Assembly: GCA_038087015.1 (NCBI GenBank) | Contig: JASBNA010000073.1 | Location: 1-64,000 of the forward strand | Source of the DNA: Cerrena zonata | Taxonomy: Eukaryota; Basidiomycota; Agaricomycetes; Polyporales; Cerrenaceae | Length of the DNA stretch: 64,000 nt | Reading direction: 5' to 3' | Shown: positions 1 to 64,000 of the stretch, in pieces | Numbering within the stretch: the stretch's first letter is position 1 | How the letters are laid out: each line of letters starts with the position of its first letter | Program-made: the position numbers and the translations under genes | Notes under the pieces: model-generated | What the model was told of the DNA's origin: nothing | Seen by the model: the letters and a program-made list of their open reading frames with translations, nothing else | Database searches by the model: none

Positions 1-717
1 TGATACGGTAAACTACACACCTTGGAACAAATTCATGAACAAACTCATACGGGATTGGAAGTCGTCGGAAATGCCGGTACATATAAACGATATCCAAATG
101 AAACTTCAGGTTGGCTAATGAATTATTCTCAGGCGATCGTTCTCCTTGTAGTAAACGCAGGCTCTCTCGCTGTTCAAAACATCTATGTTACGGAAACAAC
201 AACAGACTCTGTCTCGACAGTAGCTTATTATGCCTCAACGATGTTCAGTTTGACTTCCTATGTTGTAGGCCAAATCCTGACCCGTCAGTATCATACTATG
301 GTAGAACAGGAGGATGTGACTGCAGTCGTGAGCATCACTATCTTCACCGTTTTGTTCATGAAACCTAACTATCCGCCAGGCCATATATCTCAAAGGAAAA
401 AGCGACCTCTACTATGGATTAGAATATCCAGCGTTCGCATATAGCATACCTGCGGGTTGTTTCATCTGGAGGTACCACCCCCTTACCCTGCATCCCAGTA
501 TGAATACAGGAATATTGACTTGGCTATTCTTAGCGTATTGATCTTCGCGTTTGCAACGTTATACAACTGCTTCGCTCATGCTCACCTCTCAGGCCGTATC
601 ATCAATGGATCCTGCTTCTGTTCCTCTCTATCCTTACTAGCGGGATACTTTATATGGATTGGGGAACGAACCCGTTTACACAAAACAATATCCGTGGATC
701 ATTTCTTTCATCCCTGA
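1..717 (+). CDS. C-terminal part of a four-pass membrane protein (WW/4TM family)
   Basis: The gene enters from the left edge, so only its C-terminal exons are visible. I read about 1-76, intron 77-132, 133 to about 333, intron, about 390-472, intron, and 509-717. The exons give W-N-K-F-M-N-K-L-I-R-D-W, then a hydrophobic segment (AIVLLVVNAGSLAVQ), a second one ending in a basic RQYHT, then YGLEYPAFAYSIPAGCFIW and a last membrane segment. Each block aligns with the gene at 8349-10738 (ATVLLSANVGFLAIQS, ILGLETLALAFSVPIACFIW), so the two are paralogues. The biochemical role of the family is unknown. Boundaries come from splice motifs and the paralogue, not from transcripts. A TAA or TGA-terminated tail follows the last membrane segment. 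Confidence 0.7.
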
Positions 718-961
718 GGAGGAAAATCAATCGCCTTTCCCTTCGTGGACATATAAGCCGCAATACTAGTGTAGTATAGCTCGAAGTATACATCGTCACA
801 GCATGACCATACGTATGTAGTTCACGAAACGTACTACGAGAAGCATGATGATGCCGGGATCTCAGAACTGAAAGTGGGGTATATATTATATATAAAATGT
901 CACAAAATACAAGTCTTGACCTATATCAAAAACCTCCCGTTACGATTGCTCGCAGTCCAAC

Positions 962-3894
962 TCAGCCTCCACCTAAACTAGATTCACTCCGATTAGAAGG
1001 AGTCCTGCTCATTCCTATCACGGGAATACCGAGCATGTTGTTCTGTTCTCTCAGAAGTTTCGTCTCGCGTGCATGCGCTTGACGGACATATGCGTAGCGT
1101 TGGAAGTGGTTGATGATTGAAGGAATTGGACACCAACCTAAACAAGGGAGAAGGATGTCAACAAGTCGTAGGGTATAACAAACAGCTAAGGGGAAACTCA
1201 CGGTATATGACCGAAGCTCATTGAAGATATCCACAGTGAGGTCTCGAATGATCTCGCTTTGATGGAAGAGACCGAAACTGAGAGGTAGTAAACCATTGTG
1301 ATGAGGTGGGAGATATGAGAGAAGCTAGGTTACGCAAACCGAATTCAGCACAACACAACTAGGAGAAGAAAAATAACACACCTCGGTAACTTGATCATAC
1401 GTCTGAAGGTTCTCAGCTATATTCCTCATGATCAATTCGGCTTCACCATCCGATATCCGTTTGGCATGCCGGAGCCTCCATAGCTGATGTGGAACGTCAA
1501 ACCCTTGCATTGGATTTTCCACCAAGTTCTGCTTAAAATCCTACAACACATCAAAATGAGAAAAAGTAACAAATTGACATCTATATCTGGAGTACTTACC
1601 TCCTGATATAAGTGATAACTTTCCGTTCGTCTGAAGGCTTCAATCCTCGAAGCGTTGGAGGCCAACTCCCTCGCTCCAGCAGCGTCATCCGTAAAAGACA
1701 ATCCACTGCCCAACCTCGGGTGATCGCCTATACGTTCTGAATACTGCGAGCTGGGGAACCCAATAGCGGTCTGTTGTCCCAATACGTCTTCTTCGTATCG
1801 GGCTGCAAGACGGATGAACCGAGCTGCGTATTCAGTAAATCGAGCACGAACGTGGGCTTCGCCATAATGATATGAGATGGCAGATGTGATCTGAGATAAT
1901 GATATAGATTAGTGGGAATATCGAGCACAAAGAAACGTTGAAAGCGTACATCCTCCATGAATATATTGTCAGTATCGTTGCCTTTCGTCATATCCCCCCT
2001 CTTCTCATTCACACCGAGATCCTTACTCAAACGAACCATTTCTTCTTCACTTCCTGCCGAAGCTTCTGCTTTGAGCGTCCCTGTACGGGTGATCATAGAT
2101 GGTTGGCCTGAAGTCACAGGATGGTTGATCAAAATGTCCTTATGAACAACCATTCTTGGGGAGCCGACGTCACAGAGGAGATCCCAAGAGCCGGAGGATT
2201 CGAAGATAGGGTTTGTTACACCTGCAATGTAGGCTGGTCTGTATCAAATGGAGGAATCAGACTAATCCGGAAAGATATGATGATAAGCATGCTACGTACA
2301 TACTCTCCCATTCCTCCCTATTGATCAAGTTGGCGTAGGGAAACGCTCGTTTGATGAAGCCACGGAGGACAACACCACATCCACTACCGAGCGCACAAGC
2401 ACTCAAAACATAACTGGACACTTGACCTGCAGGACGGTGGTGTCCTAAGAAAATGATCCTCTTGCCCGTCACTAGAGCATTGAAGAGAATAATGATGGGA
2501 TGAGTTTGGGCACCGGATGTATGTAGATGGGGATGCATAGGACCGGAAACGACGGTGTTAGGTCCCGAGAAAAGTTGGACCAGTTGGATCAGAGAATACT
2601 ATTGGTTGCGTGGAGATTAGTCGTGAAAGGCAAAAATAAAAACAGAGTTAGAGAGACGTACATCACCGACTTCCTCAGCGAACGTCGCCATAGGGAGTTT
2701 GATGGGTATCCTATGTTCGTTGTATTCCATTACGGCGGGGAAGAAATGCGTATCCTTCAGCGACGCTGGATCGTGTGCTGTAGTGGAGATTAAATTCGCT
2801 TCCGTACTCTTGGCACCACCGTGAAATCCAGAGGAAGAGGCAGATGAAGAGGCATCTGTCGACCGTCGTCCCCGTCCACTACCCACTGAATACGTATGGT
2901 TTGCTGGAAAACCACCCGGACCAATTTGGTCTAACCCAGATTCATCCCCTACCCACACAGCACTTCCGTCCAAAGAGAAGGAATCATTCGAGGGCGAAGG
3001 TTGGTTGGGAGGTGGTTGGGGTTGAGAATGAAGGCTCGTCGAACTGGCGGCGGCATTCGAGTTTTTCTTGGCGTTCGCTCTCAAGATGCCGTCTTCGAAA
3101 CTGGAGTGGGATCCTTGGGAAGACGTAGCTTTATGTTTGCTATTCGTGGAACTGGTTTTCACAGATATGTGCGCGTTGGAATCGTTGTTTGGCCGCAGCA
3201 AGTCTTCAAACTTTTCGACGAATACATCCTTCCGCTCGCTCGTCCGCATAATCAGTTTCTCGTGTCGAGTCAGAACAGGGGCTTTGGAGATGTCAATGGA
3301 GTTGATAGCGTCGAACAGTCCAGCGAGACAGTCTTGCGAGGGGTCATTGAAGTAGTTCTCCAGGGCCATGAGGAGCACAGGCTGTTTGTGATAGAGTCAG
3401 ACAAGCCAGAAGCGTAGTGACGCGATTCGGAATGACCTTGAAGATTTCGATAAATGAATGTCGGGTGCATATTGCCATTGCTTTCACGATCGCGCCTCTA
3501 ACACATTTAGTATCTCGAGAAAACATGACAGAACTTGTCCGACGTACCTGCGTACAGTCTTGTCCAACTTTGTCCTCACAAGATTCAGAACATATAGAAG
3601 CTCTCCTCCCTCTTCCGAGTCATCTGCCAGAACGGGTTTGATGGTATTGAATGGGGTTTGGTTCAAGAAGAATATCGTCCAATCCTCCGGTTGGCGTTCC
3701 GCTCCGTCTGGCAACATCAAGTTGGCAAGAAGCCTGTGTATTCACTGTTAGTCGAGTAATGTAGTAGAGATACTGATTACTCGCCCTTCATCCATGCCTA
3801 ATGGTTGAGGGAACTGATAGGTAAGTTGGGCACCCTTGTCAATGTCGAAGTCGGCCAGGAGAACGAAGGAGCAATGCTGGGCTGTCCCAGCCAT
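962..3894 (-). CDS. AFI1: AFI1-like (Arf3-interacting, DENN-type) vesicle trafficking protein, frameshifted near its end
   Basis: The gene has about ten exons. It starts MAGTAQHCSFVLLADFDIDKG at 3894, the usual Afi1 docking-domain start, followed by LMLPDGAERQPEDWTIFFLN (3.7 kb) and TVRRGAIVKAMAICTRHSF (3.5 kb). A long Ser/Pro/Asn-rich linker covers 2.65-3.37 kb. The SPA ('stabilization of polarity axis') part follows: PIIILFNALVTGKRIIFLG, IPAYIAGVTNPIFESSGSWD and the C-terminal helices. In yeast, Afi1 binds the GTPase Arf3 and acts in polarity and membrane traffic at the cell cortex. There are two oddities. The first intron fits the frame only with a GC donor (AAGG|GCGAGT) at about 3,794-3,800. 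Near 1,111-1,116 the family motif VGVQFLQS...NHFQRYAYVRQ is split over two frames, so the spliced product would end early. Family assignment is secure; exon ends are good to a few bases. Confidence 0.85.
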
Positions 3895-4442
3895 GTTAAA
3901 GCAAGCTCTACTTGAGACTTCGTCAGTATTCGGTTAAGGATATACCCTGTCTCAGTAACTTGTCAGCACTATGCAGGACAACGTAGTATGTCGTTCGTCG
4001 TTCGTTGTCGCTAGACAACTTAAGGTTAGCATTCTATTGAATCTATTACTCTACGGATACCGTGGGAACATTGTCATGTAGAGCATTTGAGGACTCGTTG
4101 AGTCGACATAACCATACCTGTACCAATGAGTTTCCCGGCAACGACATGATGTCTGATACAAGGTACCTCGGTAATTATGCATTATTTATGAGGGATAGGT
4201 TACCGCTACTGAATGCTGTACATGAGAATCACTGACTCATTCATCGTTGCATGACCCTCGTCATTGTCATCCGAAGAGTCAATCGAATTCATTCGCTATC
4301 CGAACACTACAGACGACACTCAATACAGCATAAAATAGAAACGGTTCTATAAAACATCTATACAAAATACTGATACTCTAAGGAGCTCAAACACTGAGCA
4401 GTAACATGGTCAGTTTTGAGACAACGAAACTGGGTAACACTA
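3895..4442. other. Intergenic region, no gene seen
   Basis: This stretch lies between the start of the AFI1-like gene and the 3' end of the DUF6533 gene, both on the minus strand. It should hold the AFI1-like promoter and the DUF6533 terminator. I see no open frame with family resemblance, no RNA gene and no repeat shared with the rest of the window. Confidence 0.5.
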
Positions 4443-6191
4443 TCAAACACACCTGCCACTCTGGCCGCATTCTGCTTTGATATCGATGATAGAGATATCG
4501 TCTGGACACATGCCTGGCTCTGTCACCTTCGTGTTCAAGAGCCCAGCCGCATCGGATGTGGCCGTGTCGAGCCCAACGAGAAGGGGATCTGAAGCAACGT
4601 AGATTATATCCTCCTCTTCATCCTCTTCTTCATCAGTATCGTATACGTCTCTCAATGGAGCACCCAGGTTTCCCACAATCATACTGGAGTATGTGAATGT
4701 AAGACTGTTTCCGGGACTATCTGGGTTCGCCCCAGAAGGTGACATATAGACACTCCGTAGATTGAGCAGAAAATGGGACATTAGAATAGACTGGATGCTA
4801 GGATGTTTCATGAGTGAGAGTCGAAGGTCATATTCACAACTTACACCTGGGTGATGGCGGAGGAGCTTCCGAGAACCTAGATCATAAATTAGCGACTGAG
4901 AAATTCTGTATCAGAAAAAGCTCTCACTTTGACGTGGTTTCCGAGTAGACGAAGAAGGCTATCTAAAGAGATGACACTTGATAAAAGGAAGATATAGAAT
5001 TGAGGTTAGCACTGGGAAAGCAATGAATTGATTCCTACCCAAGGTAGCTTATGCCTTCAACTGATGTGTCATGTCGTTGCAATAATGATGAGCATGGCGG
5101 ACGTACCATCTCGAAGGAGCATGTAGACCAAACTAGTGCGCGGCCGCATTTTGAGACCAGCGGCCGAAAACATCTTTACAATGGCTGCGGTCTTGGCCCA
5201 GGTGAGGACCATGATCACTACTGCAAAGATAATAGAATAACTAGCGTTGAAGATAGGAACTATATTAAATATGTCAAAACGGCGATCAAAGATATTTTGA
5301 TGATATTTACGACTACAAAGCAATATGAAGATGTGTATCACAATGCAGCGGCAAAAGACTCACAATTGTTGTACGAATCCGTCCGAGTTTAGATTGACAA
5401 TCTCACCACAGCCCACGAGAGGTGAGGGCAATGCAATAATCCTCTTGGCACTGAGATAGTACTGCCCTTTGCGTTAGCAAACTGATGTGATAAAGATGGA
5501 TTTACACACAATGTTTAAAGCGGGAACAACCATGCTGAGACAGAAAACGCCCACAAATACTCTGATATCATTATTCCAAATAGCATAGAGTCGTAAGGCG
5601 AGGAATGCTAGGTTTGGCAGTATTATTTAAATAGTAAGTCACTGTAAATGTTCGATATGATAAAGGAATACTCACCTGGGATCGTTAAGGTCACCACTGA
5701 TAGCACACATTGATTGATGCGGAAAACAACGTTACAGCTGCAAATTGTTTAGAATCCGATAGATAGATTGTAAATTGAGCACATACATCTATGTTAATAT
5801 AACAAAGTGCATGATGGGTATACATACACGGGAAATGACCGAAGGCGTACCGTGTCGGCTTCGGCCTCAGTTGGATTCTTGAATGAGACAACTTGAATAA
5901 CCTCCGTGATACGATAGAATATAATGCCGTAGCGGTTTATAAAGTAAAGGATGGTAGCAGCAGAGAATTTTCGTTTCCAGATGCAACGAATTTCTGTTGA
6001 CAGACTAAGGAGGTAGTCATACATAACCAGAGTGTCCGTAGCACTGCCAATTTCATTATTAAGTCGCCTGAGGTGACCACGGGTGATTATTATAAATTTC
6101 GCCGCACTCAATGGACTATACCAACTCACACTTTCTCTATAAGAAACGCTACCAATTTAGCGCCGTTGTTCGATGCCTGTGATGAAGACAT
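4443..6191 (-). CDS. DUF6533 seven-pass membrane protein
   Basis: The gene is split by many short introns. It starts MSSSQASNNGAKLVAFLIEK at 6191. The second exon gives the DUF6533 hallmark YDYLLSLSTEIRCIWKRK followed by a membrane segment with FINRYGIIFYRI. Later exons give CNVVFRINQCVLSVV (5.7 kb), AFLALRLYAIWNNDIRVFVG (5.6 kb), YYLSAKRIIALPSPLVGCG (5.45 kb), VVIMVLTWAKTAAIVKMF (5.2 kb) and the C-terminal exon HPSIQSILMSHFLLNLRSVY with an acidic run DEEEDEEED. This order matches the large basidiomycete DUF6533 family of predicted seven-pass plasma-membrane proteins, which are receptor-like in topology but of unproven function. The short exons at about 4.85-5.05 kb are the least certain. Confidence 0.8.
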
Positions 6192-6981
6192 GGTTTAGAA
6201 CAAACTAAGGGGTGAGGGATGGGGCGAGGATGGGCAAGAGAAGTAGATATACATCTACTGTATACAATGCCTGCCCTAAGAGGGAATATTGGTTACTATG
6301 AGCAGTGGCCATCGATCACCTAAAGAGTTCGCCATTGCGTTTTGTGACTTACGTGTCGTGAAAGTACAGCCCCTCAGCTTCGTTCCTTCATCCGGCGTAC
6401 AACATTGAGGTCAAATTGGGGATGAAGCAGCGAGCGATATTATTCCAGTTGGTGCTGTGCTAAGAGCGCCAGAGCAACTCGCTCCTGTGAGGTATTACCA
6501 ATATACCAGCGATTTCTTGGTGCTCTGAGAAGGTCTGCATGGGTTATGAATAATTCTAAAGGGCATATGTGTTTTAGGACAGTTAATCGTGTTTAGACCA
6601 TTGAGTGCCGAATATATAGAGAATTCGAATGGGGGAACATGGCACACAGGATAGAATACAGAATAGACGACCTACTACGTGGATACTAGTAGCTATGTCG
6701 ACTGAGTTCTATGACCCGTAGAAGATTAAAATACCACATTCTGGACCTTCAACGAGTAAACCTCGACAATCACAAGGAATGTCCTTTGCAAGCATCTTGC
6801 TGCTCGACTTTCATCAACATCATCGCATTCCGAGTAGTACCAATCTTTTTGGCGAAGCTATTCTGTGCATATATGTTTTCTTTCTCCTGTTGTAATTTAG
6901 CATTCTCATCACTGCTCACTGCAATATTAGATAGGTCTCCAACAGAGTGATGAGGGCGAAAAACAAGGGAAGGTAGACATA
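6192..6981. other. Intergenic region, no gene seen
   Basis: The region lies between the start of the DUF6533 gene and the 3' end of a decayed gene copy. It must include the DUF6533 promoter. I see no coding exon with family resemblance and no repeat shared with other parts of the window. Confidence 0.4.
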
Positions 6982-7576
6982 TCAAGACCAAGAAGCAAGT
7001 GCGATCAGAGTGGCAAGAGCCGTCTTGATCGGACCGATAAACTCTGCCAACCATTGTCGAGTTTTCTCCTGAAACATGAAAAGCAATAACGCCAGGATCA
7101 AGGTCTGAGCCAGTGCCAGAGGCAGAAAAATACACCGCCCTGCCAATGAGAGTGGGAGATGGCGAGGGGACTGGGGATATGCCTTGGTCTTTCTCGGTCT
7201 CCATTAGCTCGTTGATTCTTTTCTCCAGTCTGTCAGCGGTTTTGTCGCTCTTATGTAAGGGCCGAACAAAGGACTAAGCGTGCAAGTCGAGCACCGACTT
7301 AAGTTGCGTGAGACTCAGTTCTGTATTTGGTACGAGAAAGCGATCAAAGTGAAGATGAGGAATGTAAACTTACTTTGTTGGAACTCTGCATCGTTTGTTC
7401 TCGGTATCGAAGGAGGCATTTCGGAGATCCATAGCTTGGCTCTCATAAGGACTCCATTTTGACATGGGTCGTCTATGGTAGTGGTAAGCGACGAACAAGG
7501 TTGGCGGAAATACTTCCTTATAGGGATGAATTGAAACTCCGGAATACATCAACAACGCGTCAACAACTTGAATCAT
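6982..7576 (-). pseudogene. Decayed 3' half of the unknown gene family (copy A)
   Basis: Reads VVDALLMYSGVSIHPYKEVFPPTLFVAY and later DKTADRLEKRINELMETEKDQG, both closely like 13,178-13,916 and, for the first block, 63,685-63,976. Relative to those copies, an internal block (the RGVSEIITDVFEPFDHRGK region) is missing. A TAG stop sits in the LDLHA*SFVRPLHKS segment where the other copy has TGG (Trp). A clear intron (GTAAGT...ATACAG) at about 7,312-7,373 is shared with copy B. After it the frame runs to EKTRQWLAEFIGPIKTALATL and a stop at 6982, matching copy B. No 5' half is visible, so this is a truncated, dead paralogue. Confidence 0.7.
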
Positions 7577-8300
7577 TGTTTCATTCCATCACACTAACCA
7601 ACCGCCCCTGCAGCATAAAATTAATAAATCGGATTCAACTCTCTCTCTATGGCTGGTTTATCCTATTTTTGACTTTGGGGCTCTAGAGCTCTGCTACGTG
7701 CCCGATAACGTAAAATATTGTAGGTTCGTCATCAACAACATCAAGGATGTTTCCTTTCTGATTGATACGTTGCTAGGTAATTCCGAGTCCATGTGTCCTA
7801 TTTCCGCCATCTTGCAGGGTCTATTCATGAAGAGAGCTTATCCGACAGAGGCTATGTCAAAAGTCAGTTGAGAGAAGTGAGTTAACCATATGGACTAACC
7901 CGGCTGACAGAATGTTATCAGTAAGTGATACCTGTCAAGAGCATGCTTGGAATGCGTCTAGAGGTCGACTTGATATCTTTTCTTAGAGCAAGTCAAGCAT
8001 GGGGAGAGTAGTGAGATATCATAACAGGCATTCGTGTTTGGCTGTCTGATGACAACATGCTGAGCAGCAGGGGCAGCGATAGCATTCGTTATGGGCGAGT
8101 GCTACGGTTGTCCAGAGACCCTGATGCACGATTCGAACTTCGAATTGCAAAACGTTACTAGCTTTGATTATTTGAATTGGTAATCCCTGTGCCTGTAAAT
8201 AGCTGGTTGGTTGGTGGTCTGGCCTGTCATCCTTGGTTCTATCAAAGATGTGGGGATGATCATGTTTCAAACTGCAGTTCGAATTGCCCCGAGGATGCTC
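7577..8300. other. Intergenic region, no gene recognised
   Basis: A minus-strand open frame at 8019-8330 has no family resemblance and overlaps the likely promoter of the next gene. I see nothing else that I can support here. Confidence 0.4.
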
Positions 8301-8309
8301 GTATATAAC
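8301..8309 (+). promoter_or_regulatory. Possible TATA element
   Basis: The sequence GTATATAAC lies about 45 bp upstream of the ATG at 8349 of the WW-domain membrane protein gene. The position suits a fungal TATA box, but this rests on sequence only. Confidence 0.35.
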
Positions 8310-8348
8310 TAGGGTATCATCTGATCTCATACTCAGTATGTGTTCACT

Positions 8349-10738
8349 ATGAAGTCGCTATCTTACCTTCCGTCATCTAAATTTTCCGATAGCAATAACA
8401 TGGAGTCCAAGGACATGCCCTCAAACCTAGCAGACAACGTATCGCTAAAACCTATCACACCCTTGGAGCTCATGCAGCAGGTACAGGAGCAGAGTCAGAC
8501 GTATGTTTCATGTAATAGTAATCTTGATATAGGATTATGCTTGATATCATATTCCACTTTTAGCGTCAACTCCCGATTGTCTATTGGTAGTCAGCTCCCT
8601 CCTGGACCTCGGCATACGGTTGTTCATTCGCTGTAAGAGCACTTGGTATAACCATTTTCGACATCCTCATGTATACCACAGGTCACATACTCTACCCGAT
8701 AAATGGGAAGCAAAAGCGCATCCAGACGGCAAAACCTTCTACCGATGCACAGATGATATGAAGGTAAGTTGCATAGATATGCCACCCATCCCGTTGAAAG
8801 GTGCTCAGTACGTGTTTAGCGTATATTGACATACGTCGACATCCGTGATCCTGCACAAGAGAACTGCACCGAGCTTCTCGAGAGTGCGTGTCAGAAGCTA
8901 CAAGAAAGGCTCGGGAAGGACAGTAGTAAATATTACTACATCTTAAATTTCCAACAGTCTCCCGATGGTGTTCTGGAGGTGGGGTATTATATCGATACAG
9001 ATGAAGTACACGAATCCGTGGTATGGGCCGACTCCATGGAACTTTGTCGAATTACCACGGATGAGTTCCAAGCTCAATGCGATGAGCATTTCGGTAAGGT
9101 TTTATCAATCCTGTGCTGGTATGCGATTCTAGAGCCACTCTGTTAGATTATGCGATGCGATACCAGTATTGGTAACTTCATTTCTCACCATCAGGTTCGT
9201 GTATCTTCTCGTTCATTGTTATAGTCATTGACACATATATTAGCTGAATCCACTTGACGATGTGCGTCAAGGACCCATTTTCAGCTTTTCCCTATAGCCC
9301 AAAGATTCAGTAGGGCTGATATCATTCAATTTCTCAACCGTGGATGGGCTGGTTCGTCGCAATTCACGACATTATTTATACTCGAGATTTATATCTGTGC
9401 TACAGAATTAACTATGTCCGGAACCTTGATTTTAGGGTACACTAATGAGCTTATCGAGGAAATGGAAGAGATCCTCCGTAATATTCAAGGTACGATTCAC
9501 GTAGAAATTTACCTTAGCTAAACTGAAACTTCGATACAGATAAAGAGATACGATCTAATGCACAGGAGGTAGCCATCGGTAGGCATGATTCATCAGATGA
9601 ATTCGACGTTTCCATAATTTGCTTTGCATAAGCTCGTATTCTCTCAGCTTTATGTGAGTTTGTAATATGCATTATTTCACCGCTTCGCTAACACTTCGAC
9701 ATAGATTGGCAGAAGTTTATTGGCTTTAACTCTACCGTGACACCATCTACAAATCGTGCCCGCAGCGAGAAGTCCCGGAAACAAAGATTTTACTCGTGGT
9801 GGTTCAGACTATTATCACCATTTCTCTTCTGGATGCCATACGTCTATCTCAGTGATCTTCGGGAGATTTGGAAGGATGATGGCCTAACTCCAACCGTCAA
9901 TATCAAATTATGGAATGAGTTCATCACTCAACTCGGGAACGATTGGGATGGTTCAACGACACCAGTAATTTATCATGTCTATTTATTTAGGATAATATTC
10001 ATCGTATCATTTACAGGCGACAGTTCTATTATCCGCGAACGTAGGATTTCTCGCTATTCAAAGTATCGATCAGGCCACAACGACGAACAAATCGGCCGCA
10101 CAGATCGCATCTTACGTATCTGCGCTACTAAGCTTATTTGCATATATTGCGTTTCAAATCCTCTGTCGTCGACATCGTCCATTGACAGGTAATTTGGGCA
10201 ATCGACATTCTGCTCAGATGAACGTATGTTCCTTCTCCTCGACTGTACTCTCAGGCCAGTAACATTATTTCAATTTCACAGATGATAAACTACCTGTGCA
10301 ACCACATGAATATTCTTGGCCTAGAAACTCTGGCTCTTGCGTTTAGCGTACCTATAGCATGCTTTATTTGGAGGTGCTTACCGTCTTTCTCTCCTCATCC
10401 CAGAATATTGATGTCATCTTCGCAGTATGATGACGTTTTTACTGGCCATATCCTTCGTATTCTTCTTCAAGACAAGTCTTGTCACCCGTATTACGGTAGG
10501 GGCAGTCTACGCATTCTTGATGATCATATGTGGAATGCTCCTGTATATGAGTTGGGGCTCTCGATCAAGCCGACAGGAGCAGCCGATGGTCACGAATCCT
10601 AATGGGGTCAAAAGTCCTGGGGGGACCCTCAATCCGGCGGGTTATTTCGACTGGGGTGGAATCGCTACAAGCATACCGATGATCAGAAAACCAAGTAAAA
10701 ATGCTTCCACGAATTTCTCAGTGTCAACATCTGTCTAG
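8349..10738 (+). CDS. WW-domain four-pass membrane protein (agaricomycete family)
   Basis: The gene has many small exons. It starts MKSLSYLPSSKFSDSNN. A WW-type block (LPDKWEAKAHPDGKTFYRCT, then RILTYVDIRDP) follows at 8.69-8.86 kb. Next come a helical region of YYYIL and WADSMEL type (8.9-9.05 kb), an ADIIQFLN to NELIEEMEEILRNIQ region (9.3-9.5 kb), and FYSWWFRLLSPFLFWMPYVY (9.8 kb). After an intron (GTAATT...TTACAG, about 9,966-10,014) come ATVLLSANVGFLAIQS, ILGLETLALAFSVPIACFIW and a final membrane exon, ending in a Ser/Asn-rich tail. The arrangement is a familiar agaricomycete family: an N-terminal WW-like module and a C-terminal membrane bundle, function unknown. Near 9,160-9,180 the frame after YAMRYQYW meets TAA, so either an unusual splice or a lesion is present. 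The 5' exons are approximate. Confidence 0.75.
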
Positions 10739-11471
10739 GTATGTTATTTGACTCAACATCTAATGCACTTATTTGTCTCAACGGGTTTCTCCTTCTAAGA
10801 GACATAGCTTTCTATGAGCTATATAAACTACTAAAGGTAGTGATGAATTATTTGTACTTGTGCAGGTGCTTAGAATGTGAACGGAGTAACAATATATATC
10901 ATTAAATGATTCGGGTTTCTCTAGTTTTGATTTTAGCTTTCCGATTTCCATGCTGATCATAACGAAACAATAGAATGGGAATGCATCCTGCGCGGAAGAC
11001 CTTTCAACATATGGGAGATTGAAAATTGAAACTCCGAAGCGCATCGACATCTCCAAGGCAGTGTTCGATGCTGCTCAAGCAACACTCTCTCTCCGGAATG
11101 TTAACTCAATGGGACAACAAAGGGATATCAACTACTGAGGCTCTTCTCGTAGTTTATATCTAAGCATATTGAAGCAACGCGCGGGTTTGATTCTTTAGCT
11201 TGGTAGCTCCTATTTCTGATAATGCTCACCAGTTTGCGTCCGTTAGACCGAGACAGCCGCTGCCCGCATTGATGATCGGCTACATTCTGCATCGGAGACA
11301 ATCACTGCAGATATGAAATGTAGAAATTTCGATCGTCAATAACCTTATGATCGTTATTGGTATATATCTGCTCTAACAGCTCTACTTCGAAGAATCTATT
11401 TCTGAGAGCCCGAAGCAAGTATATATGCGAGCTATTGGGACACAACCAGGGTCCCCACTACATTTACCCCC
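10739..11471. other. Intergenic region with a possible relic of the unknown gene family
   Basis: At about 11,015-11,050 the minus strand reads MRFGVSI, which matches the start of the RFGVSI block in the copies at 13.9 and 63.7 kb over about 20 bp and then diverges. This may be a short relic or chance. The sequence TATATATG at about 11,421-11,428 lies about 45 bp upstream of the next start and may act as a TATA element. I see nothing else. Confidence 0.3.
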
Positions 11472-13044
11472 ATGTCTTCACTCTCACAGGACGATATTGA
11501 TGCATTGACCTCTATCGGCCATGAGACTACTCAAACCATTGTGTGTCTCGTAGTGGAGGCCATTATGTACAGTGAGTACACACACGCATCTGACCTTTGT
11601 ATCGTGTCAAGCTGATCTTCCACAAGCCTTTTTCTTCATCTTGGTGATCATGGCTGGACGGATCCAGTTGTACGCTCTCTATACTTTGACAAACTGCCTC
11701 CTACTGACCAAAAAGAAATATGTACAGCCGGAAAGGTTCTAGGCTGTCAGTGACTATGTTTGGGGTCATTCTTATCATATTCCTGTTGGATACCGCAGGG
11801 TGTGTCCTTGATGTCAACAACGCCATCCGCGAGATAACGTTGACCCTCACCTCAACTTCCTCCCTGTCACTCTCCGATAGGTATGCGTCGACTTTCAACC
11901 TACCTTACTCTATCTCCAATTCGCTTTTCGCATACATGGTACCATCATGTCTTTGTCATCATACCATTTATCACTCATCACTCCTTTACCAACAGATTTG
12001 TTTCGGAGACGTGATCATCGTTTGGCGAGCATATGTCTTTTGGTGCTACGGTAAAGGACGCCTGATAATGATCCTGCCCATCTTCACCCTCATTGGCACC
12101 TTTGGTAGGTTATTCATCAACTATGGTTTCAATCATGCTCATCAACACGCTAGGAATAGCCGGGGTCCTATCCTTTTGTGTCGCGCGAGATATGTCGACG
12201 TCCGATAATTTCGTCACACCTCCTTTCTGTCATCATATTCAGCAAGATGTGTACAGCTTGTCATTAGGTACTACTGCTATCTCCACTGCTTTGACTTGCT
12301 TTAAGACATGGTGAGATATCAAGATGTCCTTCTTATCGTTTATAGAAATTCTGAGCAATTCTAGGACTTACCGACGAGAGATCGGAGAACATCTGAGTAG
12401 ATCCAACAAGAAAACACGTACAGAGAAGATCATGCTGATCATTGTCGAGTCCGGTGTACTCTACTTCCTCTTACTCGTAAGTGACGACTACATACTACTG
12501 CTCCTCCGGGAAGTACCTAACAACATACTATTCACCGTAGCTGGAATTTGTCATTGGTGACATTCCTAAAGTCCTCAACGCTAAATATGCGAAATATAAT
12601 CTTACCTTCGCTAATTTAGTCTGGACCTACATCGCAAACCATCTTTTGGTGCGTGCATCTACACACTCTTATACTTATACTTATATCTACCACACAGGGG
12701 ATATACCCTGCACTTATGGTGATCCTGGTCAACTCACAGCGATCATGCCTGGAAGAGTCAATTATCTCAATACACACAATGAACCAAGACATACGCACTC
12801 AGAACGTCTCGGTTCAACAGCCGCAGGTACTGCCTATTCGAAAAAGAACTTATCTTTCATGCGTATAAGTTACATGGCCACACACGTTATTGAGATTAAC
12901 GCTTCTAAGACTCGTGAAGTAGGTGTTGTATCTGAACATATAGCGACCCTCGCTGACGAGTCTGAAGCGAGGGATGAAGACAAGCACTATTCATTTGACA
13001 TATTTCGGCACACCCCAGTGATCTCGATTTTCCGACAAAGCTAG
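11472..13044 (+). CDS. Seven-pass membrane protein of a basidiomycete family
   Basis: Starts MSSLSQDDIDALTSIGHETT, followed by hydrophobic exons: IVCLVVEAIMY, FFFILVIMAG, VTMFGVILIIFLLDTAG, GDVIIVWRAYVFWCYGK, SIMLINTLGIAGVLSF, KIMLIIVESGVLYFLLL and YPALMVILVNSQRS. The GD-x-I-x-V-WR-A motif after the third segment and the R-x-EKIMLI-x-VESG motif before the sixth are typical of a large basidiomycete family of predicted seven-pass membrane proteins with no assigned role. A hydrophilic C-terminal tail ends at 13,044. The join between the second and third hydrophobic exons (about 11,660-11,725) is unclear: one reading meets TAG, so an intron boundary or a lesion is hidden there. Confidence 0.65.
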
Positions 13045-13177
13045 AGACATAGCTTAAATTAAAACAGGTAGTACAGGGAATCACGGATTACAATAGGACG
13101 AAGAAAATATGCATATACACACAGAACAACAGCAGTTCCAAAGTGACGAGGGCGGAAAACAAGTGGAAGTAGACAGA

Positions 13178-13998
13178 TCAAGGAGTGAGAGCAGTGAGAG
13201 CAGCAAGAGCCATCTTGATCCGATCGATCAATTCCTTCAACCGTTGACGAGTCTTCTCTTGAGACAACGAACACAATAATGTCAGTATCAACGCACGAGC
13301 CAGTGCCAGAGGCAGACGGATACACCGGCCTACCGACGAAAGTGGGGGGTGGCGAAGAGACTGAGAACATGCCTTGGTCTTTCTCGGTCTCCATTAGCTC
13401 GTTGATTTCTTTCTCTAGTCTGTCGGCCGTTTTGTCGCTTTCGTGTAAGGGCCGGGCAGAGGACCAGGCGTGGAAGTCGAGCATCAACTCGAGGAGCATG
13501 AGGCTCAGCTCTGTATTCAGGTCAGAGAAAGAGACCACATTGAAGATGGGAGATGTAGACCTACTTTCTTGAAACTCTGCATCGCGTTTGTTCTCGCTGT
13601 CAAAGGGTGTAACAATCTTGCCGCGGTGGTCGAAGGGCTCAAAGACATCAGTAATTATTTCGGAGACGCCTCGCTTGGCTCTCGCAGAAGCTTCGTCTTT
13701 ACTAGCTACTGGATTATTCGAGATGCTCTCCATGCTAATTCGTGGGTATATGCGTCGTCTATGGTGGGGGTAAGCAACAAACAAGGTACTCGGGCAAACT
13801 TCCTTATCAGGATCAATTGAAACTCCGAAACGCGTCAACAACGCATCAACTACTTCAATAGAGCGAGCTTCAAGTTTCTTTACCTGCAGGTTGCGACATT
13901 CTACTCCTGCGATCACCGACTTTGATCTGTTTTATCGCGCTACTGGTACCAAACCTCTACTCATGTAGAAGACTCCCTTTACAGGAGAATCATGTAGT
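13178..13998 (-). pseudogene. 3' half of an unknown gene cut by the KDZ transposon (copy B)
   Basis: From about 13,916 the frame reads VVDALLTRFGVSIDPDKEVC, FVAYPHHRRRIYPRISME, RGVSEIITDVFEPFDHRGK and VTPFDSENKRDAEFQE. A 54-bp intron (GTAGGT...ATACAG) leads to LSLMLLELMLDFHAWSS and DKTADRLEKEINELMETEKD. A second intron (GTAGGC...TCTCAAG) restores the frame into EKTRQRLKELIDRIKMALAA and a stop at 13,178. Upstream, 13,917-13,998 still matches the exon before this block in the relative at 63.6 kb (TSSAIK versus TSNAIK). The match stops exactly at the KDZ element. The missing 5' half lies on the same strand beyond the element at 31,748-32,290. I do not recognise the protein family; it is hydrophilic with a helical C-terminus. 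Confidence 0.7.
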
Positions 13999-14005
13999 CG
14001 GGTGA
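13999..14005. repeat. Target site duplication of the KDZ element, left copy
   Basis: CGGGTGA here is repeated directly at 31,741-31,747, just outside the inverted termini. Seven bases match; one more could be counted with a mismatch, which would fit the 8-bp duplications reported for Zisupton-type elements. Confidence 0.75.
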
Positions 14006-14125
14006 CAGCCCCTTCAGTGCTCTTTCTCCGTATAACACGATACCAAGTGGGGGTAATATACTCGTTACTGGCGGGTCAGTCAGGGCTGCGTGGCCATGTA
14101 CATATTGCCGTATGACACGGGGTAA
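14006..14125. repeat. Left terminal inverted repeat of the KDZ element
   Basis: Begins CAGCCCCTTCAGTGCTCTTT and matches the reverse complement of 31,624-31,740, which begins CACACCTTTCAGTGCTCTTT. The match runs through CCGTATAAC, ACCAAGTGGGGG, CTCGTTACT and TGTACATATT to GTATGACACG, with scattered substitutions and no large gap. Confidence 0.85.
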
Positions 14126-14315
14126 ATAGCCCGGCTTGATGGGGCCATTGCTTCTGCTCACCCGGGTCAATTTGCCCAATTGACTGCATTACCTTGCATT
14201 AGCTCGCCTCGAAAGGAGCAGGTGAGTCTGCCAGACTGGGATAAATTGATAAGGGTAGGGTCCCACAGAGGTGGCCTGACTGAAATTACGTAGCTTTTTT
14301 GTGTCCATGTATTAC

Positions 14316-15780
14316 GATCCAGTCCTCCCGACTCCTATAGAGTACATATTGTTTACATGCGTGGGCTGTGAGCCAGTCTACCTGACTAGAGTAGAATTAG
14401 CATTGGCTTATAGGTGGATTATAAATCACTTCGTCCCAGTCAGCCCGACTAAGATAGATAGTAGTAATTTTGTGTCCGTGCACCATGATCCAGTTGGCCC
14501 GATCCAAATTAATATTATGGTTTTCTCATCCGTGAGCCCTGAACCGATCAGCCCGACTGGTATTAATGTGGCCATTTTTCCGTTCGTGAGGCTCGAACCG
14601 GTCAGCCAGACTGGAATTAATGCGACCGTTTTTCCGTTCGTGAGCCTCGAACTGGTCAGCCAGACTCGAATAAATGCCACCTTTTTTCAATCCATGAGCC
14701 TCGAGCCAGTCTGACAGACTGGAATTGATATGGCCGTTTTCCCGTTCGTGAGCCTCGAGCCAGTCTGACAGACTGGAATTAATGCGACCGTTTTTCCATT
14801 CATGAGGCTCGAACCGGTCAGCCAGACTGGAATTAATGCGACCGCTTTTCAATCTGTGAGCCTCGAGCCAGTCAGCCAGACTGGAATTAATGCGACCGTT
14901 TTTCCATTCATGAGGCTCGAACCGGTCAGCCAGACTGGAATTGATATGGCCGTTTTCCCGTTCGTGAGCCTCGAGCCGGTCTGACAGACTGGAATTAATG
15001 CGACCGTTTTTCAATCCGTGAGCCTCGAGCCAGTCAGCCAGACTGGAATTGATATGGCCGTTTTCCCGTTCGTGAGCCTCGAGCCAGTCTGACAGACTGG
15101 AATTGATATGGCTGTTTTCCCGTTCATGAGGCTCGAACCGGTCAGCCAGACTGGAATTAATGCGACCGTTTTTCCATTCGTGAGCCTCGAACTGGTCAGC
15201 CAGACTGGAATTAATGCGACCGTTTTTCAATCCGTGAGCCTCGAGCCAGTCAGCCAGACTGGAATTGATATGGCCGTTTTCCCATTCGTGAGCCTCGAGC
15301 CGGTCTGACAGACCGAAGTCACAGTGGTATTTCCTTGTTCGTGTGCCATGTAGCAATCAGCCGGACTGAAATTAACGTGGCTATATTTCTATTTGTGAGC
15401 CTCGAGACGGTCAGCCTGACTGAAATTAACGCGAGCGTTTTTCCATTCGTGAATCTTGAGCTGGTCAGCCAGACCGAAGTCACAGTGGTATTTCCTTGTT
15501 CGTGTGCCATGTAGCAATCAGCCGGACTGAAATTAAGGTGGTTGTTTTCCTGTTCGTGTCTTGCGACGGAGTCGGCCATACTCAAATAAACACTAGACAG
15601 TTTGGTTGTTGATGCACCTACACCTAGTCTGCCTGACTGGAACTATTATTTGTAATTTCCTGCGCACGAGCTTTGACCCAGTCAGCCCGACTAGACTAAG
15701 ACTCATCTTTTCTTTCATGGATAGCATTAGAAAAATATATATGTGGCTGGGAAGTAACCACTCAGTCTGCCCAGCTGGAG
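14316..15780. repeat. 54-bp minisatellite in the KDZ left subterminal zone
   Basis: The regular core, about 14,550-15,330, repeats a 54-bp unit about fourteen times. Each unit contains GTCAGCCAGACTGGAATTAA or GTCTGACAGACTGGAATTGA, then ATGCGACCG or ATATGGCCG, TTTTTCC and GTGAGCCTCGAGCC. Degenerate units extend on both sides. The centre of the unit is nearly palindromic (CCAGTCTG-A-CAGACTGG). Because 54 is a multiple of three, long open frames appear on both strands (for example 15,356-14,526 on the minus strand, with an 18-residue period). I treat these as a by-product. The array lies between the inverted terminus and the first gene, where many DNA transposons keep transposase-binding repeats. 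Confidence 0.85.
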
Positions 15781-16104
15781 GCAATGTATTTAGCACCTAC
15801 CAGACTTCAACTCATTGGTATGACACTCTCACTCAATGAAACAGAGAAACCTTGCCACCATCATTTGTATTATACAAGTTCGCATCCGGTATCCATATTC
15901 AGCCTCTGCACGCACATCCGACATCCATGCTTACATTCCCTTCTCCACATCCGGCATCCGGATTAATCAAGTTCCATGGGTGTATTGTCCTGCAATTCTC
16001 GCAATTTCCTGACGGCACGAGAAAGAAGATCTTGTGATTGAGTTAATCTTCTAACATATTGCCCGACAAGGTCTCGAGGGATAGAGACATTATATAGCCA
16101 TTTC
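15781..16104. other. Spacer between the minisatellite and the first KDZ cargo gene
   Basis: No coding exon is visible. It holds three ATCCGG motifs (about 15,885-15,960), the first of a motif that is dense across the rest of the element. Confidence 0.4.
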
Positions 16105-16746
16105 TTACATAACGTCAATAATGCTTGCTACCGGGTTGAATGGGGTGCATACCTCTTTTTCTGGCTCATCCCACCAGTGTGGTTTCTGCTCGATTGCATC
16201 AGTATTCTCATCGTAGGTCCACCAATAGCTCTCTCCTTGTGCGATTTGAGGGACAGTTCCATCAAAGAGCTCCGATAGGTTGCCCATGGATGGAGCGTTA
16301 GGGTCCGGTAGCTGGGTCCAGTCAATGACTGGTGGATATTCATCAATATGCAGCCACCGGAATCTTGCATCGATAGCCTTGCTTAGACGGGTAGTCATTA
16401 ATCCACGGAGACACATATGTGCTAGTGCCTTCTCTAGATTTTCCTACTATACATATAGTATGTGCCGGATGCAACTCAGAGTAAGACCACTCACTGTTTC
16501 TATGGTTAGCCCAATTTCCCACCGCTTATAAACAAGGGCTTTCTTGAAATCTTCTGTCCGGTCCAGAACCATCTTAAATGCCCTAGCGGCCTCATCCAGC
16601 CTCCACATTCGATACAATACTCTCCATGCTACATGTCCCTCAATGGAATATCTACAGTATTCACAAGAATAGTCAGTATTCTCTCCAGAAGAGCAAAGTA
16701 GATGAGTGACGGACAGTCCGTCCTCAGTGTTTTCCTGGTCTGCCAT
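16105..16746 (-). CDS. Small KDZ cargo protein of unknown function
   Basis: Starts MADQENTEDGLSVTHLLCSS at 16,746. One intron (GTGAGT...TAGTAG, about 16,440-16,494) joins RWEIGLTIET to ENLEKALAHMCLRGLMTTRL. The product is about 185 residues. The first half looks helical, with CEYCRYSIEGHVAWRVLYRM and AARAFKMVLDRTEDFKKALV, a pattern reminiscent of a helical repeat. The second half is Trp/Pro-rich (WWTYDENTDAIEQKPHWWDE). It lies 158 bp downstream of the transposase on the same strand, inside the element. I do not recognise the family. It could also be a separate 3' module of the transposase transcript. Confidence 0.5.
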
Positions 16747-16903
16747 TGTGACAAGTACTTTGTGCGGAAGATGAAAGTAGTGGGTAAGGTGATCGATGCT
16801 TATCAGATCAACAGAGTAAACGTTCACATACTTGTGTATACAAATAGATGTAAACAATATTATAAAATCAACAAACATGCCGGATATAGAAAGGCTATAA
16901 TAC

Positions 16904-19900
16904 CTATCCGGTCATGCGCAATACGGCATTATCTACCTGACTTGCTAGTAAATCCCATGTTCTAGCCTGCTTATGCGCATAAAACCGAAGTCGCGGATGG
17001 TCCGATTCAGCCTCTGCAGCGCGATGTAGCCATAGGTCTCTTCGGTGCAGATGGAATAATCGTGTCCATAGCATCTCGGCCTTAGTTAGTGCAAGTTCCT
17101 CAGCCCAACGGTCACGTCTAGCTTTTGCCCTAAGCCAGTTGACACGGTACACTTCAGAGGGATATATAAGTCAGAGCACACGAGAACAAATAGAAATGCA
17201 ACAAACATTCATCGAGCCATACCGGATCCTCTCCCGGATCATGTTGGGTATGCCAAATCCATGACAAACCATTATTCCTTTCGCCCCGAGCGTTGGGATC
17301 TATAACAGCAGTACTTGCAGCAAGGTCAGTCTTGTTTAGCACCTTAAACCTGGATAGGACATCCGGTGAGGCTCCTAGAATGTCTAAGGCACGTCTTGCA
17401 GAAGTATAAATCTGAGCGGCTTGATCAATGGACATTTGCAATGTGTGCTTCTCTGCGTAGCTCCTAAGTCTATTCTTGTACCCTGAATTCCCACTGGCAG
17501 GGCGGAACTTTGTGCGGAAATTGAAGGATTTCTGACCGATAGCAATCCGGAGGTAACGTAGCGAATCATTTGCTTGTCCGATTCGGAGATCTAGCTCGAT
17601 TGCAGCGAGACCTTGCAAGCGTGTTTTACAAGCAACTTTACCAAATGATGATGGAAGAGGAATGGGTAAGCACTCTGCCAGACGGCCATCCGCTATCTCG
17701 AAAACAGGTCCATCCGGATTGTGTTGGTCATCCGGGTCCTGCAAATCATCTCCAGCAATGTCTTCCCAGTCATCCAGGACGGCGGATAAGTCCGGATCTG
17801 CCTCATTGAGGATTGATACAAAGTCTTGTGACTTTGATCGGAAGTTATCAATCTCAGCTTGCAAACTGAGCCGTTTCTCCAGGAGCCGCTTGGTTTCTTC
17901 TGCAGTGGGAAATCTTCCTGCTCTCCGGACCTCCCTTCGAAGTTCAATTCTACTGCTGATTAGCTAGGTCCAATATCCTACCGTAATCACTTACTGTTGC
18001 TCTGTGATACGAAGACCTGATGTGACCCATGATGTTGAGCCTTTGACAGTGGATGTGTTGGGCTGTAACTCCCTATAGATCCATATATTGGCCATGACTG
18101 TTTTTCCGGGTGCTATTTATGAGTGTAAGCGGGCGATATGGGTAAATAGGGACCAGAAGAAAGACCTTCTTCTTCCTTGACATCAAAGATATCCATTGCT
18201 GTGGGATCCTGGTCTCGTTTCTCTTGGGCATCTGCCTCCTCAGCAGCCCACAGATCACACTTCTGTTTCCCTACGGATTCGCAAAGTGATATAAAATCCT
18301 CTTCAGATTCCACTGCCTGCTCAACTGCACCTTCCCACTTGCGAAATATTGACAGAACTGCGAATAGAAGTTGATATCAGAAATATAAACATCGGATGCA
18401 TAACATGTACGTCTTACCCATTCCGATCAGTTTCTTCCAGTTCGAATCACCCATATGTGTATCCAAGTACTCCTGTCGATGAAACCATGACATCGCTCTC
18501 GCACTCGAGGCAGTATAGTTCAGCAAGTTCCAAAGGGTCTCTATAATTTCGCCATCAAGCATACCAGCCCCTTGGATAAAGGTGGGGGCATATCTAGCGA
18601 AGCATTCCTTTACATGACCATGAACGTGAAATAGCCCGATACCTCGTTTGAATTCAACGCCATCCGGGAGTCGTAATTCATCAGGCATACCAAGCAATCG
18701 TTTGAGGAAGTTGACCCAAAACTGACACATGATGTCATAGAGAAGGAAGACCAGGAGGGACTGCCGGATATAAAGAATTGCTTGAATAAATGCGTAATCC
18801 ATATAACGTTGCCTTGGGAGATATTAGTAATGTTGATTCAAGTATGATATGTCCTTACCCTTCGCCTTTGCGGAAGTTCACTACTGAGTGCGGGTAAAAG
18901 CAGCCATGACGTCCGCAAGCAATTGCACCAATCCCTGTCACGTCTAGATGGGCATGGGATTGATTTTGTTGGGTCACAGCACGATGCTCATGACATGATG
19001 GCTCCTGTAACGAATACTTGATTCATATGAGTAGGATATCAACTGTTACTCCTCTTACCAGGGTAACCGGATCTGAGGTTGATGCCAGATACTCCTCAAA
19101 GGGAGCCCGGGTCACCATATACCCATGTCCATCGCTGAGAGGTACATCGTCTGAGTCATATTTCATCCTCAAATGGTCTTGCTTGAAGTTTCCATCCGCC
19201 AAGAGCGTCCGCATATATTTCTTCCTGTGGGATAGTTCAATATATGTCCGGAGTAGCATGAGACCGGATACATACCGATCTGGATCGCTCTGCCAGTCGT
19301 CCGGAAGGTTAACACCCGGCTGTGGACATGCAGGACAGAAAAGTGCCAGGCCCCCAGCTGGTATTGCATCCGTCGAGCTGTATGCATACCCAGCTCGTTG
19401 TCTTGCTTTCAAGTTTCTCCATTCTCGTGAAATGACCAAGAGCTCCCGGTATCGATTTGGAACCATGGTTGGGAATGCATTTGCTGTGAGCCGAGTCAGT
19501 TTGTCGTAATGTTTTGCTGCAGATGCTTTAGTCTCCAGGTTTTCAAGATCATAGTCATCCAATGCTTCAAATGTGAAGACAGTTCGTGTCTTCTTTCGCG
19601 ATGCCGGATACAGCCCCATGTACAGCATCTGGTCGAAGATGGGTATATCCTTTCCTAATATGCAGCGGCATGGGCGTATTCGAAGTTCGTGTACACCCGA
19701 GGCATGAACTGATGTAATTAATGGACAGTGATACGAATCGTATCCTCGATCCGGCTTTTTTGCACGTAGAGGAATACCCCCAGTTGTGGGGTCCCTCCAT
19801 GAGTCCTCATCATCACTATCGATATCGAGGAATGAGTCAATGTTGCTGCAAGGATGTCCGGGGATTTCTGGAGAGATACTGGGGGTAGACGTAGGATCAA

Positions 19901-20589
19901 CATCCATGGGGTCCGACTCAACGTCAGGAGCGGATGCGGACAGTGAGTTTGGATGAAGATATGCTGGACAGAGATCCCCACAATGCCCTAAGTTCAATGT
20001 GACACCTGCTTTCGACAGCGATGACCTGTGAAATGCGTTTCCGTCCCACCGAGATACCATATGGAAAGGAAGATTCTGGTGTGACCGGCGTATACACTCG
20101 CTACAGTACACCGGATCCCCAAAGCAGGAATGGCATCTCCACTGCATCGGGTTTGTCGTTTTCACCGACTTGCAGGTTCTGCAAACTGCATCCATTGGAG
20201 GAGCATCACGCTCAGTAATTATCTTCAAGATGTGGTCACGACACTGTAAAAATTCTCGGAGGAGATCATTTTGGTTCTACAAAACAACTTGCTTAATGGT
20301 GAACGTGTACAGTACAGCGATCCCTTACATTGCTCCTAACAGGGAGACGTCCCAGCTCATGATGAACTGAATCCTGCATGTCTTGATCGAAGTCACCAGT
20401 CCATTGGCCATCCGGAGTATGAAATGAAGTTGATTGGAAGTGATGTTGAGGTGCTTCCTGCTGAGTTCGCCCAAGGGGAATCTTACGTAGTTTTCGACGC
20501 TTATGATGAGACCGTAAGGATGATTCCTCATAGACGTTATTGAGGGCATCCTCAGCATGCTGTTCTTTTTTCCGTCGTCCGGGAGCCAT
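16904..20589 (-). CDS. KDZ-family transposase
   Basis: Starts MAPGRRKKEQHAEDALNNVY at 20,589. The second large exon (20,283 to about 19,060) has a CxC2-type cysteine cluster: CRTCKS, CHSCFGDPVYCSECIRRSH and HMVSRWDGNAFHRSSL, then ADGNFKQDHLRMK with the first catalytic Asp. Later exons give CHEHRAVTQQNQSHAHLDVT and GAIACGRHGCFYPHS, LLYDIMCQFWVNF, FHVHGHVKECFARYAP and DGEIIETLWNLLN. All are hallmarks of the KDZ transposase, an RNase H-fold DDE enzyme with zinc-binding inserts. A long helical C-terminal part ends WLRAKARRDRWAEE...RMTG at 16,904. The protein should cut and join the element's ends in the nucleus. No stop or frameshift is obvious in the conserved blocks. The exon at 18.1-18.37 kb is the least certain. 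Confidence 0.88.
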
Positions 20590-20659
20590 ATAGTATTTTC
20601 GAATAGAGATAGGATTTCAGATTTCGGAGAATACGATGAACTCAACAGGATGAAAGGCT

Positions 20660-22041
20660 TTATGCTAAAGGTGTCGTATCCTTAGGCATACGTCTACGAA
20701 TGTTATGCCTCTTTGACCCAATGTAGCTATTGTATTCATGCTGAGTCATCCATGACGCAGATTGAATACCCAGCTCCTTCTGAATGTTTTTCCGCATGTA
20801 CAGCGCCAAAGTGACCCGAGGTGAAACCCGTCGGACTCCATGCCAAAGAGCCCTCCCGCCGAAGATGCAGATTGTACCGGGAGGATTATTTACCCGAACA
20901 CCCAAGTTGGCTAGATATAGTGGTGCATGCCTGTACGGTCCGAAAGATAAGAGAAAGTCAAACCATTTCCATGACTCATGAAGATCTCGATGGAATGGAG
21001 ACTCCCGGTTGGTGATAACGGATATTGCAGTGAACACCATAGGCCATCTACCTAGGGCCTCCTTGCAGTCTCCAGATGCAATCATACTGTCCTTCATCTC
21101 TTTCGCCATTTTGTACTGTTGGGGATGAGTGATGGCTAGGATACCGGACACAACGGCAAATGGATCGCGAGCGACGGAAAGAAATGTGTGTCCCTCTGGC
21201 CGTTGCAAAAAGGGTGTTGTGTGAGGCGGGCTCTGTCAATATCATATATCAACGCCACCAATATTCCAGATAAAGGTTGAAATGTTACCTTGTGACCGGC
21301 CATGTACCACGCTGCAGACAGATTTGCCAACCCGGTTGAAATATAATTGTTGTCAGGCTCAAAGTACGCTGAATCTGTGCGCCAGGAGCCGCTTTCTTCA
21401 GGACGATGAAATTTCTTGGTGAGTGAAGGCCCAAGGATGCAGACGGCTTGATGAAGCTTATCCTGTTTGGAAACAATTAGACTTCTCAATATATGCTATG
21501 CCGACCCACAAACCTGGTAATGAGGTGGGATAATTGATGGAAGAATCCAGGTAATTATTCTGCCGGATGGATCAGCAAATACGCGTGGTTCGTCAACTTG
21601 GACGGTGGGCGAATACTGAGGAGGCCATCGTCTAAGGATCTCTTCCTCCCGCTGAATGTTACCACCACAACCAAGAGAACTCCATTTGCAGTCCCTGCAA
21701 TACTCAGCAAAGTCCCAGGAGATGTATGCTGACAGGAAGTAAGTCAATTTAATGGTCCGAAAAAGGGAGATATACGCACTGATGTTGGTAAATGCAATGA
21801 TAAGTATTCTAACCACATTTGTACATACATCGAGTAACTCCCGCCCCCATCCGGATGGGCATTCCGGTTCCTGAGGTGGGCTTGGGTGCAAGGTGGTTAC
21901 GGCAAGCTCGTACTTGAATAATGCCTGCATGAATGCAGCCACATCGGATGAGTGTTGATCTCCGTTGATGTCGGGAACGTAAGTAGACATTCCGAGTAGA
22001 GGGCAGGGTGACGTCAGAGAAGCACACATCGCTTCTATCAC
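20660..22041 (-). CDS. TET/JBP-family 2-oxoglutarate/Fe(II) dioxygenase
   Basis: The last exon carries the double-stranded beta-helix core: SPFHRDLHESWKWFDFLL with the iron-binding H-x-D (HRD), then GTICIFGGRALWHGVRRV with the distal His, and RVTLALYMRK with the Arg expected to bind 2-oxoglutarate. Upstream exons give PRVFADPSGRIITWILPSII and GSWRTDSAYFEPDNNYISTG. Fungal TET/JBP enzymes oxidise 5-methylcytosine in DNA and are repeatedly carried by KDZ transposons. All metal ligands are present, so this copy is predicted to be active. It follows the transposase on the same strand, 71 bp upstream of its start. The 5' exon around 21.84-22.04 kb, including the choice of start at 22,041, is tentative. 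Confidence 0.85.
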
Positions 22042-22277
22042 ATATAGTCTCTATGTTGCGGCTTGTTTGGACTTGATGGTTGGCCAATCCGGATCCTCAA
22101 ATGAATGATCCAGAATCTCAGATGCCAGATCCGGATGGAGCAAGATCGAGCTGTCTCAGATCTAACGCAGCCACAGCCATATGGTTTCAGCCCCGGTTAA
22201 ACGTTGCATGCAGCACAATGTTACGACCATATATTTGAACTTGAACAACTTCAACTCTAACTTCAACATTCTCAGAA

Positions 22278-25200
22278 ATGGCAAAGACTAAGCAAGCTAC
22301 ATACAACTTTAGTCCAGCCCAATGTGTACACCTTGAGACACTACTACCTCAATACGTTGACTACTTGAAAGATGATGATGCCGACGGATGTGATCAAACG
22401 ATAGCGGAAGCAGCAGCTATCATCTGTGGTGAAGCAGGAATCAAAGACCAAGCGAAGATGGAATCTGTAACTGCAGTAAGGATTCTGAATGCAATATACA
22501 TATCCCCCTCTACATTACTAACCAGAGTCCGTTCAGAGCGTTCGTCAGTGGCTCACCATCAAGGCGAGCAATGAGAAGAAGTCTCGGGTGGTGAAACCAT
22601 TCGAAGTCACCGGGAAACAATCATTCCATACTGCCCAGTGGGAATCGACGATCAAACCAGCAGTGTTAAAACTGCAAAAGTTCCAATGTCCTCATCCGAA
22701 CAAGCACCCCGACTGGTTGAAGGAGATTATGATAACTCGAGACGCTCTCTGGTCTGGGTTAACGGATGTTGAACGTAAGGTGTATGAGGTTCAAGCAGTA
22801 CAGTTCAATGAAGGCACGCTTGCCAAAGAAATTAAAGCCTTGTAAGTGACTTGTACTAAGTATCTACAATGCTTGACTAGAGTATTATTGTCCATTATGA
22901 CAGGTATGGTGATAAACACTTCGAGGAAGAGTTGCAGAAAGTGCTGAATCGATTTGGTGACCTGTTCGATGCACGAATCATTGCAGTAACCGTGCGTCCG
23001 GGTACTGAAGGAATCATGTCTTCCATGTACGAGTTTTAATTGCTTCGACCTCAACCAACTGAGACTGATAGAAGGCCTGCTAATACAGAATGGAGTCAAA
23101 GGGGACGTCAAAGTTCTTGAAAACGTTGCCTGAATCCAAACGGTATCAGTGGAAACCGGCAGAGTACGTGGCCAAGATGCAGGAGGAGTTGGGAGCCACA
23201 GAGGGTGATGATTCGGATGATCCAACTCTCCGGATGAAATACGATGGGAATAGAAGGCCGATCCTTCCTAGAGGACCGTACGACAGACAGACAGAGACCC
23301 TCCGGACGCTCTTAGCTGATCTTGTTAGGGAGAATTACAGTAAGTGTTCTGCTGTATCACCTCGATGGACTATTGACATAGTACAATTACTAGACAGAGT
23401 GATGGGGTATCCGAAAACTGTCGTGGGACCTCCATGGAGTCGGATGACTGGTCATTGGTCCCAGTACATTGATCCAAAGTTCTTTCCCTCTCAAGCATCG
23501 CTTCCGGATGACTTCGATTTGGATGGGTTCGTTTTGCAGCGGCCCCAAAAGATGCCGATTGCATTCATCCTCCAATGGGCAGAGCACGTGGTAGAAAGAC
23601 AGGACAAGAAGGACCGTGGTGAACTAGAAGATGGCGAGGAAGTGTTTAGCTGGAAAGTGTATTGGTCATTGAAGAAAGGGACATGGGTGCCGGAGGGAAC
23701 TCCAAATGACGCGAATGAGGACAAAAGGAAACGTAGACAGAAGAGAAAGCGTGCCACGCGGGAGTATGAACAGGACGAGGAGGAAGAGGTGGAAGATGAG
23801 ATCGCGAATGGCTTGAATCAGCTTGATTCCCCCATCGATTTTGGCCCAGCTGGTAACGATATTGCACCGGATGTGGTCAGCTCGAACGCGGATGGCTCTG
23901 GAGTACAGATGAAGGGAAAGGGAAGCATCCGTCCGGGCTCACCTGCTTCCGTCGGCGATATCTGGTCAGATAGGGTAACATTCCTTCGTCAACTTTGTGA
24001 TGACATGAATTATCGCAAGCTTGTGAATTGGCTGGACACATTCCAGGTACATAAAGTCAGGATTTCCGAGTAATGCAAGGTGTATCTAATTCTTTGGCTA
24101 TTCTAGACTGATACGCAGCTTCAAGACGAGATAATTCCACGTGCGTGTCCGGTTTTTGGCGCGATCGGATGGGAAAACCCGTTGCCATACCTTCCGGAGT
24201 CGGTCCACACGGGCGTAAATGGTAGTACTATGATTGAGTCTCTTCTGACTCTATGGGAGAATCATGCACAGACACTATGGGGTGTCAATGGAGCGGTTGA
24301 GGAGTTGTTGTTGATTGTAGGTCAACTCATCCACGACGTACGTATTGGTCAATTTGCACAAAGGGATGCTGAAGACCCATGGCCTGCCCATCTTCCTGTG
24401 TTTCTCTCCTACTCAAACTTTTCGATGGCTATGGAGAACAGAATTACTACCATCTGTGGAGCGATATGGAACACTATTTGCTACACTGCACAGCTGGAGC
24501 TGTTTGGCCAGATGCAGCTGCCACCGGACATGTTTGGGATATCCGGACCGACTCCATCCGGATCCAACGCCCGGGCAATTTTGGGGATTGACGAAGCGCA
24601 GTCCTTCATCAGTATGATCCCTAACAATCCTATTCCACCACCTGCCACCTTTGCTGCTCCAACAACTGCGAACACGACGATACCTTCTATGCCCATATTA
24701 TCCTCTGCAACGGGTAATCAATCATCACTTCCACCCATTACACCCTCCAATTCTGCCGCACAGGAACCTGTTCCCGTCAAAGAGAAGGGGAAATCGGTTA
24801 AGCCTCGTCAGCCTGCAAGGAAAAAAACCAAGCAGGGTGATGCAAGCAATGCCATTGCTCAGGATTCTGCTCTTAGAGGTGAGTGTCTGGATTTGTGTAT
24901 GCGAGGTAAGCCCTTGAAACTCACCGGATCTGTCATAGGTGCATCCGGGGCAAGCGCATCCGGACAAGGTGCATCCGGACAGGGTGCATCCGAGCAAGCT
25001 GCATCCGGACAAGCCTCATCTGGACACCTTGTATCCGGACAGCCGCAACCAGGACACCATTCTGCACATAAACCTGGATCCCTTCCACCTTCTGCATCCG
25101 GACCGGATGTACCCCGTCCAGAATCATCCGGATCCGGTGCTGTTCGCCATCCGCCAGGCATCAACACGGATGTAGAAGATGATTCTCAGCCACGGACGCT

Positions 25201-25330
25201 TAGAACCAAGCAGAAGATGATTTGGAGGAAAGACGGTTCCAGAGTTCCTGAACAACAGCCTGCTGAGCCTGTGGCTACAGGTAAAAAGAAAGCTGCAAAA
25301 CCTACATCCAAGAAAAACAGCAAGAAGTAA
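22278..25330 (+). CDS. KDZ cargo protein with a divergent HMG-like segment
   Basis: Starts MAKTKQATYNFSPAQCVHLE at 22,278. The introns I read lie at about 22,470-22,528, 22,843-22,902, 23,030-23,088 and 24,047-24,106, and all keep the frame. Residues 65-170 include QWLTIKASNEKKSRVVKPFE and DALWSGLTDVERKVYEVQAV, which has the W-x(2)-L-x(3)-ER-x(2)-Y-x(2)-A pattern of an HMG-box second and third helix. KDZ elements are known to carry a divergent HMG gene, so this is the likely match. The middle is basic-acidic (KRKRRQKRKRATREY, then EQDEEEEVEDE), and the C-terminus holds ASGQG repeats and a Lys-rich tail. It is divergent from the TET/JBP gene across about 235 bp, so the two may share a promoter. 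Nuclear location and DNA binding are inferred. Confidence 0.7.
24940..25140 (+). repeat. GCATCCGGA short repeats inside the HMG-like gene
   Basis: GCATCCGG(A) recurs about seven times, mostly every 12-18 bp, giving an Ala-Ser-Gly-Gln-rich stretch. The same word is also repeated in the Copia LTRs at 38.5 and 43.5 kb. Confidence 0.7.
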
Positions 25331-25513
25331 TTTTCTCTCTGATCTTCCTGACACAATTCAACTTGTATCTGTTCATAACTTGTGCTCTACACCTCAACCG
25401 TGCAAAGCCTTCTATTCAAAACTTTTTTATGTCATCCTGCCATGCGATCTCTCAAGAATATATTTTTCCTACAACACTGTCCTTAATCTAAGTCGTATAC
25501 TACCGGAAGTCCT

Positions 25514-28500
25514 TTAATCCTCCACCATAGCCTCTCCACTGTTGCTTGCCTTGTCATCCGACTGGTCTATTTCTCCCTCTTCCAGTTCATCCTCCTCTGT
25601 GTCTCCATCACCATCCGCATCCGGATCAACCGCCATATCAGCTGTATCGTCCTTAGCTACCTCACCTTCCGTATCTGTCTCGGAGACTTCCAGTTTCGTA
25701 CTGCTATCATCCACAGATACATTGGTTTCATTTTCCTGCAATGAAACAGCCTCCGGATCCTTCTCTTCTTCTTCCAGTTCTGGCTCTTCGTCCTCTGTAT
25801 CGGACTCTTCTGTGGCATTGCTGTCGTTTGGTGAAACGACGTCCGGATGCTTCACACTGCTGGAAGACAATGATATGGGGTCGCGAGCTACATTAGATGG
25901 CTGTCCAATTACTTCTGCAAATAAAATCAGACCTTTTCAACCTCCAGTAGGGTTCTAAAAAACGTACCTTGATTTAAAGATAAATCGCCTTCCTCGGATT
26001 CACTACCGGACGTCTGTGAGGCATCCCCTGAGGCATCCCCAGCATCCGATATCTCACCGGATTGCATCACGACGTTCTTCGCATCTTTGTCTTCATTCTT
26101 GAACACCTTGATATCGTCCGGGTCGTCCGTGATAGAGCTGTCCTCTGGTAACTGCTGGGTGTTATTGAGGTGGCGGTCAAATCTTTCGTCCAGATATTGC
26201 TTTATGTCCTCAACTGATCGATTTATCTTGTCATCGATATGGGCCTCCACGTTTTGTAGGAAGGTCGCCAGTTTCTTGTCCACAATATCGGTGACGTCCT
26301 CCGACATTCCATTGAAGACAGCCTTCGCAGCGAGTTCACCTGCTTCTAACCACTTCCCTGCAAGTGTAGCAAGTGAGGTTTCGGTGAGGTTGTACAACTC
26401 GGACTGAATCCGGTTATCTATATGCGCTCGCTCGTTGGTGAGCAACTCGGTGACACCCTCCAGTATCTCCGCACGTTGTCCGAGCAAGGCCATGGACAAT
26501 CTCTCCATTGTCACTGGAACTTCAGGACTCTTGAAGTCTGCCGTTTGTCCAAAGGTGGCTGTTGATGGTCCAGCAACCGGCTCGTTCTCTGCAGGATTTG
26601 TAGGGCCGGTGAGAAAAATTTCTTCTCGGTCCACTTCGATACGCTCCACGGCCGTCAAAGCCACTTTAACTCAGTTAAGCATGTGTTTACGTCCCCTTAA
26701 TATTCGTGTACGTACCTTCATCCTCATCTGTTTGACTTGGAACCCTCCTCATTATCCTAGGAGGACGTTTTCCTACATATGCTCTTCCTGTGCCGGATGT
26801 ACCTTTGATGACCACCTCTTCTTTCTTGGCTTTGACTGACTTGGCGCACATCGCTCGTGGCACATCCCGCTCCTGGATAAGTGTCTTCTTTGGCTTCTTA
26901 GACGTTGACCATGGCTTCGATGGCCCTCGTTTTACTGACCGGGATCCAGAAGGTGCCTGTGAGGACACTCTAGCCTTCGAGGTTGAGGGTACAAGTGGAA
27001 GTACGGATGTTGGGCGACCCTCAGTCACTGACTGCGATGGGGATACTGTCTTCCTGGACGCTTTCGATGATGCTCTAGTTCGCGGTCTTGGCTGTGGTAC
27101 TGTTTTGGCCATTGCGCGGGACCGTGATCTTCCTCTTTCCGGTACTTCCTCACTCGCCTGACCCGTAGTGTCCCATGGCCGCTCCAGAGTGTCATTTTCG
27201 GCTTTGGCAAGAATACTCTCGAACCGGGCCCTCGCGTCTTTGGGGAGTATTGGCCATTTGGGGGATTCCGACCTCTTGGCTTCAAGATCCTTGTATAGAG
27301 ATGGTGGTAGAGCATAGTAAACTGGAGCTTTCAATGCCTTCTTTTCGATTGCCAGGTCACTTATTTCTTTAGAGGTGAGAGGCTGCAGGACAGAGGATGG
27401 CTTCTTCGATGGGAAAGGGGGTATCTTGACACCCGTATAGTCAGCTGCAAGGTGCTGAGGCCCTTTCTCGGTATCCAGCGCGAGCACGTTAAGTACATGG
27501 AATACCAACGTGATATACCATGGCCAATGTGATTGGCCTTTCATGTTCTTTAGCTCGCCCTTGGCTGAATAGTCGGCCTTTGGAGCCAGGGAGCATCCGT
27601 TGGACAAGATCTTGCATCTCCAGCAACCGTGAAAGTGCCCGAGGGCTACGAAGCAATCGTGGCCTCCCTGAGCACATCCCTTACATGGTATAGGCTATAG
27701 AAGATTATTTTACCGACCATACTGTGAGAAGGGTTGAATTGTAAACTTACGGACAATTGCTCCTTTAGCGCTGCCTCAAACATAACGTCCTGGTTCGCGA
27801 ACCGAGAGACATCACCTTGTAAATCTAAAATTGTCAGTTTTACTTCCACTATTGCATATGGTTATACTTACCAACGTCCTTAAGCTCAAAAAGAGCTTCC
27901 GGAGCAGTCATCACCTCGCGGCCTTTACCTTTCCTATCCGGAGGGGGTAATATCTCGCGACCTTTACCCTTCCTATCCCGGACCGGTTGAGGTACAGTGG
28001 GAGGCAGTGATATTTCACTAGCCTCATCCGCCATCTCGACATCCTCAGGCTCCAGGTCGCGGCGAGGTCTTTTAGGCTTAGGCTTAGTTGGGTGACTGGT
28101 ACTGGGCATTTCTGCAGCAATTGCATGAGATTTCGGAGCTGAACCAGATGGACCGCTTGCTTCGCTTGTTCCGGATACTGGACCTGAAGTGTTTTCAGAG
28201 TCGGTAGAGGTCCGTGGCCTTTTATTCTCTATATGGTATTTTGCGGCGGTTAGTAAATCGAAGATACACTGCTAGAAAGGCACTTACTGCTTGATGGTGT
28301 TGCTGTCAGCGGTTGGTATTGTGATTGAAACAGAGTAGAAAACAGTGGGAAACGTGGGTGAGTGTTGAATAGGGGGGATTCCAGACATAGTACGAGGGGA
28401 GGCTCATCTCGAGCTGCACGAGCAGCATTTAGATCGAAAACTATGGAGTGCGTAAGTTTCTTTGTGCATTCACAGGAAAAGACGAGCTTACTTAGCTTAC

Positions 28501-29003
28501 ACCAGAATGGTTGAGCATCCGCCGGGTTAGGCCATTCCAGATCTTCACAGAATGTAGGTTGACGGTCATAGAACTCCATGTATGGCTTTGTCAAGTAGAA
28601 GGCCTGCAGGAAGTCATCTTTCTTCCAGCATCCAGATACATCTCTATCTTGAGGCACCCGGAGATGAGCAAAACTGGAGAGTATATACGGGACACCATCC
28701 GAAACGCCGGACAGCGTGTCTCGAATGCGAACCCATACAGATTTCTACATGACGTATTGCATCACGATAAAACACACGGTTGAGTCGAAGATTTAGTATA
28801 CGTACAAGATGTTCATAGACACTGTTGAAGTAATACATGCTTTCCCTTCTTTCCATGTTGTCCGGTGCAACAAGCACGGCTTCTCGGACCATGAATGTCA
28901 AGACCCAGAGCGATACCTGCTCTGCGGATCGAGGAGCTCGGCCACTTGCGGTAGCACCTTGGGTGAGGGGTACATTCATGTTGGTTTTCAAAGTGTAAGA
29001 CAT
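25514..29003 (-). CDS. Large KDZ cargo protein with a zinc-type cysteine cluster
   Basis: I read one multi-exon gene starting MSYTLKTNMNVPLTQGATAS at 29,003. Exons join through GT-AG introns at about 28,430-28,490, 28,230-28,290, 27,825-27,870, 27,692-27,750, 26,665-26,715 and 25,916-25,967. Features in order: CWKKDDFLQAFYLTKPYMEF; basic nuclear-localisation-like runs NKRPRTS and PKPKRPRRD; a cysteine cluster PCKGCAQGGHDCF...GCWRCKILSNGCS (27.58-27.69 kb) that looks zinc-binding; a long Ser/Pro/Lys-rich linker; a helical segment AILEGVTELL to EDIKQYLDERFDRHLNN; and a very acidic end (EEDELEEGEIDQSDD). The charge layout suggests a nuclear chromatin-type protein. I do not recognise the family. 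It could be two genes if the splice at about 28.2 kb is wrong. Confidence 0.6.
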
Positions 29004-29233
29004 CCTTGTTTTGATAGTAAGATTGAACGCGAGTTTGGCAGCAGTGATGGTAAGTGGATAAAACTTGAAAGTGCGATTGATCGCCACACGGATTAGTCCT
29101 AAGTCACACATTGTGACATGTGATTGCGGATGCAGTTATATCATCGATCAGCCTTTGATCTGTCACTTCCGATTGGTTGGTTGTTGCATAGCAGTATTTC
29201 TCTTCCTACTACATCCGTCTAGGAATATTCAAC

Positions 29234-31110
29234 ATGTCAGAAGCTAACAAGAAGGTGAGTGTTGCACATCAGTTGAAGTTTCTTTCTACTCACTGACAGC
29301 TGGATACAGGTGGTACGATTTACCGGATTGGTCTCTGTAGGTCCAACTTCACAAATACATATCCGCTGATCTGATATTTGCGTAAATGGGTTCAGGGACT
29401 GGATGGTGCTTCATCTCCATCTGGAGAGGATTCCGGTTTTTGGTACCAAGAGGGTGGTCCATTTTTCCAACTTGGTCTCTCAGCACCTCCCGCCTCAACG
29501 AGCCACTCTGCTGACCTTGAAAGGCGATCTGCAGGTATTAGGAATACGCTGATCCCTGACTTAGATGCCGTGCAGTCGCCATCACCAATTGAAAGCCGTA
29601 CATATATTCCAGACTTACGCAGTGTACGATCGCCATCGCCAATTGAAAGCCGGCCATTTGTACCCAACTTAGACACGGTACGCTCACCATCTCCAATCAA
29701 CACCCATCCGTTCATCCCCAACTTGGACATGGTGCGCTCACCATCCCCGATTGGCACTCGCATGTCATCTACTATTAACTCACCTGGACCAATCGACTCT
29801 CGTCTGTTCATCCCTGACTTGTCTACAATCCGCTCGCCGTCCCCAATCGACTCACGTCCGTTCATCCCTGACTTGTCCGCAGTCCGCTCACCATCCCCAA
29901 TTGAAAGTCGTTCTCAATTTCTCACTACCATCATGGGATCATCCTCTTCATCCTCAACACCCAGTCTCAGCTCGCACGATGCAATCTCACATCTCTATGA
30001 GCAAAATGTAACATTTATGCAAGGACTTGAGCAGACCGCTCTCGTCCGGAGCATGAGAGACATGAACATCAACTCAACATCTTCTGGAGAACAACAAGAC
30101 TACTCATCCTATGGCCGCATGACCCTGGTTATGGATGAAATGGACCTCTTTTTCTGGTCTGTTGTCAAGACTAACTGGTTTGGACCTAACCTGCTTCCGA
30201 CTTGGAGAAAATGGGCAAGAAGCAATAAGATGACGGTCAAGCTGATGGAAGATTTACTAGACTACCCGCAGAGGTATTCGGTGTTATTCAGAAACTACGG
30301 CATAGTATGTTTTATTTCCCAGCTTATGAGTGTCTTAGCTCATCCCGTACCGTAGGACCCAAGTTGCGGATTACCTAAAGACGAGACCGGACGCTTCATT
30401 TTGCCACCCGCGGAAATGGCGGAAATAGTGCCTCGCCTGAAGTTGGTCCTCACTGAGTACCCTAAGATGGTAGAAAGGGCAGGCGACAAGCAACACTCTG
30501 ATAAAGTATCTGAAGAGGTAGCTGGACTATCTGAGGTACTAGAGGAGCTGTCTCAGGATGAAGGTACTACAACTATGTCAGCTGAAGAGACTGAGAAGGT
30601 GGCAGATATAGAGTTTCATTTAGCACACCAGGTAAGTAACCTATCATATCACCTTCGATCACTCATTGACACTACACTAGATTGGATATCTTAAGAACAT
30701 AGTAGATTGGAATGAGGCAATGCTGCGTCAAACAGATGTTTTTGAGGTAAGTACAAAAATCATATGGACTCAGCTGATTTTCCACTCACTTCCACCAGCA
30801 CCGTTCCACTGAGTCATTCGTAAATGCATGGAAACGCCACCTTCGTGGTGCTGCAGGTGTCCCTGAGCTCCGTATGATGGAAACCAGGAGCATAGCACCT
30901 AGCATCCTGACTCCGGTCATAGAAACTCCATATCCGAATATCCCTCCTCATCCATCCACTAATCTCCAGTATCCAGATGATGAACTGGATGATACGGAGA
31001 AACTCATTGCCAACATGACTGAGCTCAGCTCAGCCATAGGTGACCTTCGTATGACGACATCTCATGTATTTGGTACAACTCACTACAACAACTTAGCAAG
31101 GCAGACCTAG
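29234..31110 (+). CDS. KDZ cargo protein with SPSP repeats
   Basis: Starts MSEANKK at 29,234, followed by a tiny exon (VVRFTGLVS) and the main exon from about 29,397. Six tandem 18-residue repeats (consensus I-P-D-L-x-x-V-R-S-P-S-P-I-E-S-R-P-F) lie at 29,548-29,915. A Ser-rich stretch and a more regular region follow: MDEMDLFFWSVVKTNWFGPN, WRKWARSNKMTVKLMEDLLD, then after introns ETGRFILPPAEMAEIVPRLK, FHLAHQ, IGYLKNIVDWNEAMLRQTDV and SFVNAWKRHLRGAAGVPELR. The Ser-Pro repeats are candidate phosphorylation sites. It is the last gene before the right subterminal repeats and is divergent from the zinc-cluster gene across about 230 bp. I do not recognise the family. Confidence 0.65.
29548..29915 (+). 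repeat. 54-bp coding tandem repeat
   Basis: Six near-identical 54-bp units encode I-P-D-L-x-x-V-R-S-P-S-P-I-x-S-R-x-F, with one unit expanded (SSTINSPGPIDS). The period equals that of the non-coding minisatellite at the element's left end, but the sequences are unrelated. Confidence 0.8.
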
Positions 31111-31326
31111 AGATGGAATGTACTTTACAGAAATAATGTACCGCTTCTTTATCTTGATTGCAGTCAGCCAAATATACTGTGGGTAGCATGGAAATAGGTC
31201 AGACCCGTGAAGTCAGGCCATTAGATCGCAGTAGCCAGATACTAGTCGGCCGGACTGCCTCACATCTTGTGGATTGACGGTCACCGGCCAGACTATCCCG
31301 CCAGAGATGAAAGGTAACTTGAGATA

Positions 31327-31605
31327 CGAGTATACTAAAGACTCCTCTCTCACTGAGGCTCGTATGCTTCGACGGAGTCTGGCTGCCATACCCTCAATGT
31401 GAGTTGTCTATCAGTCGGCCTGATTGAGCCGGTCTAAACGGTACATTACAGGTAGATGTAGATAGCCCTGATCCGCCCGAGTATACTGAAGAGCCCTCTC
31501 TCACTGAGACAGCCAGACTCCATCAAATCATACGAGCCATACACTCAATGTGAGTCGTCTATCAGTCGGCCTGGTTGAGCCGATATATACGGTACATTAT
31601 ATGTA
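31327..31605. repeat. Direct repeat of about 152 bp in the KDZ right subterminal zone
   Basis: Two copies (31,327-31,452 and 31,479-31,605) share GAGTATACT(A/G)AAGA, CCTCTCTCACTGAG, CACTCAATGTGAGT, CTATCAGTCGGCCTG, TTGAGCCG and ACGGTACATTA. The zone also holds palindrome-like CAGTCGGCC and GGCCGGACTG words similar in style to the left minisatellite. The stretch 31,111-31,326 shows no gene. Confidence 0.75.
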
Positions 31606-31623
31606 TTCTAGTCGGGCGTACTC

Positions 31624-31740
31624 TCTCGTGTCATACGCTAATATGTACATGACTGCGCAGCCCCGACTGACCTGCAAGTAACGAGCATATCCCCCCCACT
31701 TGGTACCATGTTATACGGAGAAAGAGCACTGAAAGGTGTG
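31624..31740. repeat. Right terminal inverted repeat of the KDZ element
   Basis: The reverse complement matches the left terminus at 14,006-14,125 at about 85% by eye. It is followed directly by the target repeat CGGGTGA at 31,741-31,747. Confidence 0.85.
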
Positions 31741-31747
31741 CGGGTGA

Positions 31748-32290
31748 ACGGGACATCCAAGTCGGTCACAAGGCTCCAATTTCCAAACCCCCAAGCTGCG
31801 GATGCTGTAATTTGAACAAGTTCACGATGAGGGTTCAATCGAATTGGAATGGACACTACTTTGGCTGAAATGGGTTCCATCTACTCATGTGCTTCGACTC
31901 GGAATGATTATGATTTTTCTGGATGACGTATATACCTGAGCTGCTAAAATAAAAACTAGTTAGCTCAATGACTACTGACACTTCGGTGGTATTGAGTGTG
32001 GTGAGTGACTCTTGAAATTTCTTGAAATGTAAGCTCACACTGCATTCAGGTGACAAAAGGAGATGAACCTATCGATGCGTTCCCTCTTGTTTGTATTATC
32101 TTTCCAAGCACCAATGGGAGAATGAGTGAACCGTCATCAGCTGCCTCTAGAGAGTTTTCTGGGCATCTTACGATAAAGACTTGGGCTCTGACCTTTTTAA
32201 ATTCCCAGCTTTTTATATACTATCCGCGTTTCAGGTGAGGAAAACATCGTTCCACCGGAGGAATAACAAGATGGCACATTGCATATGCGT
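31748..32290 (-). pseudogene. 5' half of the unknown gene cut by the KDZ transposon (copy D)
   Basis: On the minus strand this aligns along its whole length with 63,040-63,590. Shared blocks include CNV-x-SCYS-x-GG at the start, EAADD-x-SL-x-x-x-LVL, the non-coding stretch containing GAAGTGTCAGTAGT, and ME-x-ISAKVVSI followed by VQI-x-A. The match ends at the KDZ terminus. The continuation of the gene is found on the far side at 13,178-13,998 on the same strand. The gene is divergent from the P450 at 32,388, as in the unbroken pair at 62.9-63.0 kb. Confidence 0.7.
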
Positions 32291-32387
32291 GCCCACGGAC
32301 TACTAGGGTGCTACGCCTTCACGGTCAAATAGTACCCAAGACTTTAAAAGCTACGCGTGGACGCGTACTAGGGCTACAATGCCCCCT

Positions 32388-32569
32388 ATGGATATACACC
32401 CTACTGCAATGTCGATTCTCTTGACATCGTTGGTATGAGGCTCAAACGATATCATGATACAAGCTCAACCGTTGCTTTTTCTAGGTGAGCTGGCAAGTGT
32501 ACAAGAAATTTGAACCAAACAGCCCGGCAGCGTCGTTTATCTTGTTGCTGGTGGTTCCACTGTGTACCC
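32388..32569 (+). pseudogene. 5' end of a P450 gene cut by the Plavaka transposon
   Basis: Exon 1 (32,388-32,432) gives MDIHPTAMSILLTSL. A GTATGA...TCTAG intron follows. Exon 2 starts at 32,485 with VSWQVYKKFEPNSPAASFIL, a membrane anchor, and breaks off after CTGTGTACCC at 32,569. The rest of the exon resumes at 55,902 (LVYSDSLSILNTTLAIPLYW). The intact inverted copy at 62,936-60,772 has the same exon arrangement and the join is in frame, so this is one gene split by an insertion. Confidence 0.85.
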
Positions 32570-33031
32570 GCATCAGGAAAAAGCAATATATCTTTTCGAC
32601 GATGATTAGCTGGTAATCTTCGTCGATTAGCTCAAATAGACGGAATAGTGAATCTTCGTACATTATTTTAGTCCCAGTCGATTAGCTGCCATTATCTATT
32701 ATTTGTGACATTTTATTTGCTATTCGACGTGAAAAGAGCTGCCAATTAGTAGATATTCCTGGGCGATTTTGCTCCGCACTCGAGTTTGAGTTAATCATGA
32801 TGTTGAACATGATATTATGAGATTGAGTGTTTCAATACAATGTGAGTAAAGTAGCATATCCTATCTAGTGAGTGTCCGAATAGTCCATTTCCCTACTTCA
32901 ACTTGTCCAAGCAAATCTTCATTGAAGTCCGACGTGCATCGCGATCGTTGTTCTTGACCTTTCTGTTACTGCCACTAAGAAGTATCATGGTAAGTCAGTA
33001 TTTATGGATGATTCGGAAGTCTCAGAGCTTA

Positions 33032-35363
33032 CTAAGCTAGCTCATACACCTTCGCGCGAAGGGAGTTGTAGCTTTCTTCATCGTTTTTCTCGAGTTGTTC
33101 CAGGGTGCACATGTGATCGTCAAAAATGTTTGCATATGGCTCCGATGAGAACTTCCTGTCGGCCTTTGGGGGGTAAATGCCGGTCCTCCAATCATGCAAA
33201 GCGGAATATACGGCAGTTGCCACAAGAGCTAGGAAGACGGCAGGAACACGATACACCTGGTCGTCCTCCTCAAAGAAGTTAGTAAGGCGTGAAACGATCG
33301 CGCCATGATCACCCCAAAATCCCGGTGTTGCTTTGAAGACATGAATGATAGCCGGGTGCAGGAATGGAAGATCTTCATCGTGTCTGAGGTTCTGAGCAAG
33401 AGATCATCAGCTATAGGTTAAGGAGTGAGATTATATCCATACATTGTTGGGGTCTGGACGGTAAATCAAAGGGAAGTTTTCGTTACGGTTGCAGAGCTGG
33501 GCAACACGCGCGCTGCATGCCTCCGGATTACTGGTATTCAATTGATACATGCCGATGATAACGGATGCCGCCGTCTCTTTGAGTTTTGAGCGAATCGAAA
33601 TGAAACGAGTCTCGGGCTGTCCATACTATTAAAACCAGAGAAAGTGACACTCAGATATAGGGTTTACTCACAATTTTCGCCAACACTTTGGCATAATCTT
33701 TGTCCAATTTCAACCGACGTTCGATCTCCAAGTACTCAAGTGACTTCGCAGCATCAACCAAGGTCCTGAGACTGAATTTATCCTTCTCCAGGATATTAGG
33801 CCAGGGGTTTTCGAAGAGTAGAACCGCAGTGAGAAGGTCAATTGCAGTGTCTAGAACACGATGTACAGGATCGTTCTGGGATGTTATTTGCAGCTTCTGC
33901 CCAGCTTTTTCTGGCCAGTTGATATCGGTCCACTCAGGCCATTGAGGATCTCGTCTGAGTTTGGCGGAAACCGTTGGGGCATCGTTGATCTAAAATGATC
34001 ATGTAAGATACGACCACAAGACAATGATCAAGTATTGTATATACCTGGGACGAGCCCCTTGTACTCAACCTCTCAGACTCGTCTCCCTCTGATCCTTCCA
34101 TTGCAATATCGCCCTCCGATGTAACTATGTGGTCTTCAACAACATGTTTATTTGCAGCCGTTGATTGCTTAGGCAGGCTATACAGGGTATAAATCCACAC
34201 AGTAAAGAAGATTAGAAGTGGTCACAACTCACCCGGTTGATGACTGTTTGCCCCCCCTTTGGGGTTGAACGTGGGTGACAAGCTGTTTGGCGCTACTGCG
34301 ACGCTGCTCTACTTCTTCTACCATATCCACATCTGGGTCGACCACAGGAATGTAAGGCCGCTAGTGAAACATTCCATTTCAGTCAAATAGTATGTCCATG
34401 TAGTAGTGCTTACCTCTGCTTGAAGACGTAATGCTAACTTTCCCGGTTGAGCAGTAGCCAGGAGTTCCTCCAAAGATCCATCAGATTCGAACTCGTCGCT
34501 TTTCTGGCTCTTCGAGTCATCTGGTAGTGGACCTTCGCTATCCTCATCGCTTTCTTCCTCTGCAGCTGTGGTCAAACACAACCTGTATGTAGACGATTCA
34601 AGTTTTTGGGATATGATAGACTCACCTGTTGCTTTCGCCTTCTGCATTGATTCAAAATCACGCTCATCACCGCTGTGGGCGGTGGGTGCAGGAGGGTATC
34701 CTACAATATATCAAAATTGTGATTATGAAGATTGATCAAGGTGCCACATACGAGCCATTGTTTTTGCCGGTTTGTTCTTTCCCACTTTGGAAGTGTTCGA
34801 AGTTGATCTTGTTGTCGCTTGCGAATTCTTGGTCTTCTCGACAGATGGTCCTCCCACATTAGTACCTGGATTTCCTACAATGATTTAAATCTATTGTGAC
34901 GAGAACCTTTTCTATCAAGAAGTAAAATCGTACCAGTACCATTCGTGCGTTGGCGCTTCGCTTCGACTGCCTCGTTTGCAGAAGAATCAGTACGCTTTCG
35001 TCTATTTGCCTGTTCATTAAGGACTAATTTATGTTTCAGTGATATGTAAGCTCGTATCTTAGATGAACATATATTACCATTATTACCACCATTGGTGGTA
35101 GCTTTGACAGTACTACGTGTCACTCGACCAGGTACACCTTGACCATAGCCATCTACTAACATGAGTATCTAATACAACAAATGAAATGCCAACTTACCTG
35201 CGACAGGTCCAACAGAGCCCTGAGTACCCTGTTCTGGATCTCGACCATTCCTCCGCTTCTGTGCTGAGTCCTTAGCTTTTGCCTTGTATTGCGAAGCTAA
35301 TGCCCCAACAACTTCTGGGTCTGCCACATTTGTCTTTTTGGCTGTACGGGACTTAGGTGGCAT
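33032..35363 (-). CDS. DUF6532 protein carried by the Plavaka element
   Basis: Starts MPPKSRTAKKTNVADPEVVG at 35,363. The N-terminal half is low-complexity and basic (QANRRKRTDSS), then acidic (AAEEESDEDSEG). The C-terminal half is the DUF6532 domain: DPQWPEWTDINWPEKAG, YGQPETRFISIRSKLKETAA, LRHDEDLPFLHPAIIHVFKA, YRVPAVFLALVATAVYSALH and SSEPYANIFDDHMCTLEQLE, ending at 33,032. DUF6532 proteins are abundant in agaricomycetes and have no known activity. It lies wholly between the Plavaka ends and starts 175 bp from the transposase start on the opposite strand, so I infer it is part of the element and that the two share a promoter region. The small N-terminal exons are approximate. Confidence 0.7.
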
Positions 35364-36858
35364 GATAGAGACAGATGTATAGATGGAAGAATGATACGAG
35401 ACAGTGGAAAGGAGAGTGGAAGGAAGGTAACGGTCTGATGCAGCTACGGACCAAAATGCGGCAACACCGCTTACCTCTAAGTGAGTCGATTTGCTGAATA
35501 ATCATATCTCCGTTACATTTTCAAACCTGTTTACGCGATGAAACCTAGGAGGTGCTATCCTATAGGTAAACCCTATTGTCCATTATTTACTGCCCATCAC
35601 TCGATGACCTCTTGTGTAGAGACTCGACAGAAGTGTCCTGGCTGTCATGATTATTTTGACCAGACAGGACTTTCCCGACATCTTGCACTCACTCGTAACC
35701 CTCTCTGTGTCCCTTACCGCAACCAGTGGTATGGCCAGAATGGAGCACCCAACTCCTTTCTCCCAGGTGCAGACATTCCTTATCCTCCCTCCAGTCATGG
35801 CTCGGAATTACCTAGGAATGCATCACCACTCTTTGATGGTGACTTTTTTGGATGCAACTACTCGAACGAGGACTTTCCTGGCTGGGATGATGATAGCGCC
35901 CGTGACAACAACGCTGAAAAGGATACTGAGGACGAGGATGAGGACGATGCAGCATTGAGCAATGATTTACGCGCAGCACCTATCGATGACCATATCCGGA
36001 ACGATTGGGAGCCTGCTCCACCCACTCAGAATGGTGCTCCCACCGGGACCCATACCCAGGATGACGAACGTGACCGCCAACAAGCTGAAGAGCATGCACG
36101 ACATATTCGGAATACTGAAGAAACTCTTCATGAGCCCCGTAAACGTGTCAAATTTACTCGCGGTAATGCAGGCGCCCCAATCTCGCAGGGTAGCAAGAAC
36201 GAATACGAAAGTCAGAATGCAGACTCTAACATATGGGCACCATTCCAGTCTCAGCTTGATTGGGAGATAGCTTATTGGGCAAAAGTTCATGGCCCCGGTT
36301 CGACTGCCTTCACAAAACTTCTTAAAATAGAAGGGGTTAGTAACTCTTCCGTACTTATCCCTTTCATCCATGCTAACTCAAATCCTTCTTACATAGGTCC
36401 GCACACGTCTTAACCTGTCTTACGGGTCATCAAATGAGCTCAATCAGATCATTGATGAACAACTTCCTGGGCGTCCACGATTTATGCGCAAACAAGTTGT
36501 TGTTGAAGCTGCAGGCGAAGCATTCAAATTCTACTATCGCGACATCATACAGTGTGTAAGGTCGCTTTTTGGTGACCCCGAGTTTGCACCACATCTCATT
36601 TTCGCACCAGAGCGTCACTACACAGACGATGATGAGACGAATAGGGAGTATAGTGAGATGCACACTGGAGAGTGGTGGTGGGACACACAGGTACGGATTC
36701 AAGTTTTCTATAATGTCTATTTATTGTAGCTTATCATTATATTTTCGTGATCTAGATTGTCCTGGAAAACGCAAATGGGGGTGCCACTATAATCCCCGTC
36801 ATCATTTCTACCGACAAAACACAATTAACACTCTTCCGAAACAAGACGGCATACCCTA

Positions 36859-37572
36859 CACTGGACTGTAGCCCAAATTTCGAGCTCTATAAAAATAAAG
36901 TAAAATTTTATAAAAAGTCTCTTACAAAACATACTTTTTAGACCCAAAAAATGATGTAAAAATTCAGAATTGTAGCAGAATTTGATGAATCACAAAAATC
37001 TATATAAATTCTGACTTTTGTATCCAGTTTTTACAGTTTAAAAAGGCTCAATTTTGATACATTTTTTGTTAGAGCAAAATTTGGAATACAAAATTCAAAG
37101 TTTTGACACACATTTATTTTTTCTAAACTGATATAAAATTTAAACTGCTAAATTGGCAAGATGCATAGTATTGTATATCAAAATACCTCCATCAAATACT
37201 CTTATTGACAGGGATTATGCTGTACTAAGAATAGTAGTCTATATCTTCTCTTTAGGCTGTCTATTCATGAAATTTTATTTTAATATATACAATTATATTA
37301 TAATTTTTGATAAGATAAAAGTATATCAAAATGTTGAATTTTGCATACTGAATTTTGCCTCAGCAAAAAATGTATGACAATTGAGCTTTTTTGACTCTGA
37401 AAAGTGGATATAAAAGTCTGAATTTGCACAGGTTTTTGTGATTTATTAATTTCTGTTGCAATTCAGAATTTTTAGATCATTTTTTGGGTCTGAAAATCAT
37501 CTTTTGTAAGAGACTTTTTATAAAATTTTACTTTACTTTTATGGAGCCCAAAATTTGGGCTACGGTCCAGTG
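36859..37572. mobile_element. 714-bp non-autonomous foldback (long-TIR) element
   Basis: AT-rich with no coding capacity. Both ends read CACTGGAC(T/C)GTAGCCCAAA inward, and the inverted match continues for well over 150 bp with small differences, including TAAAATTTTATAAAAAGTCT. It is flanked by the direct repeat CTA (36,856-36,858 and 37,573-37,575). Excision with one CTA restores the transposase motif AYPIYLTIGNIPKDIRRKP. The CAC start, 3-bp duplication and long inverted arms fit a CACTA-type MITE. Confidence 0.85.
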
Positions 37573-38487
37573 CTATATACCTCACAATCGGGAATATCCC
37601 CAAAGATATTCGTCGCAAGCCATCTCGTCATGCGCAAATTCTGGTTGGCTACCTCCCTTCCACTCGACTTACACAAATTACCTCTCATACATCACGACGA
37701 CGTACCCTTGCCAACCTCTTTCACACCTGCATGCAGTTTCTCCTCACTCCTCTCCAGACCGCCGGTGTTGATGGTATCGCAATGATGTCTGGCGATGGGG
37801 TTACCCGTAGATGCCATCCAATTTTTGCTGTCTTTGTTGGTGACTATCCCGAACAGTTGCTTGTCGCATGCTTGAAGAATGGTGATTGTCCCACTTGTCC
37901 AATACCCCGTGATGAACTAGGGTCTGGTTCAGTGCTAGAACCCTGTGATTTGGGTCCTATTCTTGATGCTCTTGACACTATGGATGGGGATCCATCAGAA
38001 TTTGCCCGAGCATGTGTCGAAGCTGGCATCAAGCCTGTCTATCACCCATTTTGGTATGGCTTACCATTTGTAGACCCGTTTCTATCTATCACGCCCGATG
38101 TCCTTCACCAGCTCTACCAAGGACTAGTCAAGCACCTTGTTGCATGGCTCATTGCCGGATTCGGAGCAGCTGAAATCGACGCGCGTTGTCGCCGGATGCC
38201 TCCAAACCATGGTACACGGCTATTCACAAAGGGAATTTCAACGTTATCACGAGTTTCAGGTCAAGAGCATCGAGATATGTGCCATGTTCTACTTGGGCTC
38301 ATTGTGGATATGTGTCTTCCTTCTGGGGCATCTACAGTGCACTTAGTTCGAGCAGTTCGTGGGATGCTCGATTTCTTCTACATCGCGCAATACAAGGTAC
38401 AGACTAAAAACACGCTTGATGACATGGAAGCGGCACTCGCAGCTTTCCATGAAAACAAGTCTGTATTTATTGTCCTAGGTATACGGT

Positions 38488-38988
38488 TGTTGTAATACAC
38501 CGTCCGAAGCATCCGGACGCATGCACCATCCGGTATTGTAGTGCATCCGCACACGATCCACATCCGGACACAATGTGCGTCCGGGCATGACCCGCATCCG
38601 GACATGGTGCATCCGGCCGCACTGAGGATCCGGCTGCAGCCAGCGCTGACCTCATCCGGACCTGATCATTCCGGATTAGGAAGGTGCTCAGGTTTGCTTC
38701 CGTCTTATCCTCTTATACCTTCTGCCTTTTCTTTCGGACTCTCTTAATCCTTTCCTCATATCTTCTCGTCCCATTTTCTCTGGTTTGCTTTATTCCCATT
38801 CGCTCCCATTTTCCCGTCTGTCTTCCGACGCATTTCTTACGCTTTCCGCGTCGTCCTATTTGCTACTTGTTTCGGCCGTAAAATCCATCCGGATTTAGTA
38901 TAAAAGCTATGTATTTCGTCTAGTCTACTGATTGATTTTATCGTCTTTGTTGCCTCAAACTACCCTACCTATTGCGTGCACAACAACA
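38488..38988 (+). repeat. Copia 5' LTR
   Basis: 501 bp, TG...CA. The first 160 bp hold at least eight ATCCGG words, giving an unusual density of the CCGG core. A TATA-like TATAAAAG lies at about 38,900-38,907 and could start transcription. Confidence 0.9.
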
Positions 38989-39293
38989 GGTTATGGGCCC
39001 CGCCTCTCGTTTATAAAAGTTCCCTTACTAACTCCTCTGTAGTCGACTTAAAACTTTCTACACTCGCGCGCCGCTGCCTACAGCATCTTGATACTCTACC
39101 GTCTCTACGCTCGCTATAGCAGACGTCTTTACTTCATTGTGATCACCCTCTCGATCTTTCGTCTCCCTCTTGACGATAGTATCTCTTCATCGTTTGGCCA
39201 AACGTTCTCATCATTATACTTCCTCATCGTCCTTTCGGTCTATCCCTTGACGAACTCCTTCTCTACGGTCTAGTCCTTCATCACTATTCCAAC

Positions 39294-40664
39294 ATGACCG
39301 ACACATCTTCATCCCCTTCCTATCGTATCGAACACCTAAAGTCTCCGGATAACTATCCGACTTGGAGTGTCCAGATCAAGGACATCCTTACCGAAGCTGG
39401 TCTCTTTGGTCATGCAGATGGGACTACTCTTTGTCCTATTCCCCTTGATGCGACTGCAGCTGCGGCTGACCTCACCGCGAATGTCGCTGCCATTACTGCT
39501 TGGAAGTCTAGGGATGCGAAAGCTCTCACTGCCATCCGGACCCGGATTTCTCAGTCCATGATGACTTATGTCATTGGTGCTGAGTTTGCTCATCAAGCAT
39601 GGTCTTCTTTGAAGACTGTCTTCGACATCCAAGGTCCAATCGCTATCATCCTGGAACGTCGCAAATTCTTCCGGTACGCGATCCCGGATGGTACTGAAGT
39701 TGAGGAACACATCCATATCCTTCGTACTTGCAAGGAGAAGCTTACTTTGCTTCAGGATCCTATCTCCGAGAGGGACTTCAACTTAGTCCTCCTCACTGCT
39801 CTACCTGAGTCCTGGGATTCCTTCGTCTCTTCCATCGACCTCTCTACCATGTCCTCCAACAGTACCACCCTCATCGGACGCCTTCTTCAGGAAGATGCCC
39901 GACGTCGTTCACGATCCGGATCCGCTACTTCCTTTCCTGCAGTTCACGGAAGTCGTAACCATGGTCCGCAAGGTCCACCTGGTCCACCTGGTCCACCTCG
40001 TTTCCAAAACCGATTGCAAGGTTTTAACGGAAACCGTCCGCCTCAGCGACAGGGTTTCCAACCCTCCCGCGGAAACTTTCGTCCGAACCGCGGAAATGGT
40101 CATCGTCCTCCTTCTTCACGTTTTCCATCTTCCAACGCTCGCCGGCCTCCTCCGGACCAAGGTCAACAGGTGTCTTATACCTTTATGGCAAACATCTACA
40201 CTCCTGCGAGTGACCTTCCTCCTCACAGTGAAAAGAAGTGGATCGGAGACACAGGTACTCAAGCTCACATTGTGTCCGATCGCTCTCTCTTTCATGAGTA
40301 CACTCCTACTCCCGGACGTGTTATCTCTGGTGTAGGATCTGCCGCTGTCCTTGGTGTTGGTACCATCCTGCTTCACTTCCGCCGTGATGGACATCGCACT
40401 GGTCTTTTCACCCTCACCGACGTCCTTCATGTTCCCTCCATCTCACACCACTTGATTTCGCTCGGATGCCTCACCAATGGTACTGGTCTCGCATACTATG
40501 GTCACGATGATATCATCGAGATTATTGATGACCACCGTGACAAGATGATTACTCAAGGAGTCAAGAACAATAACTTGTACGAATTCGATGTCATACCTGT
40601 TATTCCAGTTCAGTCTTTTCTGTCCGTGTCAGCCGGACCTGGTACGACTGGCATGTATCTTTAG
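39294..40664 (+). CDS. Copia gag with the protease motif
   Basis: 456 residues starting MTDTSSSPSYRIEHLKSPDN. The gag-type domain shows the usual Y-x-x-W-S-x-x-I-x-x-x-L pattern, followed by a Pro/Gly/Arg-rich nucleic-acid-binding stretch (GPQGPPGPPGPPR, then NRGNGHRPPSSRF) in place of a clear CCHC zinc knuckle. The aspartic protease active site is WIGDTGTQAHI. The frame stops at 40,664, just inside the region that begins the GAG-pre-integrase motif in the next frame. In most Copia elements gag and pol form one frame, so a -1 shift or a lesion is needed here. Confidence 0.88.
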   Translation: MTDTSSSPSYRIEHLKSPDNYPTWSVQIKDILTEAGLFGHADGTTLCPIPLDATAAAADLTANVAAITAWKSRDAKALTAIRTRISQSMMTYVIGAEFAHQAWSSLKTVFDIQGPIAIILERRKFFRYAIPDGTEVEEHIHILRTCKEKLTLLQDPISERDFNLVLLTALPESWDSFVSSIDLSTMSSNSTTLIGRLLQEDARRRSRSGSATSFPAVHGSRNHGPQGPPGPPGPPRFQNRLQGFNGNRPPQRQGFQPSRGNFRPNRGNGHRPPSSRFPSSNARRPPPDQGQQVSYTFMANIYTPASDLPPHSEKKWIGDTGTQAHIVSDRSLFHEYTPTPGRVISGVGSAAVLGVGTILLHFRRDGHRTGLFTLTDVLHVPSISHHLISLGCLTNGTGLAYYGHDDIIEIIDDHRDKMITQGVKNNNLYEFDVIPVIPVQSFLSVSAGPGTTGMYL

Positions 40665-43474
40665 GGCACCTGAATAAGGGCCAACTCCAGGAACTCGTCC
40701 GGAAGGGAATGGTTACTGGACTCGAAGTCGATACCACTAGCCCTATCGATTTCGAATGCGAGTCGTGCATCATCGGAAAGCACCACAAAGCACCTTTCCC
40801 TTCCACTTCCATTTCCAAAACCCTTGACGTTGGCGACATTGTTGTCTGCGACATATGGGGACCCGCTACCACTCAATCTATTCACCGACATCGCTACTAT
40901 ATTTCCTTCACCGATCTCGGCTCTCACTATTCTCGACTCTATTTTCTTCTCACTCGAAATCAAGCTTTCCCCTCACTCGAAAAATATCACAACTTCTTCG
41001 TCACTCAGAAGGGTCGCTCCTTCAAGGTCCTTCGTGTTGACAATGCAAAGGAACTCATCGAAGGTGACTTCAAACACTACCTCGATAAGCACGGCATCAT
41101 CCTTGAAACAACCGCGCCCTACTCTTCTTCGCAAAATGGTGTTGCGGAACGTCTCAACCGTACTCTGGTTGAACGTGGCCGTGCAATGCTTGCGGATGCA
41201 ACTGTTCCGGTTTCACTATGGGAAGAGGCTGTCGACTATGCTTGCTACCTCAAGAACTTGTCTCCGACTCGTGCTCTTGATGGTATTACCCCGTACCAAG
41301 CCTTCTGGGGTAAGGTACCGGACGTCTCACATGTCCACAAATTTGGTCAGCACTGCTGGGTCCTTGTACCTGAAAACCGGCGATCAAAAATCGAACCACA
41401 ATCCGAACGCTATGTTTTCACTGGCATTTCTGAACACATGTCAGGCTACCGCTACTACGTCCCCCGGATCAAGCAAGTCTTAACCTCACGGAACGTTATC
41501 TTCCCATCATCATATGCGCCCCACCCTTCCACATCCCTTCCTGCTCCAAATGTTTCCGGTCTTGAGGGGGAGGATCCTGATCTTCTACCCAAGCCCGAAA
41601 CATCTTCTTCTGCTTCAACTGTGGAAACTTCTGCGGACGCGGACGTCCCACACTCTGCGGACACAACTCGCGGATCGCAAGAAGTACTTTTTCCAAATCT
41701 AGACAATGCTCTGGTTATCCCTGTTCCTCCTGTTCCACCTCCGGCTCCTCGACGTTCTTCCCGACAAACCACCAAGCATGACTACAGCAAGCTGCATTCA
41801 AGCGGAAGGCAAGTCGTATCAAGTAACGCCCCAATAGCTCAACTGCCCCCTCCCAGAGATGGCCCATCAACATCGCCGGACACTTCTTTATTCATTGCTG
41901 CTAGCGACTCCTCAACACCTCTCACTGACGATCCCAGTACTCTTAAAGAAGTTCAGTCTCGTCCAGATTGGCCTGAATGGAAGGCGGCGATGGACTCTGA
42001 AATCGCACAGCTCCACCAGCTTGGTACCTACTCGCTTTCGGATCCGCCCCCGGATCGCAAACCTATCGGATGTCGCTGGGTTTTCCACATCAAACGTGAT
42101 CCGGATGGCGCTATCCTCAAGTACAAGGCTCGTCTTGTCGCACAAGGTTTCTCTCAGATACCCGGTCAAGATTTCCTTGAAACTTACGCTCCTGTCATGC
42201 GACTCAAATCCTACCGTGCCCTACTTGCAATTGCTGCTCCAAATGATTGGGAAATTCATCAGATTGACGTTGTAGGTGCATACCTCAATGGCGATCTTGA
42301 TGAAACTATCTACATGCGGCAACCTCCCGGTTATGAAGATGGATCCGGTCGCGCATGTCTTCTCCACAAAGCCCTCTACGGACTTAAGCAAGCGGGCCGT
42401 GTCTGGAACGTCAAGTTCAATGACATTTTCGTCACCACTCTCCAATACACCCGGCTTCAGTCAGATTTTTGTGTCTACATACGCCGAAATTCTGACGGTC
42501 TCATCATTGTTATCATCCATGTCGACGACTCTACCATCCTCGCATCACCTCCATCTATCCTACCTGCAGCGAAAGATGAAATCGCGAAACACCTTACCAT
42601 TTCCGATCTCGGTCCAGCAAAGACTTTCCTTGGTCTTCAAATCGAACGCGACCGCATCCGGAAGACTATCACTATCCACCAGACTTCATACATTACGAAG
42701 GTCTTGGAACGTTTTGGCATGCTCACTTCCTCACCGGTTTCCACCCCTGTCGATTCACATGTCAAGCTATCATCCGACGCTTCCCCACCAGTAGCTTCCT
42801 TGAATTTTCCCTATGCTGCTGTCATTGGTTCCCTCATGTATGCTGCCATTGCCACCCGTCCGGACATCTCCCACGCTGTCCAGAATTTATCTCAGTACAC
42901 TTCCTGCTTCACGCACGAGCACATTACTGCTGCGAAGCGTGTACTCCGATACCTCAATGGCACCCGCTCACTCGGCATCACTTATGGTCTCAGCAATGAC
43001 ACCACCCTATACGGTTACACCGATGCGGACTGGGGACAAGATGTCAACGATCGCAAATCCATCTCCGGATATGTTTTCCTTATCTCAGGGGGAGCCGTCT
43101 CTTGGTCCTCCAAGAAACAATCATCCGTCGCACTTTCTACTATGGAAGCTGAATATGTCGCACTCGCTCATGCTACCAAGGACGCTATTTGGTTCCGAGC
43201 TCTTCTGTCCGACTTAGGTTTTCCGTCACCGGATCCTACTCTCATCCTCTGCGACAACCAGGCTGCAATTGCTTATGTACACGATAACCAATTCCATGCT
43301 CGCGCAAAACACATCTCTATGCGATATCACTTCATCCGGGATCATGTTGCTCAAGGGGATATCAAGGTCACTTACGTCTCGACAAAAAACAACTGCGCCG
43401 ACATGTTCACCAAAGGACTTCCTCGTCCAACCCATCTCTTCCTCACCTCTTCGATTGGCATGTCTGCTAGTTGA
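40649..43474 (+). CDS. Copia pol: integrase, reverse transcriptase, RNase H
   Basis: I begin at the first conserved motif, WHVSLGHLNKGQL at 40,649; translation is expected to arrive from gag by a shift of frame. Integrase: CESCIIGKHHKAPF zinc part, then DIWGP, and QNGVAERLNRTLVERGRAML. Reverse transcriptase: RWVFHIKRDPDG, ARLVAQGFSQIPGQDF, YGLKQAGRVWN and the catalytic VDD in IIHVDDSTILAS. RNase H: TDADWGQDVNDRKSISGYVF, STMEAEYVALAHATKDAIWF and CDNQAAIAYVHDNQFHARAK. All catalytic motifs are present, and the frame ends at 43,474, eight bases before the 3' LTR. Confidence 0.9.
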   Translation, partial: WHVSLGHLNKGQLQELVRKGMVTGLEVDTTSPIDFECESCIIGKHHKAPFPSTSISKTLDVGDIVVCDIWGPATTQSIHRHRYYISFTDLGSHYSRLYFLLTRNQAFPSLEKYHNFFVTQKGRSFKVLRVDNAKELIEGDFKHYLDKHGIILETTAPYSSSQNGVAERLNRTLVERGRAMLADATVPVSLWEEAVDYACYLKNLSPTRALDGITPYQAFWGKVPDVSHVHKFGQHCWVLVPENRRSKIEPQSERYVFTGISEHMSGYRYYVPRIKQVLTSRNVIFPSSYAPHPSTSLPAPNVSGLEGEDPDLLPKPETSSSASTVETSADADVPHSADTTRGSQEVLFPNLDNALVIPVPPVPPPAPRRSSRQTTKHDYSKLHSSGRQVVSSNAPIAQLPPPRDGPSTSPDTSLFIAASDSSTPLTDDPSTLKEVQSRPDWPEWKAAMDSEIAQLHQLGTYSLSDPPPDRKPIGCRWVFHIKRDPDGAILKYKARLVAQGFSQIPGQDFLETYAPVMRLKSYRALLAIAAPNDWEIHQIDVVGAYLNGDLDETIYMRQPPGYEDGSGRACLLHKALYGLKQAGRVWNVKFNDIFVTTLQYTRLQSDFCVYIRRNSDGLIIVIIHVDDSTILASPPSILPAAKDEIAKHLTISDLGPAKTFLGLQIERDRIRKTITIHQTSYITKVLERFGMLTSSPVSTPVDSHVKLSSDASPPVASLNFPYAAVIGSLMYAAIATRPDISHAVQNLSQYTSCFTHEHITAAKRVLRYLNGTRSLGITYGLSNDTTLYGYTDADWGQDVNDRKSISGYVFLISGGAVSWSSKKQSSVALSTMEAEYVALAHATKDAIWFRALLSDLGFPSPDPTLILCDNQAAIAYVHDNQFHARAKHISMRYHFIRDHVAQGDIKVTYVSTKNNCADMFTKGLPRPTHLFLTSSIGMSAS

Positions 43475-43481
43475 GGGGGAG

Positions 43482-43982
43482 TGTTGTAATACACCGTCCG
43501 AAGCATCCGGACGCATGCACCATCCGGTATTGTAGTGCATCCGCACACGATCCACATCCGGACACAATGTGCGTCCGGGCATGACCCGCATCCGGACATG
43601 GTGCATCCGGCCGCACTGAGGATCCGGCTGCAGCCAGCGCTGACCTCATCCGGACCTGATCATTCCGGATTAGGAAGGTGCTCAGGTTTGCTTCCGTCTT
43701 ATCCTCTTATACCTTCTGCCTTTTCTTTCGGACTCTCTTAATCCTTTCCTCATATCTTCTCGTCCCATTTTCTCTGGTTTGCTTTATTCCCATTCGCTCC
43801 CATTTTCCCGTCTGTCTTCCGACGCATTTCTTACGCTTTCCGCGTCGTCCTATTTGCTACTTGTTTCGGCCGTAAAATCCATCCGGATTTAGTATAAAAG
43901 CTATGTATTTCGTCTAGTCTACTGATTGATTTTATCGTCTTTGTTGCCTCAAACTACCCTACCTATTGCGTGCACAACAACA
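43482..43982 (+). repeat. Copia 3' LTR
   Basis: 501 bp, apparently identical to the 5' LTR, which points to a very recent insertion. Confidence 0.9.
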
Positions 43983-45048
43983 ACGGTCTCAATTCAATCT
44001 CCCGAAGCTTCATAATGTTGGTCACTATCGACGTCTTATTGTGCGCTTTGGAGCAACGGATAACTACAGCACTCAAACAACGGAACGACTACACATTGAT
44101 TTTGCCAAAGAAGCATACGAGGCTACAAATCACAAGGAAGAATTCGCACAGATGACGGCTTGGCTAGAACGAATCGAGAAGATCTCATGTCACCAGTCTT
44201 ATATTGATTGGCGTCGCAGAACGTCCACACCTGCTATACCTAATCCACCATCACGGTCTCCTACCAACCCAAATAAATCCTCACTCGGCATCAAAATGAC
44301 ATGTAACCCATCTGTTCGCTCTGTTCCCCTCGACGATCTGGCCGTCCACTATGGCACAATAGACATCCGGAATGCACTGGCTTCTTTTATTGCAAAGTGG
44401 AACGACCCATCTCTCACTGGTTCACGACTTAATGCCGCTGCCGCAAGGGTTAATCTGCCTATGCGTACTCTTCCAGTCTTTCACAAAATCCGATTCTCAG
44501 ATGGAGACGAGTGCAATCTAGACGATGCACTCGCTTTCAATGATGTAGCACACATCAAACCTGCAAGTGTTGATTCACAAGGTCGGCCTGTTCCTGCTCG
44601 ATTCGACACTGTCCTTGTTGATCGCGGGAATGGTGGCTCTGTGGGGGTAAAAGGTATATATCTAATGTGCTATCATAAAGGGTTTCACACTCACAAGTCC
44701 CTTTCTAGGATATCAGGTGGCTCAAGTTCGTGCCGTGTTTCTCCTTTCGAATAAAACATGTCGCAATGTATTCTCGCCTGGTAGTGAGTGGCCGAACCAC
44801 TTGGCATACGTCGAATGGTTCTCACCGTTTTCCCGCACTCCCCACCGAGATCATACTAAGATGTACAAGGTGTCGCGAGAAGTGCAGGGCGGTGAGCGAC
44901 GTGCCTCGGTCATACCAGTGCATAACATAAAATGGACTGTTATGCTTTTCCCTATGTTTGGGACAGTCGCAGATAGGAGTTGGTCTTCAGACACTGTCTT
45001 AGATAAATGTAGTGTTTTCTATGTAAATCCCTTTGTAGATGAACATTC

Positions 45049-45255
45049 TGCAAGGGGCCGGAAGCCCTTGCCTTATTTGGACATGGACTTATTGAACTGT
45101 ATAGATTACATAATGTTCGGTGGCTTACCTTTATAAGGTAAGCCACCGAGAGTACGAACACTTTAGCTTTCTTACACAGTATCACTTTATCTATACACCG
45201 TGCTTAACGTAGTGTCTAGGTGTGAACCGTGTGAACCAGGAAGCGAACTCTTACA
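45049..45255 (+). repeat. Gypsy 5' LTR with a perfect hairpin
   Basis: 207 bp. It contains GGTGGCTTACCTT-TAT-AAGGTAAGCCACC (45,119-45,147), a perfect 13-bp inverted repeat with a 3-base loop. Confidence 0.9.
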
Positions 45256-45291
45256 CTTTTTTACGTTACGGTCAATTTAGATAAATTGACA

Positions 45292-48200
45292 ATGACTACT
45301 CGTACTACAACTTCTACTGTTTCTAAGAAGAAAAAGAAGACACCCTCGCAGAAAGGAAAAGAGCGAGAAGAGATCACTCCTACCCAGAATGATCCCTCTT
45401 CTGCGAGACCATCGACTATCACTGAAGAAGAGCCGACAGGCACAATCAGTGATAACGAGAATCCCAAGGACAATCCTCAGCTCCCTCCGCCTTCGGAGGC
45501 ACAGGTCACCCTGACGGGTGACGAAGACCTCAGTAACATCACCACTACAGTCGAACCGGGCAACATGTCCCATTTAGACTTGGTGGACTTTGAGGAGGTT
45601 GGAGGTGTCGGCACGCGAACTGCAGTTGATCGATACCGAAACCAAACACCCTCTCGCCCTCCCACCGAGGAAGGGAGTGTTGGGTCTCACAGTCATAGAG
45701 TTACTGTGGAGGGAAGTCAAGACCATCCCACCCCCGAAGCACAGAGCATCGTGTCTCACACCACGGACTCAGTCGATTACCTGACCCAGGCAATCGCTCC
45801 TATCATCCGAACGCAGCGTCCAGGACGCATCATCACTAGAGAAGGGCGTCGAGGTATATACCAAGCTCTGGCTGGTCATATGGCTCAGATTTCTCGTAGA
45901 CAGAGAAGGGCATTCAATGCCATCATCGACGCCATCGATGATATAGTGGACGATTTGGAGGGACCCGTCGATAGGGCTCATATATATGAAGTCGAGGATG
46001 GTCACTCTGAAGACGAGAGCGACCCACAAGTCACAAACAACCATCGCCCTGTTGAAAACCGGAGGGATGCATCTGCAGCACCAAGAATGCTACATGGACC
46101 GGATAGCAACACTCGGTTGCGAAATGTAGGGATCAATCCTCAAGGAGGCCCCCTGGGCCCTCTACCTGGAATTCGTACAGAAGAAACACGAGCGCGATTC
46201 GCAGAGCAACTAGCAATGAACCCTCGGCGAGCCTTGATGGCCCCGCCAAATGGTGGGGACGATCGCAACCAAAGGAGAGCAACGCCCAACGGGGGACCAC
46301 CAGATGATGGTGGACACCCCGCACAGCCCAACAGGAGACCACCTAACTATGGTGGACATCCTGACCACGAACCCATTCCGCGCGGTGGGGGTGGTAACGG
46401 TGCAGCGGGAGGAGGACCACCCGGAGGCGGACCTCCAGGCGGCGGGCCCCCAGACGGAGAGGACGACAGCGAAAGAGAGGTCACAGAATCAGACGAAGAC
46501 GAGCCCCAGAGGGACATCCCACCACACCAAGGTGGAAACGCACCGGTTCGAGGGAATACACCAGGGCGAGCCAACATTGCAGGAAGGAGAATAGCTGCCC
46601 GATCCCCGACACCATTCGATGGTGTCAACCCGCCTCACACATTCTACCAACCACCCAACTACATCGGTAGGTACGATGAAGGGCAGTTTCAGAATGCGTC
46701 GGCTACCGACTGGATCAGGCAAGCAGTGAGGGAGAAGCTTGGGACACCGTCTCAAGACCTCCCCGCTTTAAGGCAGCTTAAATTGCAGCCGCCTGGGACC
46801 TACGACGGAAGAGATGACATCGACATCTTTGACTCTTGGATGTCCCAGATTTGCCGATGGATGAGGTTAGCACGATTGTGCGGCCCTGAACTCGACTCTG
46901 AAAGGGTCGACGTCCTAGGAACATTGCTGACAGGTGAAGCGTTACAGTGGTACAACTCAGTAATAGACAACCCTAACCGACTAGACATAGTCTGGGATTT
47001 CGAGAGTGCCCTAGTAGCGTTATACACTAGATTCGTACACCAGTCCACGGTGTTAACAGCGACTGAGAGATTTGAGGGAGTAAGATACACCCGAAGCGGT
47101 GGTGCCATCCAACTTGCCAACCAACTGAACTTGTATGGTTCAAGGATGGTAGTAACTCCAGACTCCTACACCATACGGCGTAGGCTCTGGTCGGCTCTGC
47201 CTGACGAAATAACGACCACCATGGGTCGTGTAATGGGGTTATCGGCAGAGCGCACCTCACTAAATGAACTAGTGAGGGTAGCAGCTCAGATTGAGAACTC
47301 TATTAGGGCGGACGTGATAAGCAGACGAATGAGAGCCACCACTGGACAGTCCAGTGGTCCGAACCCCAATTCACAGCACAACACTGTGAATACAGGATCA
47401 GCGAATCACAGATCCAACAACCAGATCGGTAGCCGATCTGGGTCAAATGATAGGGATCGGGTTAGGAGAAATCCTCCCCCTCCCTCTCGATTCCGCCCCA
47501 GAGTCCAAGAACGGCAGGTCGAACGAACGACAGATCAAGCACCACCTAAGCCTTTTACCGCCATGGCACCAACAGCCAGTAGCAGTCGGCCAAGACCAAA
47601 GCAAGGTTGTTTCAACTGCGGGTCCACAGAACATTGGGCATCTGACCCTAACTGCCCCAAACACCCCAATAAAGGGCGTCCGGCGGTTCGTCGCATGACG
47701 GAAATGGAATCACAACCCGCCGAATTGCAACCTCAACCCACCAATGAGGGTGGGTCTGAGAAGCCTGAAAACAACATTGAGGACCACGAAGAACCTGAGC
47801 AAGTCGACGGATCACAGTACGATCCGGATGACGACTATCCTGAGGAACTATATGGCGACTACCCAGAAGACGATGCCGACCCTGCATGGATGGGTGGGAT
47901 GCGAACAATTCCGGAGGAGCCAGGAAGGTCTGACGACCAGGAGAGTCCGGACGACGAGCCCCACATAGAACGCCTATGTGGGATGAAACTAAGGATGGAG
48001 ACACCAGTAGCCACACCGGGTAACGGTGCCACTACCGAGTCAGAGATCCAACTAGAGCAGTATCGACATATTACCGCCACTCAACAGTACCAGCTGATGT
48101 GCATTCGAAACCAACTCTCGATGTTGCAAGAGGAGCTACAGCGAACACGGAGGCGCAACACAACCTGGACAACTCATCTGGACCAGATGACTAGCGAACT

Positions 48201-49014
48201 ACGTCGGTTCTGCGCGGGAGTCAGAATGGACTACTCAAGGCCGGTGATGCTGGCCATTGCTCGAAATACGATCCTTCATCAGAATCGTCGAGCAAATGAA
48301 AGGGAACAGATAGTCGGGAACGCGCCATCGGATTCCGACGGCGAAACCACCTATTCAGACATGCCCGAACTTGAAGACGTTCCGCCACCTAGACAGGTGG
48401 TAATGCCAGAACTATTACCATCACGAGGTGATGGCGAACCTGCAGAGATGATCTACATCGATGACATCGTTGAGGTACTTCGGGCAATGAACGATCGCCC
48501 AGACCGAGAATACCGAACGGCTATGGCACCGAAAGAGGTGCGGCCCCAACGTGCATTCCGCTGCATCACCGTATACGTAGAGGTGAACGGAATGAAGGGA
48601 CTGGCCCTACTCGACTCGGGAAGCTCCATTGACTGTGTCAGCCCGGAATTCGCAAGGATTGCGAAACTGCCGGCAGTACCATTGGACAAGCCAGTGGGAT
48701 TGCAACTCGGCTGCGTCGGGAGTCGCTCCTCGATCAACTTCGGGGTCCGCACTAAGGTACAGCTAGCGAAGTCGAATCAAGAAGTTTACCTAGATGTGGT
48801 AAACATCGACCACTACGACCTTATCCTGGGAGTCCCATTCTTGCGTCAATTCAAAATCCGACTGGATTTTGACAACGAAGCCGTCCTAGTGGGCTCTCAG
48901 ATTATCCCTGCTTTAAAAGCAGGGGAGGAGGCGCGCACCGCTAAACCAACCCGAAGAGCATATACTGGAACCTCAGCCAAATACCAGTGGGCAGAGAAAA
49001 ACCAGTACGAATAG
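45292..49014 (+). CDS. Gypsy gag and aspartic protease
   Basis: ATG at 45,292 (MTTRTTTSTVSKKKKK). A disordered Pro/Gly-rich N-terminal third is followed by a retrotransposon gag core (GTYDGRDDIDIFDSWMSQIC, LTGEALQWYNSVIDN and NQLNLYGSRMVVTPD), then a CCHC zinc knuckle (CFNCGSTEHWASDPNC), an acidic spacer and the aspartic protease (LALLDSGSSIDCVSPEFARI...YDLILGVPFL). The frame ends in a single TAG at 49,012-49,014. The codons after it stay open in the same frame into pol. Confidence 0.9.
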   Translation: MTTRTTTSTVSKKKKKTPSQKGKEREEITPTQNDPSSARPSTITEEEPTGTISDNENPKDNPQLPPPSEAQVTLTGDEDLSNITTTVEPGNMSHLDLVDFEEVGGVGTRTAVDRYRNQTPSRPPTEEGSVGSHSHRVTVEGSQDHPTPEAQSIVSHTTDSVDYLTQAIAPIIRTQRPGRIITREGRRGIYQALAGHMAQISRRQRRAFNAIIDAIDDIVDDLEGPVDRAHIYEVEDGHSEDESDPQVTNNHRPVENRRDASAAPRMLHGPDSNTRLRNVGINPQGGPLGPLPGIRTEETRARFAEQLAMNPRRALMAPPNGGDDRNQRRATPNGGPPDDGGHPAQPNRRPPNYGGHPDHEPIPRGGGGNGAAGGGPPGGGPPGGGPPDGEDDSEREVTESDEDEPQRDIPPHQGGNAPVRGNTPGRANIAGRRIAARSPTPFDGVNPPHTFYQPPNYIGRYDEGQFQNASATDWIRQAVREKLGTPSQDLPALRQLKLQPPGTYDGRDDIDIFDSWMSQICRWMRLARLCGPELDSERVDVLGTLLTGEALQWYNSVIDNPNRLDIVWDFESALVALYTRFVHQSTVLTATERFEGVRYTRSGGAIQLANQLNLYGSRMVVTPDSYTIRRRLWSALPDEITTTMGRVMGLSAERTSLNELVRVAAQIENSIRADVISRRMRATTGQSSGPNPNSQHNTVNTGSANHRSNNQIGSRSGSNDRDRVRRNPPPPSRFRPRVQERQVERTTDQAPPKPFTAMAPTASSSRPRPKQGCFNCGSTEHWASDPNCPKHPNKGRPAVRRMTEMESQPAELQPQPTNEGGSEKPENNIEDHEEPEQVDGSQYDPDDDYPEELYGDYPEDDADPAWMGGMRTIPEEPGRSDDQESPDDEPHIERLCGMKLRMETPVATPGNGATTESEIQLEQYRHITATQQYQLMCIRNQLSMLQEELQRTRRRNTTWTTHLDQMTSELRRFCAGVRMDYSRPVMLAIARNTILHQNRRANEREQIVGNAPSDSDGETTYSDMPELEDVPPPRQVVMPELLPSRGDGEPAEMIYIDDIVEVLRAMNDRPDREYRTAMAPKEVRPQRAFRCITVYVEVNGMKGLALLDSGSSIDCVSPEFARIAKLPAVPLDKPVGLQLGCVGSRSSINFGVRTKVQLAKSNQEVYLDVVNIDHYDLILGVPFLRQFKIRLDFDNEAVLVGSQIIPALKAGEEARTAKPTRRAYTGTSAKYQWAEKNQYE
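49012..49014 (+). other. In-frame UAG between gag-protease and pol, candidate readthrough site
   Basis: The codons are GAA-UAG-CAA-AGC, and pol continues in the same frame without another stop until 52,650. A UAG followed by CAA is a known leaky context in some viruses. About 35 bases downstream, CCACCACTGTGGCGG can fold into a small stem. Confidence 0.6.
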
Positions 49015-52000
49015 CAAAGCAAGATCAGCCAAGCGAGAGTTGAGCCATCCACCACTGTGGCGGACCCGGAATCACCAAGTTTGACGGTGATATCCAAGGA
49101 AGCTCAACCAAGTCACACGCGAAAGAGTGTGACATGGGAAGACCGACAAGCACTCCCAGATAGAAATTCAGTACACATCGAGATTATAAGGAACAAGAAA
49201 ACAACTAACTCACCAGGCGCCAGCGGTGAAGGACAGATAGCGACAATCGAAGAGATGAAGTCAATGAAGACATTGACCGACGATGACATCTCTCGACTGC
49301 GACGAAAGTGGATCGAAGCTGGCCAAGACATCATGAATGGGGCACCACCTCAATTACCCCCGCTGAGGGAGATCAACCACCGAATCCCAATCATAGACCC
49401 GCTAAAGGTCTATAACTACCACCTTCCCCGTTGCCCGGAAGCAGTCAAAATTGCTTTATCTGCAAAGATAGAACGATACGAGATTGCGGGATGGTGGAAG
49501 CGGACCGTGGTAACTCAAGCAGCACCGATGCTATGTGTCCCCAAGAAGAACGGCACCCTTCGAACTGTAGTCGATTGTAGAAAACGGAATGACAACACCC
49601 TTCGGGATGTAACGCCATTTCCCGACCAGGAGGAAATACGAGCCGACGTGGCGAGAGCACCTTATAGATCGAAAATCGATCTATCGGATGCATACGAGCA
49701 AATTCGCGTAGAACCAGAAGACGTACACAAAACCGCATTCGCTACCGTGTACGGCACGTTTGAGAGCCATGTAATGCAACAAGGCGACTGCAACGCACCA
49801 TCAACCTTTCAAAGGTTGATGACATTCGTATTCCGAGATTTTATCGGAAGGTTTGTACATGTTTACCTGGACGACATATTCATATTCTCGGGCAGCATTA
49901 CAGAACACGAGGAACACCTGAAATTGGTGTTTGAGAGGCTAAGAAAATACCAGTTATACCTGAAGGCTGAGAAATGCGACCTTTACTCTCCACGAATGGA
50001 GTGCCTGGGACACATCATCGATGATGATGGAATACATGCAGACGAGGACAAGATGACACGAATTAGGGAATGGAGGACTCCCCGAAACTACAACGACATA
50101 GAACGATTCCTAGGACTCGTAAACTATGTATCGCATTTCATGCCTGACCTGTCCGCATACACCAGCCCACTCCATACCATTCAGCGGAATGGGCATGACT
50201 TCGAATGGAGACCGATCCATCAGGTCTGCTTCGATAGTATAAAGGCATTGGCCTCCAAAGCTCCAATCTTGAAACCCATCGACCCCACCCAAGCGGAACC
50301 TATTTGGGTGGTCTGCGACGCATCCACACATGGTGTGGGTGCCTACTACGGTCAGGGAAAAGACTGGAAAAGTTGTCGACCTGCTGGATTCATGTCTAAG
50401 AAGTTCACTGCAGCTCAACAATCGTATCGAGTGTTCGAGCTGGAGACTCTAGCAATACTGGAAGCCTTGTTGAAATGGGAAGACAAACTACTAGGACGAC
50501 ACGTCCAAGTAGTTACCGATCACAAGGCCCTGGAATTCTTCAAAACCCAGATCAGGATGTCCCACCGTCAGACACGGTGGATGGAGTTTTTGCAGCGATT
50601 TGATTTCGAGATCACCTACGTCAAAGGTGAAGAGAATATCGTTGCCGATTGCCTATCGAGATACCATGAATCTGATTTGCCCGGTGAGTTCCACCCCATT
50701 CACAACTATGTGAATGCGGATGAACGACTTGATCCAGAAGGAGAGTCGTTACCATTTGGCAGAGTAAACGAACTCAGAGCCATGAGGGAACAGCCATCAC
50801 GAGAAATCAGAGAAGAGATCAAAGACCGAGAGATAGAGGCCACCCAGATGAGGGGTGGTATATCGCTAGAAGACATATCGGAATCACCAGAAACTGGTGA
50901 TGGGCCGACATGGGGAGAATCGACTATTACTGGGACCCAGATTCATCAAGTGATGAATGGGAGAGTAGACCTAAGGAAAGAAGCGATCAAAGGCTACGAC
51001 ACAGATCGCGTACTGAGCAAGGTCGCCAACGCACCTGATCAATACACAGCATTCCTAAAAGCAGACGATGGCGCACTATTCACCAGTAACCTGGCGAATC
51101 GACAAGTACTATGTATTCCGCATACCAAAGTGGGTCATAGATTCCTTACGGAACTAGTCATAGAGCAGGCCCACCAGACGGTGGGACACTTGGCTGCGCA
51201 GAAAACCGAAGAGTATATCCGGCAGTGGTTCTGGTGGCCCAGAATAGGTCTTGAAGTCAGAAAATACTGCAATAGCTGCGGGACCTGTCAGACAACTAAG
51301 TCCAACACCGCACTGCCAAGAGGCCTATTACACTCGCTCCCGATCCCACGACGACCATGGGGATCGATAGGAATGGACTTCGTGGGCCCATTCCCTCCGA
51401 GCGCCGGTCATGACTACCTCTGGGTAGTCATATGCCGGCTAACCTCGATGGTACATATGGTACCCATCAAGACGACGACAAAAGCATCACAACTAGCCTG
51501 GCTATTCATACAACATATTGTACGACTTCACGGATTACCCGACTCAATTGTATCCGACCGAGACTCCAAGTTTACGTCCCACTTCTGGAAGGCAGTACAC
51601 CGAATTCTCGGTGTAAAGTTACTTATGTCGACCTCATTCCATCCGCAAACGGATGGAGCGTCCGAACGGGCGATCAAGACCGTAGGGCAGATCCTAAGGT
51701 CGGCAGTGAGTGCAGACCAAAAGGATTGGGTCGACAAACTGCCGATGGTGGAATTCGCTATTAATTCCGCTCAAAGTGCCACCACTGGATTCGCACCATT
51801 CGAATTGAATGGTGCCATGCCCAGGATCGCCTTCCATACCGATCACTCGAACACACCTCGCGGCGTGTTGGCATTTGCCCAACAAGTGAAAGACAATTTG
51901 CTGGTAGCACACGACGCCATACTCGAATCAAGGGTGTCCCAAACGTTCCACGCCAACAAGCGCAGACGAAACGAACACCCAGAGGAGGAGGAACAGTCGC

Positions 52001-52650
52001 AATACACCGTCGGAAAGAAGGTGTACTTGTCCACAAAGAATCTCAAGCTACCAAAGGGGCGGGCGAAAAAACTGTTGCCCAAATTCCTAGGACCCTATAC
52101 GATCACCAAAGCCCATGCGGAGGCATCGGCTTACGAGCTTGACCTACCTAAGGAATTGCACGCAAGAGGAGTATTCCCCAAATTCCATGCAAGCTTATTG
52201 AAGCCCTACGTTCCCAACGATGAACTGCTGTTTCCCCGCCGAGAACCAAAGGCATTCTATGATTACGGAATGCCCGACGAAGAGGAGACGGTGGTTGAAG
52301 ACATCGTCGGTCACCACTGGGATGGGCGAAACATCTCATTCCTGGTGAAATGGGACGTAGGCGACACCACTTGGGAATCGCTTGCAACGTGCGACCCACT
52401 AGCAGCACTGGACAGGTATCTTGAGCTTATGGGAGTCAACCTAGTCAAGGAACTTCCGAGGAAAGACCAGTCACCGACAGCGGTGACCCCACGAAAGACC
52501 ACATCACCCGCGAGGGTGACGACCACAATGGCAACAGGCAAACAAACATCGCAGCCTACCACCCAAAGCTCGCCTACCGAAAGGATGGCCAACCCACTGC
52601 GAACGAGCAGTGGACGGGTGGTGAGAGCCAGGAAGAGGGCCGACGAGTAG
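49015..52650 (+). CDS. Gypsy pol: reverse transcriptase, RNase H, integrase, chromodomain
   Basis: The frame is open from just after UAG; a separate start could be used downstream, but the first ATG is well inside. Reverse transcriptase: RTVVDCRKRNDNT, IDLSDAYEQIRVEPED, MQQGDCNAPSTFQRLM and the catalytic VYLDDIFIFS. RNase H: WVVCDASTHGVGAYYGQ and FELETLAILEALLKWE. Integrase: an HHCC zinc module (H...H...CNSCGTCQ), GIDFVGPFP-type MDFVGPFPP, SDRDSKFTSHFW and STSFHPQTDGASERAIKTV. A GPY/F-like LPKFLGPYTI and a C-terminal chromodomain (VEDIVGHHWDGRNISFLVKW and TTWESLATC) follow. Chromodomains direct such elements to histone-marked chromatin. No catalytic residue is missing. Confidence 0.92.
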   Translation, partial: QSKISQARVEPSTTVADPESPSLTVISKEAQPSHTRKSVTWEDRQALPDRNSVHIEIIRNKKTTNSPGASGEGQIATIEEMKSMKTLTDDDISRLRRKWIEAGQDIMNGAPPQLPPLREINHRIPIIDPLKVYNYHLPRCPEAVKIALSAKIERYEIAGWWKRTVVTQAAPMLCVPKKNGTLRTVVDCRKRNDNTLRDVTPFPDQEEIRADVARAPYRSKIDLSDAYEQIRVEPEDVHKTAFATVYGTFESHVMQQGDCNAPSTFQRLMTFVFRDFIGRFVHVYLDDIFIFSGSITEHEEHLKLVFERLRKYQLYLKAEKCDLYSPRMECLGHIIDDDGIHADEDKMTRIREWRTPRNYNDIERFLGLVNYVSHFMPDLSAYTSPLHTIQRNGHDFEWRPIHQVCFDSIKALASKAPILKPIDPTQAEPIWVVCDASTHGVGAYYGQGKDWKSCRPAGFMSKKFTAAQQSYRVFELETLAILEALLKWEDKLLGRHVQVVTDHKALEFFKTQIRMSHRQTRWMEFLQRFDFEITYVKGEENIVADCLSRYHESDLPGEFHPIHNYVNADERLDPEGESLPFGRVNELRAMREQPSREIREEIKDREIEATQMRGGISLEDISESPETGDGPTWGESTITGTQIHQVMNGRVDLRKEAIKGYDTDRVLSKVANAPDQYTAFLKADDGALFTSNLANRQVLCIPHTKVGHRFLTELVIEQAHQTVGHLAAQKTEEYIRQWFWWPRIGLEVRKYCNSCGTCQTTKSNTALPRGLLHSLPIPRRPWGSIGMDFVGPFPPSAGHDYLWVVICRLTSMVHMVPIKTTTKASQLAWLFIQHIVRLHGLPDSIVSDRDSKFTSHFWKAVHRILGVKLLMSTSFHPQTDGASERAIKTVGQILRSAVSADQKDWVDKLPMVEFAINSAQSATTGFAPFELNGAMPRIAFHTDHSNTPRGVLAFAQQVKDNLLVAHDAILESRVSQTFHANKRRRNEHPEEEEQSQYTVGKKVYLSTKNLKLPKGRAKKLLPKFLGPYTITKAHAEASAYELDLPKELHARGVFPKFHASLLKPYVPNDELLFPRREPKAFYDYGMPDEEETVVEDIVGHHWDGRNISFLVKWDVGDTTWESLATCDPLAALDRYLELMGVNLVKELPRKDQSPTAVTPRKTTSPARVTTTMATGKQTSQPTTQSSPTERMANPLRTSSGRVVRARKRADE

Positions 52651-52672
52651 GAGGGACCGAATTGGTTCCGCG

Positions 52673-55465
52673 ATGCTGAACGGGCGGTTGGCCCTTACTA
52701 AGCCGCGGCAACCGCCGGTACTCGAGATCCACCGGATATCTCCGGGCGGACCTCAACTCAACTATACACCTCGTCAGCCACGCGCCTATGCGGCAAACAC
52801 TTCTTTTCCCACCACCAACACAATGAGCGACAACTCTGGCAAGAAACGCGGACGCTCTCCATCCAGAGGCGAATACCCACGTGCGGGACCCCCACGGGTC
52901 CCTGCTGGCGGGAGTCAATCCCACCAGTATGGGGATAGGGGTCGTGACAATCGACCCCCCCCTACTTCTTACCCTCGTGATGAGCGAACCCCTGCCCAGT
53001 ACACCCGAGAAGTGAGGCCTCGTCACGAGCCTCGCTGGGTGCACAGGCATCCCTGGGGATTCCACCACGACCGCGGATGCCCCTTGTGTACCGACCACGA
53101 GAATCATGTCGAGACGGCCTCCCGTCACGAACCTGAATTGGCCCTCGCCGTGACCAACGCCATCGCTCGGGATCCCGACCGATTGAGGTCAAGACTCGAC
53201 GATGCGGAAGACACACTTGAAGAAGTGCGCCGGGAACTGCAGACAGAGCGCCGCAGGGCGGACGATCTCCAGTTCGAGCTAGAACGAGAACGAAACCGCC
53301 GTCCCCCAATCCCTCCTCCACAACTGATCCCTCGGCCACTTCCCCCTCCACCACCCCGTCCCGAGCCCCAACCTGAGCCTCGGGCAGACCCCTCAGCGGG
53401 TCTGCAAAGGTTGGAGGAGACCCTACTGGAGCTACAACGGGCCCAAACATCCATACGGATGCTGGAGGATCAAGTGGCCGAAGCACAAGGCCAATTCCAC
53501 AACTATCGCCTTCACTCGGCGGAACTGGTAAGCCACCTCTTGCGAGGTGGCCACAACGTTACCGCTGCCGCTGGTGGCCACGCATCGGGACCAGTCCCTC
53601 GACCCTTCTTCACGATCGAACGCACCAGCAACGGTGCTGACGGTCGACTCACCGTCCCCTCGATGGATCCTGACGTCGTCATGACCGACGGTTCATCCGA
53701 GAAACCGACACCCCCATTGACAGAGGATCGCGTGTTCCAGGCCGATACGTCACTTCACCTTCGTCGTCTCAAGCGAGACATTTATGATGGACTGGACGAC
53801 GAAGATGACTACATCCCCTCGGACGACTCTGAGGAGTCGGACGGATCTGGATCGCGCGGAGGTCGCGACATCATGAAGAGCAAGCAAAAGGGCAAAGGGA
53901 AGGCCAAGGAGAAAATCGAGTCCTCACCCAGCAAGGAGGGTGAAGACTCATTCGACGCGACGGGATTCGTAATCCCTCACCAGTTCCCGGTGAACCTGAG
54001 GACGAGCTGGAGGCACTCCGTATTGAATCAAAACCCTAGCTCCAGCAACACTACTCGTCCACCACCCGTCGTCAGACATGGGTGGGGTGATGAAGAATCG
54101 CTAGCAAGGGGTCATGATATCGGGCCAGTACCTGATTGGGGGAATCTGTCTCATTCCGGGTCAATGCGACCAGCTGCACTTGCAACAAGTGTCCTAGCTG
54201 GGCCCAGTGGTACCCGACGAAGCAATTTCGAAGGGGGGGGAGGGACCAACACATTGTTGTCTACCACTACCCCGAGACAGGAGAATGCTCATGCCTCTAC
54301 CACTGACTCCACACTAGGAGAAGAAGTACCTGGTCCATTCAATGGTGTACCCTGGACAGCTCGAAGGATTCCCCCACCTACATTCCCGCCAGGAATGTCG
54401 GCGGAAGACAAGCAAGAAATGGTCCGAAGAAGTGGAGCCAATGCTGCACGACCAGCACTCGGAAGGGGACAACTGCCTCCTAGGTTTGCAGAGGCGAACG
54501 TCACCAGCATCAGTGTCATACGAGACCTGATTGCGAGGACGACATCAGAGATGAACCCTGGCGCGCTTCTAGCACTAGAGATCCTCGGGGATCTCAAGAA
54601 TGCCGCCAGTCGAGCCCCAAGACCGAGGCACGAGTTGGAAAACTTCCTACTTCATCGATTCGGGAAACGTCCCGCCTGGGCTGGCCCGGGTGGGAAGAAG
54701 GCAAAGAAAGTCGAACCAACACCGACGGGTGCTGTGGAACAAGCTGCCTCACTTGGGGGGACCGCTGGGGCCGCCAATCCTTTCATTGACACCAACATCG
54801 CCACGAGCAGCAATCAGACCACCCAGCCAGCACAGGACGTCCCGATGAAGCCACCGTCTGATGAAGGCGAGCAACATCACGTACCACCGCTGACAGGGAT
54901 GGACTCAGGGGTAGGAGGGGCGGATGACAACGCTACCGAGCCCCAACGAGGACCACTAGGGGAAACTGCACCTGTGATAACAGGCAATCCTGACGATTTT
55001 ACCGCAATGCTCTTGGCCGGTTTCAATACCCCCAATGTTGAAGTAGCACGACAATTCCTAGCTCTTCTCAACTCCCCTGACTCGCCTCTCAACCGACCCT
55101 CAGAGGATGTGTGGGACCCCTTCGTCAACGAGCACACGGGAGTGCATATATTTGGTATACCGCTGGATAACTCCTCCACACAGTCGCGCCAACTCCGTAA
55201 TGGGTTACTGGCTGTGGTTCGTCGAATCCCCTCACCCAGGACGGTGAGGGACGTATTCTTTGTACTTCGAACGCTCCGCGGACATTGGACTGGTACCAAT
55301 AACTTCATTCGCGCTGGACTGGATCCATACCCCGCTTTATTGACTCGTGATGAGATCACCAACGGTATTGCGGTGATCCACCATTTCTCCACTTATGGAT
55401 TCACAACTGGCGATGTAATTGACATCGCCGCCCTTCTCAACTATATCTTGGATCACAATTTGTAA
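52673..55465 (+). CDS. Third open frame of the Gypsy element, function unknown
   Basis: 930 codons from the ATG at 52,673, or about 880 from MSDNSGKKRGRSPSRGEYPR at 52,822. The sequence has a basic Arg/Ser/Pro start, a strong coiled coil (LDDAEDTLEEVRRELQTERR, then DDLQFELERERNR), a proline run, a second helical stretch (RLEETLLELQRAQTSIRMLE), an acidic patch (DDEDDYIPSDDSEESDGSG), and a C-terminal folded-looking part ending IDIAALLNYILDHNL. There is no signal peptide or membrane segment, so it is not an envelope-type protein. It is in a different frame from pol, 20 bp after it. A frame this long kept open in a young element suggests a real product. The coiled coil invites a structural or gag-like role, but that is a guess. 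Confidence 0.75.
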   Translation: MLNGRLALTKPRQPPVLEIHRISPGGPQLNYTPRQPRAYAANTSFPTTNTMSDNSGKKRGRSPSRGEYPRAGPPRVPAGGSQSHQYGDRGRDNRPPPTSYPRDERTPAQYTREVRPRHEPRWVHRHPWGFHHDRGCPLCTDHENHVETASRHEPELALAVTNAIARDPDRLRSRLDDAEDTLEEVRRELQTERRRADDLQFELERERNRRPPIPPPQLIPRPLPPPPPRPEPQPEPRADPSAGLQRLEETLLELQRAQTSIRMLEDQVAEAQGQFHNYRLHSAELVSHLLRGGHNVTAAAGGHASGPVPRPFFTIERTSNGADGRLTVPSMDPDVVMTDGSSEKPTPPLTEDRVFQADTSLHLRRLKRDIYDGLDDEDDYIPSDDSEESDGSGSRGGRDIMKSKQKGKGKAKEKIESSPSKEGEDSFDATGFVIPHQFPVNLRTSWRHSVLNQNPSSSNTTRPPPVVRHGWGDEESLARGHDIGPVPDWGNLSHSGSMRPAALATSVLAGPSGTRRSNFEGGGGTNTLLSTTTPRQENAHASTTDSTLGEEVPGPFNGVPWTARRIPPPTFPPGMSAEDKQEMVRRSGANAARPALGRGQLPPRFAEANVTSISVIRDLIARTTSEMNPGALLALEILGDLKNAASRAPRPRHELENFLLHRFGKRPAWAGPGGKKAKKVEPTPTGAVEQAASLGGTAGAANPFIDTNIATSSNQTTQPAQDVPMKPPSDEGEQHHVPPLTGMDSGVGGADDNATEPQRGPLGETAPVITGNPDDFTAMLLAGFNTPNVEVARQFLALLNSPDSPLNRPSEDVWDPFVNEHTGVHIFGIPLDNSSTQSRQLRNGLLAVVRRIPSPRTVRDVFFVLRTLRGHWTGTNNFIRAGLDPYPALLTRDEITNGIAVIHHFSTYGFTTGDVIDIAALLNYILDHNL

Positions 55466-55519
55466 TCGACGCTTATTTGGCCGTATTGGAAGGATAGGCT
55501 TTGGTTTAGAGGGGGAGGG

Positions 55520-55726
55520 TGCAAGGGGCCGGAAGCCCTTGCCTTATTTGGACATGGACTTATTGAACTGTATAGATTACATAATGTTCGGTGGCTTACC
55601 TTTATAAGGTAAGCCACCGAGAGTACGAACACTTTAGCTTTCTTACACAGTATCACTTTATCTATACACCGTGCTTAACGTAGTGTCTAGGTGTGAACCG
55701 TGTGAACCAGGAAGCGAACTCTTACA
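55520..55726 (+). repeat. Gypsy 3' LTR
   Basis: 207 bp, apparently identical to the 5' LTR, including the hairpin at 55,590-55,618. Confidence 0.9.
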
Positions 55727-55901
55727 CATTCTTATCGAACTATTTGTTGAGATCGAAGATTTCCTTATGTATAATAGCCACTTTCCGAAAAATAGCACGA
55801 GACGGTGAAGATTAGTACCATTAGCACTCAAATATCACACAAAAGCACGAATAGTTACTATTCTAGGGAAGGTTAGAAATCAGACTTTTTCCTGATGGCC
55901 C

Positions 55902-57944
55902 TCGTTTACTCCGATTCCTTATCCATACTCAACACTACCTTGGCTATTCCCCTATACTGGGGCCTCTTGCTAACATTCATTATTCTATATCGAGTTTCTC
56001 CATTCCATCCTCTTTCGAAATATCCTGGTCCCCTTTCCTGCAAGGTATCGAAGGTATGGTTGGCATATATAGCCGCTCGAGGAGATATGCATCGCTATGT
56101 GAAGACTTTGCATGAGCGGTATGGCGATGTGGTGCGCGTCGGTAAGCCTTTCAGAAAGTCTATATATGTCGACGCAATCGTGGAAATTCCTATATACAGG
56201 ACCTAATGAACTGTCCTTCCGACGTAAAGATATCATCGAACCAATTCTTTCCAACAAGGAACTTCACAAGGGTCCTTGTAAGTTGATTAGTTATCTATAT
56301 ACGCAAACAGAGTCTAATCTACCGTAGATTATGATCTGCGACAGGTTCCTGCGAGGAACCCGGTGGATGGTATCAAAGACTATCGGGAACATGCTGCAAG
56401 ACGTCGTCTTTGGAGTCGTGGCACTAGTGTTTCCATGACCAAGATCTATACTCAGAGTCTCATTGTTGGTATTCATGAACTACTCGACGAGCTTCTCAAA
56501 AGGCAAGACACAACAATTGATATATCCGAATGGCTGTCATTCACTGCGTGCGTTGATTGTTTTCGTCAATCCCAACTACTCTTAGACTGATGATTTCCTT
56601 TCAGGACCGACTTCATGGGACGGATGACGTCAGTCAGACATTTTTCGAAGGATTCTTGGTAACATTTCTCACCATCGGACAGGTTCAGTACATCTTTCGA
56701 TATGGTCAAAATGGGTTATGACTCCGTAGGCATCATCAAACCCGTTGAGGAAATTACCTAGTAAGACCATACTCAAACAATCAGATGCGAACTCTCCCCT
56801 GACTCGCTAGATTTTTATTTTCATAGCCAATCCAATATAATCGCACAGACCCCTTGGATCATTCCATACCTAATGTGGCTTCCTCAAGGAAAGAAAGCAC
56901 TTAACCAAGGCCATCGTCTGGGAGGTGATATGGTTCGAAAACGCAAAGCTCTAGGGACCGATACGCGCGATCTTTACTACTATCTTGTGAGTTTCTCATA
57001 CTACGCTAATAATAGAACTTGATTATTCAGCGAGACCATAGATGGACGAGGCCGGTTTCGAAAATGTAAAGCCAAGGGAGACAGATGTACTTTCGGATGG
57101 CATCACTGCAATCGCTGCCGGGTCCGACACGACCGCGACTGCCATCACCAATACTTTGTACTACTTACTCAAGCATCCAGATGTCAAGACACGATTACAG
57201 AGGGATATTCGAGAAGCCTTTTCCAGCAGTCGGGAAGTGTACGATTATGCCAAATCGGTTAAATTACCGTTTCTCGATGCTTGCATGTGAGCCTATTCGA
57301 TGATACATTGTAGCAGCAGTAGCTCACCACCTTAACCCATTCAGAAATGAGAGTTTGCGATTGCTCCCACCAGGACTAACAGGTTTCCAACGTCAGGTCG
57401 ATCCGTCTGGTCGCGGTAAGATGCTCGGAGAGCAGTGAGTTAATTCTGATTGACGTTATTTAGTTTCTTACTATTTTTTCTTAGTTTCGTCCCACCCGGC
57501 ACCAACGTCTATGCACACCTGTACTCCATTCAACGCGATCCTCGCTACTTTTCGCCTCTTCCAGAAATATTCTGGCCCGATAGATGGTTGGATCAAAATA
57601 CCTACACCCTTCCAACTGGTGAAAGCATATCCAAGGACGCTCTTATGCTCAGCCGCGATGCATATTATCCATTCTCGATTGGCCAACAAAGCTGCGCAGG
57701 GAGGAACATTGCCTTATTAGAGCTTAAGACCCTTCTCATTGCCATTTTACGTCACTTTGATATACAGGTCGCAGAGGGGTATCAATTGGATGGATACGAG
57801 GAAGCCCTAAAAGATGTGCATGTCACCCTGCGAGGGCCGTTGTGTGTTCGATTACATTCTGTAGCCACTTGGATGATCAAAACCTGCCAAGCAACTTCGT
57901 ACCAAGCTCGGAATCGGACGGACTTTCAATCCCGCGAGCAATAA
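55902..57944 (+). pseudogene. Main part of the P450 gene cut by the Plavaka transposon
   Basis: Continues exon 2 from 32,569. Motifs: the proline-rich hinge SPFHPLSKYPGP; ERYGDVVRVG; PNELSFRRKDIIEPILSN; EHAARRRLW; the I-helix oxygen-binding AGSDTTATA (57,117-57,143); the K-helix NESLRLLPP with E-x-x-R (57,346-57,372); PDRWLDQ; and the haem loop FSIGQQSCAGRN with the Cys ligand (57,671-57,706). The protein is about 90% identical to the inverted copy. The type is close to fungal P450s annotated as 'high nitrogen upregulated'; the substrate is unknown. Introns are short and canonical, and I see no lesion other than the 23-kb insertion. Confidence 0.85.
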
Positions 57945-58312
57945 TTCATGTTGGCGGTGGCAGCTAGGAATTGAGTAGAAACACTTTTGCAGTCTGTACA
58001 AGCTCGAAATAAATAACTGATGTGACGTGAGCAAAAGGTTCACCGATGATTTTTGGCACATACATTATTCCATTCAACAGGCTTTGTAGTGAGTGTGATC
58101 AAAACAGTATCCCGACCAAACATACAATGACTGATTTAGAGCGTAACAAAGTTAAGTAGTCTCTCAAGGTCTTCATATCTGCCAGAGGTCTAAGATAACG
58201 GTGTTCTATTTACGAGGAACAGGAAATTAGCATAGACGAACCATAAGTACAATTACAGACTGTCGAAAGCAAGCGAAGAAAAAACACAGGAAAACGTATC
58301 TCCATCTGAGAG
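57945..58312. other. Intergenic region between converging genes
   Basis: Lies between the 3' end of the broken P450 (+) and the 3' end of YRA1 (-). Both terminators must be here. I see no gene. Confidence 0.5.
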
Positions 58313-59564
58313 CTCAAGCCATCTCGACATCCCCGTTAGCAGCAGGAACAGGGGGTGCAGCAGTAACATTATTATCCTCCTTCATGAAATTGTCCAACTC
58401 CTTGTCGAGGTCTTCTGCCGTGACAGGTTTATTGGGGGCCCTTCTACCCTTGGGCGCATTTCGAGGAGGCCGATTGGTGTTCGGGTTAGGAGTGTTGCCT
58501 GTAGAGTGACGGGGTTGACGTCTGTTACGAACGGGACCGGGGCCTTGTCTGTAAAAGGGTTATCTTGGGGTTACTAATAATCACGAACGAAGCAAATGAA
58601 ATACGTACGGAGCCCTTCCATTCTTGTCGCCTCGATCTTGCTCGAGTCGATCGAGTAGCGCAGGTTTCTGTATCCTGTTGATGAGCGACGGCGCGCTTGC
58701 CATGCGTTTTGGTGCGGGGTTGTAAAATTCGATCGCCATCGGTTGGTCTACATGGTCGTATTCAAATATGATACACAATGTAAAATGAAAAATCGCATAG
58801 AACACACCTTTGCAAAGTCGCCCATCGTACTCTTGCTTGGCAATAGACGCTTCGGCGGCGGTTTCATACGTAATGATGGCCACGCCTGACGAGCGGCCGC
58901 TGCGGTCGTACTGCGTTTATGGTTGCAAGTTTGACGAATTTGAAGTGTTGAGGCATTGAAAGAAGTGTGTAGTATGCAATTGAGAAGATCGGGAATCGGT
59001 ATTCGGAACTTTTAGGTGAAGAACTTGGGGCATTCGGAGGTTCGTACCCTAATGAGTGGCTCACGAACAAGCGTGCCTTTTGCTCCAAACACGGCCTGTT
59101 GAGAAGGAGTCAGTATATTGAAAATGTCAAAATAGATAGCTCAGGAAATGTGGTGGGCAAGGGTTGCGAACATGAAGTAACATGCAAGGGGAATGTAACG
59201 TACAGCTAAATCCCTCGGTGTAATCTCATAATGAAGGTTCGAAACGACGAGTTTCGCGCTTGGTTCAGAGCTGATGTTTGCTTGCTCGTCGGCATCGCGA
59301 TTGAAGTCGGTCTTGTTGTTGTTAGTTCTTGTCCGGTTGCGAGCGGCACCAGGGGCGCGATCGTGAAGCCATTCACCGTCTGAAGCCCGTGGACGAGCAG
59401 CAGGTCGCTGGAGACAGTAATAAAGCCAAACATAGCAGGGACAACAATGGGGAAACGAGGAACAATTTTCGAACAAATAAGCAATGAGTTACGGCTTCCT
59501 AGGATGGTGACAAGAGCGAGCTGCTTACGCTGTATGGTTTCCTATCTCCTCTAGATGCAGCCAT
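58313..59564 (-). CDS. YRA1: YRA1/ALYREF-type mRNA export factor
   Basis: Starts MAASRGDRKPYS at 59,564. Exons then give Arg-rich RPAARPRASDGE and NRTRTNNNKTDF; the RRM start KLVVSNLHYEITPRDLA; VFGAKGTLVREPLIR; YDRSGRSSGVAIITYETAAE with RNP-like features; and QPMAIEFYNPAPKRM. The C-terminal RGG-like stretch and the TAEDLDKELDNFMKED box are typical of the FoP/ALY C-terminal motif, which contacts the UAP56/Sub2 helicase. The protein ends NGDVEMA at 58,313. In fungi, Yra1 couples splicing and transcription to nuclear mRNA export as part of TREX. The gene is conserved and single-copy, and it sits in the spacer of the inverted P450 duplication. Confidence 0.88.
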
Positions 59565-59914
59565 TGTGGTAGAGTAGAGACGAAACTCGATGAAATGTAC
59601 AAGACAAAAGAGCTGGTTGCAGGTAGTGGTGGTATGGGTTTGAGGAGCACAGCTCTATAACGCGTCCATCTGTCACTGGCGCTTAAAAACGCCAAATATG
59701 GTACATATAACATAATCCAGCACACGATTTACACGCAGCCATTAGTAAAAATCTGGAGTTGATCACGGCGGTCACAGATGAAGAGTAAAGAGGAAGGAAG
59801 TGGGAAACTACGAAAATATTGATTTCGCGAGCCGAGTCAATGGGGTACTAGCGTATAATTCATTAAAACAGTAATATTCTTGAAGTCTAGACGCCAAAAG
59901 AAAAGAGCATAGAA
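59565..59914. other. Intergenic region upstream of YRA1
   Basis: Should hold the YRA1 promoter. I see no coding exon and no other feature. Confidence 0.4.
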
Positions 59915-60135
59915 AAGCAAAGAAAAAATGAGACGTTCGCGAGCTCTCAGACCACCCACATAAGGTCCTATGTGATCAGTGCCCTTTGTCCGGTCAGAGC
60001 CCCTCTCGTGTCGGTCGAAGGCCTGGGCTGTGCTCCAAACCGACAGAGGAGTAGGGGAGAACCTCCGCAAGGATAACCACGGCGAGCCTGGTCTGGACCG
60101 TAACAGATCGTAAACCCGCTGCGCTAGCATCTCGT
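59915..60135 (-). mobile_element. Candidate tRNA-derived SINE
   Basis: On the minus strand TAGCGCAGCGG (60,126-60,116) matches the polymerase III A box exactly. GGTTCTCCCC (60,063-60,054), 52 bases further on, resembles a B box with changes. The unit then runs GC-rich for about 130 bp and ends in T-rich CTCATTTTTTCTTTG near 59,920. No target repeat was found, and there is no second copy in the window. Confidence 0.35.
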
Positions 60136-60771
60136 TATTTACCTTGTTGGTTCCTTGTATTTATAGCCGACTTTAACGTGCCTTTTGACCATTTGACATT
60201 GCAAGAATCATTGCAATTTGGCAATACGACATGTTGTAAGCCTAATATACACTCGTAAGCATATTTGAGAGTATAATACAAGCCGAATATAGCCAATCTA
60301 TCGTGCTGGTAGATTAAAATAGAGGTTTTAAACTACTTACTTATACTTATACAGCTGCGCGTAGGATGTCACTGATTGATTATTTCTCCGTCTCAAGGCT
60401 GCCACATGGTTAAAGTCTCGACCTATATTGAGATGTCACAAATTGGCATGAAACTCAGAGTATAATGAAGCTTTCAATACAGCAGACTACCAAATCATCA
60501 GACGGAATCTTACCTAATTTGGAAACAGACCCTCCTAATATAGTAATCAGCACTCCGCTTGACATTCGCACAGCTAGACTATGAAGCCATGTAGACACAG
60601 CATCGTGAAGTTAAAGATTTCGGGCAGCAAGCAAGCAAGTAACATGGAGAATTTTCCCAGGTCATTTCAAGTCATACAGAATAATAGTGAGTACTTACCC
60701 AATCTACTGTATCGCTAAGTCCAGATGTCCGAAGCATATCGAATGCCAACGAGGTGAGAAATACTTCAAGT
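60136..60771. other. Intergenic region, no gene seen
   Basis: Lies between the candidate SINE and the 3' end of the P450 at 60,772. It is AT-rich and I see no coding exon. Confidence 0.4.
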
Positions 60772-62936
60772 TTATGCGGCTACAGGATGCAACTGAACAT
60801 ACAATGAACCTCTCTGGGCAACATACGTATCTTTTATGGCTTCTTCATATCCATCCAATCCATCCCCCTCTGCGGCTCGTATATCAAAGTGATGTAGAAT
60901 GGCGATGAGAAGGGTACGAAGCTCCAATAAGGCAATGTTCCTCCCTGCGCAGCCTTGTTGACCAATCGAGAATGGATAATATGCATCACGGCTGAGTATA
61001 AGATCGTCCTTGGATATATTTTCACCCGTTGGAAGGGTGTAGGTATCTTGATCCAACCATCTATCAGGCCAGAATGTTTCTGGAAGAGGCGAAAAGTAGT
61101 GAGGGTCGCGTTGAATGGAGTATAGGTGCGCATAGACGTTGGTGCCAGGTGGGACGAAGCTGAGAGAGAATCGTGAGAAAGGATAAATAGTACCATTACG
61201 AATCAACTCACTGTTCTCCGAGCATTTTCCCGCGGCCAGACGGGTCTACCTGACGTTGGAAACCTGTTAGTCCTGGTGGGAGCAATCGTAAGCTCTCATT
61301 TCTGTGTGAGCTGTGGTGGTGAGCTTTTGTTGCTACAATATATCATCGGACAGGCTCACATGCAAGCATCGAAAAAAGGCAAGTCAACCGATTTGGTATA
61401 ATCGTACACCTCTCGACTGTTGGCAAAGGCATCTCGAATATCCCTTTGTAATCGTGTCTTGACATCTGGATGCTTGATTAGGTAGTACAAGGTATTGGTG
61501 ACGACGGTTGCGGTCGTGTCGGACCCGGCAACGATTGCAGTGATGCCATCCGAAAGTACATCTGTCTCCCTTGGCTTGACATCTTCTAGACCGGCCTCAT
61601 CCATCTGGGGTTTCACTAAATGTTCAAGTTCTATTAGAATAGATCGAAAGACTCACAAGATAATAGTAAAGATCACGAGTATCAGCTCCTAAAGATCTGC
61701 GTTTTCGAACCATATCGCCTCCCAGACGAGGGCCTTGGTTAAGTGCCTTCCTTCCTTGAGGAAGCCACATTAAGTATGGAATAATCCAAGGGATCTGTGC
61801 GATTATGTTGGATTGGCTATGAAAATAAAAATATAGCGAGTCAGTGAAGAGGCCACATCTCATTGTTTGAGCGCAGTCTTACTAGGTAATTTCCTCAACT
61901 GGTTTGATGATGCCTATGGAGTCGTGACCCAGTTTGACCATATCGAAAGATGTACTGAACCTGTCCGATGGTGAGAAATGTTACCAAAATCCCTCGAGAA
62001 ATGTTCGACTAACGTCATCCGTCCCATAAAGTCGGTCCTAGCAGGAAAGTATAAGAGTCCTGAGTAGTTGAGATGAGCTGATACAATGTAACGTACGCAG
62101 TGAATGACAGCCATTCAGATATATCAATTGTTGTGTCCTGCCTTTTGACAAGCTCGTCGAGTAGTTCATGGATACCAACGACGAGACTCTGGGTATAAAT
62201 CTTAGTCATAGAAACACTAGTTCCATGACTCCAAAGACGACGCCTTGCAGCATGTTCCCGATAGTCTTTGATGCCATCCACTGGATTCCTTCCGGCAATT
62301 TGTCGTAAATCATAATCTACGGCGGGTCAAATTCTGTCTTGGCATATATATATATAATGTAAGCAACTTACAAGGACCCTTGTGAAGTTCCTTGTTCGAA
62401 AGAATGGGTTCGATGATATCTTTACGTCGGAAGGACAGTTCATTGGGTCCTACAGAAAGAAATCATCCACCGCTGCGTCGACAAATATAGAGATTAAGGA
62501 AGGCTTACCGACGCGCACCACATCGCCATACCGTTCATGCAAAGTCTTCACATAGCGATGCATATCTCCTCGAGCGGCTATATATGCCAACCATACCTTC
62601 GATACCTTGCAGGAAATAGGACCGGGATATTTCGAAAGAGGATGGAATGGAGAAACTCGATGTAGAATAATGAATGTTAGCAAGAGGCCCCAGTATAGGG
62701 GAATGGCCAAGGTAGTGTTGAGTATGGATAAGGAATCGGAGTAGATGAGGGTACAGAGTGGAACCACCAGCAACAAGATAAACGACGCTGCCGGGCTGTT
62801 TGGTTCAAATTTCTTGTACACTTGCCAGCTCGCCTAAAAAAAAGGGGACAGTCAGTTGAACTTCTATCATGATACCGTTTGAGCCTCATACCAACGATGT
62901 TAGACAAATTGGCAAGACAGTAGAGTGACTATCCAT
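60772..62936 (-). CDS. Cytochrome P450, intact inverted copy
   Basis: I start at the ATG at 62,936 (MDSHSTVLPICLTSL), in frame with exon 1 and matching MDIHPTAMSILLTSL of the broken copy. The intron (GTATGA...TTTTTTAG) leads to ASWQVYKKFEPNSPAASFIL and the membrane anchor. Then come SPFHPLSKYPGP, ERYGDVVRVG, PNELSFRRKDIIEPILSN, AARRRLWSHGTSVSMTK, the I-helix AGSDTTATV, the E-x-x-R helix, and the haem loop FSIGQQGCAGRN. It ends LHPVAA at 60,772. It is a microsomal monooxygenase of the fungal 'high nitrogen upregulated' type; the substrate is unknown. It is divergent from the unknown gene at 63,040 across about 100 bp, so the two may be co-regulated. Confidence 0.85.
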
Positions 62937-63039
62937 AGCGGGCGTTGTGGCTCTAGTACGCGTGCATGCGTCGCTTTTAGAGTCTTAAGTACCAGTGGAC
63001 CCTGAAGGCCTAACGCCCTAGTAGCCAGCGACGGCACGA

Positions 63040-64000
63040 ATGTGTAATGTGCTATCTTGCTATTCCTACGGTGGGATGATGTTTCCCTCCTCCGTAACAT
63101 CGATGATAGATGAAAACTATAAGTATAACAAGATCGGAGTCCAAAACTTTCCCGGATTAATCCCAGAAGGAGATATCCCTGAAGAGGCGGCTGATGATAC
63201 TTCACTCGCCTTCCTATTGGTGCTTGAAGGATGACAAAAGATGAGGGAACACATCGAATATAAGAAGCGAGTGGTTTATCTCCTTTTGTCACCTGAGCAA
63301 AAACGGAGTATGAGTTTACATTCGAGTGTCGCCCACCACATTTCATACCGCCGAAGTGTCAGTAGTGGTCCCTGACCTCACTATGCAGCTCGGATATACA
63401 CGTCACCAGAAGAATGATTCCGAAGATAAGCACACGAGTAGATGGAGTCCATTTCCGCAAAAGTAGTCTCCATCTCAACTCGATGTGAGTTCAGATTGCA
63501 GCGGCATCCGGAGCTTGCGGGATTAGGGCCTTATGACAGGTGTCCCGGTTTTGCCGACTTACTAGTGGTGCGCCTGTACAAAGGGGTTTTTCCGCGAGAA
63601 CAGAGACTCAGTACCAGCAACGCAATCAAAGTTAACGGTAGCATGAATAGGATATTGAAAGTATAGAGACAATTTGTTGACGCGTTGTTGATGCGTTTCG
63701 GAGTTTCAATTCGTCCTTATAAGGAAGTAATCTCGCCCACCTTGTTTGTTGCTTTCCATCATCATAGACGACGCATACACCCACACATCAGTATGGAGAC
63801 CACTTTAAATAATCTAACAACTGGTAAAGATGAAGGTTCTACGAGAGTCAAGCGAGGCGTCTCCGAAATAATCACCGATATCTTTGAACCTTTTGACCAC
63901 CGCGGCAAAATCGTTACACCTTTTGACAGCGAGAACAAACGTGATGCAGACTTCCAAGAAAGTAGGCTTATATCCTAGTATTCTTCGGCCATCCTCATTG
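63040..64000 (+). CDS. Unknown gene, unbroken relative of the gene cut by KDZ (copy C)
   Basis: Runs off the right edge. Blocks in order: MCNVLSCYSYGGMMFPSS; IPEEAADDTSLAFLLVLEG (63.17-63.23 kb); MESISAKVVSI (63,442); TSNAIKVNGS (63.61 kb); VDALLMRFGVSIRPYKEV; FVAFHHHRRRIHPHISME; RGVSEIITDIFEPFDHRGK; and VTPFDSENKRDADFQE, then a GTAGGC donor at 63,961. The 5' blocks match 32,290-31,748 and the 3' blocks match 13,998-13,178, so the two halves on either side of the KDZ element are one gene. Intron limits between 63.24 and 63.68 kb are unclear and a stop lies in one reading at about 63,663, so I cannot be sure it is functional. I do not recognise the family. Confidence 0.55.

Follow-up and report, generated by a model that had tools for sequence, protein, structure and literature searches.

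What is the segment of ~17.7 kb that lies between apparent parts of a single spliced gene in Cerrena zonata, and what could a TET/JBP dioxygenase encoded next to its transposase do for it? In the window, the whole stretch of 64,000 nucleotides that was analysed, positions 14006-31740 hold a fungal DNA transposon that is complete, has moved recently and carries six conserved genes (Table 1); it is very probably an autonomous-looking cut-and-paste KDZ transposon of the Kyakuja type, whose six genes move as one unit. While transposon-borne TET enzymes are known, this element adds exact ends, an empty locus in the same assembly, subfamilies, four further constant genes and a candidate recognition array, and lends itself to a direct test of whether, and by what means, a transposon guides DNA oxidation to itself.

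Table 1. Position of the element's genes, ends and repeats in the window
Feature	Coordinates	Strand	Description
Left target-site duplication	13999..14005		CGGGTGA
Left terminal inverted repeat	14006..14139	+	CA...; 82% complementary arms
Subterminal array	14414..15710		~54-bp units, most with core CCAGTC-N5-GACTGG or variant; limits partly by eye
Small gene	15963..16746	-	4-exon model, 206 aa; no Pfam family above cut-off
KDZ transposase	16904..20589	-	9-exon model, 1089 aa; PF18758, PF18803
TET/JBP dioxygenase	20660..21990	-	4-exon model, 390 aa; PF12851
Gene divergent from TET ('HMG' gene of the sequence-only reading)	22276..25330	+	~800 aa; last exons uncertain; no Pfam match
Zinc-cluster gene	25850..29003	-	~850-870 aa; C-X2-C-X6-C-X9-C-X2-C-X6-C; C-terminal exons uncertain
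Ser-Pro repeat gene	29234..31110	+	~445 aa; 18-aa repeats ...SPSPI...; first exons uncertain
Three degenerate palindrome copies near right end	31243..31577		at 31243, 31412 and 31563
Right terminal inverted repeat	31607..31740	-	...TG
Right target-site duplication	31741..31747		CGGGTGA

The first letters of the element are CA and the last TG. The 7-bp direct repeat that a sequence-only reading had placed at its limits was borne out on both sides, and the inverted ends are present as well, but at 130 nt for each arm (14010-14139 and 31607-31736) instead of the approximately 117 bp proposed. A 32-nt pattern composed from both element ends has, with up to three mismatches, two matches in the window, both at the element ends, and 0/100 in shuffles. 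Contig C131 of the same assembly harbours the homologous locus without the element, its flanks continuous (98.5% over 1822 bp), so the expected empty site with joined gene parts exists, but with a junction that is 3 bp shorter; the missing TGA of CGGGTGA can reflect an indel allele or, alternatively, the footprint of an excision. As a paralogous locus on the minus strand (C73:62176-64520, partly inside the window) aligns uninterrupted across the insertion site, with 79% over 2443 bp and conserved peptide pieces on both sides, the element flanks seem to derive from a single spliced gene, which together with the joined locus on C131 agrees with the earlier reading of the flanks as gene halves.

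Close copies of the element, with main blocks 98.6% to 99.9% identical, reside at different sites, and the unit has therefore moved recently; comparison of the copy flanks with one another listed no match at E 1e-10. Identical 7-bp TSDs border five of the seven insertions in this genome with both ends seen (CGGGTGA, ACCCCCC, GGCGAAC, GACTGAC and AGAGCAC), two of the five being split over two contigs each and paired via the TSD itself, and every copy end listed begins with CA or ends with TG. The two insertions where a TSD is absent are C37, which may be a chimeric join, and C115. The left flank of C37 (CATCTCG) and the right flank of C18 (CATCTTG) are one letter apart. Several subfamilies with near-identical copies are present in the genome.

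Do the six genes belong together? All six occur in at least 12 of the 58 gene clusters listed, in the same order and orientation in 12/12, so that the zinc-cluster, Ser-Pro and small genes do, as proposed earlier, travel in the same unit; the check set by the sequence-only reading, whether this gene set also lies within further copies of the terminus, was thus passed within this one genome. Among the matches listed, a transposase match accompanies 51/51 TET, 22/22 HMG-like, 18/18 Ser-Pro, 27/28 zinc-cluster and 26/27 small-gene clusters. The clusters were compiled by hand with one representative match per gene and locus, leaving out further exon rows, and are contig places rather than independent insertions: C106/C107 belong to one insertion and C98/C108 to another, and identical rows came from some contigs (C59/C153); as 100/128 candidates were scored for the transposase and 62/104 for the HMG-like protein, the cluster counts are lower bounds. 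The small-gene match counted as alone (C22:529157) adjoins transposase fragments at C22:526214-526575 that were left out of the count, and the zinc-cluster match on C38 is weak (E 2e-5). Across subfamilies, dN/dS of the six genes ranges from 0.07 to 0.32, compared with 0.94-3.05 when the sense frames are shifted. Part of this reduction is built in, since the gene models were fitted with conservation of C37, C106 and C4, copies also used for dN/dS; distant copies, although recovered by means of these models, are more independent of the fitting. The six genes show, as judged from these substitution patterns, purifying selection. None of the six models is interrupted by an in-frame stop in the window copy, which is little proof alone as the model-building method forbids stops there. 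That the extra genes are host-serving or passengers and the unit an accidental composite of nested elements is highly improbable and already largely refuted: further nested elements do lie next to the element (32570-55898, a region absent from C131), but the one gene order in 12 clusters, only two matches without a transposase nearby among the matches listed, purifying selection on each gene and repeated boundaries with TSDs all argue against it. A composite or assembly artefact was rejected in view of the repeated boundaries, the TSDs and the gene order.

The six gene models, built from conservation among copies, differ in how far their products can be named. For the gene divergent from TET, the HMG identity suggested earlier found no support, with no HMG-box in Pfam and no HMG chain in profile searches of PDB sequences; a single-sequence structure model of the product had a pLDDT of 40 and was unusable. 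The fungal Zn2Cys6 motif has the form C-X2-C-X6-C-X5-12-C-X2-C-X6-8-C, and the spacing 2-6-9-2-6 is found in the window copy, in 7/8 close copies and in 8/8 divergent copies, the close copy without a recovered cysteine motif being C48, the projected frame of which is out of register. The zinc-cluster protein gave no match to Pfam Zn_clus. A GTA_TIM match of the small protein (E 0.009) was below cut-off and taken as chance. Iyer and colleagues (PNAS, 2014) reportedly described KDZ transposons in which TET/JBP is joined by a divergent HMG gene; those elements would share with the present one the transposase, TET and a third gene of divergent orientation, and the constant presence of the zinc-cluster, Ser-Pro and small genes, together with the ends and the array, may set the present element apart.

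The transposase contains the complete Pfam KDZ domain (PF18758, E 1.9e-48, positions 3-217 of 217), which upholds the enzyme identity read from the sequence, and the KDZ-associated cysteine cluster CxC2 (PF18803, E 2.3e-16). Judging from its family, the enzyme would cut at the ~130-bp inverted ends. Kyakuja elements have 7-bp TSDs and CA..TG termini, with 8 bp for Zisupton and Dileera (Kojima, 2025; PMC12730594). With CA..TG ends and a 7-bp TSD at five of seven insertions, the element is, by these two characters and not by a tree, a TET-positive KDZ transposon of the Kyakuja type, a known kind. The TET-positive Kyakuja elements of Agaricomycotina described in the main text of the same study have the same KDZ transposase and TET/JBP gene, 7-bp TSDs and CA..TG ends, whereas two Laccaria families are stated there, as a description rather than a definition, to have no TIRs (PMC12730594), which is not matched by the ~130-bp arms, 82% complementary, found here. 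Cryptococcus KDZ1-3 are also KDZ DNA transposons with TIRs (139-241 bp), 9-11 kb in size, of the CxC1 type and mobile in the laboratory, but, in contrast to the 7-bp TSD and CxC2 here, with TSDs of 8 bp for KDZ1 and 4-8 bp for KDZ2 and KDZ3, and the excerpted portion of that report describes the transposase and mentions no TET gene (PMC12810828). The KDZ and Plavaka elements of Marasmius oreades, with characterized TIR motifs in the excerpted account, are agaricomycete KDZ elements too (PMC8290104). Neither the constant six-gene set nor the subterminal array was found in the main-text sections of Kojima that were compared (PMC12730594), and no earlier description of the set and the palindrome array with its 54-bp period was found in the literature searched.

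The dioxygenase matches PF12851 (E 2.9e-14) in its last exon, the nearest solved structure being CcTet (7vpn); a single-sequence structure model (pLDDT 36) was left unused. Enzymes of this kind take away the methyl marks with which transposons are silenced in cells. In the alignment to CcTet, the iron triad HxD...H is retained as HRD and the distal His, in line with the earlier statement that the catalytic residues of TET appear intact, and the Asp at the CcTET 337 position, a further feature of AG-type TET/JBP dioxygenases, is kept. The equivalent of CcTET Gly331 is Glu in the window copy and in 8/8 other projected copies instead of the Gly or Ser of Kyakuja TETs in the main text of Kojima, a usual, not a defining, feature (PMC12730594). 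By analogy to the related CcTET, the enzyme would oxidize 5mC, and TET-carrying copies would escape or delay silencing by CpG methylation.

A substrate for such an activity is suggested by the divergence of the copies. CpG transitions make up 150/222 differences in five copy pairs (C37 in two) and 24/119 in host flanks (p 2e-17), with sites having more than four differences within 10 bases skipped; the sum does not include a sixth pair, C18/C32, in which CpG transitions account for 33/48 differences. In pairs of a neighbouring element the share is similar in one (4/5) and 11/35 in another. This bias agrees with a pressure from 5mC that TET could counteract, and the host genome has DNA-methylase family matches over cut-off. 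Because CpG observed/expected ratios, weak as a stand-alone test, range from 0.70 to 0.83 in the copies, below the values of the two long host flanks (0.91 and 0.98; 0.77 in the short right flank), methylation seems to reach the element copies and the protection by TET seems incomplete. Alternatively, TET would write a mark such as 5hmC, or oxidize 6mA, at the ends, to be read by the transposase or another element protein instead of removing silencing; we consider this improbable. TET and transposase do lie side by side in all TET clusters among the matches listed, and CcTET also acts on 6mA according to the main text of Kojima (PMC12730594), its Asp337 position being kept here, but the Glu at the Gly331 equivalent departs from the Gly or Ser of the Kyakuja TETs, and the CpG-biased divergence points to 5mC as a relevant mark.

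If TET counters silencing, as we hypothesize, its targeting through the non-coding array at the left end, outside all gene models, is a second, likewise hypothetical step. Palindrome matches (up to two mismatches) number 24 in 1950 bp at the left end and four in 650 bp at the right; the array with its 54-bp period is kept in divergent subfamilies, while the palindrome centre differs between them, AGCCN-like versus CGTTC/GAACG-like. The array may be the element's own recognition tag. More tentatively than for the enzymes, it would be bound by a DNA-binding protein of the element itself, for which the six-cysteine zinc-cluster protein is the likeliest candidate, and this protein would direct the transposase or TET to the element. 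Subterminal repeats of Spm/En serve synapsis and cutting, and there is a nearly even chance that the array likewise binds the transposase or an accessory protein of transposition and is unrelated to TET or silencing, with TET acting genome-wide without targeting. The position of the array directly inside one terminus, with weaker palindrome copies inside the other, agrees with such a role, as does the speculation in the main text of Kojima that AG-type TETs are without target specificity, since oxidized 5mC is also found on Coprinopsis retrotransposons (PMC12730594), but the array is strongly asymmetric, and a symmetric cutting signal needs no asymmetry. The specific version of targeting, that a zinc-cluster protein dimer reads the palindromes and brings TET there, so that mainly the own subfamily is unsilenced and the palindrome centre sets specificity, is possible, albeit rather unlikely.

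If true, such self-targeting DNA oxidation would represent an enzyme-based counterpart, in a fungus, to the Arabidopsis VANDAL/VANC system, where VANC proteins bind and induce loss of marks (PMC10398659). Rapidly diverging non-coding tandem repeats there resemble, by description, the tandem non-coding array here, and the self-encoded anti-silencing function there would have its equivalent in a function hypothesized for the present element, whereas VANDAL is a plant element for which the excerpted text mentions no dioxygenase (PMC10398659), in contrast to the TET gene encoded here.

The element is real, and the inference that its six genes form one unit holds. It measures 17,735 bp and is bordered on both sides by 7-bp direct repeats (13999-31747 including the repeats), limits which agree with the coordinates 14006-31740 and the repeat CGGGTGA of an earlier sequence-only reading; its terminal inverted repeats, put there at about 117 bp, are present but longer, with arms of 130 nt each, 82% complementary, that start with CA and finish with TG. 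For a 32-nt end pattern composed from both ends of the window element and searched with up to 3 mismatches, the two element ends are the only matches in the window (0/100 shuffles).

An element-free locus with joined flanks, looked for as an empty site, is present on contig C131 of the same assembly. Counterparts of the left (12600-14005) and right (from 31748) flanks lie adjacent there at 97-99% identity, and the joined flanks align unbroken over 1822 bp (98.5%). At C131 14024-14028, exactly at the insertion point, a 3-base difference is seen, the TGA of CGGGTGA being missing; C131 is therefore an element-free homologous locus either with a small indel or as an excision footprint. C104, a third contig matching the left flank, stops short of the insertion site. 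A paralogous locus, C73:62176-64520, aligns without interruption across the insertion place (79% over 2443 bp), with peptide pieces conserved on both sides, which makes the flanks look like parts of one predicted spliced gene of a local family and favours the earlier proposal of two gene halves. Related family copies of the disrupted gene lie inside the window at 6943-7413, 13059-14005 and 62744-64000.

A second insertion of 23.3 kb (32570-55898), without counterpart in C131, starts with approximately GCATCAGGAAAAA and ends with approximately TTTTTCCTGATGG, resembling the PlavakaB termini (CATCA..TGATG) given in Kojima (2025; PMC12730594); its interior holds ORFs which, named by eye, resemble a Plavaka-type transposase and Copia and Gypsy polyproteins.

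With the left end as query, the 55.5-Mb genome of C. zonata itself gave 17 matches, including both ends of the window element. The fetched copies, named by contig, form four subfamilies, about 17-24% apart over the left 9-11 kb and further apart rightwards. The whole unit has moved recently, since near-identical copies sit at different sites: within subfamilies, main blocks agree at 99.0% over 12.6 kb between the window element and C48, at 98.9-99.9% between C106/C107 and C98/C108 and at 98.6% between C4 and C6, while C37 matches C32 and C18 at 99.4-99.6% over about 10 kb (87-96% in other blocks of C32). No flank-to-flank matches among copies were found at E 1e-10, so these are separate insertions. 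Both ends are visible in seven, five of which have identical 7-bp repeats; none was found at the C37 and C115 insertions. Where the ends lie on two contigs (C107/C106 and C108/C98), the pairing was made by the repeat itself, the pieces overlapping by about 10 kb at ≥99.6% and the alternative pairing overlapping equally. Copies on C4, C6, C18, C48, C98, C106, C107 and C108 run into a contig end, which suggests that the assembly breaks at such elements; at C22:504109-531505 an element is apparently split, with an insertion between transposase fragments.

Strands of the six genes, and target-site duplications (TSD) of the five insertions with identical repeats
Feature	Strand	Insertion
Small protein gene	-	window element
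Transposase gene	-	window element
TET gene	-	window element
HMG-like gene	+	window element
Zinc-cluster gene	-	window element
Ser-Pro gene	+	window element
TSD CGGGTGA		window element
TSD ACCCCCC		C32, 20.4 kb
TSD GGCGAAC		C107 left end, C106 right end
TSD GACTGAC		C108 left end, C98 right end
TSD AGAGCAC		C16, 18.4 kb, much more divergent copy

The six proteins, whole or in large part, served as queries against the same genome, with one representative match kept per gene and locus; these matches were grouped at gaps <10 kb into clusters, a cluster being a contig place and some being parts of one insertion. Among the matches listed there are at least 58 clusters, at least 12 of which hold all six genes, 12/12 in the same order and orientation; other copies thus enclose the same genes, and the zinc-cluster, Ser-Pro and small genes, previously suggested to travel with the element, are part of one mobile unit. 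Among the same matches, the transposase is present in all 51 TET, all 22 HMG-like and all 18 Ser-Pro clusters, in 27 of 28 zinc-cluster and in 26 of 27 small-gene clusters; 18 clusters have transposase and TET only and five transposase only, at the search sensitivity used. Two divergent KDZ clusters among the matches listed (C1:2156056-2169528 and C37:322289-333671) are arranged otherwise: their zinc-cluster and Ser-Pro genes sit on the opposite side of the transposase, and they have no HMG-like match among those listed.

Gene models came from a spliced reading frame search that took conservation among copies C37, C106 and C4 as its guide, the outer exons being uncertain for the HMG-like, zinc-cluster and Ser-Pro genes. 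The transposase has a full KDZ domain and a CxC2 cluster (Pfam). In the TET protein a Tet_JBP domain was found, and alignment to the solved structure CcTet (7vpn) places Glu where CcTet has Gly331 and retains the Asp337 position, the HRD motif and the distal His, the last two consistent with the TET catalytic residues being intact, as had been read. An HMG identity for the gene divergent from TET found no support in Pfam, PDB profile searches or a single-sequence model; Iyer 2014 reportedly described a divergent HMG gene together with TET and KDZ. The zinc-cluster protein, without Pfam match, carries C-X2-C-X6-C-X9-C-X2-C-X6-C, the spacing of fungal Zn2Cys6 clusters, in the window copy, 7/8 close and 8/8 divergent copies; it was not recovered in the remaining close copy, C48, where the projected reading frame has slipped.

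In comparisons with up to seven copies, dN/dS between subfamilies was 0.07-0.11 for the small gene, 0.08-0.17 for the transposase, 0.11-0.15 for TET, 0.14-0.15 for HMG-like, 0.17-0.21 for zinc-cluster and 0.23-0.32 for Ser-Pro, values partly built in because C37, C106 and C4 also guided the models. C48, too close a copy to tell (dS ~0.02), gave 0.19-0.64. Control frames for C37, C106 and C4 gave 0.94-3.05 when shifted in sense, and 0.17-0.39, yet with 2 to 59 stops, for one antisense frame per gene. The projected C106 translations have no in-frame stops in the six genes; several other copies do, from mutations, indels or projection (three in the C48 transposase), and the window copy is stop-free by construction of the models.

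By its features, the element is provisionally placed with the Kyakuja type of KDZ transposons that carry TET. In Kojima (2025), Kyakuja elements carry TET, 7-bp TSDs and CA..TG ends, and two Laccaria families lack TIRs, in contrast to the 130-nt inverted ends here. Long ends may not be new in this group, since a Marasmius paper (PMC8290104) states that it characterised KDZ TIR motifs. Among the open-licence papers listed in literature searches, none was seen to describe the six-gene set or the palindrome array; conserved cargo and array are the new parts of an already known kind of element.

Five pairs of close copies, two of them including C37, differ at 222 positions, and 150 of these are changes from CpG to TpG/CpA (78/123, 16/21, 37/51, 3/7 and 16/20 by pair); the share is 24/119 for four host stretches aligned to C131 (Fisher p 2e-17, changes treated as independent). 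The window copy and C48 have lost CpGs unequally, with 65 losses in C48 and 13 in the window copy. Two comparisons of a neighbouring element gave 4/5 and 11/35, so such a bias may be common to transposons in general. Six copies have a CpG o/e of 0.70-0.83, and the short right flank has 0.77; the two long host flanks reach 0.91 and 0.98, a nearby Copia-like stretch 0.97 and a Gypsy-like one 0.89. Five host contigs carry DNA-methylase family matches above cut-off, although their E-values (1e-8 to 9e-4) are modest. The decay fits 5mC acting on these elements, which would give the TET gene something to oppose, and suggests that protection of copies is incomplete; an anti-silencing role is somewhat likely.

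Directly inside the left end (~14414-15710) lie 54-bp units, 17.7 copies being scored in 14521-15474, whose best conserved part is the palindrome CCAGTC-N5-GACTGG. The array may be a self-recognition signal; that it targets an anti-silencing role is a possible but less probable extension. Scanned as CAGTC-N5-GACTG with ≤2 mismatches and 20 shuffles per sequence, the first 1950 bp hold 24 cores in the window copy, 13 in C48, 30 in C37, 23 in C32, 24 in C107, 23 in C108 and 30 each in C4 and C6, with 13 in 2000 bp of C115 and 19 in 1500 bp of C106 (left-end shuffle means 0.45-1.55, maximum 5). The 15-kb interiors have 5-7, and there are 15 in the 46 kb of the window that flank the element. The 650-bp right ends have 4-6, 0 exact (shuffle means 0.2-0.55, the shuffled window right end also reaching 4). 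On both genome strands exact CAGTCN5GACTGG matches 219 times, palindromic sites possibly counting twice, against 9 for a reversed control; among 100 matches listed (C1 to C41), 84 are located within these elements or on their left-end side, the other 16 being elsewhere. The divergent copy C41 retains half sites and the ~54-bp period, with the centre changed.
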